Made by a program: the position numbers and the translations under genes | Shown: in pieces, positions 1 to 64,000 of the stretch | How positions within the stretch are numbered: position 1 is the first letter of the stretch | How the letters are laid out: every line of letters starts with the position of its first letter | Assembly (NCBI RefSeq): GCF_020687695.1 | Contig: NZ_JAJEWL010000003.1 | Span: 186,001 to 250,000, forward strand | Length of the DNA: 64,000 bases | Reading direction: 5' to 3' | Source of the DNA: Pusillimonas sp. MFBS29 | Lineage (GTDB): Bacteria > Pseudomonadota > Gammaproteobacteria > Burkholderiales > Burkholderiaceae_B | Notes under the pieces: generated by a model | What the model was told of the DNA's origin: nothing | Seen by the model: only the letters and a program-made list of their open reading frames with translations | The model's database searches: none

Positions 1-310
1 CTGCGTGGGACTGCCCTGACAAGTGGAATCAGCCCGTGCTCCACCAGAGAGGCCCAGCGTACACGCCCCCAGCGCAGACACAATCGCAAGCCGCAATAGG
101 CCCTGACAAGACAGCCTGATCGAGACACCATTTCGATAAACAGGATTCTGCTTCATGTTTTTCTCGCATAATTAAAAATGGCGGACCCTGAAGCACGAAC
201 GACCACAGGCGCGTACTTTTACGCAAGAAATTATGTTGTGCAGGCTTGCACCGAAACAAGAATTTTTCGATGAAACGTACGATTTAATCGTTGAAATGCA
301 TGGTGAAAAA
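1..310. other. no gene seen
   Basis: I find no convincing gene here. The only open frame of any length, on the minus strand (29-259), has no recognisable motif and no ribosome binding site. No tRNA or terminator-like structure is obvious. Confidence 0.5.
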
Positions 311-352
311 GTTGCATGTAACGCTTGGCACGCGTAACATGTTACTTATACA
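311..352 (+). promoter_or_regulatory. mazEF promoter with palindromic operators
   Basis: A perfect 12-bp palindrome, GTAACATGTTAC, lies at 334-345. An imperfect copy, GTTGCATGTAAC, lies at 311-322, centred 23 bp upstream. The perfect copy sits in the 16-bp spacer between a -35-like TTGGCA (325-330) and a -10-like TATACA (347-352), about 20 bp before the antitoxin start. Seen: the repeats and hexamers. Inferred: this is the autoregulatory site bound by the antitoxin or toxin-antitoxin complex, as is usual for type II modules. Confidence 0.6.
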
Positions 353-372
353 AACCGAGCGCGAGGCCCACC

Positions 373-597
373 ATGCCTAACCTTTCCGTGAACGAACGCG
401 TGCAAAAGTATCGCAACTCCTTGCGCGCATCCGGCTTACGCCCCTTGCAGATATGGGTGCCAGACACTCGCATGGCCGGCTTTAACGCCGAATGCGACCG
501 TCAGTCCAGGCTTATTGCCGAAGCCGAATGCAAAGACACAAAGCTGGATCAATTTATGGACAACGCGCTGTCGGACACAGACGGCTGGACGGAATAA
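373..597 (+). CDS. MazE-type antitoxin (DUF3018-like)
   Basis: A 74-residue protein placed directly before a MazF toxin. It resembles the antitoxin MazE/DUF3018 family: an N-terminal segment (about residues 5-30) with VQKYRNSLRASGLRPLQIWV, followed by an acidic tail expected to wrap the toxin. I chose the ATG at 373 because the family starts there; the alternative upstream GTG at 325 would put the start inside the operator region. The stop TAA at 595-597 abuts the toxin ATG at 598, which implies translational coupling. Expected role: neutralise MazF and repress the operon through the palindromes just upstream. Confidence 0.85.
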   Translation: MPNLSVNERVQKYRNSLRASGLRPLQIWVPDTRMAGFNAECDRQSRLIAEAECKDTKLDQFMDNALSDTDGWTE

Positions 598-921
598 ATG
601 CGCGGAGACCTGGTCATGATCGCCATGCAAGGCGACTTTGGCAAACCACGCCCGGCACTGGTAATTCAGTCGGATCTATTCAGTACACATCCAACTGTTA
701 GTATTCTGCCCATCACCAGCACACTTGTGGACGCACCATTGCTGCAGGTCACTATTCACCCCAATGCCAATAACGGACTACGCAAACCATCACAGATCAT
801 GATCGACAAAAGCATGACCGTTAAACGCGACAAGGTCTCCGCACCGATTGGCAAGCTGGACGACAATACGATGGTCGAGGTTGATCGACGCTTGGTACTG
901 TTTCTGGGAATTGCTCGCTAG
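598..921 (+). CDS. mazF: MazF/PemK-type mRNA interferase toxin
   Basis: A 107-residue protein of the PemK/MazF endoribonuclease family. It begins MRGDLVMIAMQGDFGKPRPAL, which carries the family's N-terminal beta-strand with the GD and KPRPALVIQ elements. The Arg of KPRP and the Thr/Ser of the PITST strand (about residue 41) match usual active-site positions. Length is normal for the family. It is translationally coupled to the antitoxin gene with no gap between stop and start. The module looks intact; sequence alone cannot show whether it is active or which RNA motif it cuts. Confidence 0.9.
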   Translation: MRGDLVMIAMQGDFGKPRPALVIQSDLFSTHPTVSILPITSTLVDAPLLQVTIHPNANNGLRKPSQIMIDKSMTVKRDKVSAPIGKLDDNTMVEVDRRLVLFLGIAR

Positions 922-1098
922 GCAAAATACTACTATGCCGAGGGAAAAAGGCTGCCTGCAGTACTCTTCGTTTGATAACGCGTACGGCATGAATGAAGGG
1001 TAGATCTTCACAAGCCTGGTGGCTACCCTCAGCGGCTTGCGTCAGAATGCAACTGTACCGCGCGAGACGCCTGGGTAGCCGAAGCACTCGGTGCCAAG
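922..1098. other. intergenic, nothing recognised
   Basis: This gap lies between the end of mazF and the convergent AhpD-like gene. No hairpin with a T-run and no coding remnant is evident. Confidence 0.4.
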
Positions 1099-1449
1099 CT
1101 ATCCCTGCCCGCTTTCAAACTGGCCGTGAGCCTCCATCGCACGCAAGGAGTACACATAGGCTGCACCCGCATTAAGCGCGATGGCGGTTCCCAGCGCATC
1201 GCTAAGCTCCGCCTCGGTTACACCCGCTTGCCGCGCAGCATTTGCATGTGCGGCAATGCAACTGTCGCAGCGCGTGGTAACCGCTACAGCCAGCGCAATC
1301 AACTCACGTGTTTTGGCATCCAATGCCCCATTAGCGCCCTGTGCTGCATTGAGTGCACGAAAGGCAGACAGCATCTTGGGGTTGTTCTCTGCAAATGGCG
1401 TAACAGCGTCACGGGTATTTTCCATTTGAGCTATCCAATTGTTCAGCAT
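1099..1449 (-). CDS. carboxymuconolactone decarboxylase / AhpD-like protein
   Basis: A 116-residue protein of the CMD/AhpD fold. The CDSCIAAH stretch (about residues 61-68) supplies the CxxC...H redox motif of alkylhydroperoxidase-like members, so it is probably a thiol-based peroxidase or disulfide reductant rather than a true decarboxylase. It is the last gene of a leftward run (IclR, PrpD, Bug, this gene), with a 92-bp gap to the Bug gene. Its partner and substrate are unknown. A redox-active protein beside a putative sulfur-compound cluster is suggestive but not proof of a link. Confidence 0.85.
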   Translation of the reverse strand: MLNNWIAQMENTRDAVTPFAENNPKMLSAFRALNAAQGANGALDAKTRELIALAVAVTTRCDSCIAAHANAARQAGVTEAELSDALGTAIALNAGAAYVYSLRAMEAHGQFESGQG

Positions 1450-1541
1450 GCTTTCTCCGATTAAATAAAGTGGTAATGAAAATTTGTCCGACCTGGGCCG
1501 TTATGAAAGGCGCCGTATGGCGGCCCTTCATGCTCTGGTGG

Positions 1542-2525
1542 TCAAGGAATGATCGCGGCTATGGCCTCAGGATCGATGTTGTTTCGATAGTCGTCGATAT
1601 CAGCCTTTACATAGGCTGTAAATTTGTCAGTGGGCAGGTCCATTTCCAATGCGCCATCCTGACGAATTATTTTCTGCACTTTCGGGTCATTGAGTGCAAG
1701 TGAAAGGTTTTTCGACAAAATATCCACCACTTCGCGAGGTGTTCCTTTGGGAGCTGCCAGGCCATACCACTGGGTCACCACAACAGGAATCCCAAGCTCT
1801 TTGAATGTTGGAACATCGGGCAGCGAGGGGTTTCGCTCTTCACCAGTGACCGCTAATAACCGAAGCCCGCCGCTGCGCACTTGCGCAACCAGGGGTGGCG
1901 CAGTAGCAAAGAAGCTTTCGATCTGGCCTCCAATCATGTCCGTGATAGCGGGTCCGGACCCACGATATGGCACATACAGAAGATCGGCTTTTGTCTTGAG
2001 CTTGATCATCTCCAGGCCCATATGTGCAGCGCCGCCCGGTGAAGTAGAGCCAACAGTGATTTCTTCCTTGCCAGCATGTTCAAAGAACTGCTGTGCCGTT
2101 TGGAAGGGCGAGTCCTTCGCTACAAAAAGACCGTGCGGAGCTTCGACTGCCGCACCTATCATCTCGAAGTCGTCCGGCGACTTATAGGGTAGCGAGTCGC
2201 CCCGCACAACTGGCGCCACCGCTATGTTTCCACTCATTGCAAGCAACAGCGTATAACCATCGGGACGACTCTTTGCTACGATGTCGGCAGCGATATTCCC
2301 GCCTGCGCCAGGCTTGTTTTCCACCACAACGGTTTTGTCCAGGCGCTTGCTCATCGCGTCTGCCAGCAGGCGGCCGTAAAGATCCCCTCCTCCACCAGGC
2401 GGGAAACCGACAGTGAGGGTGATGGCTTTATTAGGAAAGTTGGCCGCTGACACCGGGCCGGCAAGTATGCCAAGTCCCGCTATCAGCAGCGCGCAAAATG
2501 CAGACACAAGATTCCGGAATCGCAT
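1542..2525 (-). CDS. Bug-family tripartite tricarboxylate receptor
   Basis: A 327-residue periplasmic solute-binding protein of the Bug/TctC family. A Sec signal peptide ends near residue 27 (AGPVSA before ANFPNK). The typical early strand with FPPGGGGDLYGRLLAD follows, then ENKPGAGGNIAAD and DGYTLLL. Bug proteins bind carboxylates for tripartite (TctAB) uptake, but no TctA or TctB is present here, as is common in Alcaligenaceae. An SD (GGAGAA) lies upstream of the ATG. It follows the PrpD gene by 108 bp and is probably co-transcribed. Inferred role: capture of the dicarboxylate-like substrate of this cluster. Confidence 0.92.
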   Translation of the reverse strand: MRFRNLVSAFCALLIAGLGILAGPVSAANFPNKAITLTVGFPPGGGGDLYGRLLADAMSKRLDKTVVVENKPGAGGNIAADIVAKSRPDGYTLLLAMSGNIAVAPVVRGDSLPYKSPDDFEMIGAAVEAPHGLFVAKDSPFQTAQQFFEHAGKEEITVGSTSPGGAAHMGLEMIKLKTKADLLYVPYRGSGPAITDMIGGQIESFFATAPPLVAQVRSGGLRLLAVTGEERNPSLPDVPTFKELGIPVVVTQWYGLAAPKGTPREVVDILSKNLSLALNDPKVQKIIRQDGALEMDLPTDKFTAYVKADIDDYRNNIDPEAIAAIIP

Positions 2526-2633
2526 GTAAATTCTCCTTTGGGTTCATGGGTTTATGGATTTATGGGTTTTACGGTAATACCAACTTAGTCAATGCACGCC
2601 CGACGGTGTACATGATGGAGTTTCAAGCAGGTT

Positions 2634-4022
2634 TCACGCCGTGCCGAACAGGTCTTTCTCTGGGTTGGAAAAGCGCGCGTTTGCAGGAGAATGCTGCAGC
2701 GCCTCGCACCAACCAGCTATGGCGCTAGCCCGCGTTTCGGGCATACCAGGGTTGAAGTCGCGCAAACGTGCATCAAGCTGCTCCCAGTTAAAAGGAGCCT
2801 CTGGATCTCCTTGCCGCTTGTCGCGCATGGCGGACAACACTTTGCCGTTCTTTAGGGTGATGGTGACGGTAGCGGGTCGCCGATCGGGAAAGGCTGACGC
2901 ATAGCCAGGCTCCGGAGCTATCGTTATACGAGCAGCAAGCGCGAGTAAGTCCGGGTTATCCAGTTTTGGCCGCTCCATGTCATCCAGCGCCAATCTGCCA
3001 TTTGTCAGTAATACGGCCAGACAGTAACGGCCTGAGAAGCACGTTTCAGCGGGCTTAGATGGCCAGTCGACTTTGGCGATACGCAATGCTTGCGGGAATA
3101 TCGATACATTCACAGACTCGATAAACTGCGGGTCAAGGTCGTGCTCGTCAATAATTGCCTGAGCAGCACCAATCGCCGTGAAAAGCTGGCCACAGGTCGG
3201 CCATGGCTTGATCGTGGTCGAAGATATCCGGTCGGTCACGCCCAGATCTTTATCCAGACAAGAAAGATCGCCATTGCCGTGAAGCAGCGCATGCATGCCG
3301 CGGCTGCCAGACATGAAATCCCGAGCTCCCGGATACCCGAGCTTTGCGGCATAGGCGGCGGCTATCCCATTTCTTACCGCAAAAGCGGGATGCAATGCTT
3401 TAGCCTCGTGTGCGCCATCATCGACAAACTGCCACAAGCCGGTAGCTTGTGTGGCGGCGATGCCAAGTGCGTGATGGATCTGATCGGCATCCAGTCCCAG
3501 AACCGTAGCACTCGCCGCAGCGGCCCCTAGCGTTCCCGCAGTTGCCGTTGCATGAAAGCGCCCGGAGTGCTCACCGCCCAACGCTTCGCCTGCGCGTATT
3601 GCAACCTCATATCCGGCCACGATTGCGGCGGTAAAACGCTGATTGCTGAGTGGTGTAGTTGTGCTCAACGCCATGGCGGGGGAAATCGCCACAATGCCTG
3701 GATGCAACATTGCAGTGCGATGGGCGTCGTCTATTTCGCACAGATGAGCGATGCCCGCATTGCACAACGCTGTTGCTAGCGGGTGGGCGGCTCCACCGCC
3801 AAAGATCGGGGCGGCACCCTCTGCTGGAATCAGCTGCAGCGCCAGTTGCTGCAGGGTGCTTGCCGCAGCAAGCGAAGACCCCGAACAGCCGGCCGTAAAC
3901 CAGTCCAGTAACGCCTGCGAAACCCTATGCCGCGTTGCATCAACGAAATCCCGTTGGGGTAACGAGGCTATATATGCGCACAGCCGACTTTCCGCGCCAA
4001 TCATTTTGCCGTTTAGTTTCAT
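2634..4022 (-). CDS. MmgE/PrpD family protein
   Basis: A 462-residue protein of the MmgE/PrpD family (2-methylcitrate dehydratase, cis-aconitate decarboxylase, iminodisuccinate epimerase). Family features are an N-terminal all-helical domain with LDWFTAGCSGS, the GGAAHPLATALCNAGIAH segment, GRFHATATAGTLGAAAAS (about 150-167) and KPWPTCGQL near residue 270. The closest function cannot be read from sequence. Its pairing across the divergent promoter with an ASL/fumarase-type lyase recalls the iminodisuccinate epimerase plus C-N lyase pair known from aminopolycarboxylate degraders, so racemisation of a succinyl stereocentre is plausible. A palindrome overlaps its start codon. Confidence 0.88.
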   Translation of the reverse strand: MKLNGKMIGAESRLCAYIASLPQRDFVDATRHRVSQALLDWFTAGCSGSSLAAASTLQQLALQLIPAEGAAPIFGGGAAHPLATALCNAGIAHLCEIDDAHRTAMLHPGIVAISPAMALSTTTPLSNQRFTAAIVAGYEVAIRAGEALGGEHSGRFHATATAGTLGAAAASATVLGLDADQIHHALGIAATQATGLWQFVDDGAHEAKALHPAFAVRNGIAAAYAAKLGYPGARDFMSGSRGMHALLHGNGDLSCLDKDLGVTDRISSTTIKPWPTCGQLFTAIGAAQAIIDEHDLDPQFIESVNVSIFPQALRIAKVDWPSKPAETCFSGRYCLAVLLTNGRLALDDMERPKLDNPDLLALAARITIAPEPGYASAFPDRRPATVTITLKNGKVLSAMRDKRQGDPEAPFNWEQLDARLRDFNPGMPETRASAIAGWCEALQHSPANARFSNPEKDLFGTA

Positions 4023-4031
4023 TTAATGAAA
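4017..4031. promoter_or_regulatory. palindrome over the PrpD start, candidate IclR site
   Basis: TTTCAT-TTA-ATGAAA forms a 6-3-6 inverted repeat covering the minus-strand ATG of the PrpD gene. It is followed by TATATTTTATTAA, a string that also occurs at about 4904-4916 in the IclR/FAD-oxidase divergent region. Sharing of AT-rich text and GAAA/TTTC half-sites suggests one regulator acts at both places. This is inference from two sites only. Confidence 0.4.
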
Positions 4032-4111
4032 TATATTTTATTAATTGAACCGTACGGGCACTTTGGCACATATATTAAAAAAACGCAATAAGGAAATGCG
4101 CTCTTTAATAT

Positions 4112-4852
4112 CTAACTGATTTCTTTACCTGGAAAATTGGCGGGACGTGATGCGAATCCATGAGATCTCAATATCTGGACGGCAGCAGCAGCAGCCTGGA
4201 TTTGCTGCTCTTCCGTTTGCCGGCTAAGAATGCCGGTGATCTGAAGGGCACCGAGCAATGGTCCATGCAGTTCAGACACGGGTACGGATACAGACGTCAA
4301 CTCCGGTGAGCGCTCGGCACGCGTGATGGCATAGCCGCGCTCCAGCACTTCTGCGCTGCGCAGTGAGCCCCCATCGGTAAAAGCCCGCAATACGTGTGAG
4401 GCAGAACCCCCGTCCACCAACGGAACACGCGTACCGACCTCAAATACGTATCGCACATCACGCGAAACGTTCTCTCTGAACAGGCATACCCGTTGTTCAC
4501 CCTCGCGGATATAGAACGCCACGCTTTCATGTGTTTCGGCCACAATAGCGCGAAGTACCGGCTGAATACGCTGCCCCATGTCGAACGTGGCGCGATATAG
4601 CGCACCCAACCGCAAGAGACTGTGGCCAGGAGAATAGCGGCCATCTGCTCCACGCTGGACGTATCCATACTCCATGAAGGTTCCAAGTAGGCGTAGCAGC
4701 GTTGCCTTGTCAAGTCCAGTCATGTCGGCAAGCTCGCGCAATTGCAACCGCAACCGGTCTTCTGCAAAACACTCCAGAATAATTAGCCCGCGGGCCAAGA
4801 CTCCGACCGGGGGACTTGGAGTGACCCTGGGATTTTTATCTACTGCTTTCAT
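4112..4852 (-). CDS. IclR family transcriptional regulator
   Basis: A 246-residue IclR-type regulator. The N-terminal winged helix spans about residues 15-75 (VLARGLIILECFAED, LADMTGLDKATLLRLLGTF). A C-terminal ligand-binding domain follows, with SVAFYIREGEQRVCLFREN and a VSVPVSE strand. Length is typical. It lies between the leftward PrpD/Bug/AhpD genes and the rightward dehydrogenase/lyase/sulfurtransferase/dioxygenase genes, so it is the obvious local regulator of both arms. Its ligand is probably the small carboxylate substrate or an intermediate, but nothing in the sequence identifies it. Confidence 0.93.
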   Translation of the reverse strand: MKAVDKNPRVTPSPPVGVLARGLIILECFAEDRLRLQLRELADMTGLDKATLLRLLGTFMEYGYVQRGADGRYSPGHSLLRLGALYRATFDMGQRIQPVLRAIVAETHESVAFYIREGEQRVCLFRENVSRDVRYVFEVGTRVPLVDGGSASHVLRAFTDGGSLRSAEVLERGYAITRAERSPELTSVSVPVSELHGPLLGALQITGILSRQTEEQQIQAAAAAVQILRSHGFASRPANFPGKEIS

Positions 4853-4874
4853 AATGGATAGGCCTTTATGGTTC

Positions 4875-4928
4875 TTGACAGATTGACTAAGAAAAGATAT
4901 CTTATATTTTATTAAACGAAATACGTTT
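4875..4928 (+). promoter_or_regulatory. rightward promoter and palindromic operator
   Basis: A consensus -35 TTGACA (4875-4880) is followed after 17 bp by a -10-like TATCTT (4898-4903). Just downstream is the inverted repeat AAACG-AAATA-CGTTT (4914-4928), embedded in longer imperfect arms (TATTTTATT left, AATAAAATA right). A repressor bound there would cover the start region of the FAD-dehydrogenase operon. Motifs are seen; assignment to IclR is inference. Confidence 0.5.
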
Positions 4929-4948
4929 CATTCAATAAAATATACTAT

Positions 4949-6418
4949 ATGAAGAGCGCCAACCTGATGCTGCATACACAAACCTCTGTGCCCCCACAAT
5001 CATTGCTTTCCGCTCTCGCTCGTATTGTGGGCCCACATGGCGTCTTGACAAAACAAGTCGACACCGAGGCATATTCCATCGAACATCGCGGCAACTACCC
5101 TGGCCAAGCCTGGGCTGTCGTGCTGCCGCGCACAACCGACGAGGTCAGTGCAGTGGTACGGACTTGCGCAGAACATTGCGTGCGGCTGATCCCTCAGGGT
5201 GGCAATACCGGGCTCGTGGGGGGCTCCACACCTGACGACTCAGGCCATGAAATTGTTCTCAGTTTGAAACGCATGAACCGCATCAGGAACATTAGCCCCT
5301 TCGACAATGCCATGACGGTCGAAGCCGGTTGCATCCTGCAAAGTGTACAAGAGGCAGCCGCAGCGCAGAATCGAATGTTCCCGCTAACACTTGGTTCGGA
5401 AGGCAGCGCAACCATTGGCGGCAATCTTTCCACCAATGCCGGAGGCGACCAGGTTGTACGTTATGGAAACACGCGAGAACAAGTATTGGGACTGGAGGTT
5501 GTGCTCGCGGATGGCAGCGTACTGAACGGACTATCAAGCCTGCGCAAAGACAACACCGGGTATGATCTGAAGCACTTATTCATCGGCGGCGAAGGCACAT
5601 TGGGAATCATCACTGCTGCCACACTGAAACTGTACCCCGTGCCTCGTCAGCAGGCTACTGCGTGGGTTGCGTTGCAAAGTCCTGACAAGGCGGTCGCCCT
5701 GCTTGCTGCCTTGGGCGAAGAGCTGGGCGACCGCGTCACGGCTTTCGAAATAATGGCAAGAGAAACCGTGAATCTTGTCCTGACCCATTTTCCGCAAATG
5801 CGCGAACCCCTGCCCACAGCAGCACCCTGGGTAGTACTGGTGGAGGTCTCGGAAGCATCCCGGAGCGTGCCAGTACGAGAGGAATTTGAAGCCGCTCTCG
5901 TCCAGGCCATAGAGACAGACTGTATTCTGGATGTCGCCCTGGCAGCTTCGGGGCAACAGAGGCAGGCGATGTGGAACATACGCTCCCATATACCGGAAGC
6001 CCAGCGCAAGGATGGGCCTTCGCTTAAGCACGATATTTCGGTACCCATATCCCGTATTTCGGAGTTCATAGAAACAGTGGTGCCGCGCATGCAGGCCATC
6101 GTCCCCAGCATACGTTGCATCACATTCGGGCATGTTGGCGATGGCAATCTGCATTTCAACCAGAGCAAGCCCAAAGAAATGGCAAAAGAGGAGTTCCTTG
6201 CCGCAGCAACAGCAATTCATGAAGTTGTACATGAAACTGCGGCGGCGATTGGCGGATCGATATCGGCCGAGCATGGAATTGGCCGACAGAAACAAGACAT
6301 TCTGCTCCGGTACAAGGACCCAGTAGCAATACAGATGATGTATTGCATCAAAAACGCCTTGGATCCCAACAATATTTTCAACCCTGGCCGCGTACTGCCA
6401 CTAAGGCAATCGCTATAG
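4949..6418 (+). CDS. FAD-linked 2-hydroxyacid dehydrogenase (GlcD / D-LDH type)
   Basis: A 489-residue FAD-binding oxidoreductase of the VAO/PCMH fold. The FAD domain contains RLIPQGGNTGLVGGSTP (about 76-92), the LTLGSEGSATIGGNLSTNAGG loop (about 150-170) and GGEGTLGIIT. The C-terminal FAD-oxidase domain carries GHVGDGNLHFN near residue 394 and SAEHGIGRQK, typical of D-2-hydroxyglutarate and D-lactate dehydrogenases. No strong SD precedes the ATG at 4949; ATG at 4967 is an alternative. It is the first gene of a four-gene rightward operon. Given the sulfurtransferase downstream, oxidation of 3-mercaptolactate to 3-mercaptopyruvate is a possible role (inference). It may equally act on a malate-like acid. 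Confidence 0.88.
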   Translation: MKSANLMLHTQTSVPPQSLLSALARIVGPHGVLTKQVDTEAYSIEHRGNYPGQAWAVVLPRTTDEVSAVVRTCAEHCVRLIPQGGNTGLVGGSTPDDSGHEIVLSLKRMNRIRNISPFDNAMTVEAGCILQSVQEAAAAQNRMFPLTLGSEGSATIGGNLSTNAGGDQVVRYGNTREQVLGLEVVLADGSVLNGLSSLRKDNTGYDLKHLFIGGEGTLGIITAATLKLYPVPRQQATAWVALQSPDKAVALLAALGEELGDRVTAFEIMARETVNLVLTHFPQMREPLPTAAPWVVLVEVSEASRSVPVREEFEAALVQAIETDCILDVALAASGQQRQAMWNIRSHIPEAQRKDGPSLKHDISVPISRISEFIETVVPRMQAIVPSIRCITFGHVGDGNLHFNQSKPKEMAKEEFLAAATAIHEVVHETAAAIGGSISAEHGIGRQKQDILLRYKDPVAIQMMYCIKNALDPNNIFNPGRVLPLRQSL

Positions 6419-6449
6419 CTAACCCCTTTCATATCAAAAGGTATTGTTC

Positions 6450-7832
6450 ATGCCATCTTCTGTATTCGACTCCGTTAGTATGCAACATCTATGGAGCACC
6501 GATGAACTTCGAGCCATATTCTCCGAGGAAAACCGTATCCAGAAATGGCTGGATTTCGAAGCCGCTTTCTCCCAAGCCCAGGCCCGGCTTGGACTGATCC
6601 CCCAGGACGCCGCTGACTCGATATCCTCCCATGCGAATGTTGCAAACATCGATATTCCTGCAATGGCTGCGGAAATGCGCAGAATCAAGCATTCGCTCGT
6701 TCCCATGCTTAAGCAACTGATTGCACAATGTGGTGATCACGGGCAATGGGTCCACTACGGCCCTACGACCCAGGACGTACTCGACACCGGGACTGTGCTT
6801 CAGCTGAAGGAAGCACACGCGATATTCTTGCGGGATCTCAAAGCATGTGCGCGAGAGTTGGCGAGACTGGCGCAAGCCCATCGGGACACTCTGATGGCTG
6901 GCCGCACCCACGGCGTTCAGGCCCTGCCGATAACCTTTGGTCATAAATGCGCAATATGGCTGGACGAGGTATCGCGCCATCATGAACGTATGCGTCAAAT
7001 CGAGCCCCGGTTGTTTGTAGGCATGCTGATCGGCGCCGTGGGAACACAGGCCTCCCTTGGGGCCGAAGCGCGAGAGCTGGAAGAGATGACATGCGCCACG
7101 CTGGGCCTGGCAGTACCTGATATAAGCTGGGGACCGGCACGTGACCGGTTTGCCGAATATGCGAACCTGCTGGCAATGGTCGGTGCTACATTTTCCAAAA
7201 TCGGCAACGAACTCCGAAATCTGCAGCGCAACGAGTTTGCTGAAGTAGAGGAAGGTTTTACAGAAGGCAAGCTTGGGTCTTCCACCATGCCCCACAAGCG
7301 CAACCCCACTTCTGCAGAAAATGTGGCCGGACTATCGCGAACTTTGCGATACAACGCAGCCATGATGACCGAAGCCATGGTTCAAGAGCACGAGCGAGAT
7401 GGCATCGCATGGAAAACAGAATGGAAAGCACTACCGGAGTGCTGCCTGATTGCCGGCGCTATCTTGCTGCAATCACGCAATCTGCTTGCTGGCTTGCGGG
7501 TAGATCAGGATGCAATGGCTGCCAATCTAGACATGATGCGCGGTTACCTGCTATCTGAACGGGTCATGCTTGAGTTAGCGAAGAAGGTAGGCAAGGATAA
7601 TGCCCACGAGTGGGTATATGAAGCATCAATGAGAGGCATTGAGAAAAAAATCGACTTCAGTTCCGCCATGCATGATCACGGCCAGATATCCAAAGTGCTG
7701 TCAGACGAGGAAATTGCCGAGCTGACCGATCCCGCTAACTATCTGGGACAAGTCGGTACAAGTATTGACCGAACTCTGGCCAGCCAGAATGCAAGCGGCT
7801 GGATGCGCGACGATACAACACAGTCTGCCTGA
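6450..7832 (+). CDS. fumarase/argininosuccinate-lyase superfamily lyase
   Basis: A 460-residue protein of the aspartase/fumarase/PurB/ASL superfamily, nearest in look to PurB-like or 3-carboxymuconate cycloisomerase-like members. Seen are MAGRTHGVQALPITFGHK (conserved region with catalytic His), and near residues 272-290 the signature loop LGSSTMPHKRNPTSAENVAG. ATG at 6450 is preferred over the TTG at 6444 because AAAGG lies 9 bp upstream. These enzymes remove fumarate from succinyl-N or succinyl-S/O adducts by beta-elimination. It is not expected to be housekeeping PurB, given the catabolic context next to a PrpD-family protein. Inferred role: cleave a succinyl conjugate to fumarate plus a thiol or amine. 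Confidence 0.85.
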   Translation: MPSSVFDSVSMQHLWSTDELRAIFSEENRIQKWLDFEAAFSQAQARLGLIPQDAADSISSHANVANIDIPAMAAEMRRIKHSLVPMLKQLIAQCGDHGQWVHYGPTTQDVLDTGTVLQLKEAHAIFLRDLKACARELARLAQAHRDTLMAGRTHGVQALPITFGHKCAIWLDEVSRHHERMRQIEPRLFVGMLIGAVGTQASLGAEARELEEMTCATLGLAVPDISWGPARDRFAEYANLLAMVGATFSKIGNELRNLQRNEFAEVEEGFTEGKLGSSTMPHKRNPTSAENVAGLSRTLRYNAAMMTEAMVQEHERDGIAWKTEWKALPECCLIAGAILLQSRNLLAGLRVDQDAMAANLDMMRGYLLSERVMLELAKKVGKDNAHEWVYEASMRGIEKKIDFSSAMHDHGQISKVLSDEEIAELTDPANYLGQVGTSIDRTLASQNASGWMRDDTTQSA

Positions 7833-7876
7833 CCTTTTAATCTTTTACTTTTAGTAGCTGAACCAATACAACCATC

Positions 7877-8728
7877 ATGATGCCAATACCATTAATCAAC
7901 ACAACGGATCTGGCGACTCTCCTCCAGGATCAAACAAAAAGAACGGTTATCTGCGATTGCCGTTTCGATCTAGCTGACCCCGAAGCAGGACTTCGGCACT
8001 ATTCGGCGGGCCATATGCCTGGCGCAGTGCATATCGATCTTGATCGCGTACTTAGCCGCAAGGCGGGGCCCGAACAAGGCCGCCACCCACTACCTGCTCG
8101 CGAAGATTTTACGGCAGCTATGGCAGCGGCAGGTGTCAGCAGTGATACATGGGTAGTCTGCTACGACGCTTGTGATTCCATGTATGCATCAAGGCTGTGG
8201 TGGATGCTGAGATGGATTGGTCACGCGAAGGTGCTGGTACTTGACGGAGGGCTGAAGGCATGGATGAAATCAGGCGGCCCACTCAGCACAGGCGAGGCGG
8301 AAGAACATCCTGCAGGCACACTGACTGTTGGCGAGTCGCTCGTAGACACAATAGATTATGACCAGGTCGTCGAAAACCTGGACTCCAGAACAGCACAAGT
8401 TATCGACGCGCGTAGCCCCGAGCGCTTTCGGGGCGAGGGTGAAACCATAGACCCAGTCGGCGGGCATATCCCTGGCGCGGTAAACCGGTTTTTCAAAGAT
8501 AACTTGCAGCCTGATGGTTGCTTCAAAAGCGCACCAACATTGCGTCAGGAGTTCCTGGCCTACCTCGACGGCCAGGAACCCGCCAAAGTTATCAGTCAGT
8601 GTGGTTCGGGTGTCACTGCGTGCCACAATCTTCTGGCCATGGAGATCGCTGGTCTGCATGGCGCCGCGCTTTACCCTGGCTCATGGAGCCAATGGTGCAA
8701 TACCGCGGGCTCGCCCATCAGCCGCTAG
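7877..8728 (+). CDS. sseA: 3-mercaptopyruvate sulfurtransferase (SseA-like)
   Basis: A 283-residue tandem-rhodanese protein. The N-terminal non-catalytic domain includes ICDCRFDLADPEAG and YSAGHMPGAVHIDLD. The C-terminal domain has VIDARSPERFRGE and the active-site loop CGSGVTAC, with Cys near residue 242. The CG[S/T]GVT loop is the form associated with 3-mercaptopyruvate sulfurtransferase, whereas thiosulfate sulfurtransferases usually have CRKGVT. It would convert 3-mercaptopyruvate to pyruvate and an enzyme persulfide. ATG codons at 7877 and 7880 are both possible starts. It sits 15 bp before the persulfide dioxygenase gene, a coherent functional pair. Confidence 0.9.
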   Translation: MMPIPLINTTDLATLLQDQTKRTVICDCRFDLADPEAGLRHYSAGHMPGAVHIDLDRVLSRKAGPEQGRHPLPAREDFTAAMAAAGVSSDTWVVCYDACDSMYASRLWWMLRWIGHAKVLVLDGGLKAWMKSGGPLSTGEAEEHPAGTLTVGESLVDTIDYDQVVENLDSRTAQVIDARSPERFRGEGETIDPVGGHIPGAVNRFFKDNLQPDGCFKSAPTLRQEFLAYLDGQEPAKVISQCGSGVTACHNLLAMEIAGLHGAALYPGSWSQWCNTAGSPISR

Positions 8729-8743
8729 GAGCGTAGTTCTTTG

Positions 8744-9625
8744 ATGAAAACAGACCCTGACATTCTGCCGTTTTTTGACGAAACCACGAATACGGTTACC
8801 TATCTAGTCTCGGATCCTGCGACCAACCAAGCCGCCGTAGTCGACCCAGTACTTGACTACGATCATGCCAGCGGCGACACGTCAGCAAAGTCCGCCGATC
8901 GCATCCTGCAAACGGCAAGCCAGGCAGGGCTGAAAATCATTTGGGCACTCGAAACCCACGCCCATGCGGATCACCTGAGCGCAGCATCCTACATCAAGCA
9001 ACGCACGGGCGCACAAATCGCTATTGGTGCGCAAATTCGTGAAGTGCAGACCATTTTTCGGCCAATCTTCAACCTGGACGATGTATCGGAGGATGGTAGT
9101 GAGTTCGACAGGCTGTTGATTGATGGCGAAATGCTCATGATCGGTTCCATGCCCGTCGAAATATTGCACACACCCGGACACACCCCCGCATGTGTCTCAT
9201 ACCGGATCGGTAATACGGTATTTGTGGGTGACACGCTATTCATGCCCGATTACGGCACTGCGCGTGCCGATTTCCCCGGTGGCTGCGCCAAGACCTTGTT
9301 TTGCTCAATCCGACGCTTGCTAAGCTTGCCGCCAGATACGCGCTTACTTATGTGCCACGATTACAAAGCTCCGGGGCGCAGTAACTACGCTTGGGAATGC
9401 ACGGTAGAAGAAGCACGCAAGCACAACATTCATGTGCATGACCAAGTAACTGAACAGGAGTTCGTTACCATGCGACAAGAACGCGACAAGACCCTGCGCA
9501 CGCCATCCCTGCTTTTGCCATCCGTTCAAGTCAACATACGAGCCGGCCGCTTCCCCAAAGCAGAATCCAACGGCGTTGTTTACTTGAAAGTTCCGGTGCG
9601 CCTGATGCGGGAGGCCTCGATTTAA
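8744..9625 (+). CDS. persulfide dioxygenase (Blh/ETHE1-like MBL-fold)
   Basis: A 293-residue metallo-beta-lactamase-fold protein. Metal ligands are THAHADHLSA (about residues 70-79), HTPGHTP, VGDTLFMPDYGTARADFPGG (about 160-180) and MCHDY. The TARADFPGG string is characteristic of the ETHE1/Blh persulfide dioxygenase branch, a mononuclear-iron enzyme that oxidises glutathione persulfide to sulfite. ATG at 8744 is preferred to the TTG at 8741. It is the last gene of the operon and would remove the persulfide made by the preceding sulfurtransferase. No sulfite-handling gene is visible in the window. Confidence 0.92.
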   Translation: MKTDPDILPFFDETTNTVTYLVSDPATNQAAVVDPVLDYDHASGDTSAKSADRILQTASQAGLKIIWALETHAHADHLSAASYIKQRTGAQIAIGAQIREVQTIFRPIFNLDDVSEDGSEFDRLLIDGEMLMIGSMPVEILHTPGHTPACVSYRIGNTVFVGDTLFMPDYGTARADFPGGCAKTLFCSIRRLLSLPPDTRLLMCHDYKAPGRSNYAWECTVEEARKHNIHVHDQVTEQEFVTMRQERDKTLRTPSLLLPSVQVNIRAGRFPKAESNGVVYLKVPVRLMREASI

Positions 9626-9714
9626 TGGGACACCCCTTGAAGATATGCTGCCAACGAAAGCTATGGACGTACGTTACATACACCTGACGAAACACGACCG
9701 ATCCGTTCAGCCCG

Positions 9715-10131
9715 CTAATCCCTGGAAAACGGCTTCCCATCGAAATCCACGGTGACCAGATTACCGTCCAGCTCGCCCATGCCGGGTGCATTCAAGGGCA
9801 TTCCTGGGGCGGACACGCCCTTCACCGAGGCGTTCGCCAGGAGCTTGTCTACTACGTTTGCCGGAACATGGCCTTCAACAAGCTGGCCTGTGCCTTCCAG
9901 CACGCCCGTATGACAGGAGGCAAGCTCCATGGGTATGCCCAATTCCTGTTTGATCGACGCCATGCGATTGGTTTTGATCGCTTTCACTTGGAACCCCGCA
10001 TCACGCATGTGATCGACCCAGCCGGAACAACAGCCGCAATTGGGATCCTGGTAAACCGTAATGGCGCGGTCGGTTGCGTGAACAGCCGATGACGCCACCG
10101 CAAGCGCAGCCATGGCAAGCCATACTTTCAT
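9715..10131 (-). CDS. DUF411 metal-binding protein (periplasmic)
   Basis: A 138-residue secreted protein with an N-terminal signal peptide (MKVWLAMAALAVASSAVHA) followed by a DUF411 domain. The domain contains VYQDPNCGCCSGWVDHM and a later CHTG, a Cys-rich set proposed to bind copper. ATG at 10131 is chosen because it gives a clean signal peptide; an upstream ATG at 10146 would add MWSFF. DUF411 proteins are often found near copper-resistance genes, but none is adjacent here. It is convergent with the persulfide dioxygenase gene and divergent from the DAO oxidase. Confidence 0.85.
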   Translation of the reverse strand: MKVWLAMAALAVASSAVHATDRAITVYQDPNCGCCSGWVDHMRDAGFQVKAIKTNRMASIKQELGIPMELASCHTGVLEGTGQLVEGHVPANVVDKLLANASVKGVSAPGMPLNAPGMGELDGNLVTVDFDGKPFSRD

Positions 10132-10323
10132 GAAAAAGCTCCACATAAATTCAATCCTGTAACTTTCAGGACCACAGCATAACTATATCGCTTTAATTCG
10201 CAGCTCTTGAGCAACTTGATCTGCTGCGTCGCAATATCAATCCCCGGTAGCCTGACGCCCGGATTGTGGGTACATTCAGCTCATATAGTCTGACCTAATA
10301 TTAGCCGCTTGCACGGGAGAGAC

Positions 10324-11505
10324 ATGGAAACCAGTGATCAGAAAAAATTCGATATCGCTGTAATAGGCGGCGGCGTGATCGGGTCCTCGGTTGCTTATTT
10401 CTTGCTCAAGCAAGATCCGCAGCTGTCTGTGTGTGTGATAGAGCCCGACTCTACTTACGAATATGCATCGGCACTGCGATCTTCCGGAGGCTGCCGTGTG
10501 CAATTCACCGGTGAAGAGAACATTGCAATGTCATTGTTCAGTATCGACTTCATCAAGCAGTTCGACGAGCACATGTCAACGGCCAGGCATTCCGCGCACG
10601 TAGACTGGGTGGAAGGCGGTTATCTGTTCATCGTTCCTCCCGAACACGCGGCACAGCTAGAGAAAAACGTGGTTCTACAACGCGCCCAGGGCGCCACGGT
10701 CGACTTGCTTTCTTCACCCGAGCTTAAGGCAAAGTTTCCCGCCATGTATGTGGACGATTTGGGCGCCGGCGCTCATACCCCACACGACGGTTGGTGTGAT
10801 CCAAATGGCCTATTGTGGGGATTTCGCCGCAAAGCGGTTGAGCTTGGCGCGACCTACATTGAAGGGAGGGTCGTCGATGCCGAAGTGACAAACTCCAGGG
10901 CGGTTTCCGTTCGGCTCGATCAAGGCGAAACCGTACATGCCGAGGCCTTCGTTAATGCAACGGGCGCGTGGTCTGGCGATGTCGCGCAACTCTTTGGCAT
11001 GACACTGCCAATTTCTCCGGTGCGCCGATTCGAACACTATTTCACCCCGGGCACTCCGGTTGGTCATTTGCCTTATGTTAAAGACCTTTCCCGACTGGCA
11101 TTTCGGTCAGAGGGGCAAGGTTATTCCGGCGGCCTGGTCGATGGCGACGTGGCACGTGGATACCGCTTCGATATAGATCACGACTACTTCGAGAACGTTG
11201 TTTGGCCTGCCGTAGCTCATCGTTTTCCCGCCTTTGAAGCGGCAAAATGTCACCGCACCTGGTCGGGTCTGTACGAAGTGAATGAGCTCGATGGAAATGC
11301 AGTCATCGGTGCCTGGAACACGAGGCTGCCCAACCTGTACACGGTGGCGGGTTTCTCCGGGCACGGCATGATGCACGCGCCGGCAGCGGGACGAGGTATC
11401 GCCGAGCTCATTATCAGGGGCCGCTACGAAACGATCGATCTGACGCGTTTGGGTTACGAGCGGGTGGAAAAGCATCAACCCTATCCCGAGCTGGGCATTC
11501 TTTAG
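10324..11505 (+). CDS. FAD-dependent DAO-family oxidoreductase
   Basis: A 393-residue protein of the DadA/sarcosine oxidase (DAO) family. The N-terminal Rossmann motif is AVIGGGVIGSSVAYFLL (about residues 11-27). SSGGCRVQFTGEENI follows, and the C-terminus has YTVAGFSGHGMMHAPAAGRGIAELI, the flavin-contacting segment. ATG at 10324 follows a GGGAGA SD; an in-frame TTG at 10309 is less likely. Substrate is probably a secondary amine or D-amino acid, not determinable here. It appears monocistronic. No covalent-FAD His motif or four-Cys Fe-S motif is seen. Confidence 0.88.
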   Translation: METSDQKKFDIAVIGGGVIGSSVAYFLLKQDPQLSVCVIEPDSTYEYASALRSSGGCRVQFTGEENIAMSLFSIDFIKQFDEHMSTARHSAHVDWVEGGYLFIVPPEHAAQLEKNVVLQRAQGATVDLLSSPELKAKFPAMYVDDLGAGAHTPHDGWCDPNGLLWGFRRKAVELGATYIEGRVVDAEVTNSRAVSVRLDQGETVHAEAFVNATGAWSGDVAQLFGMTLPISPVRRFEHYFTPGTPVGHLPYVKDLSRLAFRSEGQGYSGGLVDGDVARGYRFDIDHDYFENVVWPAVAHRFPAFEAAKCHRTWSGLYEVNELDGNAVIGAWNTRLPNLYTVAGFSGHGMMHAPAAGRGIAELIIRGRYETIDLTRLGYERVEKHQPYPELGIL

Positions 11506-11583
11506 AACGGTAGTCCAAGGCCTGAGTGGCAGGTATCAGGCGGTGATTTCTGGGCCATTTTCCATTTTGCTCATCACAATGAA

Positions 11584-11865
11584 ATGGGTGATTTGAAGTC
11601 GGGTCCTGGAGCCACCGACCAAGTCACTGACCAACTCACTGATGAGATTTCTCGCCTGATGGTGGTGATGCAGGGCGAAATGACTCGCAATGAATTACAA
11701 TATTGCCTGGGTCTGGAGCATTCGCCGCACTTTCGTAATGCTTACCTTAATCCTGCGCTGAATGCGGGCTTTATCGAAATGACCATCCCTGAAAAGCCCA
11801 ACAGCCGTTTACAGCGCTACCGCCTGACCACGCGGGGGAAGAATCTGATTGGTCATTTTAGATAA
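11584..11865 (+). pseudogene. orphan Fic/RecG-like C-terminal winged-helix fragment
   Basis: A 93-residue frame whose second half closely resembles the C-terminal winged-helix domain of Fic-family and AlbA/RecG-like ATP-binding proteins: the TDQVTDQLTDEISRL repeat, GEMTRNELQ, then YLNPALNAGFIEMTIPEKP and a LQRYRLTTRGK end. Those proteins are usually 350-500 residues, and the N-terminal catalytic part is absent upstream, where the DAO gene lies 78 bp away. It is therefore best read as a truncated remnant, though a free-standing small DNA-binding protein cannot be excluded. No SD is evident. Confidence 0.65.
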
Positions 11866-11948
11866 CAGCGTCGCAGCAACTCAATCTCGTCCAAACATAG
11901 TCCGCATCACTGGTATTGGCAGTCGTTTGATTCAAGCAAACCATGCAA

Positions 11949-12881
11949 TCATCGCCGTTCGGACTTGGTCTTGCCTAGTGTCAGTAGGGCAACCCCTGTA
12001 GCGATCAGGGCAGCCCCCGGCATCAGACCTTCGGGTGCTGCTTCGCCTTGCAGAAATATGGCGACGGGCACGCCCACAAGGGCGCCAACAGACCCCAGCA
12101 AGCTCAGCAGCACCGGCCCGCCTGTTTTCTGCAGCATGAACAGCAGCAGAAACATGCCTGCAAAGACGACCGACTGCGTGGCGATCAGGACCAGCGGCAA
12201 GCTATCGTGCATAGGCACCGCGAGCGAGAATCCGGGCAGCAAACCAACGCTCAGCAACATCAATGCAGCCGCAACCAGCATCCCTGGCGCCAGCGCATCG
12301 GGGGATGCTCCGGTGGGCCAGCGCAGTGTCCGGTAGAGATTGCCGATGGCCAACAGAACCGGACCGGCAAGTGCAAGGAGAATCCAGAATCCATCCGCAT
12401 CGGGGGCGGAAAACTTGCCTACTGCCAGAACAATGGCGCCGGCCAGCGCCGCCGCCACCCCGGCCGCGCGCATCATTTTGAACCGTTCCATCTGCAGTGC
12501 GAGCGCTCCCACATAGGTCAATAACGGAGGCAGTGAGATGATCAGGGCGACAAAGCTCGCGCCTACATGCGGGATGGCTGAAAAGAAAATCAGATTGGAG
12601 CCGGCTACTCCCACCAGTGCAGACACGGCATAGTATTTAAGTGCCCGCACATTGACCGGCGGCAGATCCCGACGTAGCGCCGACACAGTCATCAGGACCA
12701 GGGCCGCACCGATGATTGACCAACACAGAAACGCCAGTGGCGACAGGTGCACCTCACCCGCAAGCTTTGCCAGATTCGTGGACAACCCCAGCAATGAACC
12801 GCCGGCCAGAAGACATAACAACGGCAGCAACCAATTCCTTTCACGAGCGACTTTGTGCGCTTTAACCATAAAACCCGACAT
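11949..12881 (-). CDS. EamA/DMT-family transporter
   Basis: A 310-residue integral membrane protein with about ten hydrophobic segments in two EamA repeats (first from about residue 15, second from about residue 165). This is typical of drug/metabolite exporters such as the RhaT/YdcZ type. ATG at 12881 is preferred over the TTG at 12887. It is divergent from a MarR regulator with two palindromes in the shared gap, so it is probably repressed by that MarR protein and induced by its export substrate or an analogue. The substrate is unknown. Confidence 0.9.
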   Translation of the reverse strand: MSGFMVKAHKVARERNWLLPLLCLLAGGSLLGLSTNLAKLAGEVHLSPLAFLCWSIIGAALVLMTVSALRRDLPPVNVRALKYYAVSALVGVAGSNLIFFSAIPHVGASFVALIISLPPLLTYVGALALQMERFKMMRAAGVAAALAGAIVLAVGKFSAPDADGFWILLALAGPVLLAIGNLYRTLRWPTGASPDALAPGMLVAAALMLLSVGLLPGFSLAVPMHDSLPLVLIATQSVVFAGMFLLLFMLQKTGGPVLLSLLGSVGALVGVPVAIFLQGEAAPEGLMPGAALIATGVALLTLGKTKSERR

Positions 12882-12901
12882 ATTCAAGCTCTTTGCAGAC
12901 T

Positions 12902-12945
12902 ACCTTGACATCAAGATACCGTCCCATTAATCTTGATGTCAAGAT
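12902..12945. promoter_or_regulatory. twin MarR operator palindromes
   Basis: ATCTTGATGTCAAGAT (12930-12945) is an ATCTTGA-N2-TCAAGAT inverted repeat. A second copy with one mismatched end, ACCTTGACATCAAGAT, lies at 12902-12917. Their centres are 28 bp apart. Both lie between the EamA start and the MarR start. The pattern fits a MarR dimer binding two sites to control both divergent genes; the protein-DNA match is inference. Confidence 0.7.
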
Positions 12946-12968
12946 AAATTAATAAAAGAACAGGTGCC

Positions 12969-13517
12969 ATGGATCAAGTCGACAGAATTCTCACGCAATG
13001 GCAGCAAGAACGCCCTGACCTGAAGGTTTCTCCAATGGGTACGATCGGACGCATCAAGCGACTAAATCAGTACTTGGTCCGCGGCATGGAAAAAACATGG
13101 TCGGCACACGGCTTGAATGCGGCCAGTTTCGACGTCCTGGCGACTCTACGCCGGGCTGGCCCGCCCTATACGCTATCACCGGGAGATTTGATAACTTCAA
13201 CCATGGTGACCTCGGGCACGATGACGCATCGTATCGACCAGTTGGAAAAGATCGGGCTGGTCAAGCGCGTCAGAGATCCAAACGATGGCCGCAGTTTTCT
13301 GATTTCTCTTTCTCCGAAAGGGCGGAAAGTCATCAACGGGGCCGTCACGGCCCACGTCGAAACGCAGAGAAAACTGGTGGCCAGCCTTACAGATAGGCAG
13401 CGTGCTCAACTGGATGATCTGCTTAGGCAGTTCCTGACTGGATTTGAGGGCGCCGACAACTGCACCAACCAGCCAGCCAGTGAGCCAACGCCCGGCCTGC
13501 TACCTCGCGAAAGGTGA
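12969..13517 (+). CDS. MarR family transcriptional regulator
   Basis: A 182-residue MarR-type regulator with the winged helix at about residues 45-120 (FDVLATLRRAGPPYTLSPGDL, TSGTMTHRIDQLEKIGLVKR, DPNDGRSFLISLSPKG), matching the recognition helix and wing of the family. The C-terminal 20 residues are Pro/Thr-rich and probably disordered. It is divergent from the EamA exporter. The twin palindromes in between make it very likely that it represses both itself and the exporter. Confidence 0.92.
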   Translation: MDQVDRILTQWQQERPDLKVSPMGTIGRIKRLNQYLVRGMEKTWSAHGLNAASFDVLATLRRAGPPYTLSPGDLITSTMVTSGTMTHRIDQLEKIGLVKRVRDPNDGRSFLISLSPKGRKVINGAVTAHVETQRKLVASLTDRQRAQLDDLLRQFLTGFEGADNCTNQPASEPTPGLLPRER

Positions 13518-13537
13518 TCTGTCGCTACCGGGCAAGG

Positions 13538-15121
13538 TTAACCAGTGATAGCGGCATCCTTTGCAACTATCTGCAGCGGCTCAGGCAAGGTTTTGAGGCT
13601 TTCCCTGAAAAAGCGTCGTTGCCCTGAGCCCAAATCTTGCACTACGCGTGCAAGCCGCTCCACCGCAGCGAAAACCTGATGGCTCAGCCCCTCGCTGTGA
13701 GTGCGAAACCACACAAACTCCAGCAGCAGGTTGGCTACTTGATGAGCCCCGTAGAAAACCCGGCCTGCATCGTTTTCTTCAAGCGTGAAGGCAGCAACAT
13801 TCGACCAGTCGTCGTAGCCCTTGGCACGAGAAAACGCGGCTTGGAACGGCTTGACTGCCTCTAGCATTTTGCCAACAGGAAGGGGCGACTGCGCTTGAAA
13901 GCGCTTCAAGTCTCCGCTTTTGTCGTCACAGTGGCCACGAGCGATACGGAGTACAAATACTGTATTCCAGGCAGAGCTTCCGCCAACACCAAAGCGGTCA
14001 CATATCCATTCGGATAGCCCCAGCCAGCGCAGCGATAATCCTTGCACCGTCTGAACATCCTGGTCGTTGAGTACAGCAAGCAGTCGCTGCTGCCAAAATA
14101 ACCACAAAGTCCATCCAATGTTTGCCGCCACATCCTGAGCGGCCTCGACAGAGTCCGCCTCGTAGGCGGCCTGGAGTGCCTCTGACAGGGCACTAAGCGC
14201 CTTCTCGGCCTCATTCATTCTCGAGACTCGATCAGCATTTTTGTCCTCGAGAGCGCTGCCTTTGTGCAGCAAGGCGCGCAAATTCAGGTATTCGAAGCGC
14301 ACGCGAGGGTTATAGCGAATTACGGGCGCCAGAAGCGGGTCTGATGCTAACCGGTCCAATCCGGCATGAGCTTGCCTGATTTCCCCGCGCGCATAGCTAT
14401 TCCAGGCTGAAGCGACCGACGCCATGGCCGACAAAGTAGGCATGGAAGGGCCGACAAATTCGGACTGGAGAATACGCTCAAGTCTTTTCAATGCGGCCTC
14501 GCTGCGCCTTACGTTACCGTGACGTCGCCATGCGAGACTCTCTTTGAGTATGGCCAACGCGCGCTGAAAGTCGTCCAGCGCCGTTCGGTCGGCTGCCCGA
14601 TAGCTCGCAGCCCAACTCATACCAGTCGTCGTCATGCCATCCCGCGCAAGCCGCATGGCCTGGGTCAGATGATTCCAGTAGTCCCCATCCTGGGTCACAT
14701 ATTGCAGAAGATCTGCGCGCCGGGGTATATATCCCTTCAGACCCAGAAAGCTCGCCACGAGGTCCAGGCTTGCAGGCTCCTCACCGCGGCGGCAAAGCAC
14801 CATATCGGCCTGCGCTTGCGTGATCCAGAATGGTCCCTGACTGCGACATGACGAATTGAGTAGTGCAGGGGGAAGGTCAATGGAGTTTCCCCACCCCACC
14901 TCGATACCCCACGTTGCAAAATCACGAAACGCGCGGGACACAAACATGCGAAGGTTCGTGCTGCCTGGGTATCGAGCCTGCAATGACGACGCCGGCACAA
15001 ATACCTCTCCGGTTTTCTGTGCGTACCAAACTCTTAACAGCAACCAAACCGACTGATTCCGCGCAGGGATGCCGTTCACAAGAAGTGGACGACCTAGATC
15101 GATTTGGATTTTTCGTGTCAT
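13538..15121 (-). CDS. unrecognised 527-residue protein
   Basis: I do not recognise this family. The frame is long, has no signal peptide or membrane segment, and has balanced composition. Residues about 20-80 read like a winged-helix region (SVWLLLRVWYAQKTGEVF, then NLRMFVSRAFRDFATWGI). Residues about 170-420 are helical and Ala-rich and look like degenerate TPR-type repeats (for example RRSEAALKRLERIL, AEKALSALSEALQAAYEAD). A DNA-binding head on a helical-repeat body would suit a regulator, but this is a guess. The IS3 element begins 53 bp upstream of its ATG, so its native promoter and neighbours may have been lost. Confidence 0.7.
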   Translation of the reverse strand: MTRKIQIDLGRPLLVNGIPARNQSVWLLLRVWYAQKTGEVFVPASSLQARYPGSTNLRMFVSRAFRDFATWGIEVGWGNSIDLPPALLNSSCRSQGPFWITQAQADMVLCRRGEEPASLDLVASFLGLKGYIPRRADLLQYVTQDGDYWNHLTQAMRLARDGMTTTGMSWAASYRAADRTALDDFQRALAILKESLAWRRHGNVRRSEAALKRLERILQSEFVGPSMPTLSAMASVASAWNSYARGEIRQAHAGLDRLASDPLLAPVIRYNPRVRFEYLNLRALLHKGSALEDKNADRVSRMNEAEKALSALSEALQAAYEADSVEAAQDVAANIGWTLWLFWQQRLLAVLNDQDVQTVQGLSLRWLGLSEWICDRFGVGGSSAWNTVFVLRIARGHCDDKSGDLKRFQAQSPLPVGKMLEAVKPFQAAFSRAKGYDDWSNVAAFTLEENDAGRVFYGAHQVANLLLEFVWFRTHSEGLSHQVFAAVERLARVVQDLGSGQRRFFRESLKTLPEPLQIVAKDAAITG

Positions 15122-15241
15122 TCCGCGATGTTACAGCAGTTACGGCGATCTGATTGAACCTCATGAAACGGGAGTGACCTGTCCCGGCTTTTTCGATCCA
15201 AGGTAACTTGAGATAATGGCCTCTTCGATAGCGAGAGGCAA

Positions 15242-15505
15242 ATGAAGAAGACGCGATACAGCGACGAGCAGATCGTCAGGATCCTGCGCGAGACCGACAA
15301 GGACACTGTAGCCGAGGTAGCCAAGCGCCACGGTGTGAGTGAGGCGACGATCTACGCGTGGCGCAAAAAGTTCGGCAGCATGGAGACCGACGAAGTCAAA
15401 CGGCTCAAAGCGTTGGAAGGCGAGAATGCCAGGCTGCGCAAGCTGCTGGTTGACCGGGAGCTCGAAATCGACGTCATGAAGGAGATCAACGCAAAAAAGT
15501 GGTGA
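15242..15505 (+). CDS. IS3-family transposase OrfA
   Basis: An 87-residue helix-turn-helix protein: KKTRYSDEQIVRILRE, VAKRHGVSEATIYAWRKKFG, then a leucine-zipper-like tail (LKALEGENARLRKLL). This is the DNA-binding and multimerisation part of IS3-group transposases. Near its end lies the slippery heptamer A_AAA_AAG (15493-15499), which would allow -1 frameshifting into orfB to make the OrfAB fusion. Confidence 0.93.
   Translation: MKKTRYSDEQIVRILRETDKDTVAEVAKRHGVSEATIYAWRKKFGSMETDEVKRLKALEGENARLRKLLVDRELEIDVMKEINAKKW
15493..15499 (+). promoter_or_regulatory. programmed -1 frameshift slippery site
   Basis: A_AAA_AAG lies in the orfA reading frame two codons before its stop TGA (15503-15505). 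orfB is in the -1 frame. This is the classical IS3-family arrangement for OrfAB synthesis. Confidence 0.75.
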
Positions 15506-16047
15506 GCGTGCAGGCCCGGCTTGATCAGGCCAGATATGCCATTTCCCGTGGTGTATCGCAACGCCGGGCCTGTGCGCTGATGGATGTTTCCCGTTCCGGT
15601 TTGTATTACACGCTGAGGATGCCCGTGAAGGACGCTCCCGTCATTGAGGCAATGCGACGCCTCTCAGGACAATACCCACGATTTGGTTCGCGCCGTATCC
15701 GTATATTTCTAGGTCGCGAAGGACTCCATGTCGGTCAGGAGCGCTGTTCGCGCCTGTGGCGCGAAACGGGTCTTCAGGTGCCTGCCAAACGCAAGCGGCG
15801 CCGGGTAGCGGCCTCGCACCCCCGGCCTTGTCTGCCCACCGGCAAAAACAGTGTCTGGAGCTACGATTTCGTGTATGACGCCTGCGCCAATGGTCAGACA
15901 CTGAAATGCCTGACGGTGGTCGATGAGTACACGCGAGAATGCCTGGCGATTGATGTGGCCGGCAGTATCCGGGCGGCACGCGTCATTGAGGTATTGAGCC
16001 GCTTGGTAAGCCTTCATGGGGCTCCGAAATATCTACGAAGCGATAAC
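15499..16047 (+). pseudogene. IS3-family OrfB, 5' part (interrupted)
   Basis: The N-terminal part of the DDE transposase. SRRACALMDVSRSGLYYTLR is the HTH_21 region. WSYDFVYDACANGQTLKCLT holds the first catalytic Asp, and the text reaches RSDN (16036-16047), the second catalytic Asp motif, where it is broken. The normal DNGPEF motif resumes exactly at 17641. The first in-frame codon, GTG at 15499, overlaps the frameshift site. The gene cannot make an active enzyme unless the insert excises precisely. Confidence 0.9.
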
Positions 16048-16272
16048 GTACTAAATGCAAGACCCTGATTGGCAAAACACAACAGCCATCCTGCGCGGGC
16101 TTTACGCCAGCGTTACAAAAAAAGAGCATCCAGCACTTCCCAGCCATTTCCGCTTATATGGGTCCGAGCAGCTCACCATAGTAGAAACAAGATCCTGGCG
16201 AGATTCGCAGGTCTTCACTGTACTTAAAACAGCTTGAGGGCCCAGCGGAAGGTCCAAGCATTATCTACGAGG
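16048..16272 (-). ncRNA. candidate bridge/seek RNA region of the IS110-type element
   Basis: This is the long non-coding tract downstream of the transposase stop. In IS1111-type elements the guide (seek/bridge) RNA is encoded in the 3' non-coding region. The only frame here (16055-16237, plus strand) has no family resemblance. RNA presence is inferred from position and family knowledge. I could not identify target-pairing loops with confidence. Confidence 0.4.
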
Positions 16273-17559
16273 TCAGTGATACGGCGCTGCCTCCACGGCC
16301 CTACTGAGAGGGATCGATCCGCTGGGTAAGCTTTGTTCGTAAAAACGTTGATACGGTTGGCCCGACTTGATAATGCTGTACGCAACACGGGCCATTTTTG
16401 CTGCGACAGCGGTCAGCGCCTTCCGACGCAGATCGGCGTTTCCCGGATCTGAACGGATATAGCGGTCATACTTGTCCTTGAAGGCGTTCTCACGAAGGCG
16501 GATAGCCACCTGTCCGGCCATCCAGAACGCGAGTCGCAAACGTGCATTACCCCGTTTGGACAGCTGCTCACGTCCACGTTGAGAGCCGGACTGCAGTTTC
16601 GCCAGATCAAAGCCACAGTACTTCAAGAATTGTCGGTGATGGGCGAAACGTCTGATATCGCCGACTTCTGCAAGTACTGTTAACGCAATGATTGGGCCAA
16701 TGCCGGGCAGGCTGATCAATTGCTCGTAATCTTTGTTTGAGGTCAAAACCTCCTGGGCGCATTGCTCGAGGCTGCGTCGCAGCTCATTCAGATGTTGAGC
16801 TTGGCGCAACGACATCCGAAACGTCTCCACAGCCAAACAGTCTGGTGCATGCGGCAAAGCTGCCGAGTGTTCAGCCATCTGCCAGATTTCGGTTAACTTG
16901 GCGGTCTTTTCCACCTTTCTGCCGACTAATTCCCAGGCCTGCTTGATGAATGCTTCCTTCGACAGTCGTCGGACGTGGGCAGGCGTTGGGAACTCCAGCA
17001 TAAATCTGAGCCACCACTCGATCCGTGTGGTCTGCCAATATCGCTGCATTTCAGGAAAGTACAGCGGTAGGTGGTGATTGACAATGGCGTGCAAGACCTT
17101 AGTTCTAGCGCGAGTGACTTGATAGTATGTCTTGGATAGCTCTTGCAGATCGTGATGCCCTGCGACCATGGGGTCAACATACCGCATCACCATGCCATGC
17201 TTGAGCATATCCAGAATGATCGAAGCATCCTTGGGGTCGTTTTTGTCCCAGGAGTTAAATTTCGCTTCACGATATCGGGACTGAGCGACAGAGGAGACAA
17301 TGACCACCTCCACACCCGCCTGAATCAGGCGGTGTGCAATCGGGCGATGGTAGTCACCCGTGGGTTCGAGCGCGGCACGCCAAACTCCTGCTGTGGCGTT
17401 GATGAAATGCACCAAACGATCAAAGTCCTGTGCGCTATTCGTCATCTTGAAACGGCGTTGCTCGCCGCTAGCCAACTCAATGAAAACGGCATTGAATCGT
17501 CTGGCTATGTCGATCGCGAGCAGATGCGGTTTAGTCGTAGTATGTGTAATGTCAGCCAT
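16273..17559 (-). CDS. IS110-family transposase (DEDD)
   Basis: A 428-residue transposase. The N-terminal DEDD_Tnp_IS110 domain has LLAIDIARRFNAVFIEL, ALEPTGDYHRPIAHRLIQAG and NKNDPKDA-like text (WDKNDPKDASIILDMLKHG), giving Asp/Glu/Asp catalytic residues. The C-terminal Transposase_20 domain has ISLPGIGPIIALTVLAEVGDI, YCGFDLAKLQSGSQRG and SKRGNARLRLAFWMAGQ with the expected Ser. It appears full length and intact, so the element may still be mobile. It is oriented opposite to the IS3 genes it disrupts. Confidence 0.95.
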   Translation of the reverse strand: MADITHTTTKPHLLAIDIARRFNAVFIELASGEQRRFKMTNSAQDFDRLVHFINATAGVWRAALEPTGDYHRPIAHRLIQAGVEVVIVSSVAQSRYREAKFNSWDKNDPKDASIILDMLKHGMVMRYVDPMVAGHHDLQELSKTYYQVTRARTKVLHAIVNHHLPLYFPEMQRYWQTTRIEWWLRFMLEFPTPAHVRRLSKEAFIKQAWELVGRKVEKTAKLTEIWQMAEHSAALPHAPDCLAVETFRMSLRQAQHLNELRRSLEQCAQEVLTSNKDYEQLISLPGIGPIIALTVLAEVGDIRRFAHHRQFLKYCGFDLAKLQSGSQRGREQLSKRGNARLRLAFWMAGQVAIRLRENAFKDKYDRYIRSDPGNADLRRKALTAVAAKMARVAYSIIKSGQPYQRFYEQSLPSGSIPLSRAVEAAPYH

Positions 17560-17640
17560 CTTGGTGTCCTCCGCAGGTCCTAGAGAAACCTAAGGATGCC
17601 TGTCACCTTGTTTGGCTGACAATCATTCTGCACTTACTAT

Positions 17641-17955
17641 GGCCCGGAATTTGTGAGCACTCAATTACTGCAATGGGCTGTGAGCGAGCAACTGGAAACG
17701 GTACTGATCGAGCCAGGAAAACCCTGGCAAAACGGTACCAACGAAAGCTTTAACGGAAAATTCCGGGATGAATGCTTGTCCATGGAATGGTTCCGCAACC
17801 GCCTGGAGGCCAGGATCATCATCGATGACTGGCGCCGCCACTACAATGAGATCCGACCGCATTCCAGCTTGAATTACCTGACCCCACGGCAGTTCGTGGG
17901 AACACTAAGCAATCAATTAACCAACCCGGCCGGAATCTCTAGTTGCCACTGGTAG
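17641..17955 (+). pseudogene. IS3-family OrfB, 3' part (interrupted)
   Basis: The remainder of the DDE transposase, reading GPEFVSTQLLQWAVSEQL, EPGKPWQNGTNESFNGKFRDECL (catalytic Glu in the NESFNGKFRDE motif) and WFRNRLEARIIIDDWRRHYN, to the normal C-terminus. It is in frame with the 5' part ending at 16047. It has no start of its own and is a fragment of the same gene. Confidence 0.92.
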
Positions 17956-18056
17956 GAAATTCCCGGACAGGTCAGCACTCTATAAATCAATTTTTCTGCC
18001 ATCACCGAATCAATAATTAACAACTAAAAAAAAACGTAATGTTTGATTGTAATCGT

Positions 18057-18506
18057 TTACATAGGAATGCACGTCCGAAATTTAATCCATCCGCCGTGGT
18101 CAAAGAGTAGGACGCCGATTCTGGATACGGTCGCTGCACGACCATACAGACAGCCGTTTTCGATCACGGCATCGTAGGGGCGACAAGTCCAGCCATCACC
18201 GGGGGGTACAACATCACCTTGTGCATTCCGTGCAATCGCGGGGCCGTTATTACTGTAGCGTCGGCGCGCAATCAGGTTGGTAATGGGCTGCATGCCATAG
18301 TCGCTGACCCGGGTTGCCGGAACAGCGTGTCTTTCGACGGCCCAGCCCAGTTGTTCCAGAGCCGTGGCCACGGCATCGGCGTGCGGGGCATTCTCGCCAA
18401 GCGGAGTATTGGTCTGTATGCGGACCAGATCTTGCAAAAAAGCGACCTGTTAGTCGAAATGGTCGTCGATCCAGTCGACCAAGTTCTTTGAAGCGGTTGT
18501 CGCCAT
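18057..18506 (-). pseudogene. M20-family peptidase pseudogene (ArgE/DapE-like)
   Basis: Reading leftward from an ATG at 18506 with an upstream GGAGAAAA SD, the protein starts MATTASKNLVDWIDDHFD and hits TAA at codon 19. It then continues in frame as QVAFLQDLVRIQTNTPLGEN, LEQLGWAVERH and GDVVPPGDGWTCRPYDAVIENG before losing similarity. This is the N-terminus of an M20 metallopeptidase/deacylase. The metal-binding core and C-terminus are missing, and the normally conserved GRGAAD-type motif is degraded to GRAAT. It was clearly once a real gene, broken by a nonsense mutation and truncation; the IS3 right end is 82 bp downstream. Confidence 0.8.
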
Positions 18507-18710
18507 ATTTTTTTCTCCTTGCAGCGTAAACGACCGAGCTCGCTCAGCGATTGAAGAGACCATTGTTTCCTTTAACGTACATATTGTGCCCTACATGATA
18601 TTGATACGCATTGTGCCGATTTCTATGATGACGTTATCCAGCGGCGTACTGACAGAGCGTTCTCCTGACAAAACGCTGCTTAAGCGTAAAGATACAACGG
18701 AGATAACTTC

Positions 18711-19049
18711 ATGCCCTACGTCGTGACCGAAAACTGTATTAAGTGCAAATACATGGACTGTGTCGAGGTTTGTCCGGTGGATTGCTTTCATGAAGGTGAA
18801 AGCATGTTGGTCATTGATCCCCTTGTCTGTATCGATTGTGGCGTTTGTGTACCTGAATGCCCGGCAAAAGCGATCAAGCCTGACGTTGATGAAACGACAG
18901 CGCCGTGGGGACACTTCAACAGCAAGTACGCATCAATCTGGCCAAACATTAGCTATAAGACGCCACCAAACCCAGACGCCGAAGAGTGGAATGGAGTATC
19001 TGGAAAACTGGAAACCGCATTTGGTACTAATGATCCTTGGACAGCATAG
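18711..19049 (+). CDS. fdxA: 7Fe-8S ferredoxin (FdxA-type)
   Basis: A 112-residue ferredoxin. The N-terminus is [20 protein letters not shown]; it and the next stretch supply Cys for a [3Fe-4S] site, and [16 protein letters not shown] for a [4Fe-4S] site. The C-terminal helical extension ends in a NDPWTA-type tail. SD GGAG lies 9 bp upstream of the ATG. It is the first gene of a nine-gene rightward run and is followed after 8 bp by ferredoxin-NADP reductase, so the two form an electron-transfer pair. The ultimate acceptor is not obvious. Confidence 0.93.
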
Positions 19050-19057
19050 GAGAAAAC

Positions 19058-19834
19058 ATGGCTGCTCACACACCCGAAACGATTCTTTCAGTGGAACATT
19101 GGAACGATTCTTTATTCAGCTTTCGTACGACACGCTCATCGTCCCTACGTTTTGATAGCGGGCATTTCCTGATGGTGGGGCTGCCCAATGGCGAAAGGCC
19201 ATTACTGCGTGCCTACAGCATTGTAAGCGCAACCTATGACCCTTATCTGGAATTCCTGAGCATTAAAGTACCGAACGGCCCCCTGACCTCACGTCTGCAA
19301 CATATCAAGGTCGGTGACGAAATCCTGGTCAGTCAGAAAGCCGTTGGTACCTTGGTCGTTGATGACCTTCTTCCAGGTAAAAACATCTATTTACTCGCGA
19401 CGGGAACCGGACTGGCACCGTTTCTAAGCATCATCAAACAACCCGAAATCTACGATCGTTTTGAAAAGGTCGTGCTTGTGCATGGTGTACGACACGTCAG
19501 TGACCTGGCGTACGAAAACACAATTCGGGCTGAACTGCATGAGCACCCGCTGGTCGGCGAACAGGTGCAAGAACAACTGATATACGTGCCCACTGTGACC
19601 CAGGAAGACTTTCACACCCAGGGGCGCATTACGAGTCTGATTGAAAACGGGAAGCTTAGCAGCCTAAGCGGGTTACCTAAGCTGAATCCGGACACTGATC
19701 GTGTCATGCTTTGCGGCAGCGTCGGCATGCTGCAGGATCTTACCGAGCTGCTGGAAAGCAAAGGATTCAAGCCTTCTGAACAGCGCGGCGTGGCAGGTCA
19801 TTTTGTAATCGAAAAAGCATTCGCAGAACAATAA
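19058..19834 (+). CDS. fpr: ferredoxin-NADP reductase
   Basis: A 258-residue FAD-dependent reductase of the Fpr type. The FAD-binding RAYSIVSA motif is near residue 50, followed by the KVPNGPLTS segment. The NAD(P) domain has LLATGTGLAPFLSII and the MLCGS motif, and the C-terminal AGHFVIEKAFAEQ resembles the bacterial FNR tail. ATG at 19058 follows AGGAGAAA; the TTG at 19037 would overlap fdxA and is rejected. It exchanges electrons between NADP(H) and the adjacent ferredoxin. Confidence 0.93.
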   Translation: MAAHTPETILSVEHWNDSLFSFRTTRSSSLRFDSGHFLMVGLPNGERPLLRAYSIVSATYDPYLEFLSIKVPNGPLTSRLQHIKVGDEILVSQKAVGTLVVDDLLPGKNIYLLATGTGLAPFLSIIKQPEIYDRFEKVVLVHGVRHVSDLAYENTIRAELHEHPLVGEQVQEQLIYVPTVTQEDFHTQGRITSLIENGKLSSLSGLPKLNPDTDRVMLCGSVGMLQDLTELLESKGFKPSEQRGVAGHFVIEKAFAEQ

Positions 19835-19942
19835 TCATTACACCAGACGTAACGATCTGGACTGATATGAAATTGATTACCCCCGGACTTTAAGACTACA
19901 GTCCGTTTAACGTTCATGGACACTACCTGGAGCGAGACAGAC

Positions 19943-21280
19943 ATGACAGAAGCAATTAGTAGGGTCAAGCCCGCTGAGAATCCCTTGACGATGGAGACCT
20001 TTGTTAACCAGACTCTGGATGACATTTTTTCGGCATGCACCCGCTGCGGACGTTGCGTTGAAGTATGCCCCACTGTCCCATTTTCCGGGCTTTCCGATGC
20101 CGCTCCAAAAGATGTGATATCTGATGTGCTGAGCTCGCTGCGTGACGATGTCACCATGTCGGCCGACGCAGACAAATGGATCAGCACCTGTAACGGCTGT
20201 GGCGACTGTATTCCAGCATGCCCTGAAGACATCAATGTCAGGCAACTGATCAGCATGGCCAACTCAAAAGTTGCCAAAAACAAAGACAAAACACCTTACG
20301 CCTTTCGCAAGATGGCGCGTGCCATTCGCATAATGGTTGGAATGCAACTGATCCCGGACGACGTCGCGCGCCTGCTCAGGCCCAAAGCGGTTCGTGATGC
20401 AGACGTTATTTTCTATACAGGCTGTAATCCGATCCGCACCCCGCATGTCTTGTTTAACGTAATGACAATGCTGGACGAGCTTGATGTCGACTACGAAGTC
20501 ATGGGCGGAACATCGGCGTGTTGCGGCGTCGTGCACTCGAAGTGGGAGGGCGACCTCAAGACGGGTGGGCGTGTCACCGAACGGACGCTGCATAAATTTG
20601 GTGATTTCAAGCCACAAAAGGTGTTGAACTGGTGCCCAACCTGTCAGATACACCTGACAGAAACACTGAAAGGTTATCGTAAAGTCGAGTTCAGCTTCGA
20701 CCACATCACCAAATTTTTACTTGAACGCGAAGAAGAACTGATTTCCCGCTTCACGACTCCGGTCAACATGCAGGTTGCCGTGCACACGCACAGCGGCGTC
20801 CCTGAAGTCGGGGCCGCGGTAATGCGCTTGCTACGCGCCGTACCCGGCCTGACGATAGTCGAAGAACTGCAGGAACCCGCTTATATGTGTGGTGCATCAG
20901 GTTCTGAAAAAGCACTGGAAATGAAGGAGCATTATCGTGCCAAGACGGTAGAACGGAGCAAATGTAACGACATCGACGCCCTCGTCACTTTGTATCATGC
21001 CTGTCATTTACAACTGTCATCAGACGGCCGTAAACATGGCTTCCAGACGATTAACTACACCGACATTCTTGTCCGTGCGATGGGTCTTGAGCCCTGTCCG
21101 GATACCGTAGAGCCCTATCGGGCCATTGGCGACTGGGAACAGATGGTACATGAGGCGAAACCCTATCTGGAAGCCAACAACATTGATATCGACACGGAAG
21201 AGCTCATCGCTGTTCTGCCCGAAGTATTCACGTCCGCCGAGTTTAAGGGTGGGCTGTGTCGTTTTGCACCACAGGCTTAG
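19943..21280 (+). CDS. (Fe-S)-binding oxidoreductase, GlpC/HdrD-like
   Basis: A 445-residue protein with two [4Fe-4S] motifs near the N-terminus, CTRCGRCVEVCP (about residue 31) and CNGCGDCIPACP (about 83). CCG-domain-like Cys sets follow (TGCNPI, SACCGVVH near 192, WCPTCQIHL; then YMCGASGS and YHACHLQL). The second set departs from the classical CCGxGG. ATG at 19943 has a GGAG 14 bp upstream and is preferred over ATG at 19916. Such proteins pass electrons between flavin dehydrogenases and quinone or thiol-disulfide partners. Its place after ferredoxin and FNR suggests a dedicated electron chain. The partner dehydrogenase is not identified. Confidence 0.85.
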   Translation: MTEAISRVKPAENPLTMETFVNQTLDDIFSACTRCGRCVEVCPTVPFSGLSDAAPKDVISDVLSSLRDDVTMSADADKWISTCNGCGDCIPACPEDINVRQLISMANSKVAKNKDKTPYAFRKMARAIRIMVGMQLIPDDVARLLRPKAVRDADVIFYTGCNPIRTPHVLFNVMTMLDELDVDYEVMGGTSACCGVVHSKWEGDLKTGGRVTERTLHKFGDFKPQKVLNWCPTCQIHLTETLKGYRKVEFSFDHITKFLLEREEELISRFTTPVNMQVAVHTHSGVPEVGAAVMRLLRAVPGLTIVEELQEPAYMCGASGSEKALEMKEHYRAKTVERSKCNDIDALVTLYHACHLQLSSDGRKHGFQTINYTDILVRAMGLEPCPDTVEPYRAIGDWEQMVHEAKPYLEANNIDIDTEELIAVLPEVFTSAEFKGGLCRFAPQA

Positions 21281-21339
21281 TAGCAATGACATGAAGTAGT
21301 ATTTTTAGACCGGAAGGCATACAACAATAAGGAGACATC

Positions 21340-22311
21340 ATGGATCGCCGTAATTTTATAATAAGCAGCGCGGCCGTCGCAGCCGGATTCGCCCGGCCAA
21401 GCTTAGCAGCATTAACTACATTCCCGTCACAAACTATCACGATGTACTGCCCGTTCACGGCAGGCGGCGCCACAGACGCCATCATGCGTCTGATCGCAAA
21501 CTCGATGGCAAAAACACTCGATACGCCGGTCATTATCGCGAACAAGCCCGGCGCCGGGGGTACGTTAACTGCAACAACCATTCGCAATGCAAAACCTGAC
21601 GGCTATACGCTGACGCAGGTTCCCATCGGGATGGTCCGCATGCCTCATATGCAGGCCAAGCCTACATACGATTTCACTGAAGACTTCACCTTTATCTGCA
21701 ACGTAACCGGGTACACCCTGGGGCTGATCGTGCCGGCAAACTCGCCGTTCCATTCGGTCCAAGATGTTGTGGACTATGCCAAGAAAAATCCGGGTGCTCT
21801 AAATTACGCGTCAACGGGTGTTGCCGCATCCCCCAACCTTCTGTTCGCGAACTTTGCTCAACTGGCCGACGTGGACGTCAACCACATCCCGTATAAAGGG
21901 GATGCTGACATGCTGGTTGCCGTACTGGGCGAACACGTGGACGTCGGCACCGGCACAGCCACTTTTGCGCCTCACGTTGATGCCGGAAAGGTACGCTTGC
22001 TTGCCACATACGGCGAGAAACGCTCTGAACGCTGGCCTGATGTGCCCACGCTGAAAGAGCTGGGCTATGACATCGTTTCGGAATCACCATGGGGTATTGC
22101 AGGGCCAAAAGGCATGGATCCGGAAACCGTTCAGGTGCTAGCCGATGCAATCGAAACATCGCTGAAAGAACAGCGTGTGCTTGACGCACTAGGTGAATAT
22201 GTAAAACCCGTCCTTTATATCCCACCTAAAGAATATGCCACATGGGTCCAAGAACTCTATAAAAGCGAAGAAGAACTGATCAATCGACTCGGGCTTGCCA
22301 ACACTCTATAG
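21340..22311 (+). CDS. Bug-family tripartite tricarboxylate receptor
   Basis: A 323-residue periplasmic receptor. The N-terminus MDRRNFIISSAAVAAGFARP carries a twin-arginine-type motif (DRRNFI), unlike the Sec signal of the other Bug protein in the window. TMYCPFTAGGATDAIMR, ANKPGAGGTLTATT and DGYTLTQVP follow as family markers. SD AAGGAG lies before the ATG. It is fourth in the nine-gene run. No TctA/TctB is present. Likely role: carboxylate capture for the pathway encoded around it. Confidence 0.92.
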   Translation: MDRRNFIISSAAVAAGFARPSLAALTTFPSQTITMYCPFTAGGATDAIMRLIANSMAKTLDTPVIIANKPGAGGTLTATTIRNAKPDGYTLTQVPIGMVRMPHMQAKPTYDFTEDFTFICNVTGYTLGLIVPANSPFHSVQDVVDYAKKNPGALNYASTGVAASPNLLFANFAQLADVDVNHIPYKGDADMLVAVLGEHVDVGTGTATFAPHVDAGKVRLLATYGEKRSERWPDVPTLKELGYDIVSESPWGIAGPKGMDPETVQVLADAIETSLKEQRVLDALGEYVKPVLYIPPKEYATWVQELYKSEEELINRLGLANTL

Positions 22312-22352
22312 CTACTGAATGATCGTCCATTATCCCAATCACGGAAATAAAC

Positions 22353-22748
22353 ATGAAGCAGACTTATAACCCTGACACGCTGCCCGCTCCCGGAGGCTTC
22401 TCGCACGTTGCGGTATCGTCCCGCGCGAAGACGGTCTATATTTCTGGACAAGTCGCCTATGACACCAGCGGTACGGTTGTCGGAGAGGGCGATCTTTCAG
22501 CCCAGACAACGCAGGTCTATACCAATATCGAAAACGCCCTTAAGGCATGTGGTGCCACTTGGGATGACGTCATCAAGACCACGCTGTTTGTCTGTGACCT
22601 GAATCTGGATAAAGCGATGATCATACGGGATGCCCGTGCCTCGTTTTTAGCCGATGAAGGCCGCCCCGCAAGCACCATGGTTGGCGTTCAGTCTTTGGCG
22701 CGCCCCGAACTTCTGCTTGAAGTCGAAGCCATCGCGATGCTCGACTAA
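22353..22748 (+). CDS. RidA family protein
   Basis: A 131-residue YjgF/YER057c/UK114 (Rid) protein. Markers are YNPDTLPAPGGFSHVAVSS, VYISGQVAYDTSG, NALKACGATWDDVIKTT and the C-terminal ARPELLLEVEAIAML with the Glu near the end. An Arg equivalent to the RidA catalytic Arg may be in SLARPELL. Rid proteins hydrolyse reactive enamine/imine intermediates, and in catabolic operons often act on pathway-specific intermediates. A second, different RidA lies at 28027-28416. Confidence 0.92.
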   Translation: MKQTYNPDTLPAPGGFSHVAVSSRAKTVYISGQVAYDTSGTVVGEGDLSAQTTQVYTNIENALKACGATWDDVIKTTLFVCDLNLDKAMIIRDARASFLADEGRPASTMVGVQSLARPELLLEVEAIAMLD

Positions 22749-22799
22749 GCGAAGCTCGCTTCACGCTTTATCCGGTAATTCACTTGTCGGGTTTTCATT

Positions 22800-23816
22800 G
22801 TGCTTGCTGATACTTCCAGTTCCTCTTCCTCGCGTTTGACGCTGTCGGGCCAGAACTTCGGTCCTGACGCGCACATCGTAGTCATTGGTGCAGGCGTCAT
22901 GGGGCCCGGCATTGCTCACACTTTTGCGATGCATGGTTATCGTGTGACGCTTTGTGATGTACAAGACGCCATGCTCCAAAAAGGCATGGCGTCGCTAAAA
23001 GAAAGCCTCGAGCTACGCGCAAACCTGGGTTTGTGTACACGCGAGCAGGCCGCTGACGCACTAAGCCGCGTATCGGCCAGCCCAATGACCCCGAATGCCT
23101 ACGCTGATGCAACGCTTGTCATCGAGGCCGTCACCGAAAACGAAAACATCAAGAGAACCGTATTCGCTGAAGTTTTCGAAGCCTGCGGGCCACGCACCGT
23201 CATCTGGAGCAACACATCAACATTGAACGTGTTCAAGCTTGTTGAGCCCGACGTTCTGGACCGTCTGGTGGTAGCTCACTGGTTTGCACCGCCACACATC
23301 CTGCCTTTAGTCGAAGTACTTGGCCCCGAGGACAGCAATTCGCCAGTGCGTGATGAAACGGCATCGATACTGAAGTCACTGGGCAAAACTCCCGTGCTGC
23401 TTGACAGTTTTGCGCCCGGTTTTGTTATCAACCGTTTGCTGCGCGCCTTAGGCCGGGAAGCGTTCTACCTGATTGAATCGGGGGTCATTTCTGTCGAGGC
23501 CCTAGATGTAGCCGTACGTGCAAGCCTGGCGCCACGCATGCAAATTCTAGGTGTCATGCAGCGTTATGACTACACCGGATTAGGCTTGAGCCTACGCAAT
23601 CTTCAGGACCCTGCGATGGTTGATGCCCCTGTTGACCGCGCACCCCGTTTGCTGACCGAACGTGTCGAGCAAGGTGCGGTAGGAATTGCAGAAGGCCGGG
23701 GTTTTTATGACTATGGCAACCGGACTCCTGGCGAACTCCAGGAGGCACGGGATGAAGAGTTGTGGAAAGTCGTAAACAGCATGCCCGAACATATTTTTGA
23801 TCCCAAGCCTATCTAA
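22800..23816 (+). CDS. 3-hydroxyacyl-CoA dehydrogenase family protein
   Basis: A 338-residue NAD-dependent dehydrogenase. The Rossmann motif is IVVIGAGVMGPGIAHTFAM (from about residue 25), followed by VIEAVTEN, SNTSTLNV and HWFAPPHILPLVEV (catalytic His/Glu region). The C-terminal domain has PGFVINRLLRALGREAFYLI. The start is uncertain: the GTG at 22800 lacks a good SD, but no later ATG exists before the Rossmann motif. It shares with the paralogue at 42636-43607 the unusual C-terminal string APRM.LGVMQRYD.TGL. Expected reaction: oxidation of a 3-hydroxyacyl-CoA, or possibly a free 3-hydroxyacid as in lambda-crystallin-type relatives. Confidence 0.87.
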   Translation: MLADTSSSSSSRLTLSGQNFGPDAHIVVIGAGVMGPGIAHTFAMHGYRVTLCDVQDAMLQKGMASLKESLELRANLGLCTREQAADALSRVSASPMTPNAYADATLVIEAVTENENIKRTVFAEVFEACGPRTVIWSNTSTLNVFKLVEPDVLDRLVVAHWFAPPHILPLVEVLGPEDSNSPVRDETASILKSLGKTPVLLDSFAPGFVINRLLRALGREAFYLIESGVISVEALDVAVRASLAPRMQILGVMQRYDYTGLGLSLRNLQDPAMVDAPVDRAPRLLTERVEQGAVGIAEGRGFYDYGNRTPGELQEARDEELWKVVNSMPEHIFDPKPI

Positions 23817-23837
23817 CACATTGAATTTTCCGCCTTT

Positions 23838-25985
23838 ATGACTCACAGCCTTCAGCCTCTAGTCGATCCTGCCTCTATTGCAATTCTGGGTGCCTCGGCA
23901 AACCCGCAGCGCCTGGGAGGCGTCCCCATTGTCCTGTTGCAAAAACATGGCTTTAAAGGGGAAATTTATCCGATCAACCCTAAGTACCCTGAAATCGGGG
24001 GACTGACATGCTACCCGGACATTGCGTCGCTACCCGGTTCGGTTGATCTGCTGATCATCGCTGTGGCCGCATCCGAAGTCGTGACTGCATTAAAAGATGC
24101 CAGCGCAAAAGGGATCCGTGCTGCGGTCATCTTTGCAGCCGGGTATGCCGAGCAAGGCGATGCCGAAGGCCAGGCGCTTCAAGAAGAACTGAAACGACAT
24201 GCGCAGGAAAGCGGCATTCTGGTGGCCGGACCTAACTGCATGGGCTTTGCCAATCTGGATATCCACGCATACAGTACCTTTACGTCCGTCTATCGTACGG
24301 TTGAACCCCCTGTTGGCCCGCGCGATGTCGCGTTGATTACACAAAGTGGCAGCGTCAGTTCTGCCGTGTACGCTGCAGGTCGCAGCAAGGGCGTCCAGTT
24401 CAGTGTGGTCATCAATACCGGTAATGAAGCCTGTGTCGAGTTTTCGCAGTACATGGAATACCTGGCAGGCCGACCCGGCACCCAGGCCATTCTTGGCTAT
24501 GTAGAAGGCGTGCGTGACGGCGACAATTTTTGCCAGGTTGCCGCAACAATGCGTGATCGTGGCCAATTAATGTCCGTCCTTAAAGTAGGCGACACCGAAA
24601 AAGGCGCCAGCGCTGCGGCCTCTCATACCGCGGCAATCACCGGACAAAAAGGCGTATACCAGGCCGTTTTTGAACGTCTGTGTGTTGTGCCCGCCAACGA
24701 CATAGAGCATCTTGCCGACATGGGCTATATGGCTCGTTTCCGCAAGAAAGACAGCGGCCGTCGTGTCGCGATCCTTTCCATATCTGGCGCAATGGGAGCC
24801 CTGCTGTCCGATCAGTTCATCAAGGCCGGTGTCCAGGTGCCAACGCTGAACAATGAAATCCAGAGCCAGCTTCGAACAGAAATCCCCCAGTACGGCATGG
24901 TTGCCAACCCCGTCGATTTGACCGGCAACATCATGAACCGCCACAGTTTCGTGGCCGACGCCCTGACGTACATACTGGATGACAATGATGTGGATTTCGC
25001 GGTGGTTTATGCCCCCGGCTTTCTGATAGACCGCATGACCGATGCGATTAGCCAGGTTGCGAACGCCCAGTCGAAGCTGATCGCTGTCATTGCAACAGGC
25101 GATCCCACGCGGCAAGATGAGCTAGAACGCGTTGGCGTTCCTGTATTCGATAACCTGACCCGTGCGGTTGCGGCCTTATCCAGTCTTGCCACCTGGCACG
25201 AGAACCTTCAAAAATATGCGGGTCGACCCCTGCAGGACGACATAGCCGATGTTCAGCGCCTAACGATAGACACCACGCTTGAACCGCGCAATGCTGAAAG
25301 CGGCACACAACTGAACGAACATCACGCCAAACAGCTGCTTGCGCAGTACGGCATTCCAGTGGTTGCCGAGCACGTTGTACATAATTCTGAACAGGCCGCG
25401 CGTATTGCTGCAGAAATCGGTTATCCGGTGGTAATGAAAGTATTAAGCGCTGATATCGCCCACAAGACTGAACTGGGTGCCGTGGCGTTGAACCTCAATA
25501 GCTCGTCCGAGGTTATCAGTACCTTTGACCGGATTACATCAAATGTTCGTCGCGCTGCTCCCGATGCACGAATCGAGGGTGTGCTTGTTCAGGAACAGGT
25601 TGAAGCAGGCATTGAGCTTCTGTTAAGCGTCACAAAAGACCCAACCTTCGGGCCCGTTTTAAGCGTGGCATTTGGAGGCGTCTGGGTCGAATTACTAAAC
25701 GACGTAGCGCAAGCACCGTTGCCCCTGACGCAATCTGATGCCACCGCACTGCTGAAATCACTGCGTGCATGGCCATTGCTTGACGGTTTCAGAGGCTCAC
25801 CACAGGTGAATGTTAGAAAAATCACAGACAGCATATTAAAGCTTGCTGATCTGGCACATGCACTGCAGGGCGACCTTGACGTCATCGAAATAAACCCTTT
25901 GCGCGTGTATCCCGACAAGGTCGTTGCTGTCGATGCCGTCATTCGTGTTGCGACTCAACGCAAGCCCGTACCGTGTGCCGCATAA
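23838..25985 (+). CDS. ADP-forming acyl-CoA synthetase family protein
   Basis: A 715-residue fused ADP-forming acetate-CoA-ligase-type enzyme. The CoA-binding domain (ILGASANPQRLGGVPI) leads. A succinyl-CoA-ligase-like domain follows, with the phosphohistidine segment ASHTAAITGQ near residue 260. A C-terminal ATP-grasp domain begins near residue 490 (LLAQYGIPVVAEHV, MKVLSADIAHKTELGAV). Domain order is that of the fused alpha-beta form. It would activate a carboxylic acid to its CoA thioester. The preceding dehydrogenase supports CoA-dependent catabolism. The start ATG lacks a strong SD and lies 21 bp after the upstream stop. Confidence 0.9.
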   Translation: MTHSLQPLVDPASIAILGASANPQRLGGVPIVLLQKHGFKGEIYPINPKYPEIGGLTCYPDIASLPGSVDLLIIAVAASEVVTALKDASAKGIRAAVIFAAGYAEQGDAEGQALQEELKRHAQESGILVAGPNCMGFANLDIHAYSTFTSVYRTVEPPVGPRDVALITQSGSVSSAVYAAGRSKGVQFSVVINTGNEACVEFSQYMEYLAGRPGTQAILGYVEGVRDGDNFCQVAATMRDRGQLMSVLKVGDTEKGASAAASHTAAITGQKGVYQAVFERLCVVPANDIEHLADMGYMARFRKKDSGRRVAILSISGAMGALLSDQFIKAGVQVPTLNNEIQSQLRTEIPQYGMVANPVDLTGNIMNRHSFVADALTYILDDNDVDFAVVYAPGFLIDRMTDAISQVANAQSKLIAVIATGDPTRQDELERVGVPVFDNLTRAVAALSSLATWHENLQKYAGRPLQDDIADVQRLTIDTTLEPRNAESGTQLNEHHAKQLLAQYGIPVVAEHVVHNSEQAARIAAEIGYPVVMKVLSADIAHKTELGAVALNLNSSSEVISTFDRITSNVRRAAPDARIEGVLVQEQVEAGIELLLSVTKDPTFGPVLSVAFGGVWVELLNDVAQAPLPLTQSDATALLKSLRAWPLLDGFRGSPQVNVRKITDSILKLADLAHALQGDLDVIEINPLRVYPDKVVAVDAVIRVATQRKPVPCAA

Positions 25986-26035
25986 TCAGGCGGGACCAGG
26001 CGTGCCACAACACGTCCTGCCTTAGGAGGTAATTG

Positions 26036-27028
26036 ATGAAAGCGATTCTTTGTAAAGAATGGGGTCCGCCCGAGACCCTGGTTGTAGAAGACGTTGTAGG
26101 ACCAAAACCTGGTCCAGGTGAAGTATTAATGGATGTGCACGCCGCCGGGGTCAACTTTCCCGACACGCTCATCATTCAGAACAAATATCAGTTCAAGCCC
26201 GACCGGCCCTTTTCCCCGGGTGGCGAGGTTGCGGGTATCGTAAAAGAAATCGGCTCCGATGTAACGGCTTGCCAGGTCGGCGACCGCGTGATCGGCACGT
26301 TTACATGGGGCGGCTTCGCAACAGAAGCCGTGGTGGTCGAAGAACGTATCGTTCACATCCCTGACGCCATGGACTTTACGACTGCCTCTGCGTATGTGCT
26401 CGCCTACGGCACCGTACTGTATGCGCTTAAAGAACGGGCCGCACTGGCAAAAGGTGAAACCTTATTAGTGCTGGGTGCAGCAGGCGGCACTGGCATTGCT
26501 GCAATTGAGCTCGGCAAAGCCATGGGTGCGCAAGTCATTGCCGCTGCCTCGACCGCGGAGAAACTGGAGCTGTGTCTACAACACGGAGCCGACCATGTCA
26601 TCAATTATGAACAAGACGATCTACGGGAAAAAATCAAATCGCTGACCGACGGAAAAGGGATTGACGTCATATTCGATCCGGTAGGCGGGAGTTTTTCCGA
26701 AACGGCTTTCCGTTCTATCGCATATGGTGGCCGTCACCTGGTTGTCGGCTTTGCTGCGGGTGATGTACCCCGACTACCCCTTAACCTTCCGTTGCTGAAA
26801 AGCGCATCGATTGTCGGCGTATTCTGGGGCGCTTTCCTACGAAAAGACAAAACGCAGGCGCAGCGCCATCTGGACGAATTAATTCAATACTATAACGATG
26901 GGCATGTGCAGCCGCCTGTGACCAAAACATACCGGCTGGACGAGGTTCCTCTTGCGCTACGAGACGTGATCGAGCGACGTGTCACCGGAAAACTTGTTAT
27001 TCTGCCCCGTGAGTCGATAGACGCATAA
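26036..27028 (+). CDS. MDR-family NADPH:quinone oxidoreductase-like protein
   Basis: A 330-residue zinc-free medium-chain dehydrogenase/reductase. Seen are GPKPGPGEVLMDVHAAGVNFPD, the GGEVAGIV segment, the NADPH-binding VLGAAGGTGIAAIELGKA (near residue 145) and IDVIFDPVGG. ATG at 26036 follows TTAGGAGGT and is preferred over TTG at 26033. Such enzymes reduce quinones or enoyl-CoA/enone substrates. In this operon, reduction of an unsaturated CoA intermediate is possible but unproven. Confidence 0.9.
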   Translation: MKAILCKEWGPPETLVVEDVVGPKPGPGEVLMDVHAAGVNFPDTLIIQNKYQFKPDRPFSPGGEVAGIVKEIGSDVTACQVGDRVIGTFTWGGFATEAVVVEERIVHIPDAMDFTTASAYVLAYGTVLYALKERAALAKGETLLVLGAAGGTGIAAIELGKAMGAQVIAAASTAEKLELCLQHGADHVINYEQDDLREKIKSLTDGKGIDVIFDPVGGSFSETAFRSIAYGGRHLVVGFAAGDVPRLPLNLPLLKSASIVGVFWGAFLRKDKTQAQRHLDELIQYYNDGHVQPPVTKTYRLDEVPLALRDVIERRVTGKLVILPRESIDA

Positions 27029-27059
27029 CAGCCCGGCTGTTTCAATTTACGGAGCACGC

Positions 27060-28010
27060 ATGAGCTTTAGGATTAACGAAGAACTGTCGTTCAAAAGGCT
27101 GGAGTTATTCCTGGCCTACATGAAAACAACCAGTATGGCCGAAGCCGCCGAACTGATGGACAGCAATCCTATCAGTGTGCACCGGGCGATCCGTTCCCTG
27201 GAAACAAGCTTGCGTGTGGCCCTTTTCCGGCGCGTTGGCCGAAACCTGATCCCAAGTGAAGCGGCACATGTTTTGGCTGAAGCTGCCGAAGAAGTGCTTG
27301 ATCGGATGGAAGCGGGAGTCAACTCAGCGCGGGGAGTCGCCGGCTATGCATCCGACGAACTTAAAATTGGTTCGCTTTATTCACTGACGCATTCCTGGAT
27401 GCCAAAGGTCATTATAACCATGGCCGAACGTCGGCCAGACTTGCGTTGTGAACTGAAACTGGGACGCGCAAAAAACGAATTGCTTCCCGACCTGCGTACC
27501 GGCAAACTGGATGTTGTATTTGCCGAAGTAGATAAAATAGGCTCGGACATGGTGTCTTTGCCCATTTTTGTAGATTCCGTCTACTTTGCAGTGACACGGG
27601 GATCGCCCTACGAATCAATGTCCGAAATTGATCTTGGGGTTTGCTTTGAAGAAAAAATCGCGACACTGACCGAAGGTCCGTTTACAACCGCGCGCCTCAG
27701 AGCCGACTTTATTGAGTTTCAACCTCAAGTCGTCATGGAAGTCGAAGACATTTTCACGCTGATGAATCTGGTTGCCAACGGTGTGGCCTGTGCCCTGGTT
27801 CATGGCCGGATACGGGAAATGTTCAAAAACAACGTATCGTTTGTTCCGGTGGCTGAGAAATTCAACATTCCCCAGACCGTTGGCGCCTGCTTTATGCGAT
27901 CCCGGGAACGGGACCCCAACCTGCTTTCGCTGGTTGCTGCCTTGCGTTTACTTTCTGCCGAAGAGTCCCGTCGTACCCAACCGTCAACGCCCGGGGACGA
28001 CGAAACTTAA
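27060..28010 (+). CDS. LysR family regulator, MdcR-like
   Basis: A 316-residue LysR-type regulator. The winged helix is N-terminal (FKRLELFLAYMKTTSMAEAAEL, NPISVHRAIRSLETSLRVALFRR), then a substrate-binding domain. The N-terminus (NEELSFKRLELFLA, PISVHRA) is reminiscent of MdcR, the malonate-utilisation regulator, rather than the commoner CysB/CatR pattern. It is the last gene of the run starting at 18711 and is convergent with the RidA gene at 28027. Being co-directional rather than divergent, it probably controls the whole run from a distal promoter and has a 31-bp gap with SD GGAG. Confidence 0.88.
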   Translation: MSFRINEELSFKRLELFLAYMKTTSMAEAAELMDSNPISVHRAIRSLETSLRVALFRRVGRNLIPSEAAHVLAEAAEEVLDRMEAGVNSARGVAGYASDELKIGSLYSLTHSWMPKVIITMAERRPDLRCELKLGRAKNELLPDLRTGKLDVVFAEVDKIGSDMVSLPIFVDSVYFAVTRGSPYESMSEIDLGVCFEEKIATLTEGPFTTARLRADFIEFQPQVVMEVEDIFTLMNLVANGVACALVHGRIREMFKNNVSFVPVAEKFNIPQTVGACFMRSRERDPNLLSLVAALRLLSAEESRRTQPSTPGDDET

Positions 28011-28026
28011 ACACAAGGAACCTCGG

Positions 28027-28416
28027 TCAGTCAATATGCACGATGGCCTCGATTTCCACTAGCATTTTGGGGTCAATCAGCTTACGCACCTCGATCAGGG
28101 TTGCAGCAGGCCCATCCACGAAAAACGGTGTGCGTATATCTTTGGTGTGTTCGTTGTAATCCTGAATATCCGTCGTATAGATTGTGTACTTCACGACGTT
28201 CGCCCAGCTTGCACCCGCAGCATCCAGCACTTCAGACAAGTTAGCAAAGCATTGCGCAACCTGTTCCCTCATGCTATTTACACCAACGACGTTTCCGTCG
28301 TTATCCCGGGCTGTGATTCCGGCAGTGAAAAGAAATTTACCTGAAACGACAACTCCCAGTGAGAACGGGACCTTTTGCTCCCAATTTTTCCCAAGATTTA
28401 ACGATGTGCGGGTCAT
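28027..28416 (-). CDS. RidA family protein
   Basis: A 129-residue Rid protein with ARDNDGNVVGVNSMREQV, NLSEVLDAAGASWANVVKYT, PAATLIEVRKLIDPKMLVEIE and a C-terminal VHID. SD AAAGGAG precedes the ATG on the minus strand. It lies downstream of the LysR gene at 28540-29424 (123 bp gap) and converges with the previous operon. Sequence differs clearly from the RidA at 22353, so it is not a recent duplicate. Possible role: imine/enamine clearance linked to the LysR/SDR/FAH cluster. Confidence 0.9.
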   Translation of the reverse strand: MTRTSLNLGKNWEQKVPFSLGVVVSGKFLFTAGITARDNDGNVVGVNSMREQVAQCFANLSEVLDAAGASWANVVKYTIYTTDIQDYNEHTKDIRTPFFVDGPAATLIEVRKLIDPKMLVEIEAIVHID

Positions 28417-28539
28417 ACTAATTATCTCCTTTTAGTGAAAATAAACGATCGTTACACGTCAGTGGGCCCGTGACCCAACAACCAGAACTTCCGCGTCCTC
28501 ATCATGCAATGTGTTATTTATTGCGGTATCTTTGGATGA

Positions 28540-29424
28540 TTATTTCAGAAGTGATTCGGCCGCATCCAGAAGATGCTGCAATACTGGATTGTTATTGCTC
28601 TGCAGCCATGCCAACCCATGCTGCAGACGTCGACTGCTGTTCGGTAATGGTTTGAAAACAACTCCTTCAACAGCCAGTGCTTTGATTTCGTACGGGACGA
28701 TAGTAATACCAACGCCCGCAGAGACAAGACACAATAGTGTTTGCGAGGCTTCAGATTCACGAATGACGTGCGGGACAAAGCCCGCCTCCGCGCAGGCTTC
28801 ATCCATAGCTTGTCGCAAATAAAAGCCTCGGCCTGACGGGTACGCCACAAAAGACTCATCCTTTAATTGCTGCAAAGATAATTGTTCGGATCGCGCGTAG
28901 CGGTGCGAGCTTGGCAAGGCGACGGCGAATTCATTTTCAGAGAGTTGTCGCGTCATAATACCCGTCCCCGCAAGGGGTAAAAAGCACAGGGCGGCGTCAA
29001 GCTTTTTTTCAAGCAACTCAAAACGTAGCTTGCCAGTCGGCCATGGCCCTTGGATATCCAGACTGATATCCGGGTGTGATTGACGAAAACGGCTAAGCAG
29101 ACCTGGAAGGTGTGCTTGGCTTGCACGGCCAGTGTATCCCAATCTTAAACGACCGATTTCACCCTGTTGTGCACGCTGGCATGCTTGTGTGGCGTAATCG
29201 ATGGCGTCTAAAGCAGGCTTAATATGCGTCAAAAAAACTTCCCCCGCTTCGGTCAATGCCACGCTGCGTGTGCTGCGCTCAAATAGTTTGACGTTCAGTT
29301 TGCCCTCCAGTTCGCGGATCCTGTGGCTGAGTGGTGGCTGAGCAATATTGAGTTTGCGGGCAGCGCGAGTAAAGCTCTTTTCCTGAGCTACGACAATAAA
29401 GCTACGCAGATATCTGAGTTCCAT
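28540..29424 (-). CDS. LysR family transcriptional regulator (CatR/BenM-like)
   Basis: A 294-residue LysR protein: MELRYLRSFIVVAQEKSFTR, AARKLNIAQPPLSHRIRELE and FERSTRSVALTEAG form the HTH; a normal effector domain follows. The PPLSHRIRELE recognition helix matches the aromatic-catabolism branch. It is divergent from the SDR/fumarylacetoacetase operon and is its likely regulator. A TTTATA-N9-TATAAA inverted repeat lies in the shared gap. Confidence 0.92.
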   Translation of the reverse strand: MELRYLRSFIVVAQEKSFTRAARKLNIAQPPLSHRIRELEGKLNVKLFERSTRSVALTEAGEVFLTHIKPALDAIDYATQACQRAQQGEIGRLRLGYTGRASQAHLPGLLSRFRQSHPDISLDIQGPWPTGKLRFELLEKKLDAALCFLPLAGTGIMTRQLSENEFAVALPSSHRYARSEQLSLQQLKDESFVAYPSGRGFYLRQAMDEACAEAGFVPHVIRESEASQTLLCLVSAGVGITIVPYEIKALAVEGVVFKPLPNSSRRLQHGLAWLQSNNNPVLQHLLDAAESLLK

Positions 29425-29478
29425 AGTGAGGGAGCGTCCTTGTTTTGTAAGCGCATCCGAGTGCGAGTTACCTTATTA

Positions 29479-29499
29479 TTTATATAAACTAAGTATAAA
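29479..29499. promoter_or_regulatory. LysR-type operator candidate
   Basis: TTTATA (29479-29484), nine bases, then TATAAA (29494-29499) form a perfect inverted repeat 55 bp upstream of the LysR start, in the LysR/SDR divergent gap. LysR regulators commonly bind such interrupted dyads. The rest of the gap to 29634 shows nothing clear. Moderate-to-low confidence, as AT-rich dyads occur by chance. Confidence 0.4.
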
Positions 29500-29634
29500 T
29501 GAAGGAACAATTATGTATTGGATTTAATTAATTGTTGTGGCTAAACTGTTTTCCGAGATTACTTTGCTACTCGCTACCAGTCCACCTCATACCTAGTTGT
29601 GATGTTCTAGTGGGTATCAATTTGGGGGAAACAG

Positions 29635-30423
29635 ATGAATGAATTGAATGGTCGAGTCGCGTTGGTAACAGGATCAACCAGCGGCATCGGGTTAGTCATA
29701 GCAAACCGATTGGCGCAAGCCGGAGCTCGTCTGGTATTGCATGGACTTGCCAGTGAGGAGCAGGCTACAGATTTATGTGACACATTTGAAAGAAGCTACG
29801 GAAGCCGTCCCCACTTTGCCGACTGCGATCTGCGTGATTATGCTCAGATCGAGCAGATGGTGGCTGAACTGAACCAACGCTATGGGGCATTAGACGTCCT
29901 CGTCAACAATGCAGGCATTCAACATGTCAGTCCGATAACCGATTTTCCGCCCGAAGTCTGGAATGACATGATGGCTATCAACTTATCAGCCAGTTTTCAC
30001 ACCATTCGAATGGCGTTACCTGCCATGCAAGAGCGCGATTGGGGACGCATCATCAATATAGCGTCTATCAGCGGCCTGCGCGGAAGAGGTGGCAAAGTTG
30101 GATATAACGCTACAAAACACGGTTTGGTTGGGCTGACTAAATCAGTCGCTCTAGAGCTCGCTTCAACCGCCATCACCTGCAATGCGATTTGCCCGGGCTG
30201 GGTTCACACACCACTTGTACAGAAACAAATTGATGTTCTTGCCCAGCGTGAAGGGCTCGACAACGATGCTGCGACCCAACGTCTTATTGGCTTGCGCCAG
30301 CCATCAGGGAGATTCGTTACTAAAGAACAGATCGCTGAGCTTGCGCTTTTTCTGTGTTTACCCGCTACCTCTGAAGTACGGGGCGTGGCCTGGGCCATGG
30401 ATGGCGGCACAACCGCTCAATAA
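29635..30423 (+). CDS. SDR oxidoreductase, 3-hydroxybutyrate dehydrogenase-like
   Basis: A 262-residue classical short-chain dehydrogenase. The NAD-binding TGSTSGIGLVIA is near residue 12, then NNAGIQHVSPITDFP and the active-site Ser in IINIASISG. The YNATK catalytic Tyr/Lys pair and CNAICPGWVHTPLV follow. The AGIQHV.PI.DFP and AICPG..HTPLV patterns match D-3-hydroxybutyrate dehydrogenases. The atypical insert GLRGRGGKV lies between Ser and Tyr. It is 14 bp before the fumarylacetoacetase gene, so they form an operon. True substrate could be another 3-hydroxyacid. Confidence 0.88.
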   Translation: MNELNGRVALVTGSTSGIGLVIANRLAQAGARLVLHGLASEEQATDLCDTFERSYGSRPHFADCDLRDYAQIEQMVAELNQRYGALDVLVNNAGIQHVSPITDFPPEVWNDMMAINLSASFHTIRMALPAMQERDWGRIINIASISGLRGRGGKVGYNATKHGLVGLTKSVALELASTAITCNAICPGWVHTPLVQKQIDVLAQREGLDNDAATQRLIGLRQPSGRFVTKEQIAELALFLCLPATSEVRGVAWAMDGGTTAQ

Positions 30424-30437
30424 TCAAGGAAACCATC

Positions 30438-31724
30438 ATGAGAATTGATCACACACACGAACCGGACTGTCGCAGCTGGGTTCCCGACGCGACAGGTCAC
30501 AAAACATTTCCGCTGCAGAACTTGCCTATGGGAGTTCTTGATGAAGGGGGCGGCCGGATTGTCGTTGCAATCGGCGATTATGTGCTGGACGTACAGGCAG
30601 CTCTTGATCTTGGCTACCTGAGTGCTCTGGATCACGCGGCGCAGACCGCATTGCGATCATCGCGTCTGAATGGCTGGATGCAACTGGATGCTCCAGCGCG
30701 GTTGCAAGTGCGTCACGCTTTATTCGAATTGCTGAAGCAGGAAAGCCCGGCACAACGACATCAGCTGCAGATACTAAGAGAAAGGAACGACAGTCTAATG
30801 AGGCTGCCGGCAGATATCGGTGATTACACCGATTTCTACTGTGGGATTCATCATGCCGTCAAAGCAGGCTCGTTGTTTCGTCCTGACAATCCATTACTGC
30901 CCAACTATAAGCACCTGCCAATCGCCTATCACGGACGCAGCTCGTCAATTGTACCTTCAGGGCAGCCGGTCTGTCGCCCACGTGGGCAGGTTGAACGCGA
31001 GAATGGCCCTGAGTTGCAGCTCAGTGAGCGTATGGACTTCGAGCTGGAGCTGGGTGTCTGGGTGGGTCCTGGTACATCGCAGGGCACTTCAGTGTCTCTC
31101 GAACAGGCTGAAAATCATATTGCAGGATACAGTCTTTTCAATGACTGGTCTGCACGTGATATTCAGGCCTGGGAGTATCGGCCACTTGGACCTTTTCAAG
31201 GAAAGAACTTCGCTTCAACCTTATCTCCGTGGGTGATCACGGCTGATGCGCTAGCACCTTTTCGTCGTTCTGCCATGCAACGTGCGAAAGACGATCCTCC
31301 TTTGCTTGATTATTTGAAGAGCAGTCAGGACCAGGCGCACGGCGGACTGGATATTCATCTTGATGTGCATGTGTCGACAGCGTTGATGCGAACGCAAAAT
31401 CTTGAAGCGTGCACGATCTCAAACTCACATGCGCAACACCTTTATTGGACTCCAGCTCAAATGCTGACACAGCATACTGTAGGGGGGTGCAATCTGAGAT
31501 CTGGCGATCTGATGGCAACAGGAACAATTTCGACGCCTGACGATTCGGGTAATGGCAGTCTACTGGAACTGACGAAGGGTGGAAGCACACCGATCACACT
31601 TTCGTCGGGGGAACAGCGCACATTTTTAGAGGATGGTGATGAGGTGATTTTCACCGCGTATTGTGCACGCGATGATTTGTATAGCATCGGCTTTGGTGAA
31701 TGCAGAGCACGTGTTGTGGAATAG
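30438..31724 (+). CDS. fahA: fumarylacetoacetase
   Basis: A 428-residue protein of full fumarylacetoacetase type: an N-terminal SH3-like domain, then YTDFYCGIHHAVKAGSLFRP and LPIAYHGRSSSIVPSG. The metal-binding FELELGVWVG (Glu/Asp cluster) and NDWSARDIQAWEYRPLGPFQ follow, near residues 230-250. It hydrolyses 4-fumarylacetoacetate to fumarate and acetoacetate, the last step of tyrosine/homogentisate breakdown. Homogentisate dioxygenase is not beside it. The SDR upstream could handle a 3-hydroxybutyrate-type product. Confidence 0.93.
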   Translation: MRIDHTHEPDCRSWVPDATGHKTFPLQNLPMGVLDEGGGRIVVAIGDYVLDVQAALDLGYLSALDHAAQTALRSSRLNGWMQLDAPARLQVRHALFELLKQESPAQRHQLQILRERNDSLMRLPADIGDYTDFYCGIHHAVKAGSLFRPDNPLLPNYKHLPIAYHGRSSSIVPSGQPVCRPRGQVERENGPELQLSERMDFELELGVWVGPGTSQGTSVSLEQAENHIAGYSLFNDWSARDIQAWEYRPLGPFQGKNFASTLSPWVITADALAPFRRSAMQRAKDDPPLLDYLKSSQDQAHGGLDIHLDVHVSTALMRTQNLEACTISNSHAQHLYWTPAQMLTQHTVGGCNLRSGDLMATGTISTPDDSGNGSLLELTKGGSTPITLSSGEQRTFLEDGDEVIFTAYCARDDLYSIGFGECRARVVE

Positions 31725-31785
31725 GACGTATTACAGTCGTAATCATAGTCGTCGAGAGTTTCAATTGAAGTAGTTTACCGGCATT

Positions 31786-32040
31786 GAGCCCTCTGTGGGT
31801 GACGTGGTGACAGCTACGCCAATGCTTTTTTTCGGAAACCATCAATGGGATGTACAAGGCCGACGTGATTCATCGCCGTGGCCCCTGGAATACCAAGGCA
31901 TCAGTGGACCTAGTCACGCTGGAATGGGTATCGTGGTTCAACCATCACCTCCTGCTGGCGCCCATCCGGTTTATTGCACTGGCGGAAGCTGAAGACAATT
32001 ATGATCGGCAACAGACTAAAAGGTCGCTATCGAGGTCTAA
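31786..32040 (+). pseudogene. IS3-family transposase OrfB remnant
   Basis: Across frameshifts this stretch reads like the end of an IS3 OrfB: DSYANAF, then SETINGMYKADVIHRRGPW (31823-31879) and LVTLEWVSWFNHHLLLAPI, AEAEDNYDRQ. The first break is in a run of six T near 31825. Upstream catalytic regions are missing and no terminal repeat is visible. It is a decayed fragment lying between fumarylacetoacetase and the GC-rich catabolic island. The remaining bases of the 31725-32133 gap show nothing else. Confidence 0.75.
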
Positions 32041-32133
32041 CTTAAACCAATCAGCCTTATATGGACGCCACCCTGTGTGTCAACTCGAATTTGTGCTGTG
32101 ATTGACATGGCGAGAACGGTTGCAGCCTCCTTG

Positions 32134-32563
32134 CTAAAACAAGACGGTTACTACTACCGCTAAACTCCGACCGTGGGCGATCAGTGCCCAGGCGATACGT
32201 GCCATCTTGTTGGCCAGCGCCACCACATTAAAGGGCCGTTGAGCCAGGATTTGTTCCAGCCGCGCACTGCGGTGCTTCGCGTGAAAGAGCACCGCGCGCG
32301 CCGTGCATGAGCGGGTTGCGTAGGTACGGATCGCCGCGTTCGCTCAAGTGACCCACGGCTACCTTGCCACCGGTCCCTCGGTGGCAAGGCACGAGCCCCA
32401 GGCTCGCGGCAAACTCGCGCGCGTTGCGATACCCCTTGGCATCGGTGCCCAGCACCGCCGCGAGCGCGGTAGAGCCCAGTAACCCCACGCCAGGGATCTC
32501 ACGCACCCGACGCGCACTGTCCAATTGAGCTTCCAGCCCTCCACGAACCCCGGGGCGGTTCAC
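32134..32563 (-). pseudogene. IS110-family (IS1111-like) transposase remnant
   Basis: Minus-strand C-terminal half of an IS110-type transposase. VREIPGVGLLGSTALAAVLG, NAREFAASLGLVPCHRGTGGK and GDPYLRNPLMHGAR are in one frame. A frameshift near 32300 then continues as VLFHAKHRSARLEQILAQRP and NVVALANKMARIAWALIAHG in another frame. The N-terminal DEDD domain is absent. It is unlike the intact IS110-type element at 16048-17640. It directly abuts the ABC receptor gene of the catabolic island. Confidence 0.85.
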
Positions 32564-32570
32564 CCGCCCC
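32552..32570 (-). terminator. GC-rich hairpin after the ABC receptor gene
   Basis: GGGGCGG (32552-32558) pairs with CCGCCCC (32564-32570) across a 5-base loop, 30 bp downstream of the receptor stop on the minus strand. No T-run follows, so it may be only part of a terminator or a remnant of the IS junction. Confidence 0.3.
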
Positions 32571-32599
32571 TCAAAACACGGGCGTCGGTAACTGCTAAC

Positions 32600-34168
32600 C
32601 TACTCCTTGAAAGCCACGCCATCAAACCGCGGCTTGCCAAGCAGATTCGGCACGAAGCCTTCCAGCTTGTCGGTGTGAGCATTCAGCTGCGTTTCGAAGT
32701 TCAGCGGGGTGAACAGGTCGTTGTCGTGCAAGATCTGCTGCACTTTCTTCAACGCCACCACGCGTTCCTCACGGTCCACGATACTGCGGGCTTCTTCCAT
32801 GGCTTTGATCAGCTCTCCATCGGTCACGTCAACGTGGCCGGCGTTAAAGAACGCTTCAAGGGCGAACAGGCCGTCGAAGGTGGTCGACGGGTCGGCACGA
32901 CCGGTCCAAAGCGAGATGAACACGTCGTCGTTGTTTTCACGGAAGAAGCGAGACAGCGCGGCGGCCGGGGCCAGGCGCACCACATCCAGGTTGATGCCAG
33001 CCTGCGCCAGCATGCTGATCAGCACTTCCTGGCGTTGCTGCCAGGCCTGATCTGGTAGGCCAACAGCCGATAGCGTCACGCCGTCGGGGTACCCGGCTTC
33101 AGCCAGCAGTTCTTTGGCACGAGCCACGTTGTGCTCGTACTGAATGCTGGGGTCGTGTGCCCAGTACTCTTCCGGGAACAGGCTGGAAGCCGGCTTGCCC
33201 AGGCCCAGGGTGGTGACCTTAGTGAACTGGTCGCGGTTGATCGCCAGATTCACGGCTTCACGCACACGGGCGTCGCTGAGCGGCTTCTTACCGTAGTTCA
33301 CGAAGAACTGGTTCACTTGCAGCGTGGGGGCGCTCACGGCCACCACGTTGTTGGCGCGGTCGACCACCGACCTCTGCTGGGGCGAGAGCCCGTAAACGAA
33401 GTGGTTCTGGCCGGCTACGACAGAGCGCAGGCCGGTGTTCACGTCAGCCACATACACGAAGTTCAGAGCGTCGACGTTTGCCACACCGTCTTGCCAGTAG
33501 GCGGCGTTACGCTGAAAAACCAGTGTGTCGTTGCTTGTCCACGAGCCAAACTTCCACGGGCCGGTGCCCACAGGGTTGCGGTCGAGCTCGTCGCCGCTCT
33601 CGGCCGCCTTCGGCGAAACCATCATGCCGGCGCGGTCGGTCAGTACGCCGGGCAGCGAAATGTCAGGCGTATTCAGATGCAGAGTCACTTGCATCGGCCC
33701 GGTCACTTCAATGCGCTCAACGGCCTTCATGGTCGACTTGACGTTCGAGCGTTCGCCGGCGCGTGCGCGCTCAAGGTTGTACAGAGCGGCTTCGGCGTCG
33801 AACGGCGTGCCGTCGTGGAACTTCACGCCTTCACGCAGGTCGAGCACCAGCGTTTTCGGGTCGGTAAACGTCCACTTCTCGGCGAGTGCCGGCTTAAGTT
33901 CCAGCGTTGCCGGGTCCATGCCGATCAGGGTGTCGTACACGGGGTACAGGAACGCATGGTCGTAACCCGAGCTGCCAGTGAGCGGGTCAAGCGTGGTGGG
34001 GTGGCGGAACGACGCGACGCGAAGTTCGGATTCCGCGGCATGGGCCGGTGCTGCCGGCAACACCAGGGTGGTGGCGAGGGCCAGTGCGGCAACCCCGGCC
34101 AGGCGGCCTGCACGCCGCTTCAGTGCCTGGGCAAAAGCGCCCGTCTGGCGTTTGAATAGCAATGTCAT
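32600..34168 (-). CDS. ABC transporter substrate-binding protein, family 5 (peptide/nickel type)
   Basis: A 522-residue periplasmic receptor with a long basic Sec signal ending near APAHAAES (about residue 45). The SBP_bac_5 fold follows: RHPTTLDPLTGSSGYDHAF, LREGVKFHDGTPFDAEAALY and NPVGTGPWKFGSW, up to a C-terminal PRFDGVAFKE. SD GGGAG precedes the ATG. It is the last gene of the leftward arm (thiolase, carboxylase, this gene). The matching permeases and ATPases are on the rightward arm (38760-42631). The substrate need not be a peptide; family-5 receptors also carry acids and opines. Confidence 0.93.
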   Translation of the reverse strand: MTLLFKRQTGAFAQALKRRAGRLAGVAALALATTLVLPAAPAHAAESELRVASFRHPTTLDPLTGSSGYDHAFLYPVYDTLIGMDPATLELKPALAEKWTFTDPKTLVLDLREGVKFHDGTPFDAEAALYNLERARAGERSNVKSTMKAVERIEVTGPMQVTLHLNTPDISLPGVLTDRAGMMVSPKAAESGDELDRNPVGTGPWKFGSWTSNDTLVFQRNAAYWQDGVANVDALNFVYVADVNTGLRSVVAGQNHFVYGLSPQQRSVVDRANNVVAVSAPTLQVNQFFVNYGKKPLSDARVREAVNLAINRDQFTKVTTLGLGKPASSLFPEEYWAHDPSIQYEHNVARAKELLAEAGYPDGVTLSAVGLPDQAWQQRQEVLISMLAQAGINLDVVRLAPAAALSRFFRENNDDVFISLWTGRADPSTTFDGLFALEAFFNAGHVDVTDGELIKAMEEARSIVDREERVVALKKVQQILHDNDLFTPLNFETQLNAHTDKLEGFVPNLLGKPRFDGVAFKE

Positions 34169-34213
34169 CTATGTCTCCCTTCCTTTGTGTGCTGAATGGG
34201 TAAAACCTACGTA

Positions 34214-35758
34214 CTAGAAAGTGGTGGGCCAGGCGGCCAACTTGCGTTCCGATTTGCCGCCGCGTTTGCCGCGCGCAATGCGCAGGCTGCGCTTGAGCAC
34301 CTCGCGAGTCTCGACGGGGTCGATCACGTCATCGAGGTAATGCAGGCCGGCTGCTCGCCACGGCGAGCTTTGGCTGCGCATTTCCGAAACGATTTCTTTT
34401 TTCGCGGCGTCGCGATCTTCTGCGGCGCTCAGCTTGCGGCCGAATGTGACTTCAGCGGCCAGCTCGGGGGCCATGAAGCTGATGTCGGCGCTGGGCCAGG
34501 CGTACTGGAAATCCATGTTCATGGGGCCGCCGCCCATGTTGTAGTAGGCCATGCCGTACGACTTGCGAATCACCAGTGCGATCTTCGGCACGGTGGCGTG
34601 TGCCACGGCTTCAAAGAAGTTGATGATCTGGCCCGCCACGCCCGCGTGCTCGGCGTTCTTCCCCACAAAGAATCCCGGGGTGTCATGCAGGAAGATCAGC
34701 GGAATGTGGAAGGAGTCGCAGGTCGTAATGAACTTGGTGCACTTGGCGCAGCCCTTGGGGCCCATGGCGCCGGCATTGAACATGGGGTTGTTCGCGATAA
34801 TGCCGACGACCTGGCCGTCGATGCGTGCCAGGCAGGTGATCACACTCTTGTCGTACTCGGGCTTGAGCTCGAATAGCGTTTCGTGGTCGACCAGCGTGCG
34901 CAGCAGCTTGCGCATGTCGTACGCCGTGCGCGCCGACTCGGGCAAGATGCTCGTCAGGTTCTGTTGGCGCTCCTGAGCCTCGTCATCGTAGGGCAGCACG
35001 GGCGGCAGCTCGTCGCAGTTCGACGGCATGTACGACAGGTACTCGCGCACCAACGCCAGCGCTTCTTCTTCGTTCTCGGCCACGCGGTCGATCAACCCGG
35101 TCTGGCGGGCGTGAACCTTCCAGGAACCCAGCTCTTCGTTCGTAACCTTCTCGCCGGTGGCTACTTCGAGCACCAGCGGGCTCACCACGGCCATGCAGCT
35201 GTCTTTGGTTTGAATGGCAAAATCGGCGAAGGCGGCATACCAGACCGGCGAGCCGAACGATTCGCCCATCACGGTGGCCACCGAGGGCACGCGGCGATCG
35301 CGCAGCGCCATGTCGAGCTTCAGGCCCGACGAGCTCAGGCCATCCGACCCCTGAATATCAGGAATACGTGCGCCGCCCGCTTCGCCCATGCTGATGAAGG
35401 GGTAGCCCTTCTCCAGCGCCATCATGGCCACTTCATGGGATTTGCGGCTGGCCACACGCGCGCCGGAACCGGCAAGCACGGTCTGGTCATCGGCCTTCAC
35501 CACCACGGGGCGACCGTCGATCGTGCCATACCCGCACACCCGCCCGTCGGAAGGCGTGCGTTCTTCCATGCCGGGCATGTCGGAATGGTTCAGCAGGCCC
35601 ACTTCCAGGAAAGAACCTTTGTCGAGCAAGGTATTGATACGCTCGCGCGCATTCAGCGCGCCACGCTCGCGGCGGGCGGCGAGTTTCTTCTCGCCACCCA
35701 TTTGCAGCGCCTGAGCCCGCCGGACGTGCAGCTCTTCCTGGGGCGTAAGCTTATTCAT
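34214..35758 (-). CDS. acyl-CoA carboxylase, carboxyltransferase (beta) subunit
   Basis: A 514-residue carboxyltransferase of the propionyl/methylcrotonyl-CoA carboxylase class. The N-terminal crotonase-like half has ARERINTLLDKGSFLEVG, GEAGGARIPDIQGSDGL and the second half GPKGCAKCTKFITTCDSFHI, LHDTPGFFVG and RKSYGMAYYNMGGG. The oxyanion-hole Gly-rich loops are present. The biotin carboxylase and carrier are encoded divergently at 37087-38666. Which acyl-CoA is carboxylated cannot be read directly. The gene overlaps the thiolase stop by 8 bp (ATG at 35758). Confidence 0.92.
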   Translation of the reverse strand: MNKLTPQEELHVRRAQALQMGGEKKLAARRERGALNARERINTLLDKGSFLEVGLLNHSDMPGMEERTPSDGRVCGYGTIDGRPVVVKADDQTVLAGSGARVASRKSHEVAMMALEKGYPFISMGEAGGARIPDIQGSDGLSSSGLKLDMALRDRRVPSVATVMGESFGSPVWYAAFADFAIQTKDSCMAVVSPLVLEVATGEKVTNEELGSWKVHARQTGLIDRVAENEEEALALVREYLSYMPSNCDELPPVLPYDDEAQERQQNLTSILPESARTAYDMRKLLRTLVDHETLFELKPEYDKSVITCLARIDGQVVGIIANNPMFNAGAMGPKGCAKCTKFITTCDSFHIPLIFLHDTPGFFVGKNAEHAGVAGQIINFFEAVAHATVPKIALVIRKSYGMAYYNMGGGPMNMDFQYAWPSADISFMAPELAAEVTFGRKLSAAEDRDAAKKEIVSEMRSQSSPWRAAGLHYLDDVIDPVETREVLKRSLRIARGKRGGKSERKLAAWPTTF

Positions 35759-36935
35759 GAATCACCTCGAACAGCCCTGCAGCACCTTGCCCGCCGCTGA
35801 TGCACATCGTGGCCACGACATAGCGGGCGTTGCGACGGCGGCCTTCCAGCAAGGCGTGGCCCACGAGGCGTGATCCGGTCATGCCGTAGGGGTGGCCGAT
35901 GGCGATCGCGCCGCCGTTCACGTTCAGGCGCTCGCTGGGAATGCCCAGGAAGTCGCGGCAATAAACGGCTTGTACGGCGAAGGCTTCGTTCAGTTCCCAC
36001 AGGTCGATATCGTCGACGGTGAGACCGTGCTTCTTCAACAGGCGTGGAATGGCAAAGATGGGGCCGATGCCCATCTCATTGGGTTCGCAACCGGCCACTT
36101 CGAAACCGATGTAACGACCCAGAGGCGTGATGCCGTGCTGCTCAGCGAATCGTTCGCTGGCCACCACGCACGCCGATGCGCCATCGGAAAGCTGCGAGGC
36201 ATTTCCAGCGGTTACGGTGCCGTTGGCGCCGCCCACCGGTTTCAGGCCGGCCAATGATTCGAGAGTGGTGTTGGGGCGGGCGCCTTCATCGGCCTGCAGC
36301 GTCACTTCTTCGCGGCCCAGCTCGTTGCCCGCCTTGTCGCGCAGCACTTTCACGGTGGTGAGCGGAACGATCTCTTGATCGAGCCGCCCGGCCGCCTGAG
36401 CCGCCACCGCACGCTGCTGGCTTTCCAGTGCGAAGCGGTCTTGCTCTTCGCGCGACACACTGTACTTTTCGCCCACGTAATCGGCGGTTTGAATCATCGA
36501 CCAGTAAAGGTCGGGGCGGTTTTCCTCGATCCAGGGCTCGCGAAAGCGATGCACGTTGCGATGATCCTGCACCAGGCTCACCGACTCAACGCCGCCGGCG
36601 ACCAGCAGGTCGGCCTCACCCGAGCGTACGCGCTGCGCTGCGAAGGCGATGGCCTGAAGGCTGGAACCGCAGGCCCGGTTTACCGTAACGCCGGGCACGG
36701 AAGGGTCAAACCCCGCGCGGAGCAAAGAATGGCGTGCAATGTTGCCGCCGGTGGCGCCTTCGGGCAGCGCGCTACCCATGATGACGTCTTCGACCTGGGT
36801 GGGCTGCACCCCGGCACGTTGTACAGCATGGCTGATGACGTGGGCACCCAGCGTGGCGCCGTGCGTGTCGTTGAACGCGCCGCGATAGGCCTTGGCGATG
36901 GGGGTACGGGCCGTGGAAAGAATTACTGCGTTCAA
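35751..36935 (-). CDS. thiolase (acetyl-CoA acyltransferase)
   Basis: A 394-residue thiolase. The start is a TTG at 36935 with GGGAG 5 bp upstream, giving an N-terminus matching the family ([20 protein letters not shown]). The nucleophilic Cys is in [17 protein letters not shown] (about residue 89). [17 protein letters not shown] supplies the His, and [14 protein letters not shown] the second Cys. Longer upstream extensions of the frame lack thiolase similarity. It is the first gene of the leftward arm, preceded by the palindromic operator at 37020-37037. Role: thiolytic cleavage of a 3-oxoacyl-CoA. Confidence 0.92.
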
Positions 36936-36993
36936 GATGACTCCCGATTCAGAAGGTAAGCATGTGCAGGCGAGTCGCAAAGCGGAACCTGCA

Positions 36994-37042
36994 TTGACTC
37001 GACGTTGAAAACATCTTAGAATAAAATCGATTTTATTGTCAA
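36994..37042. promoter_or_regulatory. divergent promoters over a perfect LacI-type operator
   Basis: The 18-bp perfect palindrome AATAAAATCGATTTTATT (37020-37037) has the central CG typical of LacI-family sites. Rightward: TTGACT (36994-36999), 17 bp, TAGAAT (37017-37022). Leftward: TTGACA (37042-37037), 18 bp, TAAGAT (37018-37013). The palindrome overlaps the rightward -10 and fills the leftward spacer, so one bound repressor would silence both arms. Geometry is seen; binding by the LacI protein at 48724-49782 is inferred. Confidence 0.75.
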
Positions 37043-37086
37043 GCTCACCTCGTTTTCGGGGCGGGTCAACGAATGAAGGAAAGACA

Positions 37087-37311
37087 GTGTCGACAACCAG
37101 AATTGAGTCCGAAGTGAATGCGCGGGTGCTGCGTGTCGAAGTGGCCGTTGGTGACGAAGTGGGCGCAGACGACGTGGTGATGATGGTGGAATCCATGAAG
37201 ATGGAGATCCCCGTGCAGGCGGAGGCCGCCGGCCGCGTCAGCGCCATACACGTGGCCGAGGGCGACACGGTCGAGGAAGGCCAACTATTGGTTGAGCTGG
37301 CTGCGTCATGA
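37087..37311 (+). CDS. biotin carboxyl carrier protein subunit
   Basis: A 74-residue stand-alone biotinyl domain. The biotinylation motif is VESMKMEIPV with Lys at residue 38, flanked by the usual beta-hammerhead (GDEVGADDVVM, EGDTVEEGQLLVEL). The GTG start at 37087 is preferred because GAAGGA lies just upstream; an in-frame TTG at 37036 would fall within the operator. Its stop overlaps the biotin carboxylase ATG (ATGA). The absence of any linker domain makes this one of the short carrier forms that serve acyl-CoA carboxylases. Confidence 0.92.
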   Translation: MSTTRIESEVNARVLRVEVAVGDEVGADDVVMMVESMKMEIPVQAEAAGRVSAIHVAEGDTVEEGQLLVELAAS

Positions 37312-38666
37312 TCCGCAAGGTTCTTGTTGCCAACCGCGGTGAAATCGCCGCCCGCATCATCGAGGCCTGTCGGCAGTGCGGTGTCGCGAGCGTGGCCGTG
37401 TACTCAGAGCCCGACGCACAGGCGCCGTATCTGAAGCAGGCCGACGAGGCGTACCCGCTGGGCGGCGCACTCGCAACCGAAAGCTACCTGAATCAGGCTG
37501 CGCTTCTCGAGATCGCCGGCAAGGCGCAGTGCGACGCGGTTCACCCCGGCTACGGCTTCCTGGCTGAGAACGCAGAATTTGCGACGGCGGTCGAGCAAGC
37601 CGGCATGGCCTGGATCGGCCCTACGCCCGAGTGCATCGTTGCCATGGGCAGCAAGCACCAGGCACGGCAACTGGCCGTTGAGCTGGGTGTGCCCGTCGTG
37701 CCCGGCAGCGCCATTCTGTCTGCCGACGACGCAGCGCTTGCCGAGGCGGCCTCCTCAGTGGGCTTCCCCCTGTTGGTGAAGGCGTCGGGCGGCGGTGGCG
37801 GTATTGGCATGCGCGCCGTGGCGAAGCCCGAAGATCTGGCAGCGGCCGTACGGGCCACCCGTGACTTGGCCGGCAAGCACTTCAGCGATAGCGCCATTTA
37901 CCTTGAGCGTCTGGTGGCGCAGCCCCGCCATATCGAGGTGCAGGTTTTTGGCTTCGGCGATGGCCAGGCCGTGCACCTGTACGAGCGCGATTGTTCCATT
38001 CAGCGGCGCTATCAGAAGGTGGTGGAAGAGGCACCGGCCCCCAATCTGCCAGAAGCCACGCTCGAAAAAATGCGTGCGGCCGCGCTGGCATTGGCTTGCG
38101 GCCAGAAGTACCGGGGCGCCGGCACGGTGGAGTTCCTCTACGACACCGATACGGGCGAGTTCTATTTCCTGGAAATGAACACGCGCATTCAGGTCGAGCA
38201 CCCCATCACCGAAATGATCACCGGCGCTGATCTCGTTGCCATGCAGATCAAGCTGGCAGCGGGCACATTGGCACCGATCGAACAGTCGGCGCTGAACCAG
38301 CATGGTCACGCATTCGAATGCCGCGTGTACGCCGAACGTCCGGCCAAGCATTTCCTGCCGTCCACGGGCGTGCTGGAAACCTTCGCACCGCCAGTGGAAG
38401 GCGCAGGCGTGCGGGTCGATACGGGCTATGCCCAGGGCATGAAAGTCACGCATCTGTACGACCCGCTCATTGCGAAGGTGATTACGTGGGGCGAAACGCG
38501 TGAACTGGCTGCGGCTCGCATGCGCGATGCGCTGGCGGCTTTCCAGGTCAGCGGGGTGGAAACCAATCTGGGTATGCTGCAGGCCCTAATGAGCCACGAT
38601 GCCGTGCTCAATGGGACGCCTACCACGCAATTCTTGAGCCTTTACCCCGGGACGGCCGTGGCCTAG
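37308..38666 (+). CDS. biotin carboxylase subunit of acyl-CoA carboxylase
   Basis: A 452-residue biotin carboxylase. The N-terminal KVLVANRGEIAARIIEACR leads, then AVHPGYGFLAENAEF and the ATP-grasp glycine loop KASGGGGGIGMRAV. The catalytic stretch EMNTRIQVEHPITEM (about residues 285-299) follows, and the C-terminal cap. It carboxylates biotin on the adjacent carrier using ATP and bicarbonate. It lacks the BCCP domain found in fused PccA/MccA types, consistent with the separate carrier gene. Confidence 0.95.
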   Translation: MIRKVLVANRGEIAARIIEACRQCGVASVAVYSEPDAQAPYLKQADEAYPLGGALATESYLNQAALLEIAGKAQCDAVHPGYGFLAENAEFATAVEQAGMAWIGPTPECIVAMGSKHQARQLAVELGVPVVPGSAILSADDAALAEAASSVGFPLLVKASGGGGGIGMRAVAKPEDLAAAVRATRDLAGKHFSDSAIYLERLVAQPRHIEVQVFGFGDGQAVHLYERDCSIQRRYQKVVEEAPAPNLPEATLEKMRAAALALACGQKYRGAGTVEFLYDTDTGEFYFLEMNTRIQVEHPITEMITGADLVAMQIKLAAGTLAPIEQSALNQHGHAFECRVYAERPAKHFLPSTGVLETFAPPVEGAGVRVDTGYAQGMKVTHLYDPLIAKVITWGETRELAAARMRDALAAFQVSGVETNLGMLQALMSHDAVLNGTPTTQFLSLYPGTAVA

Positions 38667-38690
38667 ACCCAAAAACGGAATTTCGTTAGA

Positions 38691-38716
38691 GAATCGAAAC
38701 GATTTTATTTCGATTC
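38691..38716. promoter_or_regulatory. second LacI-type operator before the ABC genes
   Basis: GAATCGAAA (38691-38699), eight bases, TTTCGATTC (38708-38716) form a perfect 9-8-9 dyad. Within it, 38692-38709 aligns to the 18-bp palindrome at 37020-37037 with the right half identical (CGATTTTATT) and 5 of 8 matches in the left half. It lies in the 93-bp gap before the first ABC gene. Probably an internal operator of the same regulon. Confidence 0.55.
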
Positions 38717-38759
38717 TCGGCGACCAACGCAGGAATGGGGCCTCGGCCCTAACGAATCT

Positions 38760-39803
38760 ATGCCGGATACAGAAAAGCAGACGAGCGAGAACCGGAGACA
38801 ACAGGCACAGAACGCTCCCCCCGTATTGGTGGAAGTGAAAAACCTGAGTATCTCGTTCCGTGCAGGCCCAGGCCTGCTGAATATCGTGCCCGACCTCTCG
38901 TTCTCGATTTCTCAGGGCGAGCGTCTGGCTGTAGTGGGCGAGAGCGGCAGCGGCAAGACGGTCACCGGCCTGGCTATGCTGGGCCTTCTGCCGCCGCGCC
39001 ATGCCGTGCTTACGGGCGAAATCCTGCTCGAGGGGCGCAACCTGGTGGGCTTGCCGGAGCGCGAGCTGCGCAAGCTGCGCGGCCGGCAGATCGGCATGGT
39101 TTTCCAAGAGCCCATGAGCGCACTCGACCCTGTGTTCACGGTGGGCCAACAAATTACCGAAGGCGTTCGCCAGCACTTCAACATCAGCCGCCAGGCGGCG
39201 CGCGAACGCGCCGTCGAGATGCTCGACAAGGTGGGGATTCCGGCCGCACGCAAGCGGCTCGACGAATACCCACACCAGCTTTCCGGCGGTATGCGCCAGC
39301 GTGCGATGCTGGCGGTGGCCCTGGCCTGTGAGCCGCGCCTGCTGATCGCCGACGAACCCACGACGGCGCTCGATGTGACGATTCAGGCTCAGATTTTGGA
39401 TCTGATGGGCAAGCTGAGCGAAGAAACCAATACGGCGATTCTGTTCATTTCGCACGACTTGGGCGCGGTGTCGGAGGTCTGTTCACGCATGCTCACGATG
39501 TACGCCGGCCAGGTCGTCGAAGACGCCATGATCGATTCGGTGCTGCATCGCCCGCGCCACCCCTATACCTCGGGCCTGTTGCGCTCGTTGCCACGCTTTG
39601 GCCGTAAAGGCGAGCCGCTGCCGTCGATTGGCGGTCGCGTTCCGCCGCCCGACACCATGCCCACCGGCTGCCGGTTCGCCGACCGCTGCCCGCATGCCAT
39701 CGACCCTTGCCACATGCCGCAGCCCATGTTGCCGCTACCCAATGGAGACGCCGTGCGCTGCCACCGGCATGACGAGCTGAACCTTCCCGGTTCGGTTTCC
39801 TGA
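38760..39803 (+). CDS. oligopeptide/dipeptide-type ABC ATPase (OppD/DppD-like)
   Basis: A 347-residue ATPase with Walker A GESGSGKTV (about residues 60-68), signature LSGGMRQRAMLAVALA and Walker B LLIADEPTTALDVT. It ends with the oligopeptide-ABC C-terminal motif with Cys (TGCRFADRCPHAIDPC), a possible Fe-S or Zn site known in this class. The N-terminal 20 residues are polar and probably unstructured. First of four ABC genes in the rightward arm; pairs with the ATPase that follows. Confidence 0.93.
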   Translation: MPDTEKQTSENRRQQAQNAPPVLVEVKNLSISFRAGPGLLNIVPDLSFSISQGERLAVVGESGSGKTVTGLAMLGLLPPRHAVLTGEILLEGRNLVGLPERELRKLRGRQIGMVFQEPMSALDPVFTVGQQITEGVRQHFNISRQAARERAVEMLDKVGIPAARKRLDEYPHQLSGGMRQRAMLAVALACEPRLLIADEPTTALDVTIQAQILDLMGKLSEETNTAILFISHDLGAVSEVCSRMLTMYAGQVVEDAMIDSVLHRPRHPYTSGLLRSLPRFGRKGEPLPSIGGRVPPPDTMPTGCRFADRCPHAIDPCHMPQPMLPLPNGDAVRCHRHDELNLPGSVS

Positions 39804-39813
39804 AAGAGGAATT

Positions 39814-40824
39814 ATGCAGAACCAACCTCTAATCGAAGTGAAAGACGTGTCGGTGCTGTTCCCCGTGCAGGGCAGCCGCCAGCCGGTGCGCGCCGTTGAC
39901 GGCGTGTCGTTCACCGTGCAGCCGCGAGAAACGTTCGGCATCATCGGCGAATCCGGCTCCGGCAAATCCACGCTCGGGCGTGTGATCGTCTGCTTGCAAA
40001 AGCCCACAGCGGGAACACTGGAGCACGCCGGGCGCGACCCCTACAAACTGGGTTCAGCGCAGATGCGCAAACACCGGCGCGATTATCAGATGGTCTTCCA
40101 GGATCCGAACGCCTCGCTGAATCCGCGCATGCCCGTTGGCGCCAGTATTCGTGAGCCGCTGGACATCGAAGGCGCCATGACACGCAGTCAACGCGACGAG
40201 CGTGTGATGGAACTGATGGCGCGCGTGGGTTTGCACACCGAACTGGCCTACCGTTATCCGCATGAGCTGTCGGGCGGGCAAAAGCAACGGGCCAATATCG
40301 CTCGTGCGCTCAGCTGTCGGCCCCAGACCATCGTCTGCGACGAAGCCGTGGCGGCGCTCGACGTCTCGATTCAGGCCGACGTGCTCAACCTGCTGGCTGA
40401 ACTGCAGGAAGAGTTCGGCCTGACCTATGTGTTTGTTTCGCACGACCTGGGCGTGGTTTCGCACATCAGCGACAACATTGCAGTGATGTATCTGGGCAAG
40501 TTCATGGAGCTGGGCCCGGCCGAAACGCTCATGAATAACCCGATGCATCCGTACACCCAGGCGCTGCTATCGGCCGAGCCGGTGCCCTTGCCGCGCTCGA
40601 TGCGCACGACCAAGCGCATCATCCTTGAAGGTGAAATTCCCAGCCCGTTAAATCCGCCGTCGGGCTGCCGCTTCCGCACGCGTTGCCCATTGGCCACCGA
40701 GCGCTGCGCCGCCGAAACGCCGGCCTGGGAACAGCACGGCCCGAATCATTGGGTCGCCTGCCATTACGCCGGCTCGTCGATCGTCGCTGATGCCCCCGCC
40801 GTATCGCAAGGAGCCCAGTCATGA
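39814..40824 (+). CDS. oligopeptide/dipeptide-type ABC ATPase (OppF/DppF-like)
   Basis: A 336-residue ATPase with Walker A GESGSGKSTLG, signature LSGGQKQRANIARALS and Walker B TIVCDEAVAALDVS. Ala replaces the commoner Pro after DE and in the VSALD string, and the catalytic Glu is intact. It has the family C-terminal SGCRFRTRCPLATERC Cys motif. It overlaps the permease start by 4 bp. Forms a heterodimer with the previous ATPase. Confidence 0.93.
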   Translation: MQNQPLIEVKDVSVLFPVQGSRQPVRAVDGVSFTVQPRETFGIIGESGSGKSTLGRVIVCLQKPTAGTLEHAGRDPYKLGSAQMRKHRRDYQMVFQDPNASLNPRMPVGASIREPLDIEGAMTRSQRDERVMELMARVGLHTELAYRYPHELSGGQKQRANIARALSCRPQTIVCDEAVAALDVSIQADVLNLLAELQEEFGLTYVFVSHDLGVVSHISDNIAVMYLGKFMELGPAETLMNNPMHPYTQALLSAEPVPLPRSMRTTKRIILEGEIPSPLNPPSGCRFRTRCPLATERCAAETPAWEQHGPNHWVACHYAGSSIVADAPAVSQGAQS

Positions 40825-41777
40825 ACGCGGTTCGAGTACGCGCCATCGGCAGCCGGGTGTTTCAGATCGTCCCGACCCTGCTGCTTGCGACGTTCCTGGT
40901 GTTTGGCCTGATGCAGCTTGTGGCCGGCGATCCGGCCCTGTTGTACGCCGGCGAGAATCCTACAGCGGAGCGTATTGAGCAGGTACGCCAGCAGTTCGGC
41001 CTCGACCGGCCGTTCCTGGTTCAGTACGCCAGTTGGGTGGGCAATGCCTTCATGGGCGATTTGTCTGTGTCGATGATGTCCTCCGAGCCCGTGCTCGACG
41101 CCATTCTCCGCACGCTGCCACACACGCTTTTGATCGTCACGGTGTCGTTAAGCCTGTCGGTACTGATTGGTGTGCCGCTCGGCGTGATGGCGGCCACCCG
41201 CGCACGCACGCCGCTCGACACCACGATCATGGGTTTCTCATCGGTCGGTATTGCAGTTCCGAACTTCTGGCTGGCCATGTTGCTGATCACCGGCTTTGCC
41301 CTGAACCGGCAATGGTTTCCGGCCACGGGAGCGGTGCTCTTTACCGATGACCCGATCTCGGCGCTGTACCACACCTTGTTGCCGTCGATGGCGCTCGCCG
41401 CCAGCGGCACGGCCGAGATTGCGCGGCAAACCCGCAGCGCGTTGAGCGAAGTGCTGGCCTCGCAGTACGTGCGCACCTTGCGCGCCAAGGGCTTGTCGAC
41501 CTTCCGCATCATCTACCTGCACGGCCTGAAAAACATCGGTGTGACCCTGTTGACCGTGATGGGCCTGCTGGTGAACCGCCTGCTGGGCGCCACCGTAGTC
41601 ATCGAGGCGGTGTTCGCCATACCGGGCATCGGCAGCCTCGTCGTACAAGGCGCGGTGGCCAAAGACTTCCCTGTTGTGCAGGGGGTGGTGCTCGCCATGG
41701 TGATTCTGGTTCTGGTCATCAACCTCGTTATCGACATCCTTTACACCATCATCGATCCCCGGACCCTACGTCAATGA
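40821..41777 (+). CDS. ABC permease, DppB/OppB-like
   Basis: A 318-residue inner-membrane permease with six hydrophobic segments and a periplasmic loop after the first. The cytoplasmic EAA-type loop (LRAKGLSTFRIIYLHGLKN) is near residues 215-235. Start overlaps the upstream ATPase stop (ATGA), and its own stop overlaps the DppC-like start. Pairs with the next gene to form the channel for the receptor encoded at 32600-34168. Confidence 0.93.
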   Translation: MNAVRVRAIGSRVFQIVPTLLLATFLVFGLMQLVAGDPALLYAGENPTAERIEQVRQQFGLDRPFLVQYASWVGNAFMGDLSVSMMSSEPVLDAILRTLPHTLLIVTVSLSLSVLIGVPLGVMAATRARTPLDTTIMGFSSVGIAVPNFWLAMLLITGFALNRQWFPATGAVLFTDDPISALYHTLLPSMALAASGTAEIARQTRSALSEVLASQYVRTLRAKGLSTFRIIYLHGLKNIGVTLLTVMGLLVNRLLGATVVIEAVFAIPGIGSLVVQGAVAKDFPVVQGVVLAMVILVLVINLVIDILYTIIDPRTLRQ

Positions 41778-42631
41778 ACGTCAAAGCCATACGACCGCGG
41801 CGCAATCTGTGGCGGCGCATCCTCTCCGACAAACGGGCCCTCGTGAGCCTGGCGTATCTGCTGGGCCTGACCGCGCTGGCGGTGCTGGCCCCCTTCGTGG
41901 CCCCGTACTCGCCCATCGAGCAAGACTATAGCCAGGTGCTGGTACCACCCGGTGGCGCGCACTGGCTCGGCACCGATGACGTGGGCCGCGATATTCTCAG
42001 CCGCCTGATCTACGGCGCACCGGCCAGCGTATTCGGCAGCCTATTCGCCGTGGGCGTGGCCGTGGTCATCGGCCTGCCGGTGGGCCTGTTCGCCGGCTAT
42101 ATCGGCGGCCGGCTCGACGACCTGGTGGGCCGCGTTATTGACACGCTGCTCTCCTTCCCGGCCATTGTGCTGGCCATCGGTGTAACCGGGGCGCTGGGCA
42201 TCAATCTGGTGAACGCCATGTTTGCCATCGGCCTGGTGTTCTCGCCCATTTTGGCCCGCCTCGTGCGCGCCCAGACCCTGGTGGTGAAGAACGAACAGTA
42301 TGTCGAGGCCGCCCGTTGCGCCGGTGCCGGCCATGTTCGGCTGCTATGGACCCATATCCTGCCGAACATCATCCACCCGGTCATTGTGCAGATCACGCTG
42401 CTGTTGGCGGCGGCACTGCTGGCGGAAGCGAGCCTCAGCTTCCTGGGCCTGGGCGTACAGCCGCCGGCCGCCAGCTGGGGCGGGATGCTGGCCCGCGCCT
42501 ACAACTACATGGAGATTTCTCCGTGGCAGATCTATCCGCCCGGCCTCGCGATTCTGAGCGCAGCGCTGGCCTTCAATGCGTTGGGCGAATCGCTGCGCGT
42601 ATTGCTCGACCCCACCTCTGACAGACGTTGA
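41774..42631 (+). CDS. ABC permease, DppC/OppC-like
   Basis: A 285-residue permease. The N-terminal OppC_N region has RRILSDKRALVSLAYLLGL; GTDDVGRDILSRLIYGAPAS is the typical periplasmic-side motif. The EAA loop is YVEAARCAGAGHVRLLWTHI. It completes the ABC set and ends 4 bp before the next gene start, so it is tightly operonic with the dehydrogenase. Confidence 0.93.
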   Translation: MNVKAIRPRRNLWRRILSDKRALVSLAYLLGLTALAVLAPFVAPYSPIEQDYSQVLVPPGGAHWLGTDDVGRDILSRLIYGAPASVFGSLFAVGVAVVIGLPVGLFAGYIGGRLDDLVGRVIDTLLSFPAIVLAIGVTGALGINLVNAMFAIGLVFSPILARLVRAQTLVVKNEQYVEAARCAGAGHVRLLWTHILPNIIHPVIVQITLLLAAALLAEASLSFLGLGVQPPAASWGGMLARAYNYMEISPWQIYPPGLAILSAALAFNALGESLRVLLDPTSDRR

Positions 42632-42635
42632 AGAA

Positions 42636-43607
42636 ATGGCAGCTGAAATGAATTCCCCACTACAGATCACGATTATCGGCGCAGGCCTGATGGGCACCGG
42701 AATCGCCCACGCCTTCGCGGCGGGCGGTCATGCCGTCGCCTTGTACGACATCTCTCAGGAACGCCTCGACTCGGCCAGCGAAAGCCTACGCAAGATCGCC
42801 GAGGTGTTTATAGAAAGCGGGCAACTGACTCTGGAACAGACTGATGCCTTGCAGCAGCGCATCGCGCTCTCGCCTGACTTGGAAGCGAGCCTGGCCAATG
42901 CCGACATCGTAGTCGAAGCGGCCAGCGAATCGCCCGCCATCAAGACAGACATCTTCAATCAGCTGGCCCAACTGGCGCCCGCCGATGCGGTGGTCTGGAG
43001 CAATACCTCGTCGCTTGACGTCTTCGAACTGGCACCCACCGAACTACAGAGCCGGTTGCTAATCGCACACTGGTTCGCCCCGGCGCACATCCTGCCGCTC
43101 GTGGAACTGGTGCCCGGCCCCACCACCGAGTCGCAGCACATTGAGTCGGCCGAGCGGCTGCTTACCGACTTGGGCAAGACCGCCGTGAAGCTCGACCGCT
43201 ACGTGCCCGGGTTCGTCATCAACCGGCTGCTGCGCGCCCTGGGCCGGGAAGCCTTTTACTTGATCGACAACGGCTACATCACTGCCGAAGGCATCGATCA
43301 GGCGGTTAAAGCCAGTCTGGCGCCGCGCATGATGGTCTTGGGCGTCATGCAGCGTTACGACTTCACGGGGCTCGATCTGAGCGCCCAGAATTTCAAGAAT
43401 GCCAAGTTCGTTGATGCACCGGTCGATCTCGCGCCGCGCACGCTGCTCGAGCGGGTCGAGAACGGCAATCTCGGTGTGAAAACGGGCAAGGGATTCTACG
43501 ATTACGGGGGCATGAGCGTGCACGAAGTGTCACGACGTCGCGACGAGCGGCTGCTCTCGGTGCTGAACGCCTGCGCCTCCGTGGTCACGACAGGAAGGAG
43601 TGTGTAG
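42636..43607 (+). CDS. 3-hydroxyacyl-CoA dehydrogenase family protein
   Basis: A 323-residue NAD-dependent dehydrogenase. IIGAGLMGTGIAHAFAAGGH (from about residue 12) is the Rossmann motif. SNTSSLDVFEL and HWFAPAHILPLVELV hold the catalytic region, and the C-terminal PGFVINRLLRALGREAFYLI is near-identical to that of the paralogue at 22800. ATG at 42636 is preferred; ATG at 42648 is possible. It lies between the ABC genes and the FadB-like gene. Probable role: oxidation of a hydroxyacyl-CoA intermediate, though a free-acid role cannot be ruled out. Confidence 0.9.
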   Translation: MAAEMNSPLQITIIGAGLMGTGIAHAFAAGGHAVALYDISQERLDSASESLRKIAEVFIESGQLTLEQTDALQQRIALSPDLEASLANADIVVEAASESPAIKTDIFNQLAQLAPADAVVWSNTSSLDVFELAPTELQSRLLIAHWFAPAHILPLVELVPGPTTESQHIESAERLLTDLGKTAVKLDRYVPGFVINRLLRALGREAFYLIDNGYITAEGIDQAVKASLAPRMMVLGVMQRYDFTGLDLSAQNFKNAKFVDAPVDLAPRTLLERVENGNLGVKTGKGFYDYGGMSVHEVSRRRDERLLSVLNACASVVTTGRSV

Positions 43608-43609
43608 TC

Positions 43610-45685
43610 ATGACCACCGTTACTCAACAGACGATCGATCGCGTTCTTGTTGCCACGATCAATCATGCGCCCGTCAATGCTTTGAATCAGGCGGCGCGCC
43701 AAGGTTTGAAAGACGCGCTCGAGGCGTTCGAAAACGATCGCAGCCTTGTCGCACTCGTGGTCACCGGCAGCGAGCGCTTCTTCAGCGCCGGCGCCGACAT
43801 CACCGAGTTCACGCGCCCCGCACAGCCGCCTTCAATCGCCAGCCTGATCGAAACCATCGAGCAATGCGACCGCCCCGTGATCGCGGCCATTTCCGGTCGT
43901 GCGCTGGGCGGCGGGTTGGAGCTGGCCCTGGGCTGCCACCTGCGCGTGGGCACGGCCTCGTCGCGCTATGCCCTGCCGGAATCCAAGCTGGGTCTATTGC
44001 CGGCAGTAGGGGGCACCCAACGCCTGCCGCGTCTCATCGGCCCGGTCGAGGCACTGAAGGCGATTTGCTCAGGTGAAGAGATTCCCGCTAAGCGTGCACT
44101 CGAGCTCGGGCTCATCGACCAGATCGCGCAGGGCGAGCTGATTCCCGCCGCAGTGGCGCTCGGTAAGAGCTCGCAAACCGTGCCATCACGAGCGAACGCC
44201 CCGATTACGCTTTCAGCACAAGAACGGGAAGCCTTCGATCAAGAAGCGGCGCGTCTACTGAAGCGCCATCGCGGTCAAGAGGCCATCGATGCTTGCGTGC
44301 AGGCCGTGCGGGCTGCCGTCGACGGCCCGCTCGAAGTGGGGCTGGCACTCGAGCGCGAGCTCTTCGCCAAGCTGCAGGAAGGCGCTCAGTCGCAAGCGAT
44401 GCGTCATGTTTTCTTTGCTGAGCGGCGCGTGGGTAAGCTGCCGGCCAGCACTCAAGCCGATTTCGAGCCGGCTGCCACGGTAGCCATCGTGGGCGGAGGA
44501 ATGATGGGGCGGGGTATCGCCATGTCGTTGCTCGATGCCGGCCTCAACGTCACCCTCATCGATGTCGACGAGACTGCAGCCGGCAAGGCCGTGCAAGGCG
44601 TCGCCGGCCAGTATCAACGTGCCATCGACAAGGGCACGCTGACTGAGGAAGAGAAAACAGCGCGCATGCAGCGACTGACCACAGCGGTGGATATTGCCGC
44701 TGTAGCGCCCGCCGATGTCGTGATCGAAGCCGTTTTCGAAAGCATGGCGGTGAAGAAGGACATCTTCCAGCAACTGGGCCGTCATGCTCGCCCCGGTGCG
44801 GTACTGGCCAGCAACACCTCTACGCTCGACCTGAACGAAATCGCTGCCGCGTCAGGCCGCCCCGCCGACGTCGTGGGCATGCATTTCTTCAGCCCCGCGC
44901 ACATCATGCGTTTGGTGGAAGTGATTCGTGGGGAAAAGACCAGCCTCAGCACACTCGCCCAGGCACTCGACCTCACCCGTCGCATGAAGAAGATCGGTGT
45001 GGTGGTGGGCGTCTGCGACGGGTTCGTGGGCAACCGCATGATCGGCAAGCGCTCGCAGCAGGTCGACCGTCTGTTGCTCGATGGTGCGCTGCCGCGCCCG
45101 ATCGACGACGCACTCACCCGCTTCGGCTTCCCCATGGGGCCCCTGGCCGTGAATGACATGGCCGGTCTCGATGTCGCGCAGAACGTGCGCCAGTCGCGCG
45201 GGCAAGTCTTCCCGGTGGCCGACGCTATCTGCGCACTAGGCCGTTATGGCCAGAAAACGCAAGCGGGCTACTACCGCTACGAGCCGGGTTCCCGCAAGCC
45301 GGTCGACGACCCCGAGATCACCGCATTGATCGAAAAGGTGTCGGAACAGCAGGGCGTACAGCGCCGCGAGCTGTCGGAAGAAGAAATTCTCGACCGCACG
45401 CTGCTGCCCGTGATTAACGAAGGCTTCCGTCTGTTGGAAGAAGGCATGGCCTGCCACGCCGATGACATCGACGTGACGCTGATCCACGGCTATGGCTGGC
45501 CGCGCTCGACAGGCGGGCCAATGTTCTATGCCGAGCAGATGGGGCTCAAGACGCTGTGCGCAAAGATGGAGAAGCTGGCTGCAGAGCTGGGCGACCCGGC
45601 GTTTGAACCGGCCCACTTGTTACGGGCGCTGGCGGATGAAGGCTTGTCCGTACACGCACTTTCCAGGCGCGACCTGCCGGCCTAA
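43610..45685 (+). CDS. FadB-like enoyl-CoA hydratase / 3-hydroxyacyl-CoA dehydrogenase
   Basis: A 691-residue bifunctional protein. The N-terminal crotonase domain (about 1-190) has FFSAGADITEF, the oxyanion-hole GRALGGGLELALGCHLRVG and ALPESKLGLLPAVGGTQRLP (second catalytic Glu). The dehydrogenase NAD domain starts near residue 288 (VAIVGGGMMGRGIAMSL), with SNTSTLDLNEIA and HFFSPAHIMRLVEV. Two C-terminal 3HCDH domains follow (DGFVGNRMIGKRSQQ). Length and order fit the peroxisomal-MFE-like bacterial form. SD AGGAAGGAG precedes the ATG. It would hydrate an enoyl-CoA and oxidise the product for the thiolase. Confidence 0.93.
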   Translation: MTTVTQQTIDRVLVATINHAPVNALNQAARQGLKDALEAFENDRSLVALVVTGSERFFSAGADITEFTRPAQPPSIASLIETIEQCDRPVIAAISGRALGGGLELALGCHLRVGTASSRYALPESKLGLLPAVGGTQRLPRLIGPVEALKAICSGEEIPAKRALELGLIDQIAQGELIPAAVALGKSSQTVPSRANAPITLSAQEREAFDQEAARLLKRHRGQEAIDACVQAVRAAVDGPLEVGLALERELFAKLQEGAQSQAMRHVFFAERRVGKLPASTQADFEPAATVAIVGGGMMGRGIAMSLLDAGLNVTLIDVDETAAGKAVQGVAGQYQRAIDKGTLTEEEKTARMQRLTTAVDIAAVAPADVVIEAVFESMAVKKDIFQQLGRHARPGAVLASNTSTLDLNEIAAASGRPADVVGMHFFSPAHIMRLVEVIRGEKTSLSTLAQALDLTRRMKKIGVVVGVCDGFVGNRMIGKRSQQVDRLLLDGALPRPIDDALTRFGFPMGPLAVNDMAGLDVAQNVRQSRGQVFPVADAICALGRYGQKTQAGYYRYEPGSRKPVDDPEITALIEKVSEQQGVQRRELSEEEILDRTLLPVINEGFRLLEEGMACHADDIDVTLIHGYGWPRSTGGPMFYAEQMGLKTLCAKMEKLAAELGDPAFEPAHLLRALADEGLSVHALSRRDLPA

Positions 45686-45715
45686 GCGCCCCTCTTACAG
45701 AAAGCGAGACTCAAT

Positions 45716-46624
45716 GTGAATGTGAAGAAACGTCAATCCAAACTGATTAGCCTGAAGGAAGCCGCAGCGCTGGTTCAAGACGGCGACCGCCTTGCCGTCG
45801 GCGGCTTCGGGGTTTACCAACACCCCATGGCCTTCGTGTATGAGCTGATTCGCCAGAAGAAGAAAGACCTCACCGTTGTCGGCATCGTGAACGGCAATGA
45901 TGTCGATATCCTGACCGGGGCAGGGTGCCTGAAGCGCGTCGAGACCTCTTACGTGGGCTTCGAGAAGTTCGGGCTTGCGCCCAACTTCCGCCGCGCTGTG
46001 GAAGCGGGCGAGCTCGAGATCATGGACTACCCCGAGATCCTGAGCATGGATCGCTTCCGTGCCAGCCAGGAGAACTTTTCCTTTTGGCCCGCCTATTTCC
46101 TGGGCGGAAACGATCTGCTGCGCATCAACCCCGACATCAAGCCCTTCAACTGCCCGCTCACCGGCAAGAAGGCCTGGGCGGTGCCGCCGGCCGACCCCGA
46201 CGTGGTGGTGATTCATGCCACCTTGGGCGACGAGTACGGCAATGTGCTCGTGCCTTCACGCCGACTCACGCCGCAAAGCCTCGATATCACTCTGGCACGC
46301 AGTTGCGACAAAGTGATTGTCACCGTCGAGAAGATCGTATCTACACAGAAGATACGTAAGCATCCTCACCTGGTAGAGATTCCGTCGTATCGCACCACTG
46401 CCGTGGTGGAAGCGCCTTGGGGCGCTCACCCCACGTCGATGCTGGGTGTATACGGGGGCGACGATGCCCACGTGAAGCACTATCTGGAAGCGGCCAAGTC
46501 GCCGGAAACGTTCCGCCAGTACCTCGATGAGTACGTGTATGGCGTTGAAAGCCATATCGAGTACCTCGACAAGATCGGCCTAGAGACCCTGCTGAGCCTT
46601 CGGAAAATGGATATTGCGTTATGA
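45716..46624 (+). CDS. CoA-transferase-fold alpha subunit, IpdA-like
   Basis: A 302-residue family I CoA-transferase-fold alpha subunit: LAVGGFGVYQHPMAFVYELI, DLTVVGIVNGND, ATLGDEYGN and VVEAPWGAHPTS. Layout resembles IpdA of steroid ring cleavage (KPMAFV, EAPGGAHFTT) more than GctA or ScoA. A Glu at residue 107 (MDYPEILS) lies about where IpdA's catalytic Glu is reported (Glu105); this alignment is by eye. The start is GTG at 45716; a nearby ATG is immediately followed by TGA. It overlaps the beta subunit by 4 bp. Could be a CoA-transferase or a hydrolase. Confidence 0.82.
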   Translation: MNVKKRQSKLISLKEAAALVQDGDRLAVGGFGVYQHPMAFVYELIRQKKKDLTVVGIVNGNDVDILTGAGCLKRVETSYVGFEKFGLAPNFRRAVEAGELEIMDYPEILSMDRFRASQENFSFWPAYFLGGNDLLRINPDIKPFNCPLTGKKAWAVPPADPDVVVIHATLGDEYGNVLVPSRRLTPQSLDITLARSCDKVIVTVEKIVSTQKIRKHPHLVEIPSYRTTAVVEAPWGAHPTSMLGVYGGDDAHVKHYLEAAKSPETFRQYLDEYVYGVESHIEYLDKIGLETLLSLRKMDIAL

Positions 46625-47439
46625 GAGAAGCCAACCTTTACGAGATCATCACCGTGGCCCTCGCCCATGACCTGCAGGAAGGCGAACTGGGCTTCACGGG
46701 CCTTACAACCGGCGACGGCGCAGCGCGTTTCGCCACGTCGATTCCGCTGGCCGCCGCCCAACTGGCGCGGCTCACGCACGCCCCCAGCCTCACCATCATG
46801 CTGGCCGGGTGGGTGCACAACCCCAATCTGCGCCAACTCACTTCCCTGCCCAACTCCGAGTTCGACGAAGAGCTGCGCGACCTGGAATGCGAAGCGCAGT
46901 CGCGCGGATTCCCGAACCACCCCTGGGCCATCAAGCGCGGCGATATCGATTTCGGTTTCGCCAGCGGTGCCCAAGTTGACCAGTACGGCAACATCAACAG
47001 CGTGTGTATCGGCGATTACCACAGCCCCAAGGTGCGGCTCATCGGCCCAGTACTGCAGCCCGAGCACATGACGCTCTTTGGCCGTGAGTACATCATGATG
47101 GCCAACCACGACGCCCGCCGCTTCGTTGAGAAAGTCGACTTTATTTCCGGCGTGGGCTACCCCGGTGGCCTGGAAGGGCGCCGCGAACTGGGCATCGAGT
47201 CGGGCGGCCCTGAGCTGGTCTTCACGCCCAAATGCATTTTCGACTTCGACAAAGACGTCGGGCGCATGCGTGTGAAATCCATCCACCCAGGCGTTTCCAT
47301 CGACGACCTGCGCGAGAGCACCGGGTTTGATCTGGGGCCGTTGAACGACGTGCCGGTCACCCCGCTACCCAGCGCAGAAGAGTTGGAGCTCCTGCGTAAC
47401 GAAGTCGACCCGTACGGGCTGCTGTTGCCGACCAGTTGA
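46621..47439 (+). CDS. CoA-transferase-fold beta subunit, IpdB-like
   Basis: A 272-residue beta subunit. Family markers are GAQVDQYGNINSVCIGDY, VDFISGVGYPGG, CIFDFDKDVGRM and KSIHPGVSIDDLRE. The SENG-type catalytic Glu motif of true family I CoA-transferases should lie after the LTHAPSLTIM strand (residues about 50-60), but the text there reads LAGWVHNPN, with no Glu. IpdB of mycobacteria likewise lacks it. So this pair may be a C-C hydrolase of IpdAB type rather than a transferase. It is translationally coupled to the alpha subunit. Confidence 0.82.
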   Translation: MREANLYEIITVALAHDLQEGELGFTGLTTGDGAARFATSIPLAAAQLARLTHAPSLTIMLAGWVHNPNLRQLTSLPNSEFDEELRDLECEAQSRGFPNHPWAIKRGDIDFGFASGAQVDQYGNINSVCIGDYHSPKVRLIGPVLQPEHMTLFGREYIMMANHDARRFVEKVDFISGVGYPGGLEGRRELGIESGGPELVFTPKCIFDFDKDVGRMRVKSIHPGVSIDDLRESTGFDLGPLNDVPVTPLPSAEELELLRNEVDPYGLLLPTS

Positions 47440-47492
47440 GTCGCCGCAGTGCGTGTGTTGAGTCGACCTGAAAAAATGAAGAGGTAAATAGT

Positions 47493-48710
47493 ATGTCTGG
47501 AGCCTTAGAAGGGCTGCGAGTTCTCGATCTTTCCCGATTCATTTCGGGCCCGTACTGCGCCATGATGCTGGGCGACATGGGCGCGGAAGTGATCAAGATT
47601 GAAAAGCCGGGTAGCGGCGAACTCGTGCGCAGTTACGAGCCTGCGCTGGGCGGCAATAGCCTTTATTCCATGGTGTACAACCGGAATAAGAAGAGCCTGC
47701 CCATTGAGTTGCGTAAGCCCGAGGGCCAGGCCCTGCTTCGCGAACTCGTTAAAGAAGCCGATGTCCTGATCGAGAACTTCCGCCCCGGCACCATGGAGAA
47801 AATGGGCTGCGATTGGGAAACCCTGCACTCCCTGAACCCGCGGCTCATCATGGCCCGTATTTCGGGCTTCGGCCAAGACGGCCCATTCGCCGAGCGGCCT
47901 TGCTTTGACGTTATTGCGCAAGCCAGTAGCGGCCTCATGGATCTAACGGGCGACCCCGACGGCCCGCCTAGCGTAATCGGTACCTATATCTGCGATTACG
48001 TGACCGCGAGCTATGCCACCGTAGGCATCCTGGGCGCCTTGCAGGCGCGCCATCGCACCGGGAAGGGCCAGGTGGTGGACGTCGCTCTGCTCGACAGCGC
48101 CGTGTCGCTGTTGCTCACGGCCATTCCTGAGCGCATGCTGATGGGCAACCGCATGACCCGCCGTGGCAACCGCGACCGCTACGGCCCGCCCACGGCCAGC
48201 TATCTCACCGCCGACAACGATTGGGTGTATATCACCGCAGGAACCATGTTCCCACGCTTCGCCCAAGCCATTGGTCGGCCCGATTTGCTGGAAGACCCGC
48301 GCTACGGCTCATTCGCCGCCCGAATCGATAACGCCGCCGAAGTGGAAAAGATCGCAGCCGACTGGATCGGCGCACGGGGCACGGAAGAGGTACTAGCTAC
48401 ATTGCAGGCCGCCGACCTGCCGTGCGCGAAGGTTGCCACCATTGACGACGTCGTCACGAATCCGCAGTTGAAGCACCGCGGGCAGATTGTGGAAGTGGAT
48501 CACCCCCGCGTTGGCAAGGTACCCATGCAAGGCGTCACCATCCGGCTTTCGGACACACCACTCAAAGTGGATCGGCCTCTGCCGGAATTGGGGCAAGACA
48601 CCCACGAGGTGCTCTCGTCGTGGCTGAACTACACCGACACGACGATTCAGTCGCTGATCGACAGTGAAGTGATCGATGCCGCCGACCGCGACACCGTAAA
48701 GGAAGGGTGA
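47493..48710 (+). CDS. CaiB/BaiF-type (family III) CoA-transferase
   Basis: A 405-residue class III CoA-transferase: LSRFISGPYCAMMLGDMGAE, VIKIEKPGSG, ENFRPGTMEKMG and a catalytic Asp likely at residue 168 (TYICDYVTASYA). The C-terminal half has LPCAKVATIDDVV and DTHEVLSSWL. SD GAGG precedes the ATG. Last gene of the rightward arm, convergent with lacI-type regulator with only 13 bp between stops. It could activate the incoming acid by transferring CoA from an intermediate such as succinyl-CoA. Confidence 0.92.
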   Translation: MSGALEGLRVLDLSRFISGPYCAMMLGDMGAEVIKIEKPGSGELVRSYEPALGGNSLYSMVYNRNKKSLPIELRKPEGQALLRELVKEADVLIENFRPGTMEKMGCDWETLHSLNPRLIMARISGFGQDGPFAERPCFDVIAQASSGLMDLTGDPDGPPSVIGTYICDYVTASYATVGILGALQARHRTGKGQVVDVALLDSAVSLLLTAIPERMLMGNRMTRRGNRDRYGPPTASYLTADNDWVYITAGTMFPRFAQAIGRPDLLEDPRYGSFAARIDNAAEVEKIAADWIGARGTEEVLATLQAADLPCAKVATIDDVVTNPQLKHRGQIVEVDHPRVGKVPMQGVTIRLSDTPLKVDRPLPELGQDTHEVLSSWLNYTDTTIQSLIDSEVIDAADRDTVKEG

Positions 48711-48723
48711 GCGAGCGGCGCTC

Positions 48724-49782
48724 TCACTCCTGAGAGGCCGCGTTCACCGCTTGTTCTTCTTGCGGCGCGCGGCCGGTGGTGGATCGCACCACCAGTGCCG
48801 GCCGCACGAGCAGGGTTTCAACGTCGGCAGAAGGATTAGCCATGCGCTGAAGCAGTAGCTTGGCCGCATTGGCGCCCAGCTGTCGCTTCGGCACGCGCAT
48901 GGTGGTGAGATTGATCTGAGGAAGCCGCGATGCAAACAGGTCATCCCACCCCACGATCGACAGTTCCTCGGGCACTTTGATGCCCATCTCTGACGCCGCC
49001 ATCAAGACCCCGTACGCGGTCATGTCTTCCGACACCAATACTGCCGTAGGGCGCGGATTCTGGCGCAACAGCCGGTAGGTTGACTGGTGGCCGGAATCGA
49101 TGGAGTATTCGCCGCTTTCTTCGAGCGCCGGGTCAGCGTGCCCCGCGTGCTTCTGCATGAAACTGCGGTACGCATTCAATCTTTCACGGGCGCCGCTCGA
49201 TGATGCAGGCCCACCGATGAAGCCAATGCGTTGGTGGCCCAACGACGTGAGGAATTCGAGCACCGAATGCACACTGTGTTCGTTCTCAATGCCCGAGAAA
49301 TCCTGTTCCACCGTATCCTGGCGCCGTACCAGCAGCACCGTGGGCACGTGTGCGCGCACCAACGCCTGGATGTCTTCATCGTTTGACGCGTAACTCATCA
49401 GAATCACGCCGTCGACCTGACGGTCGATAAAGTGTTGGATGTACTGACTTTGCCGGCCGCGACTGCCGTCGGTATTGGCGATGTATAGATGGTAATCGCG
49501 TTCGATCAACGCGTCTTCGGCACCCCGCACCACTTCGCCGTGGAAGGGGTTGGTGATATCAGACACGATCATCGCAATAGACCGCGTCTTGCCCGTGCGC
49601 AAACCACTGGCAAGCGGTGAAACCCGATAGCCCAGCTCATGGGCGATCTTGCGGATCAGCGCCTTCGTTTCGGGCTTGACGACGGCTTTGTCGGCAAGTG
49701 CGTTCGACACAGTCGAGGGCGCAACACCGCATGCTTTGGCCACGTCGCGCAACGTAGGGCGGGCTCTATTGTTGTTCCTCAT
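48724..49782 (-). CDS. LacI family transcriptional regulator
   Basis: A 352-residue LacI/GalR-type regulator. The N-terminal HTH is RPTLRDVAKACGVAPSTVSN, with the hinge (YRVSPLASGLRTGKTRS) and a periplasmic-binding-protein-like effector domain (IAMIVSDITNPFHGEVVRGA, VSIVGWDD-like text). ATG at 49782 is chosen because it places the HTH at the very N-terminus. An upstream half-palindrome (49825-49842) matches the operator at 37020-37037, suggesting autoregulation. It is the only regulator in the island, so control of both arms is expected. Confidence 0.93.
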   Translation of the reverse strand: MRNNNRARPTLRDVAKACGVAPSTVSNALADKAVVKPETKALIRKIAHELGYRVSPLASGLRTGKTRSIAMIVSDITNPFHGEVVRGAEDALIERDYHLYIANTDGSRGRQSQYIQHFIDRQVDGVILMSYASNDEDIQALVRAHVPTVLLVRRQDTVEQDFSGIENEHSVHSVLEFLTSLGHQRIGFIGGPASSSGARERLNAYRSFMQKHAGHADPALEESGEYSIDSGHQSTYRLLRQNPRPTAVLVSEDMTAYGVLMAASEMGIKVPEELSIVGWDDLFASRLPQINLTTMRVPKRQLGANAAKLLLQRMANPSADVETLLVRPALVVRSTTGRAPQEEQAVNAASQE

Positions 49783-49824
49783 AATGTTGCCACGGCGAAG
49801 TGTCTGCCATTGAAGGCAGGCCAA

Positions 49825-49842
49825 AATAAAATCGTTTGTGAG
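49825..49842. promoter_or_regulatory. third LacI-type operator, upstream of the regulator
   Basis: AATAAAATCG (49825-49834) is identical to the left half plus centre of the 37020-37037 palindrome; the right half (TTTGTGAG) matches poorly (3 of 8). It lies 43 bp upstream of the lacI-type ATG on the minus strand. Weak alone, it gains weight as a third match within one island. Confidence 0.45.
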
Positions 49843-50009
49843 GCAGTATTTTACACGCCCGCAGCCCTATAAAGAACGTTAGCCCCATGTCCTGAGCGAA
49901 ATTGCGCATTCCGAGCAAATGGTATTACCATTTAAGGATAGAGGAAGCGCAATATGGCAAACGAAATTCAACACCGCGCGAGCGCGGGACGCTAGCAGAA
50001 CTGCTCCCG

Positions 50010-50264
50010 GCGATCGTATGGGCGAATTCGAGACGTAACTTCCACATCGAGGCGCGCAGTGTCTCGCGAATTAGATAGCCTTGGCATCGAATCGCGTGAA
50101 TCAAACGTAGCCTTGTTCCACGCTGACCGACGTTTCTGCTCTTCGTTGTATTGCCACTTTTCACGCCGCTGCCCCGTTCGTAGGTCCTGCCTATCTGCAA
50201 ATTTAGCACACCACGCCTTAAGTGAACTCTTGGCCGAATATCCCAGCGGACGCAGGTGCCGCAC
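50010..50264 (-). pseudogene. IS3-family OrfA remnant
   Basis: Minus-strand text reads RPLGYSAKSSLKAWCAKFAD and WQYNEEQKRR, then shifts frame and resumes as HAIRCQGYLIRETLRA. Together these match the two HTH repeats (LGYP...LK.W, LGYPSRETLRAW) of an IS3/IS150-type OrfA. No intact frame or terminal repeat remains. The surrounding bases 49843-50010 and 50265-50452 show nothing else. Confidence 0.65.
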
Positions 50265-50452
50265 TCAACCGCCGCCCCAGCTTGTGGTCACGCTTGACGG
50301 CTCGCAGTCGGTCTTCATATGCATATGAATACATGAACTACTCGTAGGTAGTCCAAGATTTTGTCCGCAGCTCCGATGGGTTAAATTTCAACCGGCGTTG
50401 AGACGTCTTTGAAGACATTGCGATACGAGGTCACTCTCATCGTGTCATCTGT

Positions 50453-50587
50453 ATGGTGAAGCGCACCGGGCAAGGCCTATCCAAATTGGAAGTCTTGAGG
50501 TGCTTGAAGCGCTACATCGCGCGGGAGGTGTTTTATGTTCTGCGAAGCCGTAATCAAGAGATTAATCGAGTGCAGATAGCGGCTTGA
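50453..50587 (+). pseudogene. IS110-family transposase C-terminal remnant
   Basis: A 44-codon frame includes EVLRCLKRYIAREVFYVLR, which resembles the terminal RCLKRYVAREI helix of certain IS110-family transposases. Nothing upstream in frame extends it. Too short for certainty, but its composition and the density of IS debris here support a remnant. Confidence 0.5.
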
Positions 50588-50651
50588 CAATTAGAAGGGC
50601 GTCAGTTTAGCTATTCACCGTACTGGTTTTCACAAGGTAAGTTTCGGTGTC

Positions 50652-51263
50652 ATGACTTCCATCAAACAATTCCTGAGGGACTACCCAGAGAACAAAGCAC
50701 GGTCCATCTTGGAGGCCTATCGCTGGCCTAATAGGCAGGTCAGGTGCCCGCGATGTGGTGGAGAACGGTTATATAAAGAGAAGCGAAAGGGCCAACCTGG
50801 CTTTTATCGCTGTCCTACACCACACGTAACAGAACTTCTAGGCGGCGCCGGCAATCCGTATGTGTTTAGCGTGCGAGGCGACACCATACTAGACAGTTCC
50901 CGCATGCCACTTTCCAAGTGGCTGTACTGCTTGACGCACTTTGGCCCCTTGACCATACGCACCATAGGGGCTGGGAGTTTAGCAGCTGAAATTGACGTCA
51001 CTCGAAAAACGGCAGCCCGCCAGATTGAATTAATCGTTGTGCTTAATGAATACTTTTCGGAAGGTCGCTGTACTTCCCATGAAACGAGTTCTTTCACACA
51101 ATGGGCTCGCGATAAGTTTTTCAAAAGACCAGACCAAAATGAATTCCTTTTCCGGTACCAGCGCGAGAAGACAGAAAAGAGGCGCTTGAAGTACCAAGCA
51201 GAGGAAGAGGCTAAAAAAGCCCAGAGACGTCGGGATAGTCCCCTGTTTTCATCGCTATTCTAG
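50652..51263 (+). CDS. IS1595-like zinc-ribbon protein lacking the DDE domain
   Basis: A 203-residue protein. Residues about 5-120 resemble the N-terminal part of IS1595-family transposases: ILEAYRWPNRQVRCPRCGGE (first zinc-ribbon CxxC), a second Cys, then a strand GDTILDSSRMPLSKWLYCLT and AEIDVTRKTAARQIELIVVL, the HTH. The usual DDNK/ISXO2 catalytic domain is missing. The C-terminal 50 residues are instead strongly charged and helical (EKTEKRRLKYQAEEEAKKAQ). It is either a truncated transposase or a re-used DNA-binding module. No terminal repeats are seen. Confidence 0.6.
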   Translation: MTSIKQFLRDYPENKARSILEAYRWPNRQVRCPRCGGERLYKEKRKGQPGFYRCPTPHVTELLGGAGNPYVFSVRGDTILDSSRMPLSKWLYCLTHFGPLTIRTIGAGSLAAEIDVTRKTAARQIELIVVLNEYFSEGRCTSHETSSFTQWARDKFFKRPDQNEFLFRYQREKTEKRRLKYQAEEEAKKAQRRRDSPLFSSLF

Positions 51264-51691
51264 TTACCTTCGAGTCGGCTAAAGCAACGCGTTCGTCAGA
51301 AATTCCAAACTAGGTACCCACGAAGATTGCTATCTGAGGAACCGGATCTGTAGGCTAGTAAGAAGGTAAACAACTTTCTCTTACTACTACATATGCACTA
51401 CCAAATTCATAAACCACCACCAGCCACGTCCAGTTCAAGAGACGAAGACTGCACGCGCGCAACCAACGCTAAGCACAGGATGCACTGCGCCTGAGGAATC
51501 ATTCAGAAGATTGAATTCATCCTAACAATACATTTTTTCTGTTTATTATCAATAAGTTACGAGAACAAAGGGGCTATTATCTATTGCGTTTTAGGTATAG
51601 GATATAGCCGACTCTGTATGGAAACCAAGGCTCTTCGAGCATAAAGGGGAGAAGCACATGTCGAAAACATAGCTTTTTACAGGAATCGCAC
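51264..51691. other. intergenic, nothing recognised
   Basis: AT-rich sequence after the IS1595-like gene with no credible coding frame. The hairpin at its right end is listed separately. Confidence 0.4.
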
Positions 51692-51726
51692 AAAAGTTAG
51701 CTGCCAATGGCCGGCAGCTAACTTTT
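51692..51726. terminator. perfect 14-bp hairpin, bidirectional terminator-like
   Basis: AAAAGTTAGCTGCC (51692-51705) and GGCAGCTAACTTTT (51713-51726) form a perfect 14-bp stem with a 7-base loop AATGGCC. A4 on one side and T4 on the other give a short U-run in either direction. The only nearby upstream gene is the IS1595-like one, 430 bp away. It might instead be the end of a lost element. Confidence 0.5.
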
Positions 51727-51835
51727 AGCATGTGCATTTAGGCGTAGAGACCTATACACATCATGCTAATGAATATCGGTGCTGTCAAGCACCGTAGGGA
51801 TTTTTTTGTCAAAAAATCATACCGGCGCGATTCCC

Positions 51836-51970
51836 GTACGCGCCAGCCTGCGTTTGATGGTCAAGCGTATTCTGCGCAAATACAAATACCCGCCTGATAT
51901 GGCGGAAGCAGCGATCGAACTCGTCTTACAACAAGCAGAAAAGCTCGGAGAAGACTGGAATCCGCTCTAA
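51836..51970 (+). pseudogene. 3' remnant of a type I restriction HsdR gene
   Basis: The frame reads [20 protein letters not shown] and [20 protein letters not shown] before a stop, matching the far C-terminus (DUF3387 end) of type I restriction enzyme R subunits. These normally exceed 900 residues, and all upstream domains (nuclease, helicase) are absent. It marks a former restriction-modification locus now replaced by IS debris. Confidence 0.7.
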
Positions 51971-52035
51971 GGCATTCTTTTTTTATTGTCACCCTTCAGA
52001 GCATCTTCCTTCGTTCTGGAGCGTTTCTGTGAAAA

Positions 52036-52075
52036 TCGACAGACTTTATTCCCTCTCGACAGACTTTATTTCTTC
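52036..52075. repeat. two-copy tandem repeat, period 20
   Basis: TCGACAGACTTTATT occurs at 52036-52050 and again at 52056-52070, giving two 20-bp units that differ at 2 bases (CCCTC versus TCTTC tail). It lies 30 bp beyond the glmS stop. Function unknown; possibly a replication slip. Confidence 0.6.
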
Positions 52076-52104
52076 GCTTCAGACAACACTAGCAAAGACT
52101 CCCC

Positions 52105-53937
52105 CTACTCCACCGTCACGCTCTTGGCCAGATTCCTGGGCTTGTCCACATCAGTCCCCCGTGCGCACGCGGTGTGATACGCCAGCAGTTGCAACGGAAT
52201 CGTGTGCAGTATCGGTGACAGCTTCCCGTAGTTTTCCGGCATGCGAATCACGTGTATGCCGTCGCTGCTCACGATCTTGGTGTCGGCGTCGGCAAACACA
52301 TAGAGTTCGCCGCCGCGCGCATGCACTTCCTGCATGTTCGATTTCAGCTTTTCCAGCAGTTCATCGCGCGGCGCAATGGTCACCACCGGCATGGCTTCGG
52401 TCACCAGCGCCAGCGGGCCGTGCTTGAGTTCGCCTGCGGGGTAGGCTTCGGCATGGATATAGCTGATTTCCTTCAGCTTCAGCGCGCCTTCCAGGGCAAT
52501 GGGGTAATGCATGCCACGGCCCAGGAACAGGGCGTTTTCCTTGCTGGCAAAGCGGTCGGCCCAGGCCATGATCTGCGGCTCCAGCGCCAGTACGGCGCCG
52601 ATGGCTACCGGCAGGTGGCGCAATGATTTAAGCATCTCTGTTTCGCGCTCGTCGCTTAGCTGGCCTTTGGTTTGTGCCAGGGCCAGTGTCAGCAGGCATA
52701 GCGCGGTCAGCTGGGTGGTAAAGGCCTTGGTCGAGGCCACACCGATTTCTACGCCGGCCCGGGTAATGTAATTAAGCGCACATTCGCGCACCATGGCGCT
52801 GGTGGCCACATTGCAGATGGTAAGCGTATGCGCCATGCCCAGGCTGCGGGCGTGCTTCAGCGCGGCCAGTGTGTCGGCGGTTTCGCCCGACTGGGAAATG
52901 GTAACCACCAATGATCGTGGATTGGGCACGCTGTCGCGGTAGCGGTATTCGCTGGCGATTTCAACGTTGGTGGGCAGCTTGGCGATGGATTCCAGCCAGT
53001 ACTTGGCTGTCAGGCCCGCGTAGTAACTGGTGCCGCAGGCCAGTATCAATACGTTGTCAATTTCCTTGAACACTTTGTAGGCGCCGTCGCCAAAGAGTTC
53101 GGGAGTGATGCTTTCGATATCCTGCAGGGTGTCGCCAACGGCACGAGGTTGCTCGAAGATTTCCTTTTGCATGTAGTGGCGATAGGGGCCGAGTTCGGCG
53201 GCACCGGTATGCACTTGAACTGTGTGCACTTCACGCTGGATTTCCTGCCCGGCCTGGTCGACTATCCAGACGCGGTTCAGCTGCAGGTCGACTACATCGC
53301 CGTCTTCCAGGTAGATGATCTGGTCGGTTGTGCCGGCCAGCGCGAGGGCATCGGATGCCAGGAAATTTTCGTTGTTGCCGCGGCCCACGACCAGGGGGGA
53401 ACCGTGGCGCGCCCCCACGACACGATGGGGTTCGTCGCGGCAGAATACGGCGATGGCGTAGGCGCCGATCAGGCGGCGGCTTGCCTGCTGCACGGCTTCG
53501 AAAAGGTCGCTGCTGTACAGGTGGTCAACCAGGTGGGCGATGACCTCGGTGTCGGTCTGGCTTTCGAATACATAGCCGGCCGCCTGCAATTCGGCGCGCA
53601 GTTCGTCGTGGTTTTCGATAATGCCGTTATGCACCAGTGCAATGCGTGCGTTGCTCTTGCCTTGCCCGGAAAAATGCGGATGGGCATTGTGGGTGGCGGG
53701 TGCACCGTGGGTAGCCCAGCGGGTATGAGCGATGCCGGTAAAGCCGCTGATGCTGTCCTTGCGAACCTGTTCGGCCAGTTCGGCAACGCGCTCGGTACTG
53801 CGCGCACGCCGCAGTTCACCATCGGCATGCACGGCAACGCCGCAGGAGTCATAGCCGCGGTACTCAAGGCGCTGCAGGCCTTCGAGCAAAATGGGGGTGA
53901 TGTCCCGTTGCGCAACGGCGCCAACTATTCCGCACAT
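52105..53937 (-). CDS. glmS: glutamine-fructose-6-phosphate aminotransferase
   Basis: A 610-residue GlmS. The N-terminus is [10 protein letters not shown], with Cys2 as the glutaminase nucleophile; [13 protein letters not shown] follows. Two SIS domains ([35 protein letters not shown]) and the C-terminal [11 protein letters not shown] tail are as in the family. It makes glucosamine-6-phosphate for cell-wall synthesis in the cytoplasm. It is divergent from an Lrp/AsnC regulator, an order common in Alcaligenaceae. No glmS ribozyme was noticed in the 107-bp upstream gap. Confidence 0.97.
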
Positions 53938-54044
53938 AATCTGGTACTCCAGTTATTTAAGTAACCCGTGTATTGTGCTTAAGCTTTAAAGAAATATGAT
54001 TTCTTATTTTTTATATATTTGAATTAATATTTCTGTGACTTTTT

Positions 54045-54584
54045 ATGTCGACAATATATTTCATTAATGATGATAATATGAAATATATGAATACTCCAGA
54101 CAGCCAGCTTACGTTCGACGATCTCGATTTACGCATTCTGGAACAGATCCAGACAGACTGCGCCCTGACCAACCAGGAGCTTGCCCAGCGCGTGCACGCA
54201 TCGGCACCGACGTGTTTGCGTCGTGTGCGTCGGCTGGTGGAAGCGGGCGTGATCGAAAAGCAGGTGGCCATACTGAATCCGCAGAAAGTAGCCAACAGCC
54301 TGACTGCCATTATTGAAATCACGCTCGATATTCAAACGGCGGAACACCTCGATGCGTTCGAGGCCGCCATCAGTCAGGCTCCCGCCGTGCTGCAATGCTA
54401 TCGGGTCTCGCCGGGGCCGGATTTTATTGTGGTGGCGCAGGTGGCCGATATGCCGGCCTATCACGCCATGGCGCATGAAATGTTCACGTCGCACGCCAAT
54501 GTGCGCAATGTGCGCAGCTTCTTTTCAATTCATCGAAGCAAGTTTGAAACGCGCACGGTGCTGCCTGCGCAACGCACGGCTTAG
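54045..54584 (+). CDS. Lrp/AsnC family transcriptional regulator
   Basis: A 179-residue Lrp/AsnC regulator. HTH: DLDLRILEQIQTDCALTNQE and SAPTCLRRVRRLVEAGVIE; the C-terminal RAM domain has AVLQCYRVSPGPDFIVVAQV and a final SSFRTR-like strand. Three ATGs are possible (54045, 54078, 54087); none has a clear SD, and I give the longest. It is divergent from glmS across an AT-rich 107-bp gap; whether it controls glmS is unknown. Confidence 0.9.
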   Translation: MSTIYFINDDNMKYMNTPDSQLTFDDLDLRILEQIQTDCALTNQELAQRVHASAPTCLRRVRRLVEAGVIEKQVAILNPQKVANSLTAIIEITLDIQTAEHLDAFEAAISQAPAVLQCYRVSPGPDFIVVAQVADMPAYHAMAHEMFTSHANVRNVRSFFSIHRSKFETRTVLPAQRTA

Positions 54585-54623
54585 AATGACCTGAATCCAT
54601 CGGCCCCGTAGCACGGGGCCGCC

Positions 54624-56135
54624 TTAGAATGTGGTGTCAGGGTCCAGCGGATACACTGGCCGCTGCAGGTTCCTGAAGGGGAACAAGTCGTAATTTGAAC
54701 TGGTTACCCCCTTGCTGTCGCATTCGACATAGCCTTTGGCAATGGGAAAAAATACAGGGCGACAGTACATGCGCGACTTAAGCAGCAGGAAGTCTTTGCT
54801 GGCGGGATCAACGCCCACGCAGTCAAACACACCCAGGTCCCAGGGTTCATGCGTTCTTTCCGTGACCACGATCTGTACGCTACCGGTGTCGAACAGGGCA
54901 GTACGGCCCATGCTGCATTTCATGCCGCGATAGGTTGGCCCGGTAATCACATACTCTCCCGGGCTAAGGCGCACTACCGTTCCGCTGAGCGTGACAGGTG
55001 TTTTTTCTATGCCCAGGGTAGTCAATGGCCTTTTATTGCCTAACGCGATGGTCATGGCAGCGCCTTCTCCGGCCTTGAACATTTCGTCTACTGCCTGGGG
55101 GTCGCACAAGGGCCCGACGGCGATATTGTCCAGGCCTTGCGCCATGGCTTCCTGCAGCACTTCCATGGTGTCGCAGGTTCCCCCCGACATGCAGTTGTCG
55201 CTGTGATCCAGCAGCAGCACAGGGCCGTCGGCATTGCCGCATTCAGGCTGTGCGATACCTGCTTGCGCGGCCATCTGCTTGGCCGCGCGTATTGAATCGG
55301 CCAGCGACGGGCTTTCATACACGTAGCCGTCGCGATCGGCCCAGATGCCTTCAGCCAGTGTGTCGGCCGCCTGCTGTGCCGAAGCCTGATCCTTGCCCAC
55401 CACGATCACACTGATGCAGGGGGCAGGAATATCGGCCAGGGCAAATCCGGCCATAATCGTGGCAGCATGCACGACGCCCTGCTCTTCCAGCTGTATGGCC
55501 TTGCCGACGGCGGCCTTCATGGCGGGCGACTGGGTTGAGCTTTTCAGCGTATGGGTCATCAGGGGCAGGCGCCGCCAGGCTACCGCGGTGCTGATCTGGC
55601 CGGCCATTTTCTGCAGCAACAATTGGCCCGCCAGCTGCCCTGCTTCGTACATGTCGATGTGAGGATAAGTCTTGAAGCCGACAACAATGTCGGCGTTATC
55701 CATCATTTTCCGTGTAACGTTGCCATGCAAGTCCAACGCCACGGTAATGGGTGTGTCGGGGCATAAGGCACGCAAACGTTCAAGCAAGTCGCCTTCACCG
55801 TCATCAGAGTCTTCCACCGCCATGGCGCCATGCAGGTCCAGCATCATGGCATCACAACCCGGCGCCGCATCAAGTATGCGCTGACACATGCTGTGATACG
55901 CCTGCGCATCGACCCGACCGCTGGGATTGGCTGCGGCCGACAAGGGAGTGACGATCTGTGCACCCACACCTTCGGCCAGATCTATGAAGGCACCCATGGC
56001 CGTACGCACGCCTTTGTTGGCGGCGTAGGCCTGCTCATCGTAGTCGGGGCCCCGGATGCCGAAATCGGCCAGCATGGTCGGTACGGGCGAAAAGGTATTG
56101 GTTTCGTGGTTAAGGCGGGCAATTAACAGTTTCAT
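54624..56135 (-). CDS. M81 family metallopeptidase (MlrC-like)
   Basis: A 503-residue protein of the MlrC/DUF1485 family. The ATG at 56135 gives the canonical KLLIARLNHETNTFSP start; an upstream GTG extension lacks similarity. Metal-ligand motifs are MMLDLHGAMAVE (about 120-131) and VALDLHGNVTRKMMD (about 152-166). LLDHSDNCMSGGTCDTM marks the C-terminal domain. MlrC is a zinc peptidase first known from microcystin breakdown; in other bacteria it probably hydrolyses small peptides or amides. It follows the M20 hydrolase by 14 bp in a leftward operon with a Liv transporter. Confidence 0.9.
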   Translation of the reverse strand: MKLLIARLNHETNTFSPVPTMLADFGIRGPDYDEQAYAANKGVRTAMGAFIDLAEGVGAQIVTPLSAAANPSGRVDAQAYHSMCQRILDAAPGCDAMMLDLHGAMAVEDSDDGEGDLLERLRALCPDTPITVALDLHGNVTRKMMDNADIVVGFKTYPHIDMYEAGQLAGQLLLQKMAGQISTAVAWRRLPLMTHTLKSSTQSPAMKAAVGKAIQLEEQGVVHAATIMAGFALADIPAPCISVIVVGKDQASAQQAADTLAEGIWADRDGYVYESPSLADSIRAAKQMAAQAGIAQPECGNADGPVLLLDHSDNCMSGGTCDTMEVLQEAMAQGLDNIAVGPLCDPQAVDEMFKAGEGAAMTIALGNKRPLTTLGIEKTPVTLSGTVVRLSPGEYVITGPTYRGMKCSMGRTALFDTGSVQIVVTERTHEPWDLGVFDCVGVDPASKDFLLLKSRMYCRPVFFPIAKGYVECDSKGVTSSNYDLFPFRNLQRPVYPLDPDTTF

Positions 56136-56149
56136 TAAACGTACTTCCG

Positions 56150-57409
56150 TCAGCGGGCTGCAACGCCGGCTTGCTGCAGCATCGCCTGCAACAACACATT
56201 GCACCCGGCTTGCAGATGCTCTTGTTTGGCGTCTTCGATCTCGTTATGGCTGATGCCGTCTTTGCACGGCACGAATATCATGGCGGTGGGGGTAACCCGC
56301 GCCATGTATACGGCATCATGGCCCGCGCCACTGACGATGTCCAGGTGCGAAAGCCCCAGCGCCTGGCTGGCCTGGCGCACTGCATCGACCTGTTCCTGGT
56401 GAAAAGGCTGTGGCGGAAAGTAAACCACTTGCTTGATCGCCACGTCTACACGGCCCTCGCCCTTCAGGTCGGCGCACAGTGCCTGTACGGCAGCATCCAT
56501 GGCGTTCAGGACATCATCGGACGCGGCACGCAAGTCTACGCTGAACTTGACGGTGCCCGGTATGACGTTGCGTGAGTTGGGGTAAGAGTCTATCCAGCCC
56601 ACGGTGGAGCGTGCGTGCGGTGCATGGTCCAGCGCAATCTGGTTGATGCCCTGTATCAGTCGGGAGGCGGCCAGCAGCGCATCGTGGCGCAACTCCATGG
56701 GTGTCGGGCCGGCATGGGCTTCCATGCCGGTCACTACCACGTCGTACCAGCGCTGGCCCAATGCGCCCGTGACAACGCCGATCACGGTCTCGGCTGCCTC
56801 GAGTACCGGACCCTGCTCGATGTGGGCCTCGAAGTAGGCCTTGACCGGGAAATGGGCGCTGGGTGTTTCGCCTGCATAGCCGATTCTTGCCAGCTCATCG
56901 CCTACACTTTTGCCTTCGGTATCGGTTTGCGTCAGTGTTTCTTCCAGACCAAAGGCACCGGCAAACACACCGGATCCCATCATGACGGGTACGAAGCGTG
57001 AACCCTCTTCGTTGGTCCAGACCACGACTTCCAGCGGGGCCTGGGTTTGTATGTTGTCATCGTTCAGGCGCCGTATGACTTCCAGGCCGGCCAGTACACC
57101 GTAGTTGCCGTCGAATTTCCCGCCGGTCGGCTGGGTATCGATATGGCTGCCGGTCATGACCGGCGGCAAGCTGTTGTCCAGGCCGTCGCGGCGTGCAAAT
57201 ATATTGCCGATCTGATCCACGCGCACCGTGCAGCCGGCTTGTTCGGCCCATTGCACGAACAAGTCGCGGCCCTGTTTGTCGAGATCGGTAAGGGCCAGAC
57301 GGCACACACCGCCTTTAGGCGTGGCGCCGATTTCAGCCAGCGACATCAGCGAATCCCACAAGCGCTGAGAGTTAATTTGCAATTCGGTGTTCAGGGTAGC
57401 GGTTTCCAT
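56150..57409 (-). CDS. M20-family Zn-dependent amidohydrolase (allantoate/carbamoyl-amino-acid type)
   Basis: A 419-residue hydantoinase/carbamoylase-type M20 enzyme: TGSHIDTQPTGGKFDGNYGV (His/Asp ligands near residue 92), WTNEEGSRF (Glu pair near 136), AHIEQGPVLE and SGAGHDAVYMARV. It would hydrolyse N-carbamoyl or ureido acids, or a similar amide. ATG at 57409 follows GAGG and is preferred over upstream starts. It lies between the LivF gene (39 bp) and the M81 peptidase gene. Confidence 0.92.
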   Translation of the reverse strand: METATLNTELQINSQRLWDSLMSLAEIGATPKGGVCRLALTDLDKQGRDLFVQWAEQAGCTVRVDQIGNIFARRDGLDNSLPPVMTGSHIDTQPTGGKFDGNYGVLAGLEVIRRLNDDNIQTQAPLEVVVWTNEEGSRFVPVMMGSGVFAGAFGLEETLTQTDTEGKSVGDELARIGYAGETPSAHFPVKAYFEAHIEQGPVLEAAETVIGVVTGALGQRWYDVVVTGMEAHAGPTPMELRHDALLAASRLIQGINQIALDHAPHARSTVGWIDSYPNSRNVIPGTVKFSVDLRAASDDVLNAMDAAVQALCADLKGEGRVDVAIKQVVYFPPQPFHQEQVDAVRQASQALGLSHLDIVSGAGHDAVYMARVTPTAMIFVPCKDGISHNEIEDAKQEHLQAGCNVLLQAMLQQAGVAAR

Positions 57410-57448
57410 AATCAATGACCTCGGTATGCTATGCAAAGGGCAGGCGTC

Positions 57449-58153
57449 TTATTCAGAGACGCCAACGCCCAGATATTTATCCTTGACGAGCGTGTCGGCC
57501 GCGAAGGCCTCGTTGCTGTCATGATAGACAATACGCCCGCTTTCCAGAATGTAGTGCCTGTCGGCCAGTTGAGTGCAAACCTCGAGGTTCTGCTCAACCA
57601 GCAATATGGCAATGCCACTTTCCTTGATAAGCTTGAGCTGAGCGACGATCTCTTCCACGATGACCGGCGCCAGACCTTCCACGGGCTCATCCAGTATAAG
57701 CAGTTGCGGTGCGTTCATCAGTGCCCGGCCTATGGCCAGCATTTGCTGTTCGCCACCCGACAGTTGCCCGCCGCCGTTATTGCGCCGTTCGCGCAGTCTT
57801 GGGAAAATGGTGTAGATATCTGCAAGCGACCAGCGTGACTTCTTGTGCGCCGCCAGCTTCAGGTTTTCTTCTACCGTCAGCAGGCGGAATATGCCGCGGT
57901 GCTCGGGCACGAAGCAAATATCGTGATCGGCAACCTTGTAAGTAGGCAGTGCCGTGATGTCGGCGCCGTTGAAGGTGATCCGGCCCTGTTTGGCGGGCAC
58001 GATGCCCATAATGCTCTTCAGGGTGGTGGATTTACCGGCGCCATTACGCCCCAGCAAGCAAACCAGCTCGCCCTTGTCTACCTGCAGCGATACACCCTGA
58101 ATGACATGGCTCAGCCCATAATAGGCATCTATGTTCTCGACGGTAAGCAGCAT
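57449..58153 (-). CDS. livF: branched-chain-type ABC ATPase LivF
   Basis: A 234-residue LivF ATPase: LLGRNGAGKSTTLKSIMG, signature LSGGEQQMLAIGRALM and Walker B LLILDEPVEGLAP. Its ATG overlaps the LivG stop (TGATG). It energises uptake together with LivG through LivM/LivH. Confidence 0.94.
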   Translation of the reverse strand: MLLTVENIDAYYGLSHVIQGVSLQVDKGELVCLLGRNGAGKSTTLKSIMGIVPAKQGRITFNGADITALPTYKVADHDICFVPEHRGIFRLLTVEENLKLAAHKKSRWSLADIYTIFPRLRERRNNGGGQLSGGEQQMLAIGRALMNAPQLLILDEPVEGLAPVIVEEIVAQLKLIKESGIAILLVEQNLEVCTQLADRHYILESGRIVYHDSNEAFAADTLVKDKYLGVGVSE

Positions 58154-58917
58154 CAGGCACCTCCGGTAATCATGTTGCCCAGATACGCTTCGCGCACACG
58201 CGTATCACCCTTGACCTGATCGGGCGCGCCTTCCACCAGCACCTTGCCCAACTGCATCACCGTGATGGTATCGGAGATATCCATGACGATGCCCATATTG
58301 TGTTCGATCAGCACCACGGTCAGGTCTTCACGCAGACCATGGATGATGGCTTTCATGGCATCGATGTCGTCAATGCCCATGCCCGATGTCGGCTCGTCCA
58401 GGAAGATGATCTTGGGCTTGGCTGCCAGCGCCATACCGACTTCCAGCCGGCGCTGTTGACCATGTGAAAGCTGGCTGCTGGTACGGTTCACGCAATGGCT
58501 CAGTTCCAGCCTGTCGAGTATGGAACGAATCAATTCATCGTGTGCATTGTGCAGCAACGCGGCCGACCAGAAATGCAGCGCCTTGCCCGGCTGTATGCCC
58601 TGGGCCGCAATGCGCAGGTTCTCGCGCACGGTCAGGCTGGGAAACAGCGAAGTCACCTGAAATGACCTGGCCATGCCCCGCTGGACACGTTCGTGGTCGG
58701 GCAACTTGCCCACTTCTTCACCATTCAGCAGTATGGTGCCCGCTGTCAGGGGAACCGTACCGGTCAGTGAGTGAAACAAGGTCGTCTTGCCGGCGCCGTT
58801 GGGGCCTATCACCGAATGTATGGTGTTGGGCATTACGCGCAGGTCCACTCCGGACACCGCCACGAATTTCCCATAGCGTTTGACGACGCCTTTTGCATCA
58901 AGAATAGGCTGTGTCAT
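58153..58917 (-). CDS. livG: branched-chain-type ABC ATPase LivG
   Basis: A 254-residue LivG ATPase: VIGPNGAGKTTLFHSLTG, signature LSHGQQRRLEVGMALAA and Walker B IIFLDEPTSGMGIDD. ATG at 58917 overlaps the LivM stop (ATGA); longer frames upstream read through LivM out of phase. Has the HAAT-family helical insert (PGKALHFWSAALLHN). Confidence 0.94.
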   Translation of the reverse strand: MTQPILDAKGVVKRYGKFVAVSGVDLRVMPNTIHSVIGPNGAGKTTLFHSLTGTVPLTAGTILLNGEEVGKLPDHERVQRGMARSFQVTSLFPSLTVRENLRIAAQGIQPGKALHFWSAALLHNAHDELIRSILDRLELSHCVNRTSSQLSHGQQRRLEVGMALAAKPKIIFLDEPTSGMGIDDIDAMKAIIHGLREDLTVVLIEHNMGIVMDISDTITVMQLGKVLVEGAPDQVKGDTRVREAYLGNMITGGA

Positions 58918-59897
58918 GACGGCTCCTTCGCATCTTCTTTCGTCTTGCCTGCAGGCCGGTAACGCTCGGCCAGCAGTTTCAATGCGCCCCATAAGCCACC
59001 CTGCATGTACAGGCTGATGGCCATCAGCAGCAAGCCGAACACCAGCAGCCAGCGCGGCCACAGCTGCGAAAGCCAGTCGGATACGATCACGTAGAAGGCG
59101 GCGCCCAGCAAGGAAGCAATCAGGCTCCCGGTTCCGCCCAGCACAGTCACAAGAAGAATGACTTCACTCATGTGGTAGCTCAGGCTGGTCAGGGGCGCGA
59201 TGCCTGTCATCATGGCGTACAACGCGCCCGCCAACGCGGTCAGCCCGCCCGAAATCATGAACGCGGTCAGCCTGAAATACTTGATGTTGTAGCCCAGCGC
59301 CGTGGCGCGATCGGGGTTGTCGCGTATGGCCAGCAGCGTGCGCCCGAAAATGGAATCCACCACACGCTGCACGGCCCAATAGGCGATGATGAAAAGCACG
59401 GCCACAAAACTGTAGTATTGCCAGGCCGTCTGGTTGGGAAAGAGTTCGTAGCCCAAGATCGACAAAGGCAGGCTGGGGATATCCAGCAAGCCGTTATCAC
59501 CGCCCGTCCACTCTGGCGTGGAATACGCAATGAAGTAGAACATCTGCGTAAGCGCCAGTGTCAGCATCACGAAATAAACACCCTTCTGACGTATGGCCAG
59601 CCAACCCACCATGCCGGCCACGATGGCGCCGATCGCAATGGCAGCAAGCAGCACCATTGGCATGGGAATGCCGGTGCGGGTCAGCAATATGCCCAAGGCA
59701 TAGCTGCCCACGCCAAAGAAAATACCCTGGCCAAAAGACAGCAAACCCGCATAGCCCAGCAGCAAATTGCAACCCAGCGCCGCCAGCGCAAAGATCAGGA
59801 CTTCTGAAGCCAGTGATCCCGACTCCAGGAAAACCGGCAACAACAGCACACCGGCCACGGCCATCAATAGATAGCGATTGTTTTTTATGATGGTCAT
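58914..59897 (-). CDS. livM: branched-chain-type ABC permease LivM
   Basis: A 327-residue permease with about eight to ten hydrophobic segments. The family string RTLLAIRDNPDRATALGYNI (EAA-like cytoplasmic loop, about residues 188-207) is followed by FRLTAFMISGGLTALAGALY. The C-terminus is charged. Overlaps LivH by 4 bp. Confidence 0.94.
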   Translation of the reverse strand: MTIIKNNRYLLMAVAGVLLLPVFLESGSLASEVLIFALAALGCNLLLGYAGLLSFGQGIFFGVGSYALGILLTRTGIPMPMVLLAAIAIGAIVAGMVGWLAIRQKGVYFVMLTLALTQMFYFIAYSTPEWTGGDNGLLDIPSLPLSILGYELFPNQTAWQYYSFVAVLFIIAYWAVQRVVDSIFGRTLLAIRDNPDRATALGYNIKYFRLTAFMISGGLTALAGALYAMMTGIAPLTSLSYHMSEVILLVTVLGGTGSLIASLLGAAFYVIVSDWLSQLWPRWLLVFGLLLMAISLYMQGGLWGALKLLAERYRPAGKTKEDAKEPS

Positions 59898-60754
59898 TGG
59901 CTTCTCCCCATCAGGCCGTCAGGTCGAAGCAGCAGCACCAGCGCCATCGCCACATAGATCATCAGACTGGCGCCTTGCGGCCAAAGCGTGCTCATGAGGC
60001 TTTGTACGATGCCAACCAAAAGCCCGCCCAGCAATGCGCCGCTGAAGCTGCCCATGCCGCCCACCACCACGACCACAAAAGCCACTGCCAGCGCTTCTAT
60101 GCCCATAAAGGGCTCTACACCGCGCAAGGGCGCCGCCAGGACGCCGGCCAGGCCCGCCGTGGCGGCACCCAGCGCAAAGGTCAGGCCAAACACCTTGTAG
60201 ACATTGAAGCGCAGCAGCGTGACCATTTCGGCCGATTCACTGCCAGCGCGCACGATGCTGCCCAGGCGTGTACGTTCGAGCAACAGCCAGATGGCCACGG
60301 CCAGCACGGCGGAAATGGCAATCAGGAACACCCGGTATTTGGGATAAATAAAGGAGCCCCACATGATCACGCCCTTGAGCGAATCTGGCGGAGGTACGTT
60401 CACACCGACCGGCCCCCAGTACAGAATGACCAGTTCCTGTATGCCCCAGGCCAGGCCCAGTGTGAACAGGATATGGAATTCGTGTGGCAGATCGTAGATG
60501 CGACGCAAGAGCAAGCGCTCGACGCCCCATGCGCACAGCCCAACCAGAATGGGCCCAATGAAAAGCACAACCCAGAAGCTCAGGCCAAGCTGAATAAGCT
60601 GGTAACACGCATAAGCGCCCAGCAGATAGAAGGCGCCGTGCGCGAAGTTCACGAAGCGCAACAGGCCGAACACGATGGAAAGACCCACGGCAAGCAGGAA
60701 GTAAATCATTCCTATGCCTATGCCGTTAATGACCTGCAACAAATATAAATTCAT
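59894..60754 (-). CDS. livH: branched-chain-type ABC permease LivH
   Basis: A 286-residue permease: VINGIGIGMIYFLLAVGLSI, RFVNFAHGAFYLLGAY and, near the C-terminus, VVVVGGMGSFSGALLGGLLV. Those are LivH signatures. Stop overlaps the LivM start. It lies 131 bp downstream of the receptor gene. Confidence 0.94.
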   Translation of the reverse strand: MNLYLLQVINGIGIGMIYFLLAVGLSIVFGLLRFVNFAHGAFYLLGAYACYQLIQLGLSFWVVLFIGPILVGLCAWGVERLLLRRIYDLPHEFHILFTLGLAWGIQELVILYWGPVGVNVPPPDSLKGVIMWGSFIYPKYRVFLIAISAVLAVAIWLLLERTRLGSIVRAGSESAEMVTLLRFNVYKVFGLTFALGAATAGLAGVLAAPLRGVEPFMGIEALAVAFVVVVVGGMGSFSGALLGGLLVGIVQSLMSTLWPQGASLMIYVAMALVLLLRPDGLMGRSQ

Positions 60755-60885
60755 CGGCAGGAACCCCCCGCTCTGCCGCCCGGCTGCATGCGTGCAAATC
60801 GGGGAGGAGAACTATCAGTTATGTTGGACGGTTAAAAAAAGCCAAACTGCCGGCGGCCGGCGTAAGCAGACCGCCGTGGTTGCCA

Positions 60886-62088
60886 TCAGGCCGACATTTT
60901 GCAGCCGGCTTCCTGGGGTGACAGGAACGATTGCCCGCCGTGCAGAAGCTCGGCGTAGTCGTCCTGATCTTTCATGGCGGACTTGGCCTTGCCCTTGAGC
61001 AGATAGTAATTCTTGATCACCTGATGGTCGGCCTTGCGAATGGTTTCCTTACCCGTCAGCCCGTCGTATTCCGCGCCCTCCATGGCCTCGATGACCTTGG
61101 CCGGATCGGCGGAATTGGCCTTGACGATACCGTCGGCCATCATCTTGGTGATGATGTAGGCCCCCGCAAGGCTGTAATTGGGATTGATATTGAACTTGGC
61201 GCGCGTTTGCTCGACCAGCTGCTTGTTAAGCGGCGAATCAATGGTGTGCCAGTACTGAACGCCGAAGTAGACGTCCTGGCACAGGTCGGCACCCAGCGAC
61301 TCGAACTGCTCGAGCCCCGAAGCCCAGGCCACCAGAATGACGGTGTTGGTCTTCATGCCGAAGCTGACCGCCTGGCGCAAGGTTTCCGAGCTTTGCGAAC
61401 CAAAGTTCAGCAGCACCAGGACATCGGGCTTGGCTGCCATGGCGTTGGTCAGGTAGCCGCTGAACTCGCGCTCATCGAGGGAATGGTAGCTATTGCCCAC
61501 GTGCTCGAGGTTGTTTTCCTTGAGGATATCCTTGGTGGCGGTAAGCAGACCCTCGCCAAACACATACTGTGGCGTAATGGTGTACCAACGCTTGGCATCG
61601 GGATGCAGTTTGATCAGCGGCCCGACCGTTTCGCGCACGGCCCCGTAGGTAGGAACCGACCAGCGGAACATGGCGCGGTTGCAGTCGGATCCGGTGATTT
61701 CGTCGGCGCCCGCCGTGGTGACCAGAATACCGCCCTGCTTCTCCAGGCTTTTGCCCATGGCCAGCGCTTCCGACGACAAAATGCCGCCCGAGAAGAAACG
61801 GGCTTTTTCCTGCTCGAACAGGTCTTGTACTTGCCTAACGGCCGTCGCGGGCTTGCCCTGGGTGTCGAGCACCTTGTACGACACAGGCCGCCCGATAAGG
61901 GTTTTGTTTTGCTCGACAAACAGCTGCATGCCCATTTCGGCAAATTTGCCATTCGCGGCAAACGGCCCCGACATGGGATTGGGCGCACCAAAAATAATGG
62001 GTTCTTCAGCGGCAAAGGCCGTTTTGATGGCAAAAGGAGTGGTCAGCGCCGCAAGGCCGCCCACTTTCAGCAGGTCACGTCTGTTCAT
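60886..62088 (-). CDS. ABC substrate-binding protein, LivK/urea-amide type
   Basis: A 400-residue periplasmic receptor of the branched-chain/amide family. The N-terminus MNRRDLLKVGGLAALTTPFA carries a twin-arginine motif; cleavage is probably after AAFA. Receptor text: FGAPNPMSGPFAANGKFAEMG, then SEALAMGKSLEKQGGILVTT. The ligand could be an amino acid, urea or short amide. The two hydrolases downstream favour a peptide- or ureido-type compound. First gene of the leftward operon. Confidence 0.92.
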   Translation of the reverse strand: MNRRDLLKVGGLAALTTPFAIKTAFAAEEPIIFGAPNPMSGPFAANGKFAEMGMQLFVEQNKTLIGRPVSYKVLDTQGKPATAVRQVQDLFEQEKARFFSGGILSSEALAMGKSLEKQGGILVTTAGADEITGSDCNRAMFRWSVPTYGAVRETVGPLIKLHPDAKRWYTITPQYVFGEGLLTATKDILKENNLEHVGNSYHSLDEREFSGYLTNAMAAKPDVLVLLNFGSQSSETLRQAVSFGMKTNTVILVAWASGLEQFESLGADLCQDVYFGVQYWHTIDSPLNKQLVEQTRAKFNINPNYSLAGAYIITKMMADGIVKANSADPAKVIEAMEGAEYDGLTGKETIRKADHQVIKNYYLLKGKAKSAMKDQDDYAELLHGGQSFLSPQEAGCKMSA

Positions 62089-62228
62089 AATGTCTCCGGG
62101 CGTTCTAATCGTTATGAATGCTGGTCAGCCAGCTATTTGATGGCCAAGTATTTGTCTATAACTGCGCACAAATCCTAGCAGAACTGCAATAGGGTGAAAA
62201 TATACAGATAAGAAGATCTAAAATAATC

Positions 62229-62255
62229 GTACAGTTATATTTCAAAAAACTGTAC
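62229..62255 (-). terminator. inverted repeat downstream of the glycosyltransferase
   Basis: GTACAGTT (62229-62236) and AACTGTAC (62248-62255), separated by 11 bases, form a perfect 8-bp dyad just past the glycosyltransferase stop on the minus strand, followed by GATTATTTT. It could be a weak terminator or an operator for the downstream receptor operon, whose start is 141 bp further left. Confidence 0.35.
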
Positions 62256-62265
62256 TGGCCCCTGA

Positions 62266-63327
62266 TCAAAGCTGTGCAGAACCCCTCAGCCTTTCGAATT
62301 CCTGCAAATAGCGGCGCCCCATGCGCTCGACATCATGCTCCCGACGCACATAGGCGTAGGCGTGCTCCACAGCCTCTGTACGAAACGCCGTATCGTCCAG
62401 CAGACGCTGCATGCCGGCCGCCAGGGCTTTGTGGTCACCTACCCTGCACAATATGCCGCGGTCCTGGGCCAGACTTTCCTTAAGGCCGCCGGCATCGGTG
62501 GACACAACAGGTACCCGCTGCAGAAAAGCATCCAGCACGCTGCTGCCCAGCGCCTCGTCCACCGAGCTCATGGCGAAAACATCCATCACACTGTACAGGC
62601 TCTCGATGTCTTCCTGAAATCCCGCAAACAGGTAGGTGTTTTCCAGCCCCAGCTCTGCCACACGCGCCCGCGCAGCCTGCTCGGCATTACCGCCTCCACC
62701 GAAATGAACAAAGACAAAGTCATCGCGCACCTGGGCCAGGTCGTGCACTGCGGCAATCATGGTCAGCGGGTCTTTGCCCTCTACCAGGGCCGCCGACGTG
62801 GCAATCACGCGTTTGCCTTGAAGCGGCCATTCATTCAGGAAGCGCTGGACGCGGTGCTGATCAATCACGGCCGGCTCGATGGCACTGCGGATGATGACAG
62901 GCTTGAAACCCAGGCGTCTCGGCTCTGCCGCTGCCGATTCGCTGATGGCCACAAACAAGTCTATACAACGCCACTTCAGACGAATCTTGGTATCGTTGCG
63001 AACGCGAAAATCGGTACGCCGCGAAAAAACAACCGGCCGCTTGTGCAGCCAGCGCGTCAGGCCCGCCCAGGTAATGGTGTTGGCCGTTTGCGCATGAATA
63101 ATGTCGAATTGCCTGGCTGTCCGGGCCAGGAAACCAAGCCGCGCCATCAGGCCGGCCGGCTCATACACTTCGAATCCCTCTGACCGGGCCGCCTTGGCCA
63201 GTTGTCCGCCCGGCCGTGCCATCAGGGCAACGTCATGCCCTTCCGCGCGAAACTGGCGCATGCAGTACATGGTCTGCCGCTCACCGCCACGCCAGCCTCG
63301 CTCCAGGTTCAGTTGCAAAATCTTCAT
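62266..63327 (-). CDS. glycosyltransferase family 4-like protein
   Basis: A 353-residue GT-B glycosyltransferase. The N-terminal Gly-rich acceptor loop is LQLNLERGWRGGERQTMY; RRTDFRVRNDTKIRLKWRCI and a C-terminal nucleotide-sugar-binding domain follow, with ALGSSVLDAFLQRVPVVSTD and the EALGSS.LDA motif. ATG at 63327 lies 8 bp after the upstream MFS stop, so the genes are co-transcribed. Probable role: sugar transfer to lipid or polysaccharide at the inner membrane face; acceptor unknown. Confidence 0.88.
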   Translation of the reverse strand: MKILQLNLERGWRGGERQTMYCMRQFRAEGHDVALMARPGGQLAKAARSEGFEVYEPAGLMARLGFLARTARQFDIIHAQTANTITWAGLTRWLHKRPVVFSRRTDFRVRNDTKIRLKWRCIDLFVAISESAAAEPRRLGFKPVIIRSAIEPAVIDQHRVQRFLNEWPLQGKRVIATSAALVEGKDPLTMIAAVHDLAQVRDDFVFVHFGGGGNAEQAARARVAELGLENTYLFAGFQEDIESLYSVMDVFAMSSVDEALGSSVLDAFLQRVPVVSTDAGGLKESLAQDRGILCRVGDHKALAAGMQRLLDDTAFRTEAVEHAYAYVRREHDVERMGRRYLQEFERLRGSAQL

Positions 63328-63335
63328 GGCATCAC

Positions 63336-64000
63336 TCAAAGTTCCAGGTCCGCAACCGGATTGCGATGGCGCACGATGTTGATGATGAGAGCGATCAACG
63401 CACAGGCCATCGCGGCACCCAGCCCCAGCCTGGCGCCGTTAGGCCCGGCCAGATTGAAAGAGAGCCCCACCAGCGTCGTACCCAGGGTTTGGCCAAATAC
63501 GCGTGTGGTGGCCTGCATGCCACCGGCGGCGCCGCTGCGGTACCTGGGCGCGCCTGCCAGCATCGCCCGATTATTGGGCGTCTGGAAGAAGCCAAAGCCC
63601 GTCCCGCCCGCCAGCATAACCAATATGAACCACAGAAAGCTTGCCTGGATCGACAACAGAAGCACGCCCAGCAGGCCCAGGGCCATGACTCCCGCACCAA
63701 TGCCGCACAACACGGCAACGGCATAGCGGCCCGACAGGTAGCCGGCGACCGGTGCCATGACGGCAACGCCAATCGACCAGGCCCCCAGCAGCACGCCAAC
63801 GTCGGCATAGGAATAGCCCAGGGTATGCTGAAAGTAAAAGGGAACGGCGACAAACGCAGCCATTTGCGCGGCAAAGGAAAACACCGAAGCCCCCACGGCG
63901 TAAGCAATGGGCGTAATACGCAACAAATCGACAGGCACCAGGGGCGCGGCCTGCCCAAGCGAGCGCCTGACCAGCACCCAGCCGACCAGGCCGGCCGACA
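63336..64000 (-). CDS. MFS transporter, 5' end outside window
   Basis: A membrane protein whose visible 221 residues comprise the C-terminal half of a major facilitator transporter: about six hydrophobic helices with a GYLSGRYAVAVLCGIGAG loop (motif-A-like) and GFGFFQTPNNRAMLAGAP near the middle. The FFQTPNN string is seen in DHA2-type drug exporters. The reading frame remains open at the right edge, so the start lies beyond it. Confidence 0.88.
   Translation of the reverse strand, partial: SAGLVGWVLVRRSLGQAAPLVPVDLLRITPIAYAVGASVFSFAAQMAAFVAVPFYFQHTLGYSYADVGVLLGAWSIGVAVMAPVAGYLSGRYAVAVLCGIGAGVMALGLLGVLLLSIQASFLWFILVMLAGGTGFGFFQTPNNRAMLAGAPRYRSGAAGGMQATTRVFGQTLGTTLVGLSFNLAGPNGARLGLGAAMACALIALIINIVRHRNPVADLEL

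Follow-up and report, generated by a model that had tools for sequence, protein, structure and literature searches.

A candidate IclR-linked regulon for breakdown of a succinyl thioether in Burkholderiales

Results

A conserved gene set around a proposed succinyl lyase

The locus analysed here carries a small, self-contained gene set that is kept together across many soil bacteria. We judge it a little likelier than an even chance that these genes form a catabolic regulon of their own that acts on a nitrogen-free S-(2-succinyl) thioether; the most plausible substrate would be S-(2-succinyl)-3-mercaptolactate, joined in relatives by its sulfoxide. The locus lies near the start of the window, the whole 64-kb stretch of Pusillimonas sp. 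MFBS29 DNA that was analysed, and comprises the following features.

1099..1449, minus strand: CMD/AhpD-like protein, 116 aa (PF02627, 75 bits), optional member
1542..2525, minus strand: Bug/TctC periplasmic carboxylate receptor for uptake (PF03401, 191 bits)
2634..4022, minus strand: two-domain MmgE/PrpD protein, PrpD (PF03972 and PF19305)
4017..4031, unstranded: candidate palindromic operator TTTCATT(A/T)AATGAAA at the PrpD-Bug-CMD promoter
4112..4852, minus strand: IclR-family regulator (PF09339 and PF01614), found in 35/36 orthologous loci
4875..4903, plus strand: predicted sigma-70-like promoter TTGACA-17-TATCTT of the FADdh-lyase-MST-PDO operon
4907..4921, unstranded: predicted operator copy 1 (palindrome pattern), directly downstream of the -10
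4926..4940, unstranded: predicted operator copy 2 (palindrome pattern)
4949..6418, plus strand: FAD-linked D-2-hydroxyacid dehydrogenase, FADdh, D2HGDH/GlcD-like (PF01565 and PF02913)
6450..7832, plus strand: ASL/fumarase-superfamily lyase, proposed S-(2-succinyl) C-S lyase (PF00206 and PF10397)
7877..8728, plus strand: two-domain sulfurtransferase of 3-mercaptopyruvate type, MST (PF00581 in two stretches, CGSGVTAC near the end)
8744..9625, plus strand: persulfide dioxygenase-type metallo-beta-lactamase-fold enzyme, PDO, optional member

Sequence comparison and domain profiles recovered every gene named by the first-pass annotation in its place and family, namely the Bug receptor, PrpD, IclR, the FAD dehydrogenase, the lyase, the CGSGVTAC sulfurtransferase and the metallo-beta-lactamase-fold protein, together with one conserved member that it had left unnamed, the CMD/AhpD-like gene whose end is position 1099. 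For the lyase, ATG 6450 is the most likely start in place of TTG 6444, because homologues open MTSSVFD, MPVSVFD and similar, and the predicted start of PDO was corrected from TTG 8741 to ATG 8744. PrpD may start at codon 7 (4004), since its orthologues in Advenella and Candidimonas have a length of 455 aa.

We compared the locus with a non-exhaustive sample of loci drawn from a scan with two peptide patterns, counting as neighbours genes within 10 kb of the lyase. The orthologous set holds 36 loci with lyase identity of at least 63%, the window being counted separately, and the sister set holds 31 loci with lyases of 55-59% identity, 20 of them flanked by 5 kb or more of sequence to either side. 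In all 36 orthologous loci the lyase is accompanied by PrpD and an MST-like sulfurtransferase, and in 34 of them by the FAD dehydrogenase; the 31 sister loci contain none of these three, and this includes the 20 with the longer flanks. As PrpD and MST occur in 36/36 orthologous and 0/31 sister loci, their linkage to the lyase exceeds chance. The weakest match among the 36 is 29% for PrpD (L064) and 36% for MST (L094; the next is 49%). Gene order varies, with Advenella-, Achromobacter- and Variovorax-type, Paraburkholderia and Mangrovicella loci all differing. The first-pass annotation had proposed to abandon its reading if the sulfur genes were not linked to PrpD and the lyase elsewhere, and had asked whether they are always included; MST is, through several gene orders, but PDO is found in the window and only 9 of the 36 loci (at least 51% identity), so persulfide oxidation does not hold as a fixed part of the set.

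The remaining members are less specific. Bug matches, down to 29%, occur in 36/36 orthologous and 27/31 sister loci, as befits a common family, and TctA genes lie elsewhere in the genome, apart from the locus. CMD matches occur in 13/36 orthologous loci, that of L064 being partial at 47%; a 69-72% copy also lies outside sulfur loci, beside a 44-45% lyase in the Pigmentiphaga-group loci L059 and L060.

The lyase groups with probable C-S lyases

The lyase scores 179 bits with PF00206 and 66 bits with PF10397, and its signature loop SSTMPHKRNP, TTQD and H156 are invariant in 17/17 aligned orthologues. In the smaller of two trees it groups (99/96) with one XcbD row and with the lyases of scm/yxe-like loci from Pantoea and Niallia, 44-45% identical to it, which were assigned as S-(2-succino) lyases (2SLs) from gene context and not from an assay; the 2SLs assayed in Dickeya and Enterococcus are not among the rows. 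The same support separates this branch from relatives encoded in a dicarboxylate or CoA context, and the focal lyase falls outside the 2SL pair itself. In the larger tree, with all three available XcbD rows, support for the C-S branch is only 96/37.

The best NCBIfam model for the lyase is XcbD (NF052536) at 521 bits, which would point to bacterial coenzyme M synthesis. We give this a negligible probability, since the score is below the cut-off of 600 and the Xanthobacter, Nocardioides and Mycolicibacterium XcbD rows form a separate branch in the larger tree. A search of the whole genome for ComA/phosphosulfolactate synthase (PF02679) gave no match.

It is also possible, if unlikely, that MST and PDO serve other sulfane sulfur and that the substrate of PrpD, lyase and dehydrogenase is a tricarboxylate or hydroxyacid conjugate free of sulfur. 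Relatives of the lyase at 40-43% identity adjoin dicarboxylate carriers, MaoC or CoA enzymes, a profile search of PDB chains placed trans-aconitate decarboxylase second to the 'fumarate lyase' 3c8t, and the sister loci are without sulfur genes. In 24/31 of these an NAD D-2-hydroxyacid dehydrogenase follows the lyase, so the hydroxyacid link alone is no proof of sulfur. Against a sulfur-free conjugate stand the presence of MST in 36/36 loci and of an S-oxide reductase in 30/36, the XcbD and 2SL-context rows in the lyase branch, and the operator of PrpD, which recurs exactly ahead of PDO in 6 of the 9 PDO-bearing loci.

PrpD as a probable epimerase

PrpD probably acts as an epimerase at the succinyl centre. 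The closest solved chains are B. subtilis 'IRG1' (7bra) and iminodisuccinate (IDS) epimerase (2hp0/2hp3). Of the two bases proposed for the epimerase, His99 is kept (His107 in the window) in all 35 group A rows that cover the position, L093 not covering it. At the position of the other, Tyr145, 34 of 35 rows have His (His152 in the window) and the 29% relative L064 has Tyr. The active-site Arg100 (bsIRG1 numbering) is Met in the window protein.

A pairing of epimerase and stereoselective C-N lyase has been published for iminodisuccinate, and its sulfur analogue thiodisuccinate, or another mercaptosuccinate adduct, would yield fumarate and mercaptosuccinate. Mercaptosuccinate is utilised by strains of Advenella incenata, Achromobacter xylosoxidans and Variovorax paradoxus, and its published route depends on the cupin Msdo in a different gene neighbourhood (PMC5373536). 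We consider such a substrate very unlikely, as the nine widespread gene families of our loci include no cupin and mercaptosuccinate lacks a hydroxyl on which the dehydrogenase could act. To our knowledge it is no MST substrate either.

Hydroxyacid dehydrogenases and an S-oxide reductase

The FAD dehydrogenase matches 3pm9 at 464 bits and is nearer D2HGDH 6lpn (306 bits) than glycolate oxidase 9qgz (189 bits). Assignment as the glycolate oxidase GlcD was rejected at 291.8 bits with TIGR00387 (cut-off 567.9). Further 2-hydroxyacid dehydrogenases were found in three of eight loci whose gaps were inspected, an FMN L-lactate-type enzyme in L094, an LhgO-like protein in L085 and an NAD D-2-hydroxyacid type in L064, and these would fit mercaptolactate. 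The two loci without the FAD dehydrogenase, L072 and L073, showed no recognisable hydroxyacid dehydrogenase in their scanned parts; both encode a DUF2520/Rossmann protein and L072 also a ketopantoate-reductase-like protein.

A BisC-type S-oxide reductase is present in 30/36 orthologous loci and absent from the window. The one representative tested, from L047, scores 901 bits with TIGR00509 in a nearly full-length match, below the cut-off of 1017.55, and has DMSO reductases as its closest solved chains. Such an S/N-oxide reductase would fit a thioether substrate.

The succinyl-thioether route of the first-pass annotation gains from the lyase tree, the BisC-type reductase and the additional dehydrogenases. 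L072 and L073 weaken it, as do the sister loci that pair lyase and NAD hydroxyacid dehydrogenase with no sulfur genes. The substrate that we favour, tentatively, is S-(2-succinyl)-3-mercaptolactate or the sulfoxide of this compound.

Sulfurtransferase and putative persulfide dioxygenase

The CGSGVTAC loop is the MST form, that of rhodanese being CRKGVT. The best PDB match is the 3-mercaptopyruvate sulfurtransferase 4jgt (153 bits), with rhodanese almost level at 149 bits, and the SseA equivalog NF008557 gives 146.7 bits against a cut-off of 250. These scores leave some room for a general thiosulfate, persulfide or cyanide sulfurtransferase, the released thiol then being another hydroxythiol, for example, and not mercaptolactate. 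We regard this as rather improbable given the loop and the hydroxyacid dehydrogenase, which would supply the 2-oxoacid directly.

The genome carries separate second copies of MST and of PDO. In the Advenella genomes G046 and G048 the cluster MST is the sole one and may double as a housekeeping enzyme. Large parts of the MST tree lack resolution; the L064 cluster copy joins a non-cluster Pigmentiphaga copy (88/90), and the Mangrovicella cluster MST was apparently recruited separately.

PDO is a stand-alone protein of about 293 aa in which HAHADH, HTPGH and GD motifs, candidate sites of the Fe ligands, can be seen by eye. Its closest solved chains are 9g8t, 4ysk and 4efz, ETHE1 (4chl) scores 83 bits, and the Blh model gives 376 bits, below its cut-off of 625. 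PDO genes lie outside the cluster in 12 of 14 genomes examined.

A candidate operator confined to the locus

With one mismatch allowed, the operator pattern occurs at three places in the 64 kb, against 0.08 matches expected by chance. In the 3.42-Mb genome the pattern is found at these three places only. It is found at PrpD in 27/36, at FADdh in 18/36 and at PDO in 6/36 orthologous loci, with one stray site in their 736 kb, and the sister loci contain no site in their 504 kb. Sigma-70-like sites over the region show no excess (4, shuffle mean 6.5); in Advenella and Candidimonas a TTGACA-type box occupies the corresponding position. The three-copy, locus-only palindromic operator, the BisC-type reductase (30/36) and the extra dehydrogenases (3/8) are new here.

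Discussion

In the pathway that we propose, a tricarboxylate would be taken up by the Bug receptor and a TctAB permease encoded elsewhere. Where present, the BisC-type reductase, which we read as cytoplasmic, would convert sulfoxide to thioether. PrpD would interconvert the epimers at the succinyl carbon and the lyase eliminate fumarate, freeing the thiol. The FAD dehydrogenase, acting after or equally well before the lyase, would oxidise the 2-hydroxyacid to 3-mercaptopyruvate, from which MST would transfer sulfur onto an acceptor thiol and so release pyruvate. Where PDO is present, it could then oxidise the persulfide to sulfite, and IclR may repress both operons through the palindromic operators until substrate arrives. 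We think it possible, though at somewhat less than even odds, that this represents an undescribed operator-defined regulon, in Burkholderiales and one alphaproteobacterium, which mineralises succinated mercaptolactate and its sulfoxide, the sulfite step being optional.

Among the recognised kinds of metabolite damage is the succination of thiols by fumarate. One pathway for its breakdown was known before a second was added (PMC9706529). If our reading is correct, the regulon would add to these a third route, one that is widespread and regulated and ends in a different thiol, and it would be an environmental sink for succinated thiols that shows recycling of these and their sulfoxides in soil. 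It would suggest a likely role for an MmgE/PrpD protein beside a succinyl lyase, and the hydroxyacid form would replace N-acetylation in keeping a reversible lyase off cysteine. With one regulon, one operator and every step assayable in vitro, it offers a ready test case.

Comparison with known systems

The MmgE/PrpD proteins include YxeQ. A closely parallel pathway, unmentioned by the first-pass annotation, is the breakdown of S-(2-succino)cysteine (2SC) by scm/yxe loci, whose S-(2-succino) lyases were published in 2022 and which also contain YxeQ, of function there called unknown (PMC9706529). Both systems have a related lyase (44-45% for the Pantoea and Niallia enzymes, assigned by context), release of fumarate from a succinyl thioether, which here is proposed, and a YxeQ-type companion. 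Unlike the 2SL system, ours has Bug, a hydroxyacid dehydrogenase, MST, an optional PDO and IclR, with the S-oxide reductase in relatives, whereas relatives of the comparison loci's GNAT acetyltransferase, M20 deacetylase or PLP enzyme occur in none of the 36 loci (tblastn, 1e-5); the Pantoea and Niallia GNAT and M20 queries do recover each other's loci. The nine gene families present in more than four loci, the rarer ones being partly identified, include none of these kinds. A 2SL pathway without acetylation, in which cysteine is freed and deaminated elsewhere before MST acts, therefore has a small probability in our view: 2SLs have minor activity on 2SC itself but strongly prefer N-acetyl-2SC (PMC9706529), and although Proteus combines lyase, PrpD and MST with a PLP cystathionine lyase, a hydroxyacid dehydrogenase would have no role on cysteine.

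The iminodisuccinate system, reportedly an epimerase and a C-N lyase in Agrobacterium tumefaciens BY6, likewise pairs an MmgE/PrpD protein with a succinyl lyase, and its epimerase is among the closest solved chains to PrpD. The bond here would be C-S instead of C-N, Tyr145 and Arg100 are replaced by His and Met, and we know of no sulfur genes in that system. XcbD, a 3-sulfopropionylcysteine synthase, is the top curated model and shares superfamily and C-S bond chemistry, but differs in its sub-cut-off score, 38% identity to the Xanthobacter comparator (Xaut_4874, identified by gene context) and the lack of ComA in our genome. The Msdo system of Variovorax and Advenella resembles ours in bacterial groups, a small sulfur carboxylate and a nearby rhodanese, but its enzyme is a cupin dioxygenase encoded near a LysR regulator, a cystathionine beta-lyase and an ABC transporter, and the portion of the report used here describes no PrpD-lyase pair (PMC5373536). 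The regulon is probably a close but distinct cousin of the 2SL route for succinate-damaged cysteine.

Composition and conservation of the locus

The genes that the first-pass annotation had named in this divergent locus were all borne out, the amendments being to start codons and the addition of a CMD/AhpD-like gene absent from its list. Judged from the sequence, the folds of the cluster proteins are clear.

Genes of the divergent locus (position in the window, strand, product)
1099-1449, minus, CMD/AhpD-like protein (CMD)
1542-2525, minus, Bug/TctC-type carboxylate receptor (Bug)
2634-4022, minus, MmgE/PrpD protein (PrpD)
4112-4852, minus, IclR regulator
4949-6418, plus, FAD-linked 2-hydroxyacid dehydrogenase (FADdh), divergent from CMD-Bug-PrpD-IclR
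6450-7832, plus, ASL/fumarase-superfamily lyase
7877-8728, plus, two-domain, 3-mercaptopyruvate-type sulfurtransferase (MST)
8744-9625, plus, persulfide-dioxygenase-type protein (PDO)

The genome (3.42 Mb, 29 contigs) contains four MmgE/PrpD matches. A second MST-like gene (49%) and a second PDO-like gene (54%) lie elsewhere in it, so the copies in the cluster are extra ones. Two genes flanking the operon at 9715-11505, for a DUF411 protein (minus) and a DAO-type FAD oxidoreductase (plus), were dropped as candidate parts of the cluster, as relatives of neither were among the matches listed for 36 loci with an orthologous lyase (group A) at the thresholds applied. Further along the window are a 527-amino-acid reading frame with no Pfam match at 0.001 (13538-15121, minus), a nearby IS110-type transposase (16273-17559) and an acyl-CoA catabolic block (34214-48710) of carboxyltransferase, thiolase, biotin carboxylase, 3-hydroxyacyl-CoA dehydrogenase/enoyl-CoA hydratase fusion and family III CoA-transferase genes.

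Within the family, the lyase occurs at 69% or more in 24 of 268 genomes, our own included; the next match is a 62% paralogue, followed by a gap down to 45%. The three other genomes of the genus among those listed have either no lyase match or one at 39% only, and the locus therefore looks accessory. Scanning species genomes with two peptide patterns gave 67 loci, a non-exhaustive sample, made up of group A (36 loci, lyase 63-84%) and a sister group B (31 loci, 55-59%). Group A loci overlap heavily with the 24 family genomes, and the two counts are not additive. They come from Advenella, Candidimonas, Paraburkholderia, Variovorax, Bordetella, Achromobacter, Ottowia, Paracidovorax, Pigmentiphaga, Cupriavidus, Rhodoferax, Hydrogenophaga and Xylophilus, from bins and from one alphaproteobacterium, Mangrovicella. 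Candidimonas also has a second copy (L058, 6794-10631), in which a 62% lyase paralogue is accompanied by Bug, PrpD and a LysR regulator; in the 20 kb taken, Bug and PrpD were the only members of the set, with neither MST nor FADdh.

Gene content was assessed from conservation-ranked reading frames and from tblastn counts (1e-8, 30% of the query, over the whole locus with flanks of up to 10 kb). The proposal of a linked sulfur pathway held for the sulfurtransferase, which accompanies the lyase and PrpD in all 36 group A loci; the persulfide step proved optional, PDO being present in nine (10 raw matches, less a partial 25% match in L064). PrpD and Bug were likewise found in 36/36, IclR in 35, FADdh in 34, a BisC-type reductase in 30 and CMD in 13. 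Weak matches include a 29% PrpD (L064) and a 36% MST (L094), and the six loci without BisC include L066, whose sequence stops within MST. Distances from the lyase are short, with a median of 41 bp to FADdh (maximum 2.4 kb), 1.2 kb to MST (3.2 kb) and 2.4 kb to PrpD (5.3 kb). In group B the same search found Bug in 27/31 loci and no PrpD, MST, IclR, FADdh, BisC-type, CMD or PDO gene; 20 of the 31 extend 5 kb or more to either side, and the remainder are shorter. Gene order varies across group A, with Advenella/window, Achromobacter, Variovorax, Paraburkholderia and Mangrovicella types. CMD-Bug-PrpD-IclR opposes FADdh-lyase-MST in the first; Achromobacter has PrpD, IclR and FADdh-lyase-Bug-CMD-MST-BisC, Variovorax has PDO back-to-back with PrpD, and Mangrovicella has TctA-TctB-TctC and lyase-MST-PrpD-FADdh-FMN dehydrogenase-PDO. 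That linkage persists despite this rearrangement points to a joint function. CMD is not diagnostic, since L059 and L060 carry a 69-72% CMD and a Bug beside 44-45% lyases from the opposite side of the lyase tree.

A shared operator pattern

Between IclR and FADdh the sequence TTGACA-17-TATCTT precedes two copies of a palindrome of 15 bp, which recurs a third time at the start of PrpD. With up to one mismatch, TTTYATTMAAYRAAA occurs at only three places in the 64 kb (5 strand-matches; 0.08 by chance), and the looser TTTYRTTNAAYRAAA has just three occurrences genome-wide, each of them at the cluster. Across eight genomes the operator pattern was found at 21 places, which by our reading against the locus maps are 17 cluster promoters, one site behind BisC and three elsewhere; a reversed control pattern occurred once in one of these genomes and in none of the remaining seven. 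Counting exact sites up to 400 bp upstream of a gene, 27 of the 36 group A loci have one at PrpD, 19 at IclR, 18 at FADdh and six at PDO; a single site lies elsewhere in 736 kb. Five group A loci (L064, L074, L084, L089 and L094) have no exact site, and none was found in 504 kb of group B. Because the pattern was drawn up by visual comparison of the gaps between IclR and FADdh in the window and in eleven group A loci, its presence in that gap is partly built in. This does not apply to its absence elsewhere, nor to the sites at PrpD and between PDO and PrpD, which played no part in the derivation. In six PDO loci the site occupies the interval from which PrpD and PDO diverge, a link of PDO to the regulon that does not depend on the window. 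From the co-location of gene and sites we infer that IclR is the operator-binding protein. In one Achromobacter genome an operator-like site (L042, 15137-15151) lies behind BisC and before a penicillin acylase gene; this acylase gene, present behind BisC in some Achromobacter loci, was considered as a member and taken as a flanking gene.

Sulfur genes

The gene behind MST in 30/36 group A loci matches the bisC-family S/N-oxide reductases over nearly its full length. The bisC model, run on one representative (L047), gave 901 bits against a cut-off of 1017.55, and the nearest PDB chains of this protein are DMSO reductases. No twin-arginine signal was seen by eye at the N-terminus, MNDPVLNPVRPDTDPKPHSAHWGVF, and for this reason we read the protein as a probable cytoplasmic sulfoxide reductase, as BisC is. 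A sulfoxide substrate would imply that the imported compound is a thioether and not a thiol. At 1e-30 there was no BisC-type match in the window genome or in the two Advenella genomes bearing the locus; a Candidimonas genome (G110) has two outside its locus, at 69% and 48%.

In a tree of 26 MST sequences (14 cluster, 12 other) we counted three changes between cluster and other labels, compared to 8.8 in shuffles (0/500 as low). The deep forks are open; in L064 the cluster copy is placed with a Pigmentiphaga MST from outside the cluster (88/90). The cluster MST of Mangrovicella sits on a long branch apart from the other cluster copies, a position that suggests separate recruitment for the same function. 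In the PDO tree (5 cluster, 13 other) the window, Comamonadaceae and Mangrovicella cluster copies are scattered with weak support, with three label changes against 4.6 in shuffles (23/500 as low), which would be compatible with repeated recruitment. Two observations count against the proposed pathway: of 14 genomes examined, 12 also have a PDO outside the cluster, and no MST other than the cluster copy was found in Advenella.

The proposed hydroxyacid and epimerisation steps

Besides FADdh, another hydroxyacid dehydrogenase was found in three of the eight group A loci in which the gaps were searched. The one in Mangrovicella is of the FMN L-lactate type, that in Cupriavidus is an FAD enzyme resembling L-2-hydroxyglutarate oxidase, and Paraburkholderia has an NAD D-2-hydroxyacid dehydrogenase; each scores below its NCBIfam equivalog cut-off. 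The presence of D- and L-hydroxyacid enzymes in one cluster would fit a mixture of mercaptolactate enantiomers. As counter-evidence, FADdh is absent from L072 and L073. These two loci, and no others, have a gene for a DUF2520/Rossmann NADP-type protein immediately upstream of PrpD (L072, 6638-7513; L073, 2787-3668), which may possibly replace FADdh there. Also counting against a mercaptolactate intermediate, the lyase of group B is followed by an NAD D-2-hydroxyacid dehydrogenase in 24/31 loci that have no sulfur genes.

Group B (L096-L125 and L127) amounts to another cluster that recurs among betaproteobacterial bins, with the lyase mostly near 10001-11365. TctC is a neighbour, as are genes that on visual inspection resemble TctA/B and CoA-transferases, and there are no sulfur genes of the window type; an LVIVD-repeat protein family occurs in 18/31 loci, the Pfam run covering L112 only. 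The titles of L099, L106 and L114 (Chitinophaga pinensis and Bordetella parapertussis bins) clash with this betaproteobacterial content, and these are probably mislabelled bins.

Spontaneous addition of a thiol to fumarate gives both epimers and lyases of this kind are stereoselective, so an epimerase would be a sensible partner; iminodisuccinate is reportedly a published parallel for the pairing of an epimerase with a stereoselective lyase. The solved chains nearest to PrpD are the Bacillus subtilis 'IRG1' (7bra) and iminodisuccinate epimerase (2hp0, 2hp3), for which His99 and Tyr145 are described as the proposed bases (PMC7347537). All 35 group A rows that span the His99 position, which is every row but L093, have His there. 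At the Tyr145 position 34 of the 35 have His and the 29% L064 protein has Tyr; at the Arg100 position (bsIRG1 numbering) 33 have Met, L064 has Arg and L094 has Thr. The retained His makes proton abstraction plausible, and the changes at the other two positions suggest a pocket unlike that of iminodisuccinate epimerase.

Relationship to known C-S lyases

The best curated model for the lyase is XcbD, the 3-sulfopropionylcysteine synthase of bacterial coenzyme M synthesis, at 521 bits (cut-off 600). Coenzyme M synthesis itself was considered on this basis and rejected, since the cut-off was missed and ComA was not found. Lyases of Nocardioides (44%), Mycolicibacterium (43%, two frames) and Xanthobacter (38%) adjoin phosphosulfolactate synthase, which identifies them as XcbD. 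On plasmids of Pantoea piersonii and Niallia taxi, 44-45% lyases have as neighbours a GNAT acetyltransferase, an amidohydrolase and an ABC transporter of the amino-acid type, a layout described for the scm/yxe loci of S-(2-succino) lyase, 2SL (PMC9706529); on gene context we assign these two as 2SL. The lyase trees place group A, group B, Proteus, the 2SL-context rows and XcbD on one side, and L059 and relatives with dicarboxylate or CoA neighbours on the other. Support for this split was 99/96 with 32 rows, one of them XcbD, and just 96/37 with 35 rows, three XcbD rows and a very distant PurB outgroup. The only described C-S activities on the side of our lyase are XcbD (by model name) and 2SL (by publication).

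The S-(2-succino)cysteine (2SC) loci in print contain an acetyltransferase and a deacetylase (PMC9706529). A Proteus mirabilis record (L134, 3691-10824) has a PLP-dependent cystathionine beta-lyase, a DcuC carrier and an MST beside a 50% lyase and MmgE/PrpD, and resembles a 2SC-type locus that includes a PLP enzyme. An unnamed plasmid of E. coli FDAARGOS_1260 (L133, 6560-10809) carries a fragmented lyase, a fragmented MmgE/PrpD and a PLP transferase fragment, apparently a Proteus-type set that has either decayed or been poorly sequenced. The acetyltransferases, deacetylases, PLP enzyme and DcuC of these comparison loci had no relative in the 36 group A loci (1e-5), where the partner-gene search returned distant ABC ATPases only, in two loci; as a control, the same queries recover each other's loci. 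Mercaptosuccinate degradation, suggested by the abilities of Advenella and Variovorax, was rejected, as the genes given in the cited part of the published work differ (PMC5373536).

The first-pass annotation had proposed a succinyl-thioether catabolic cluster feeding 3-mercaptopyruvate and persulfide oxidation, and this idea came through the linkage comparison and is further supported by the operator, by the S-oxide reductase and by the second hydroxyacid dehydrogenases. We consider a succinyl-thioether pathway of some kind to be likely, while the version proceeding through mercaptolactate by the steps described is evenly balanced. No description of this gene set was found in the open-licence literature, among the matches listed. 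The claim to novelty is to be trimmed, as S-(2-succino) lyases were already known (PMC9706529).
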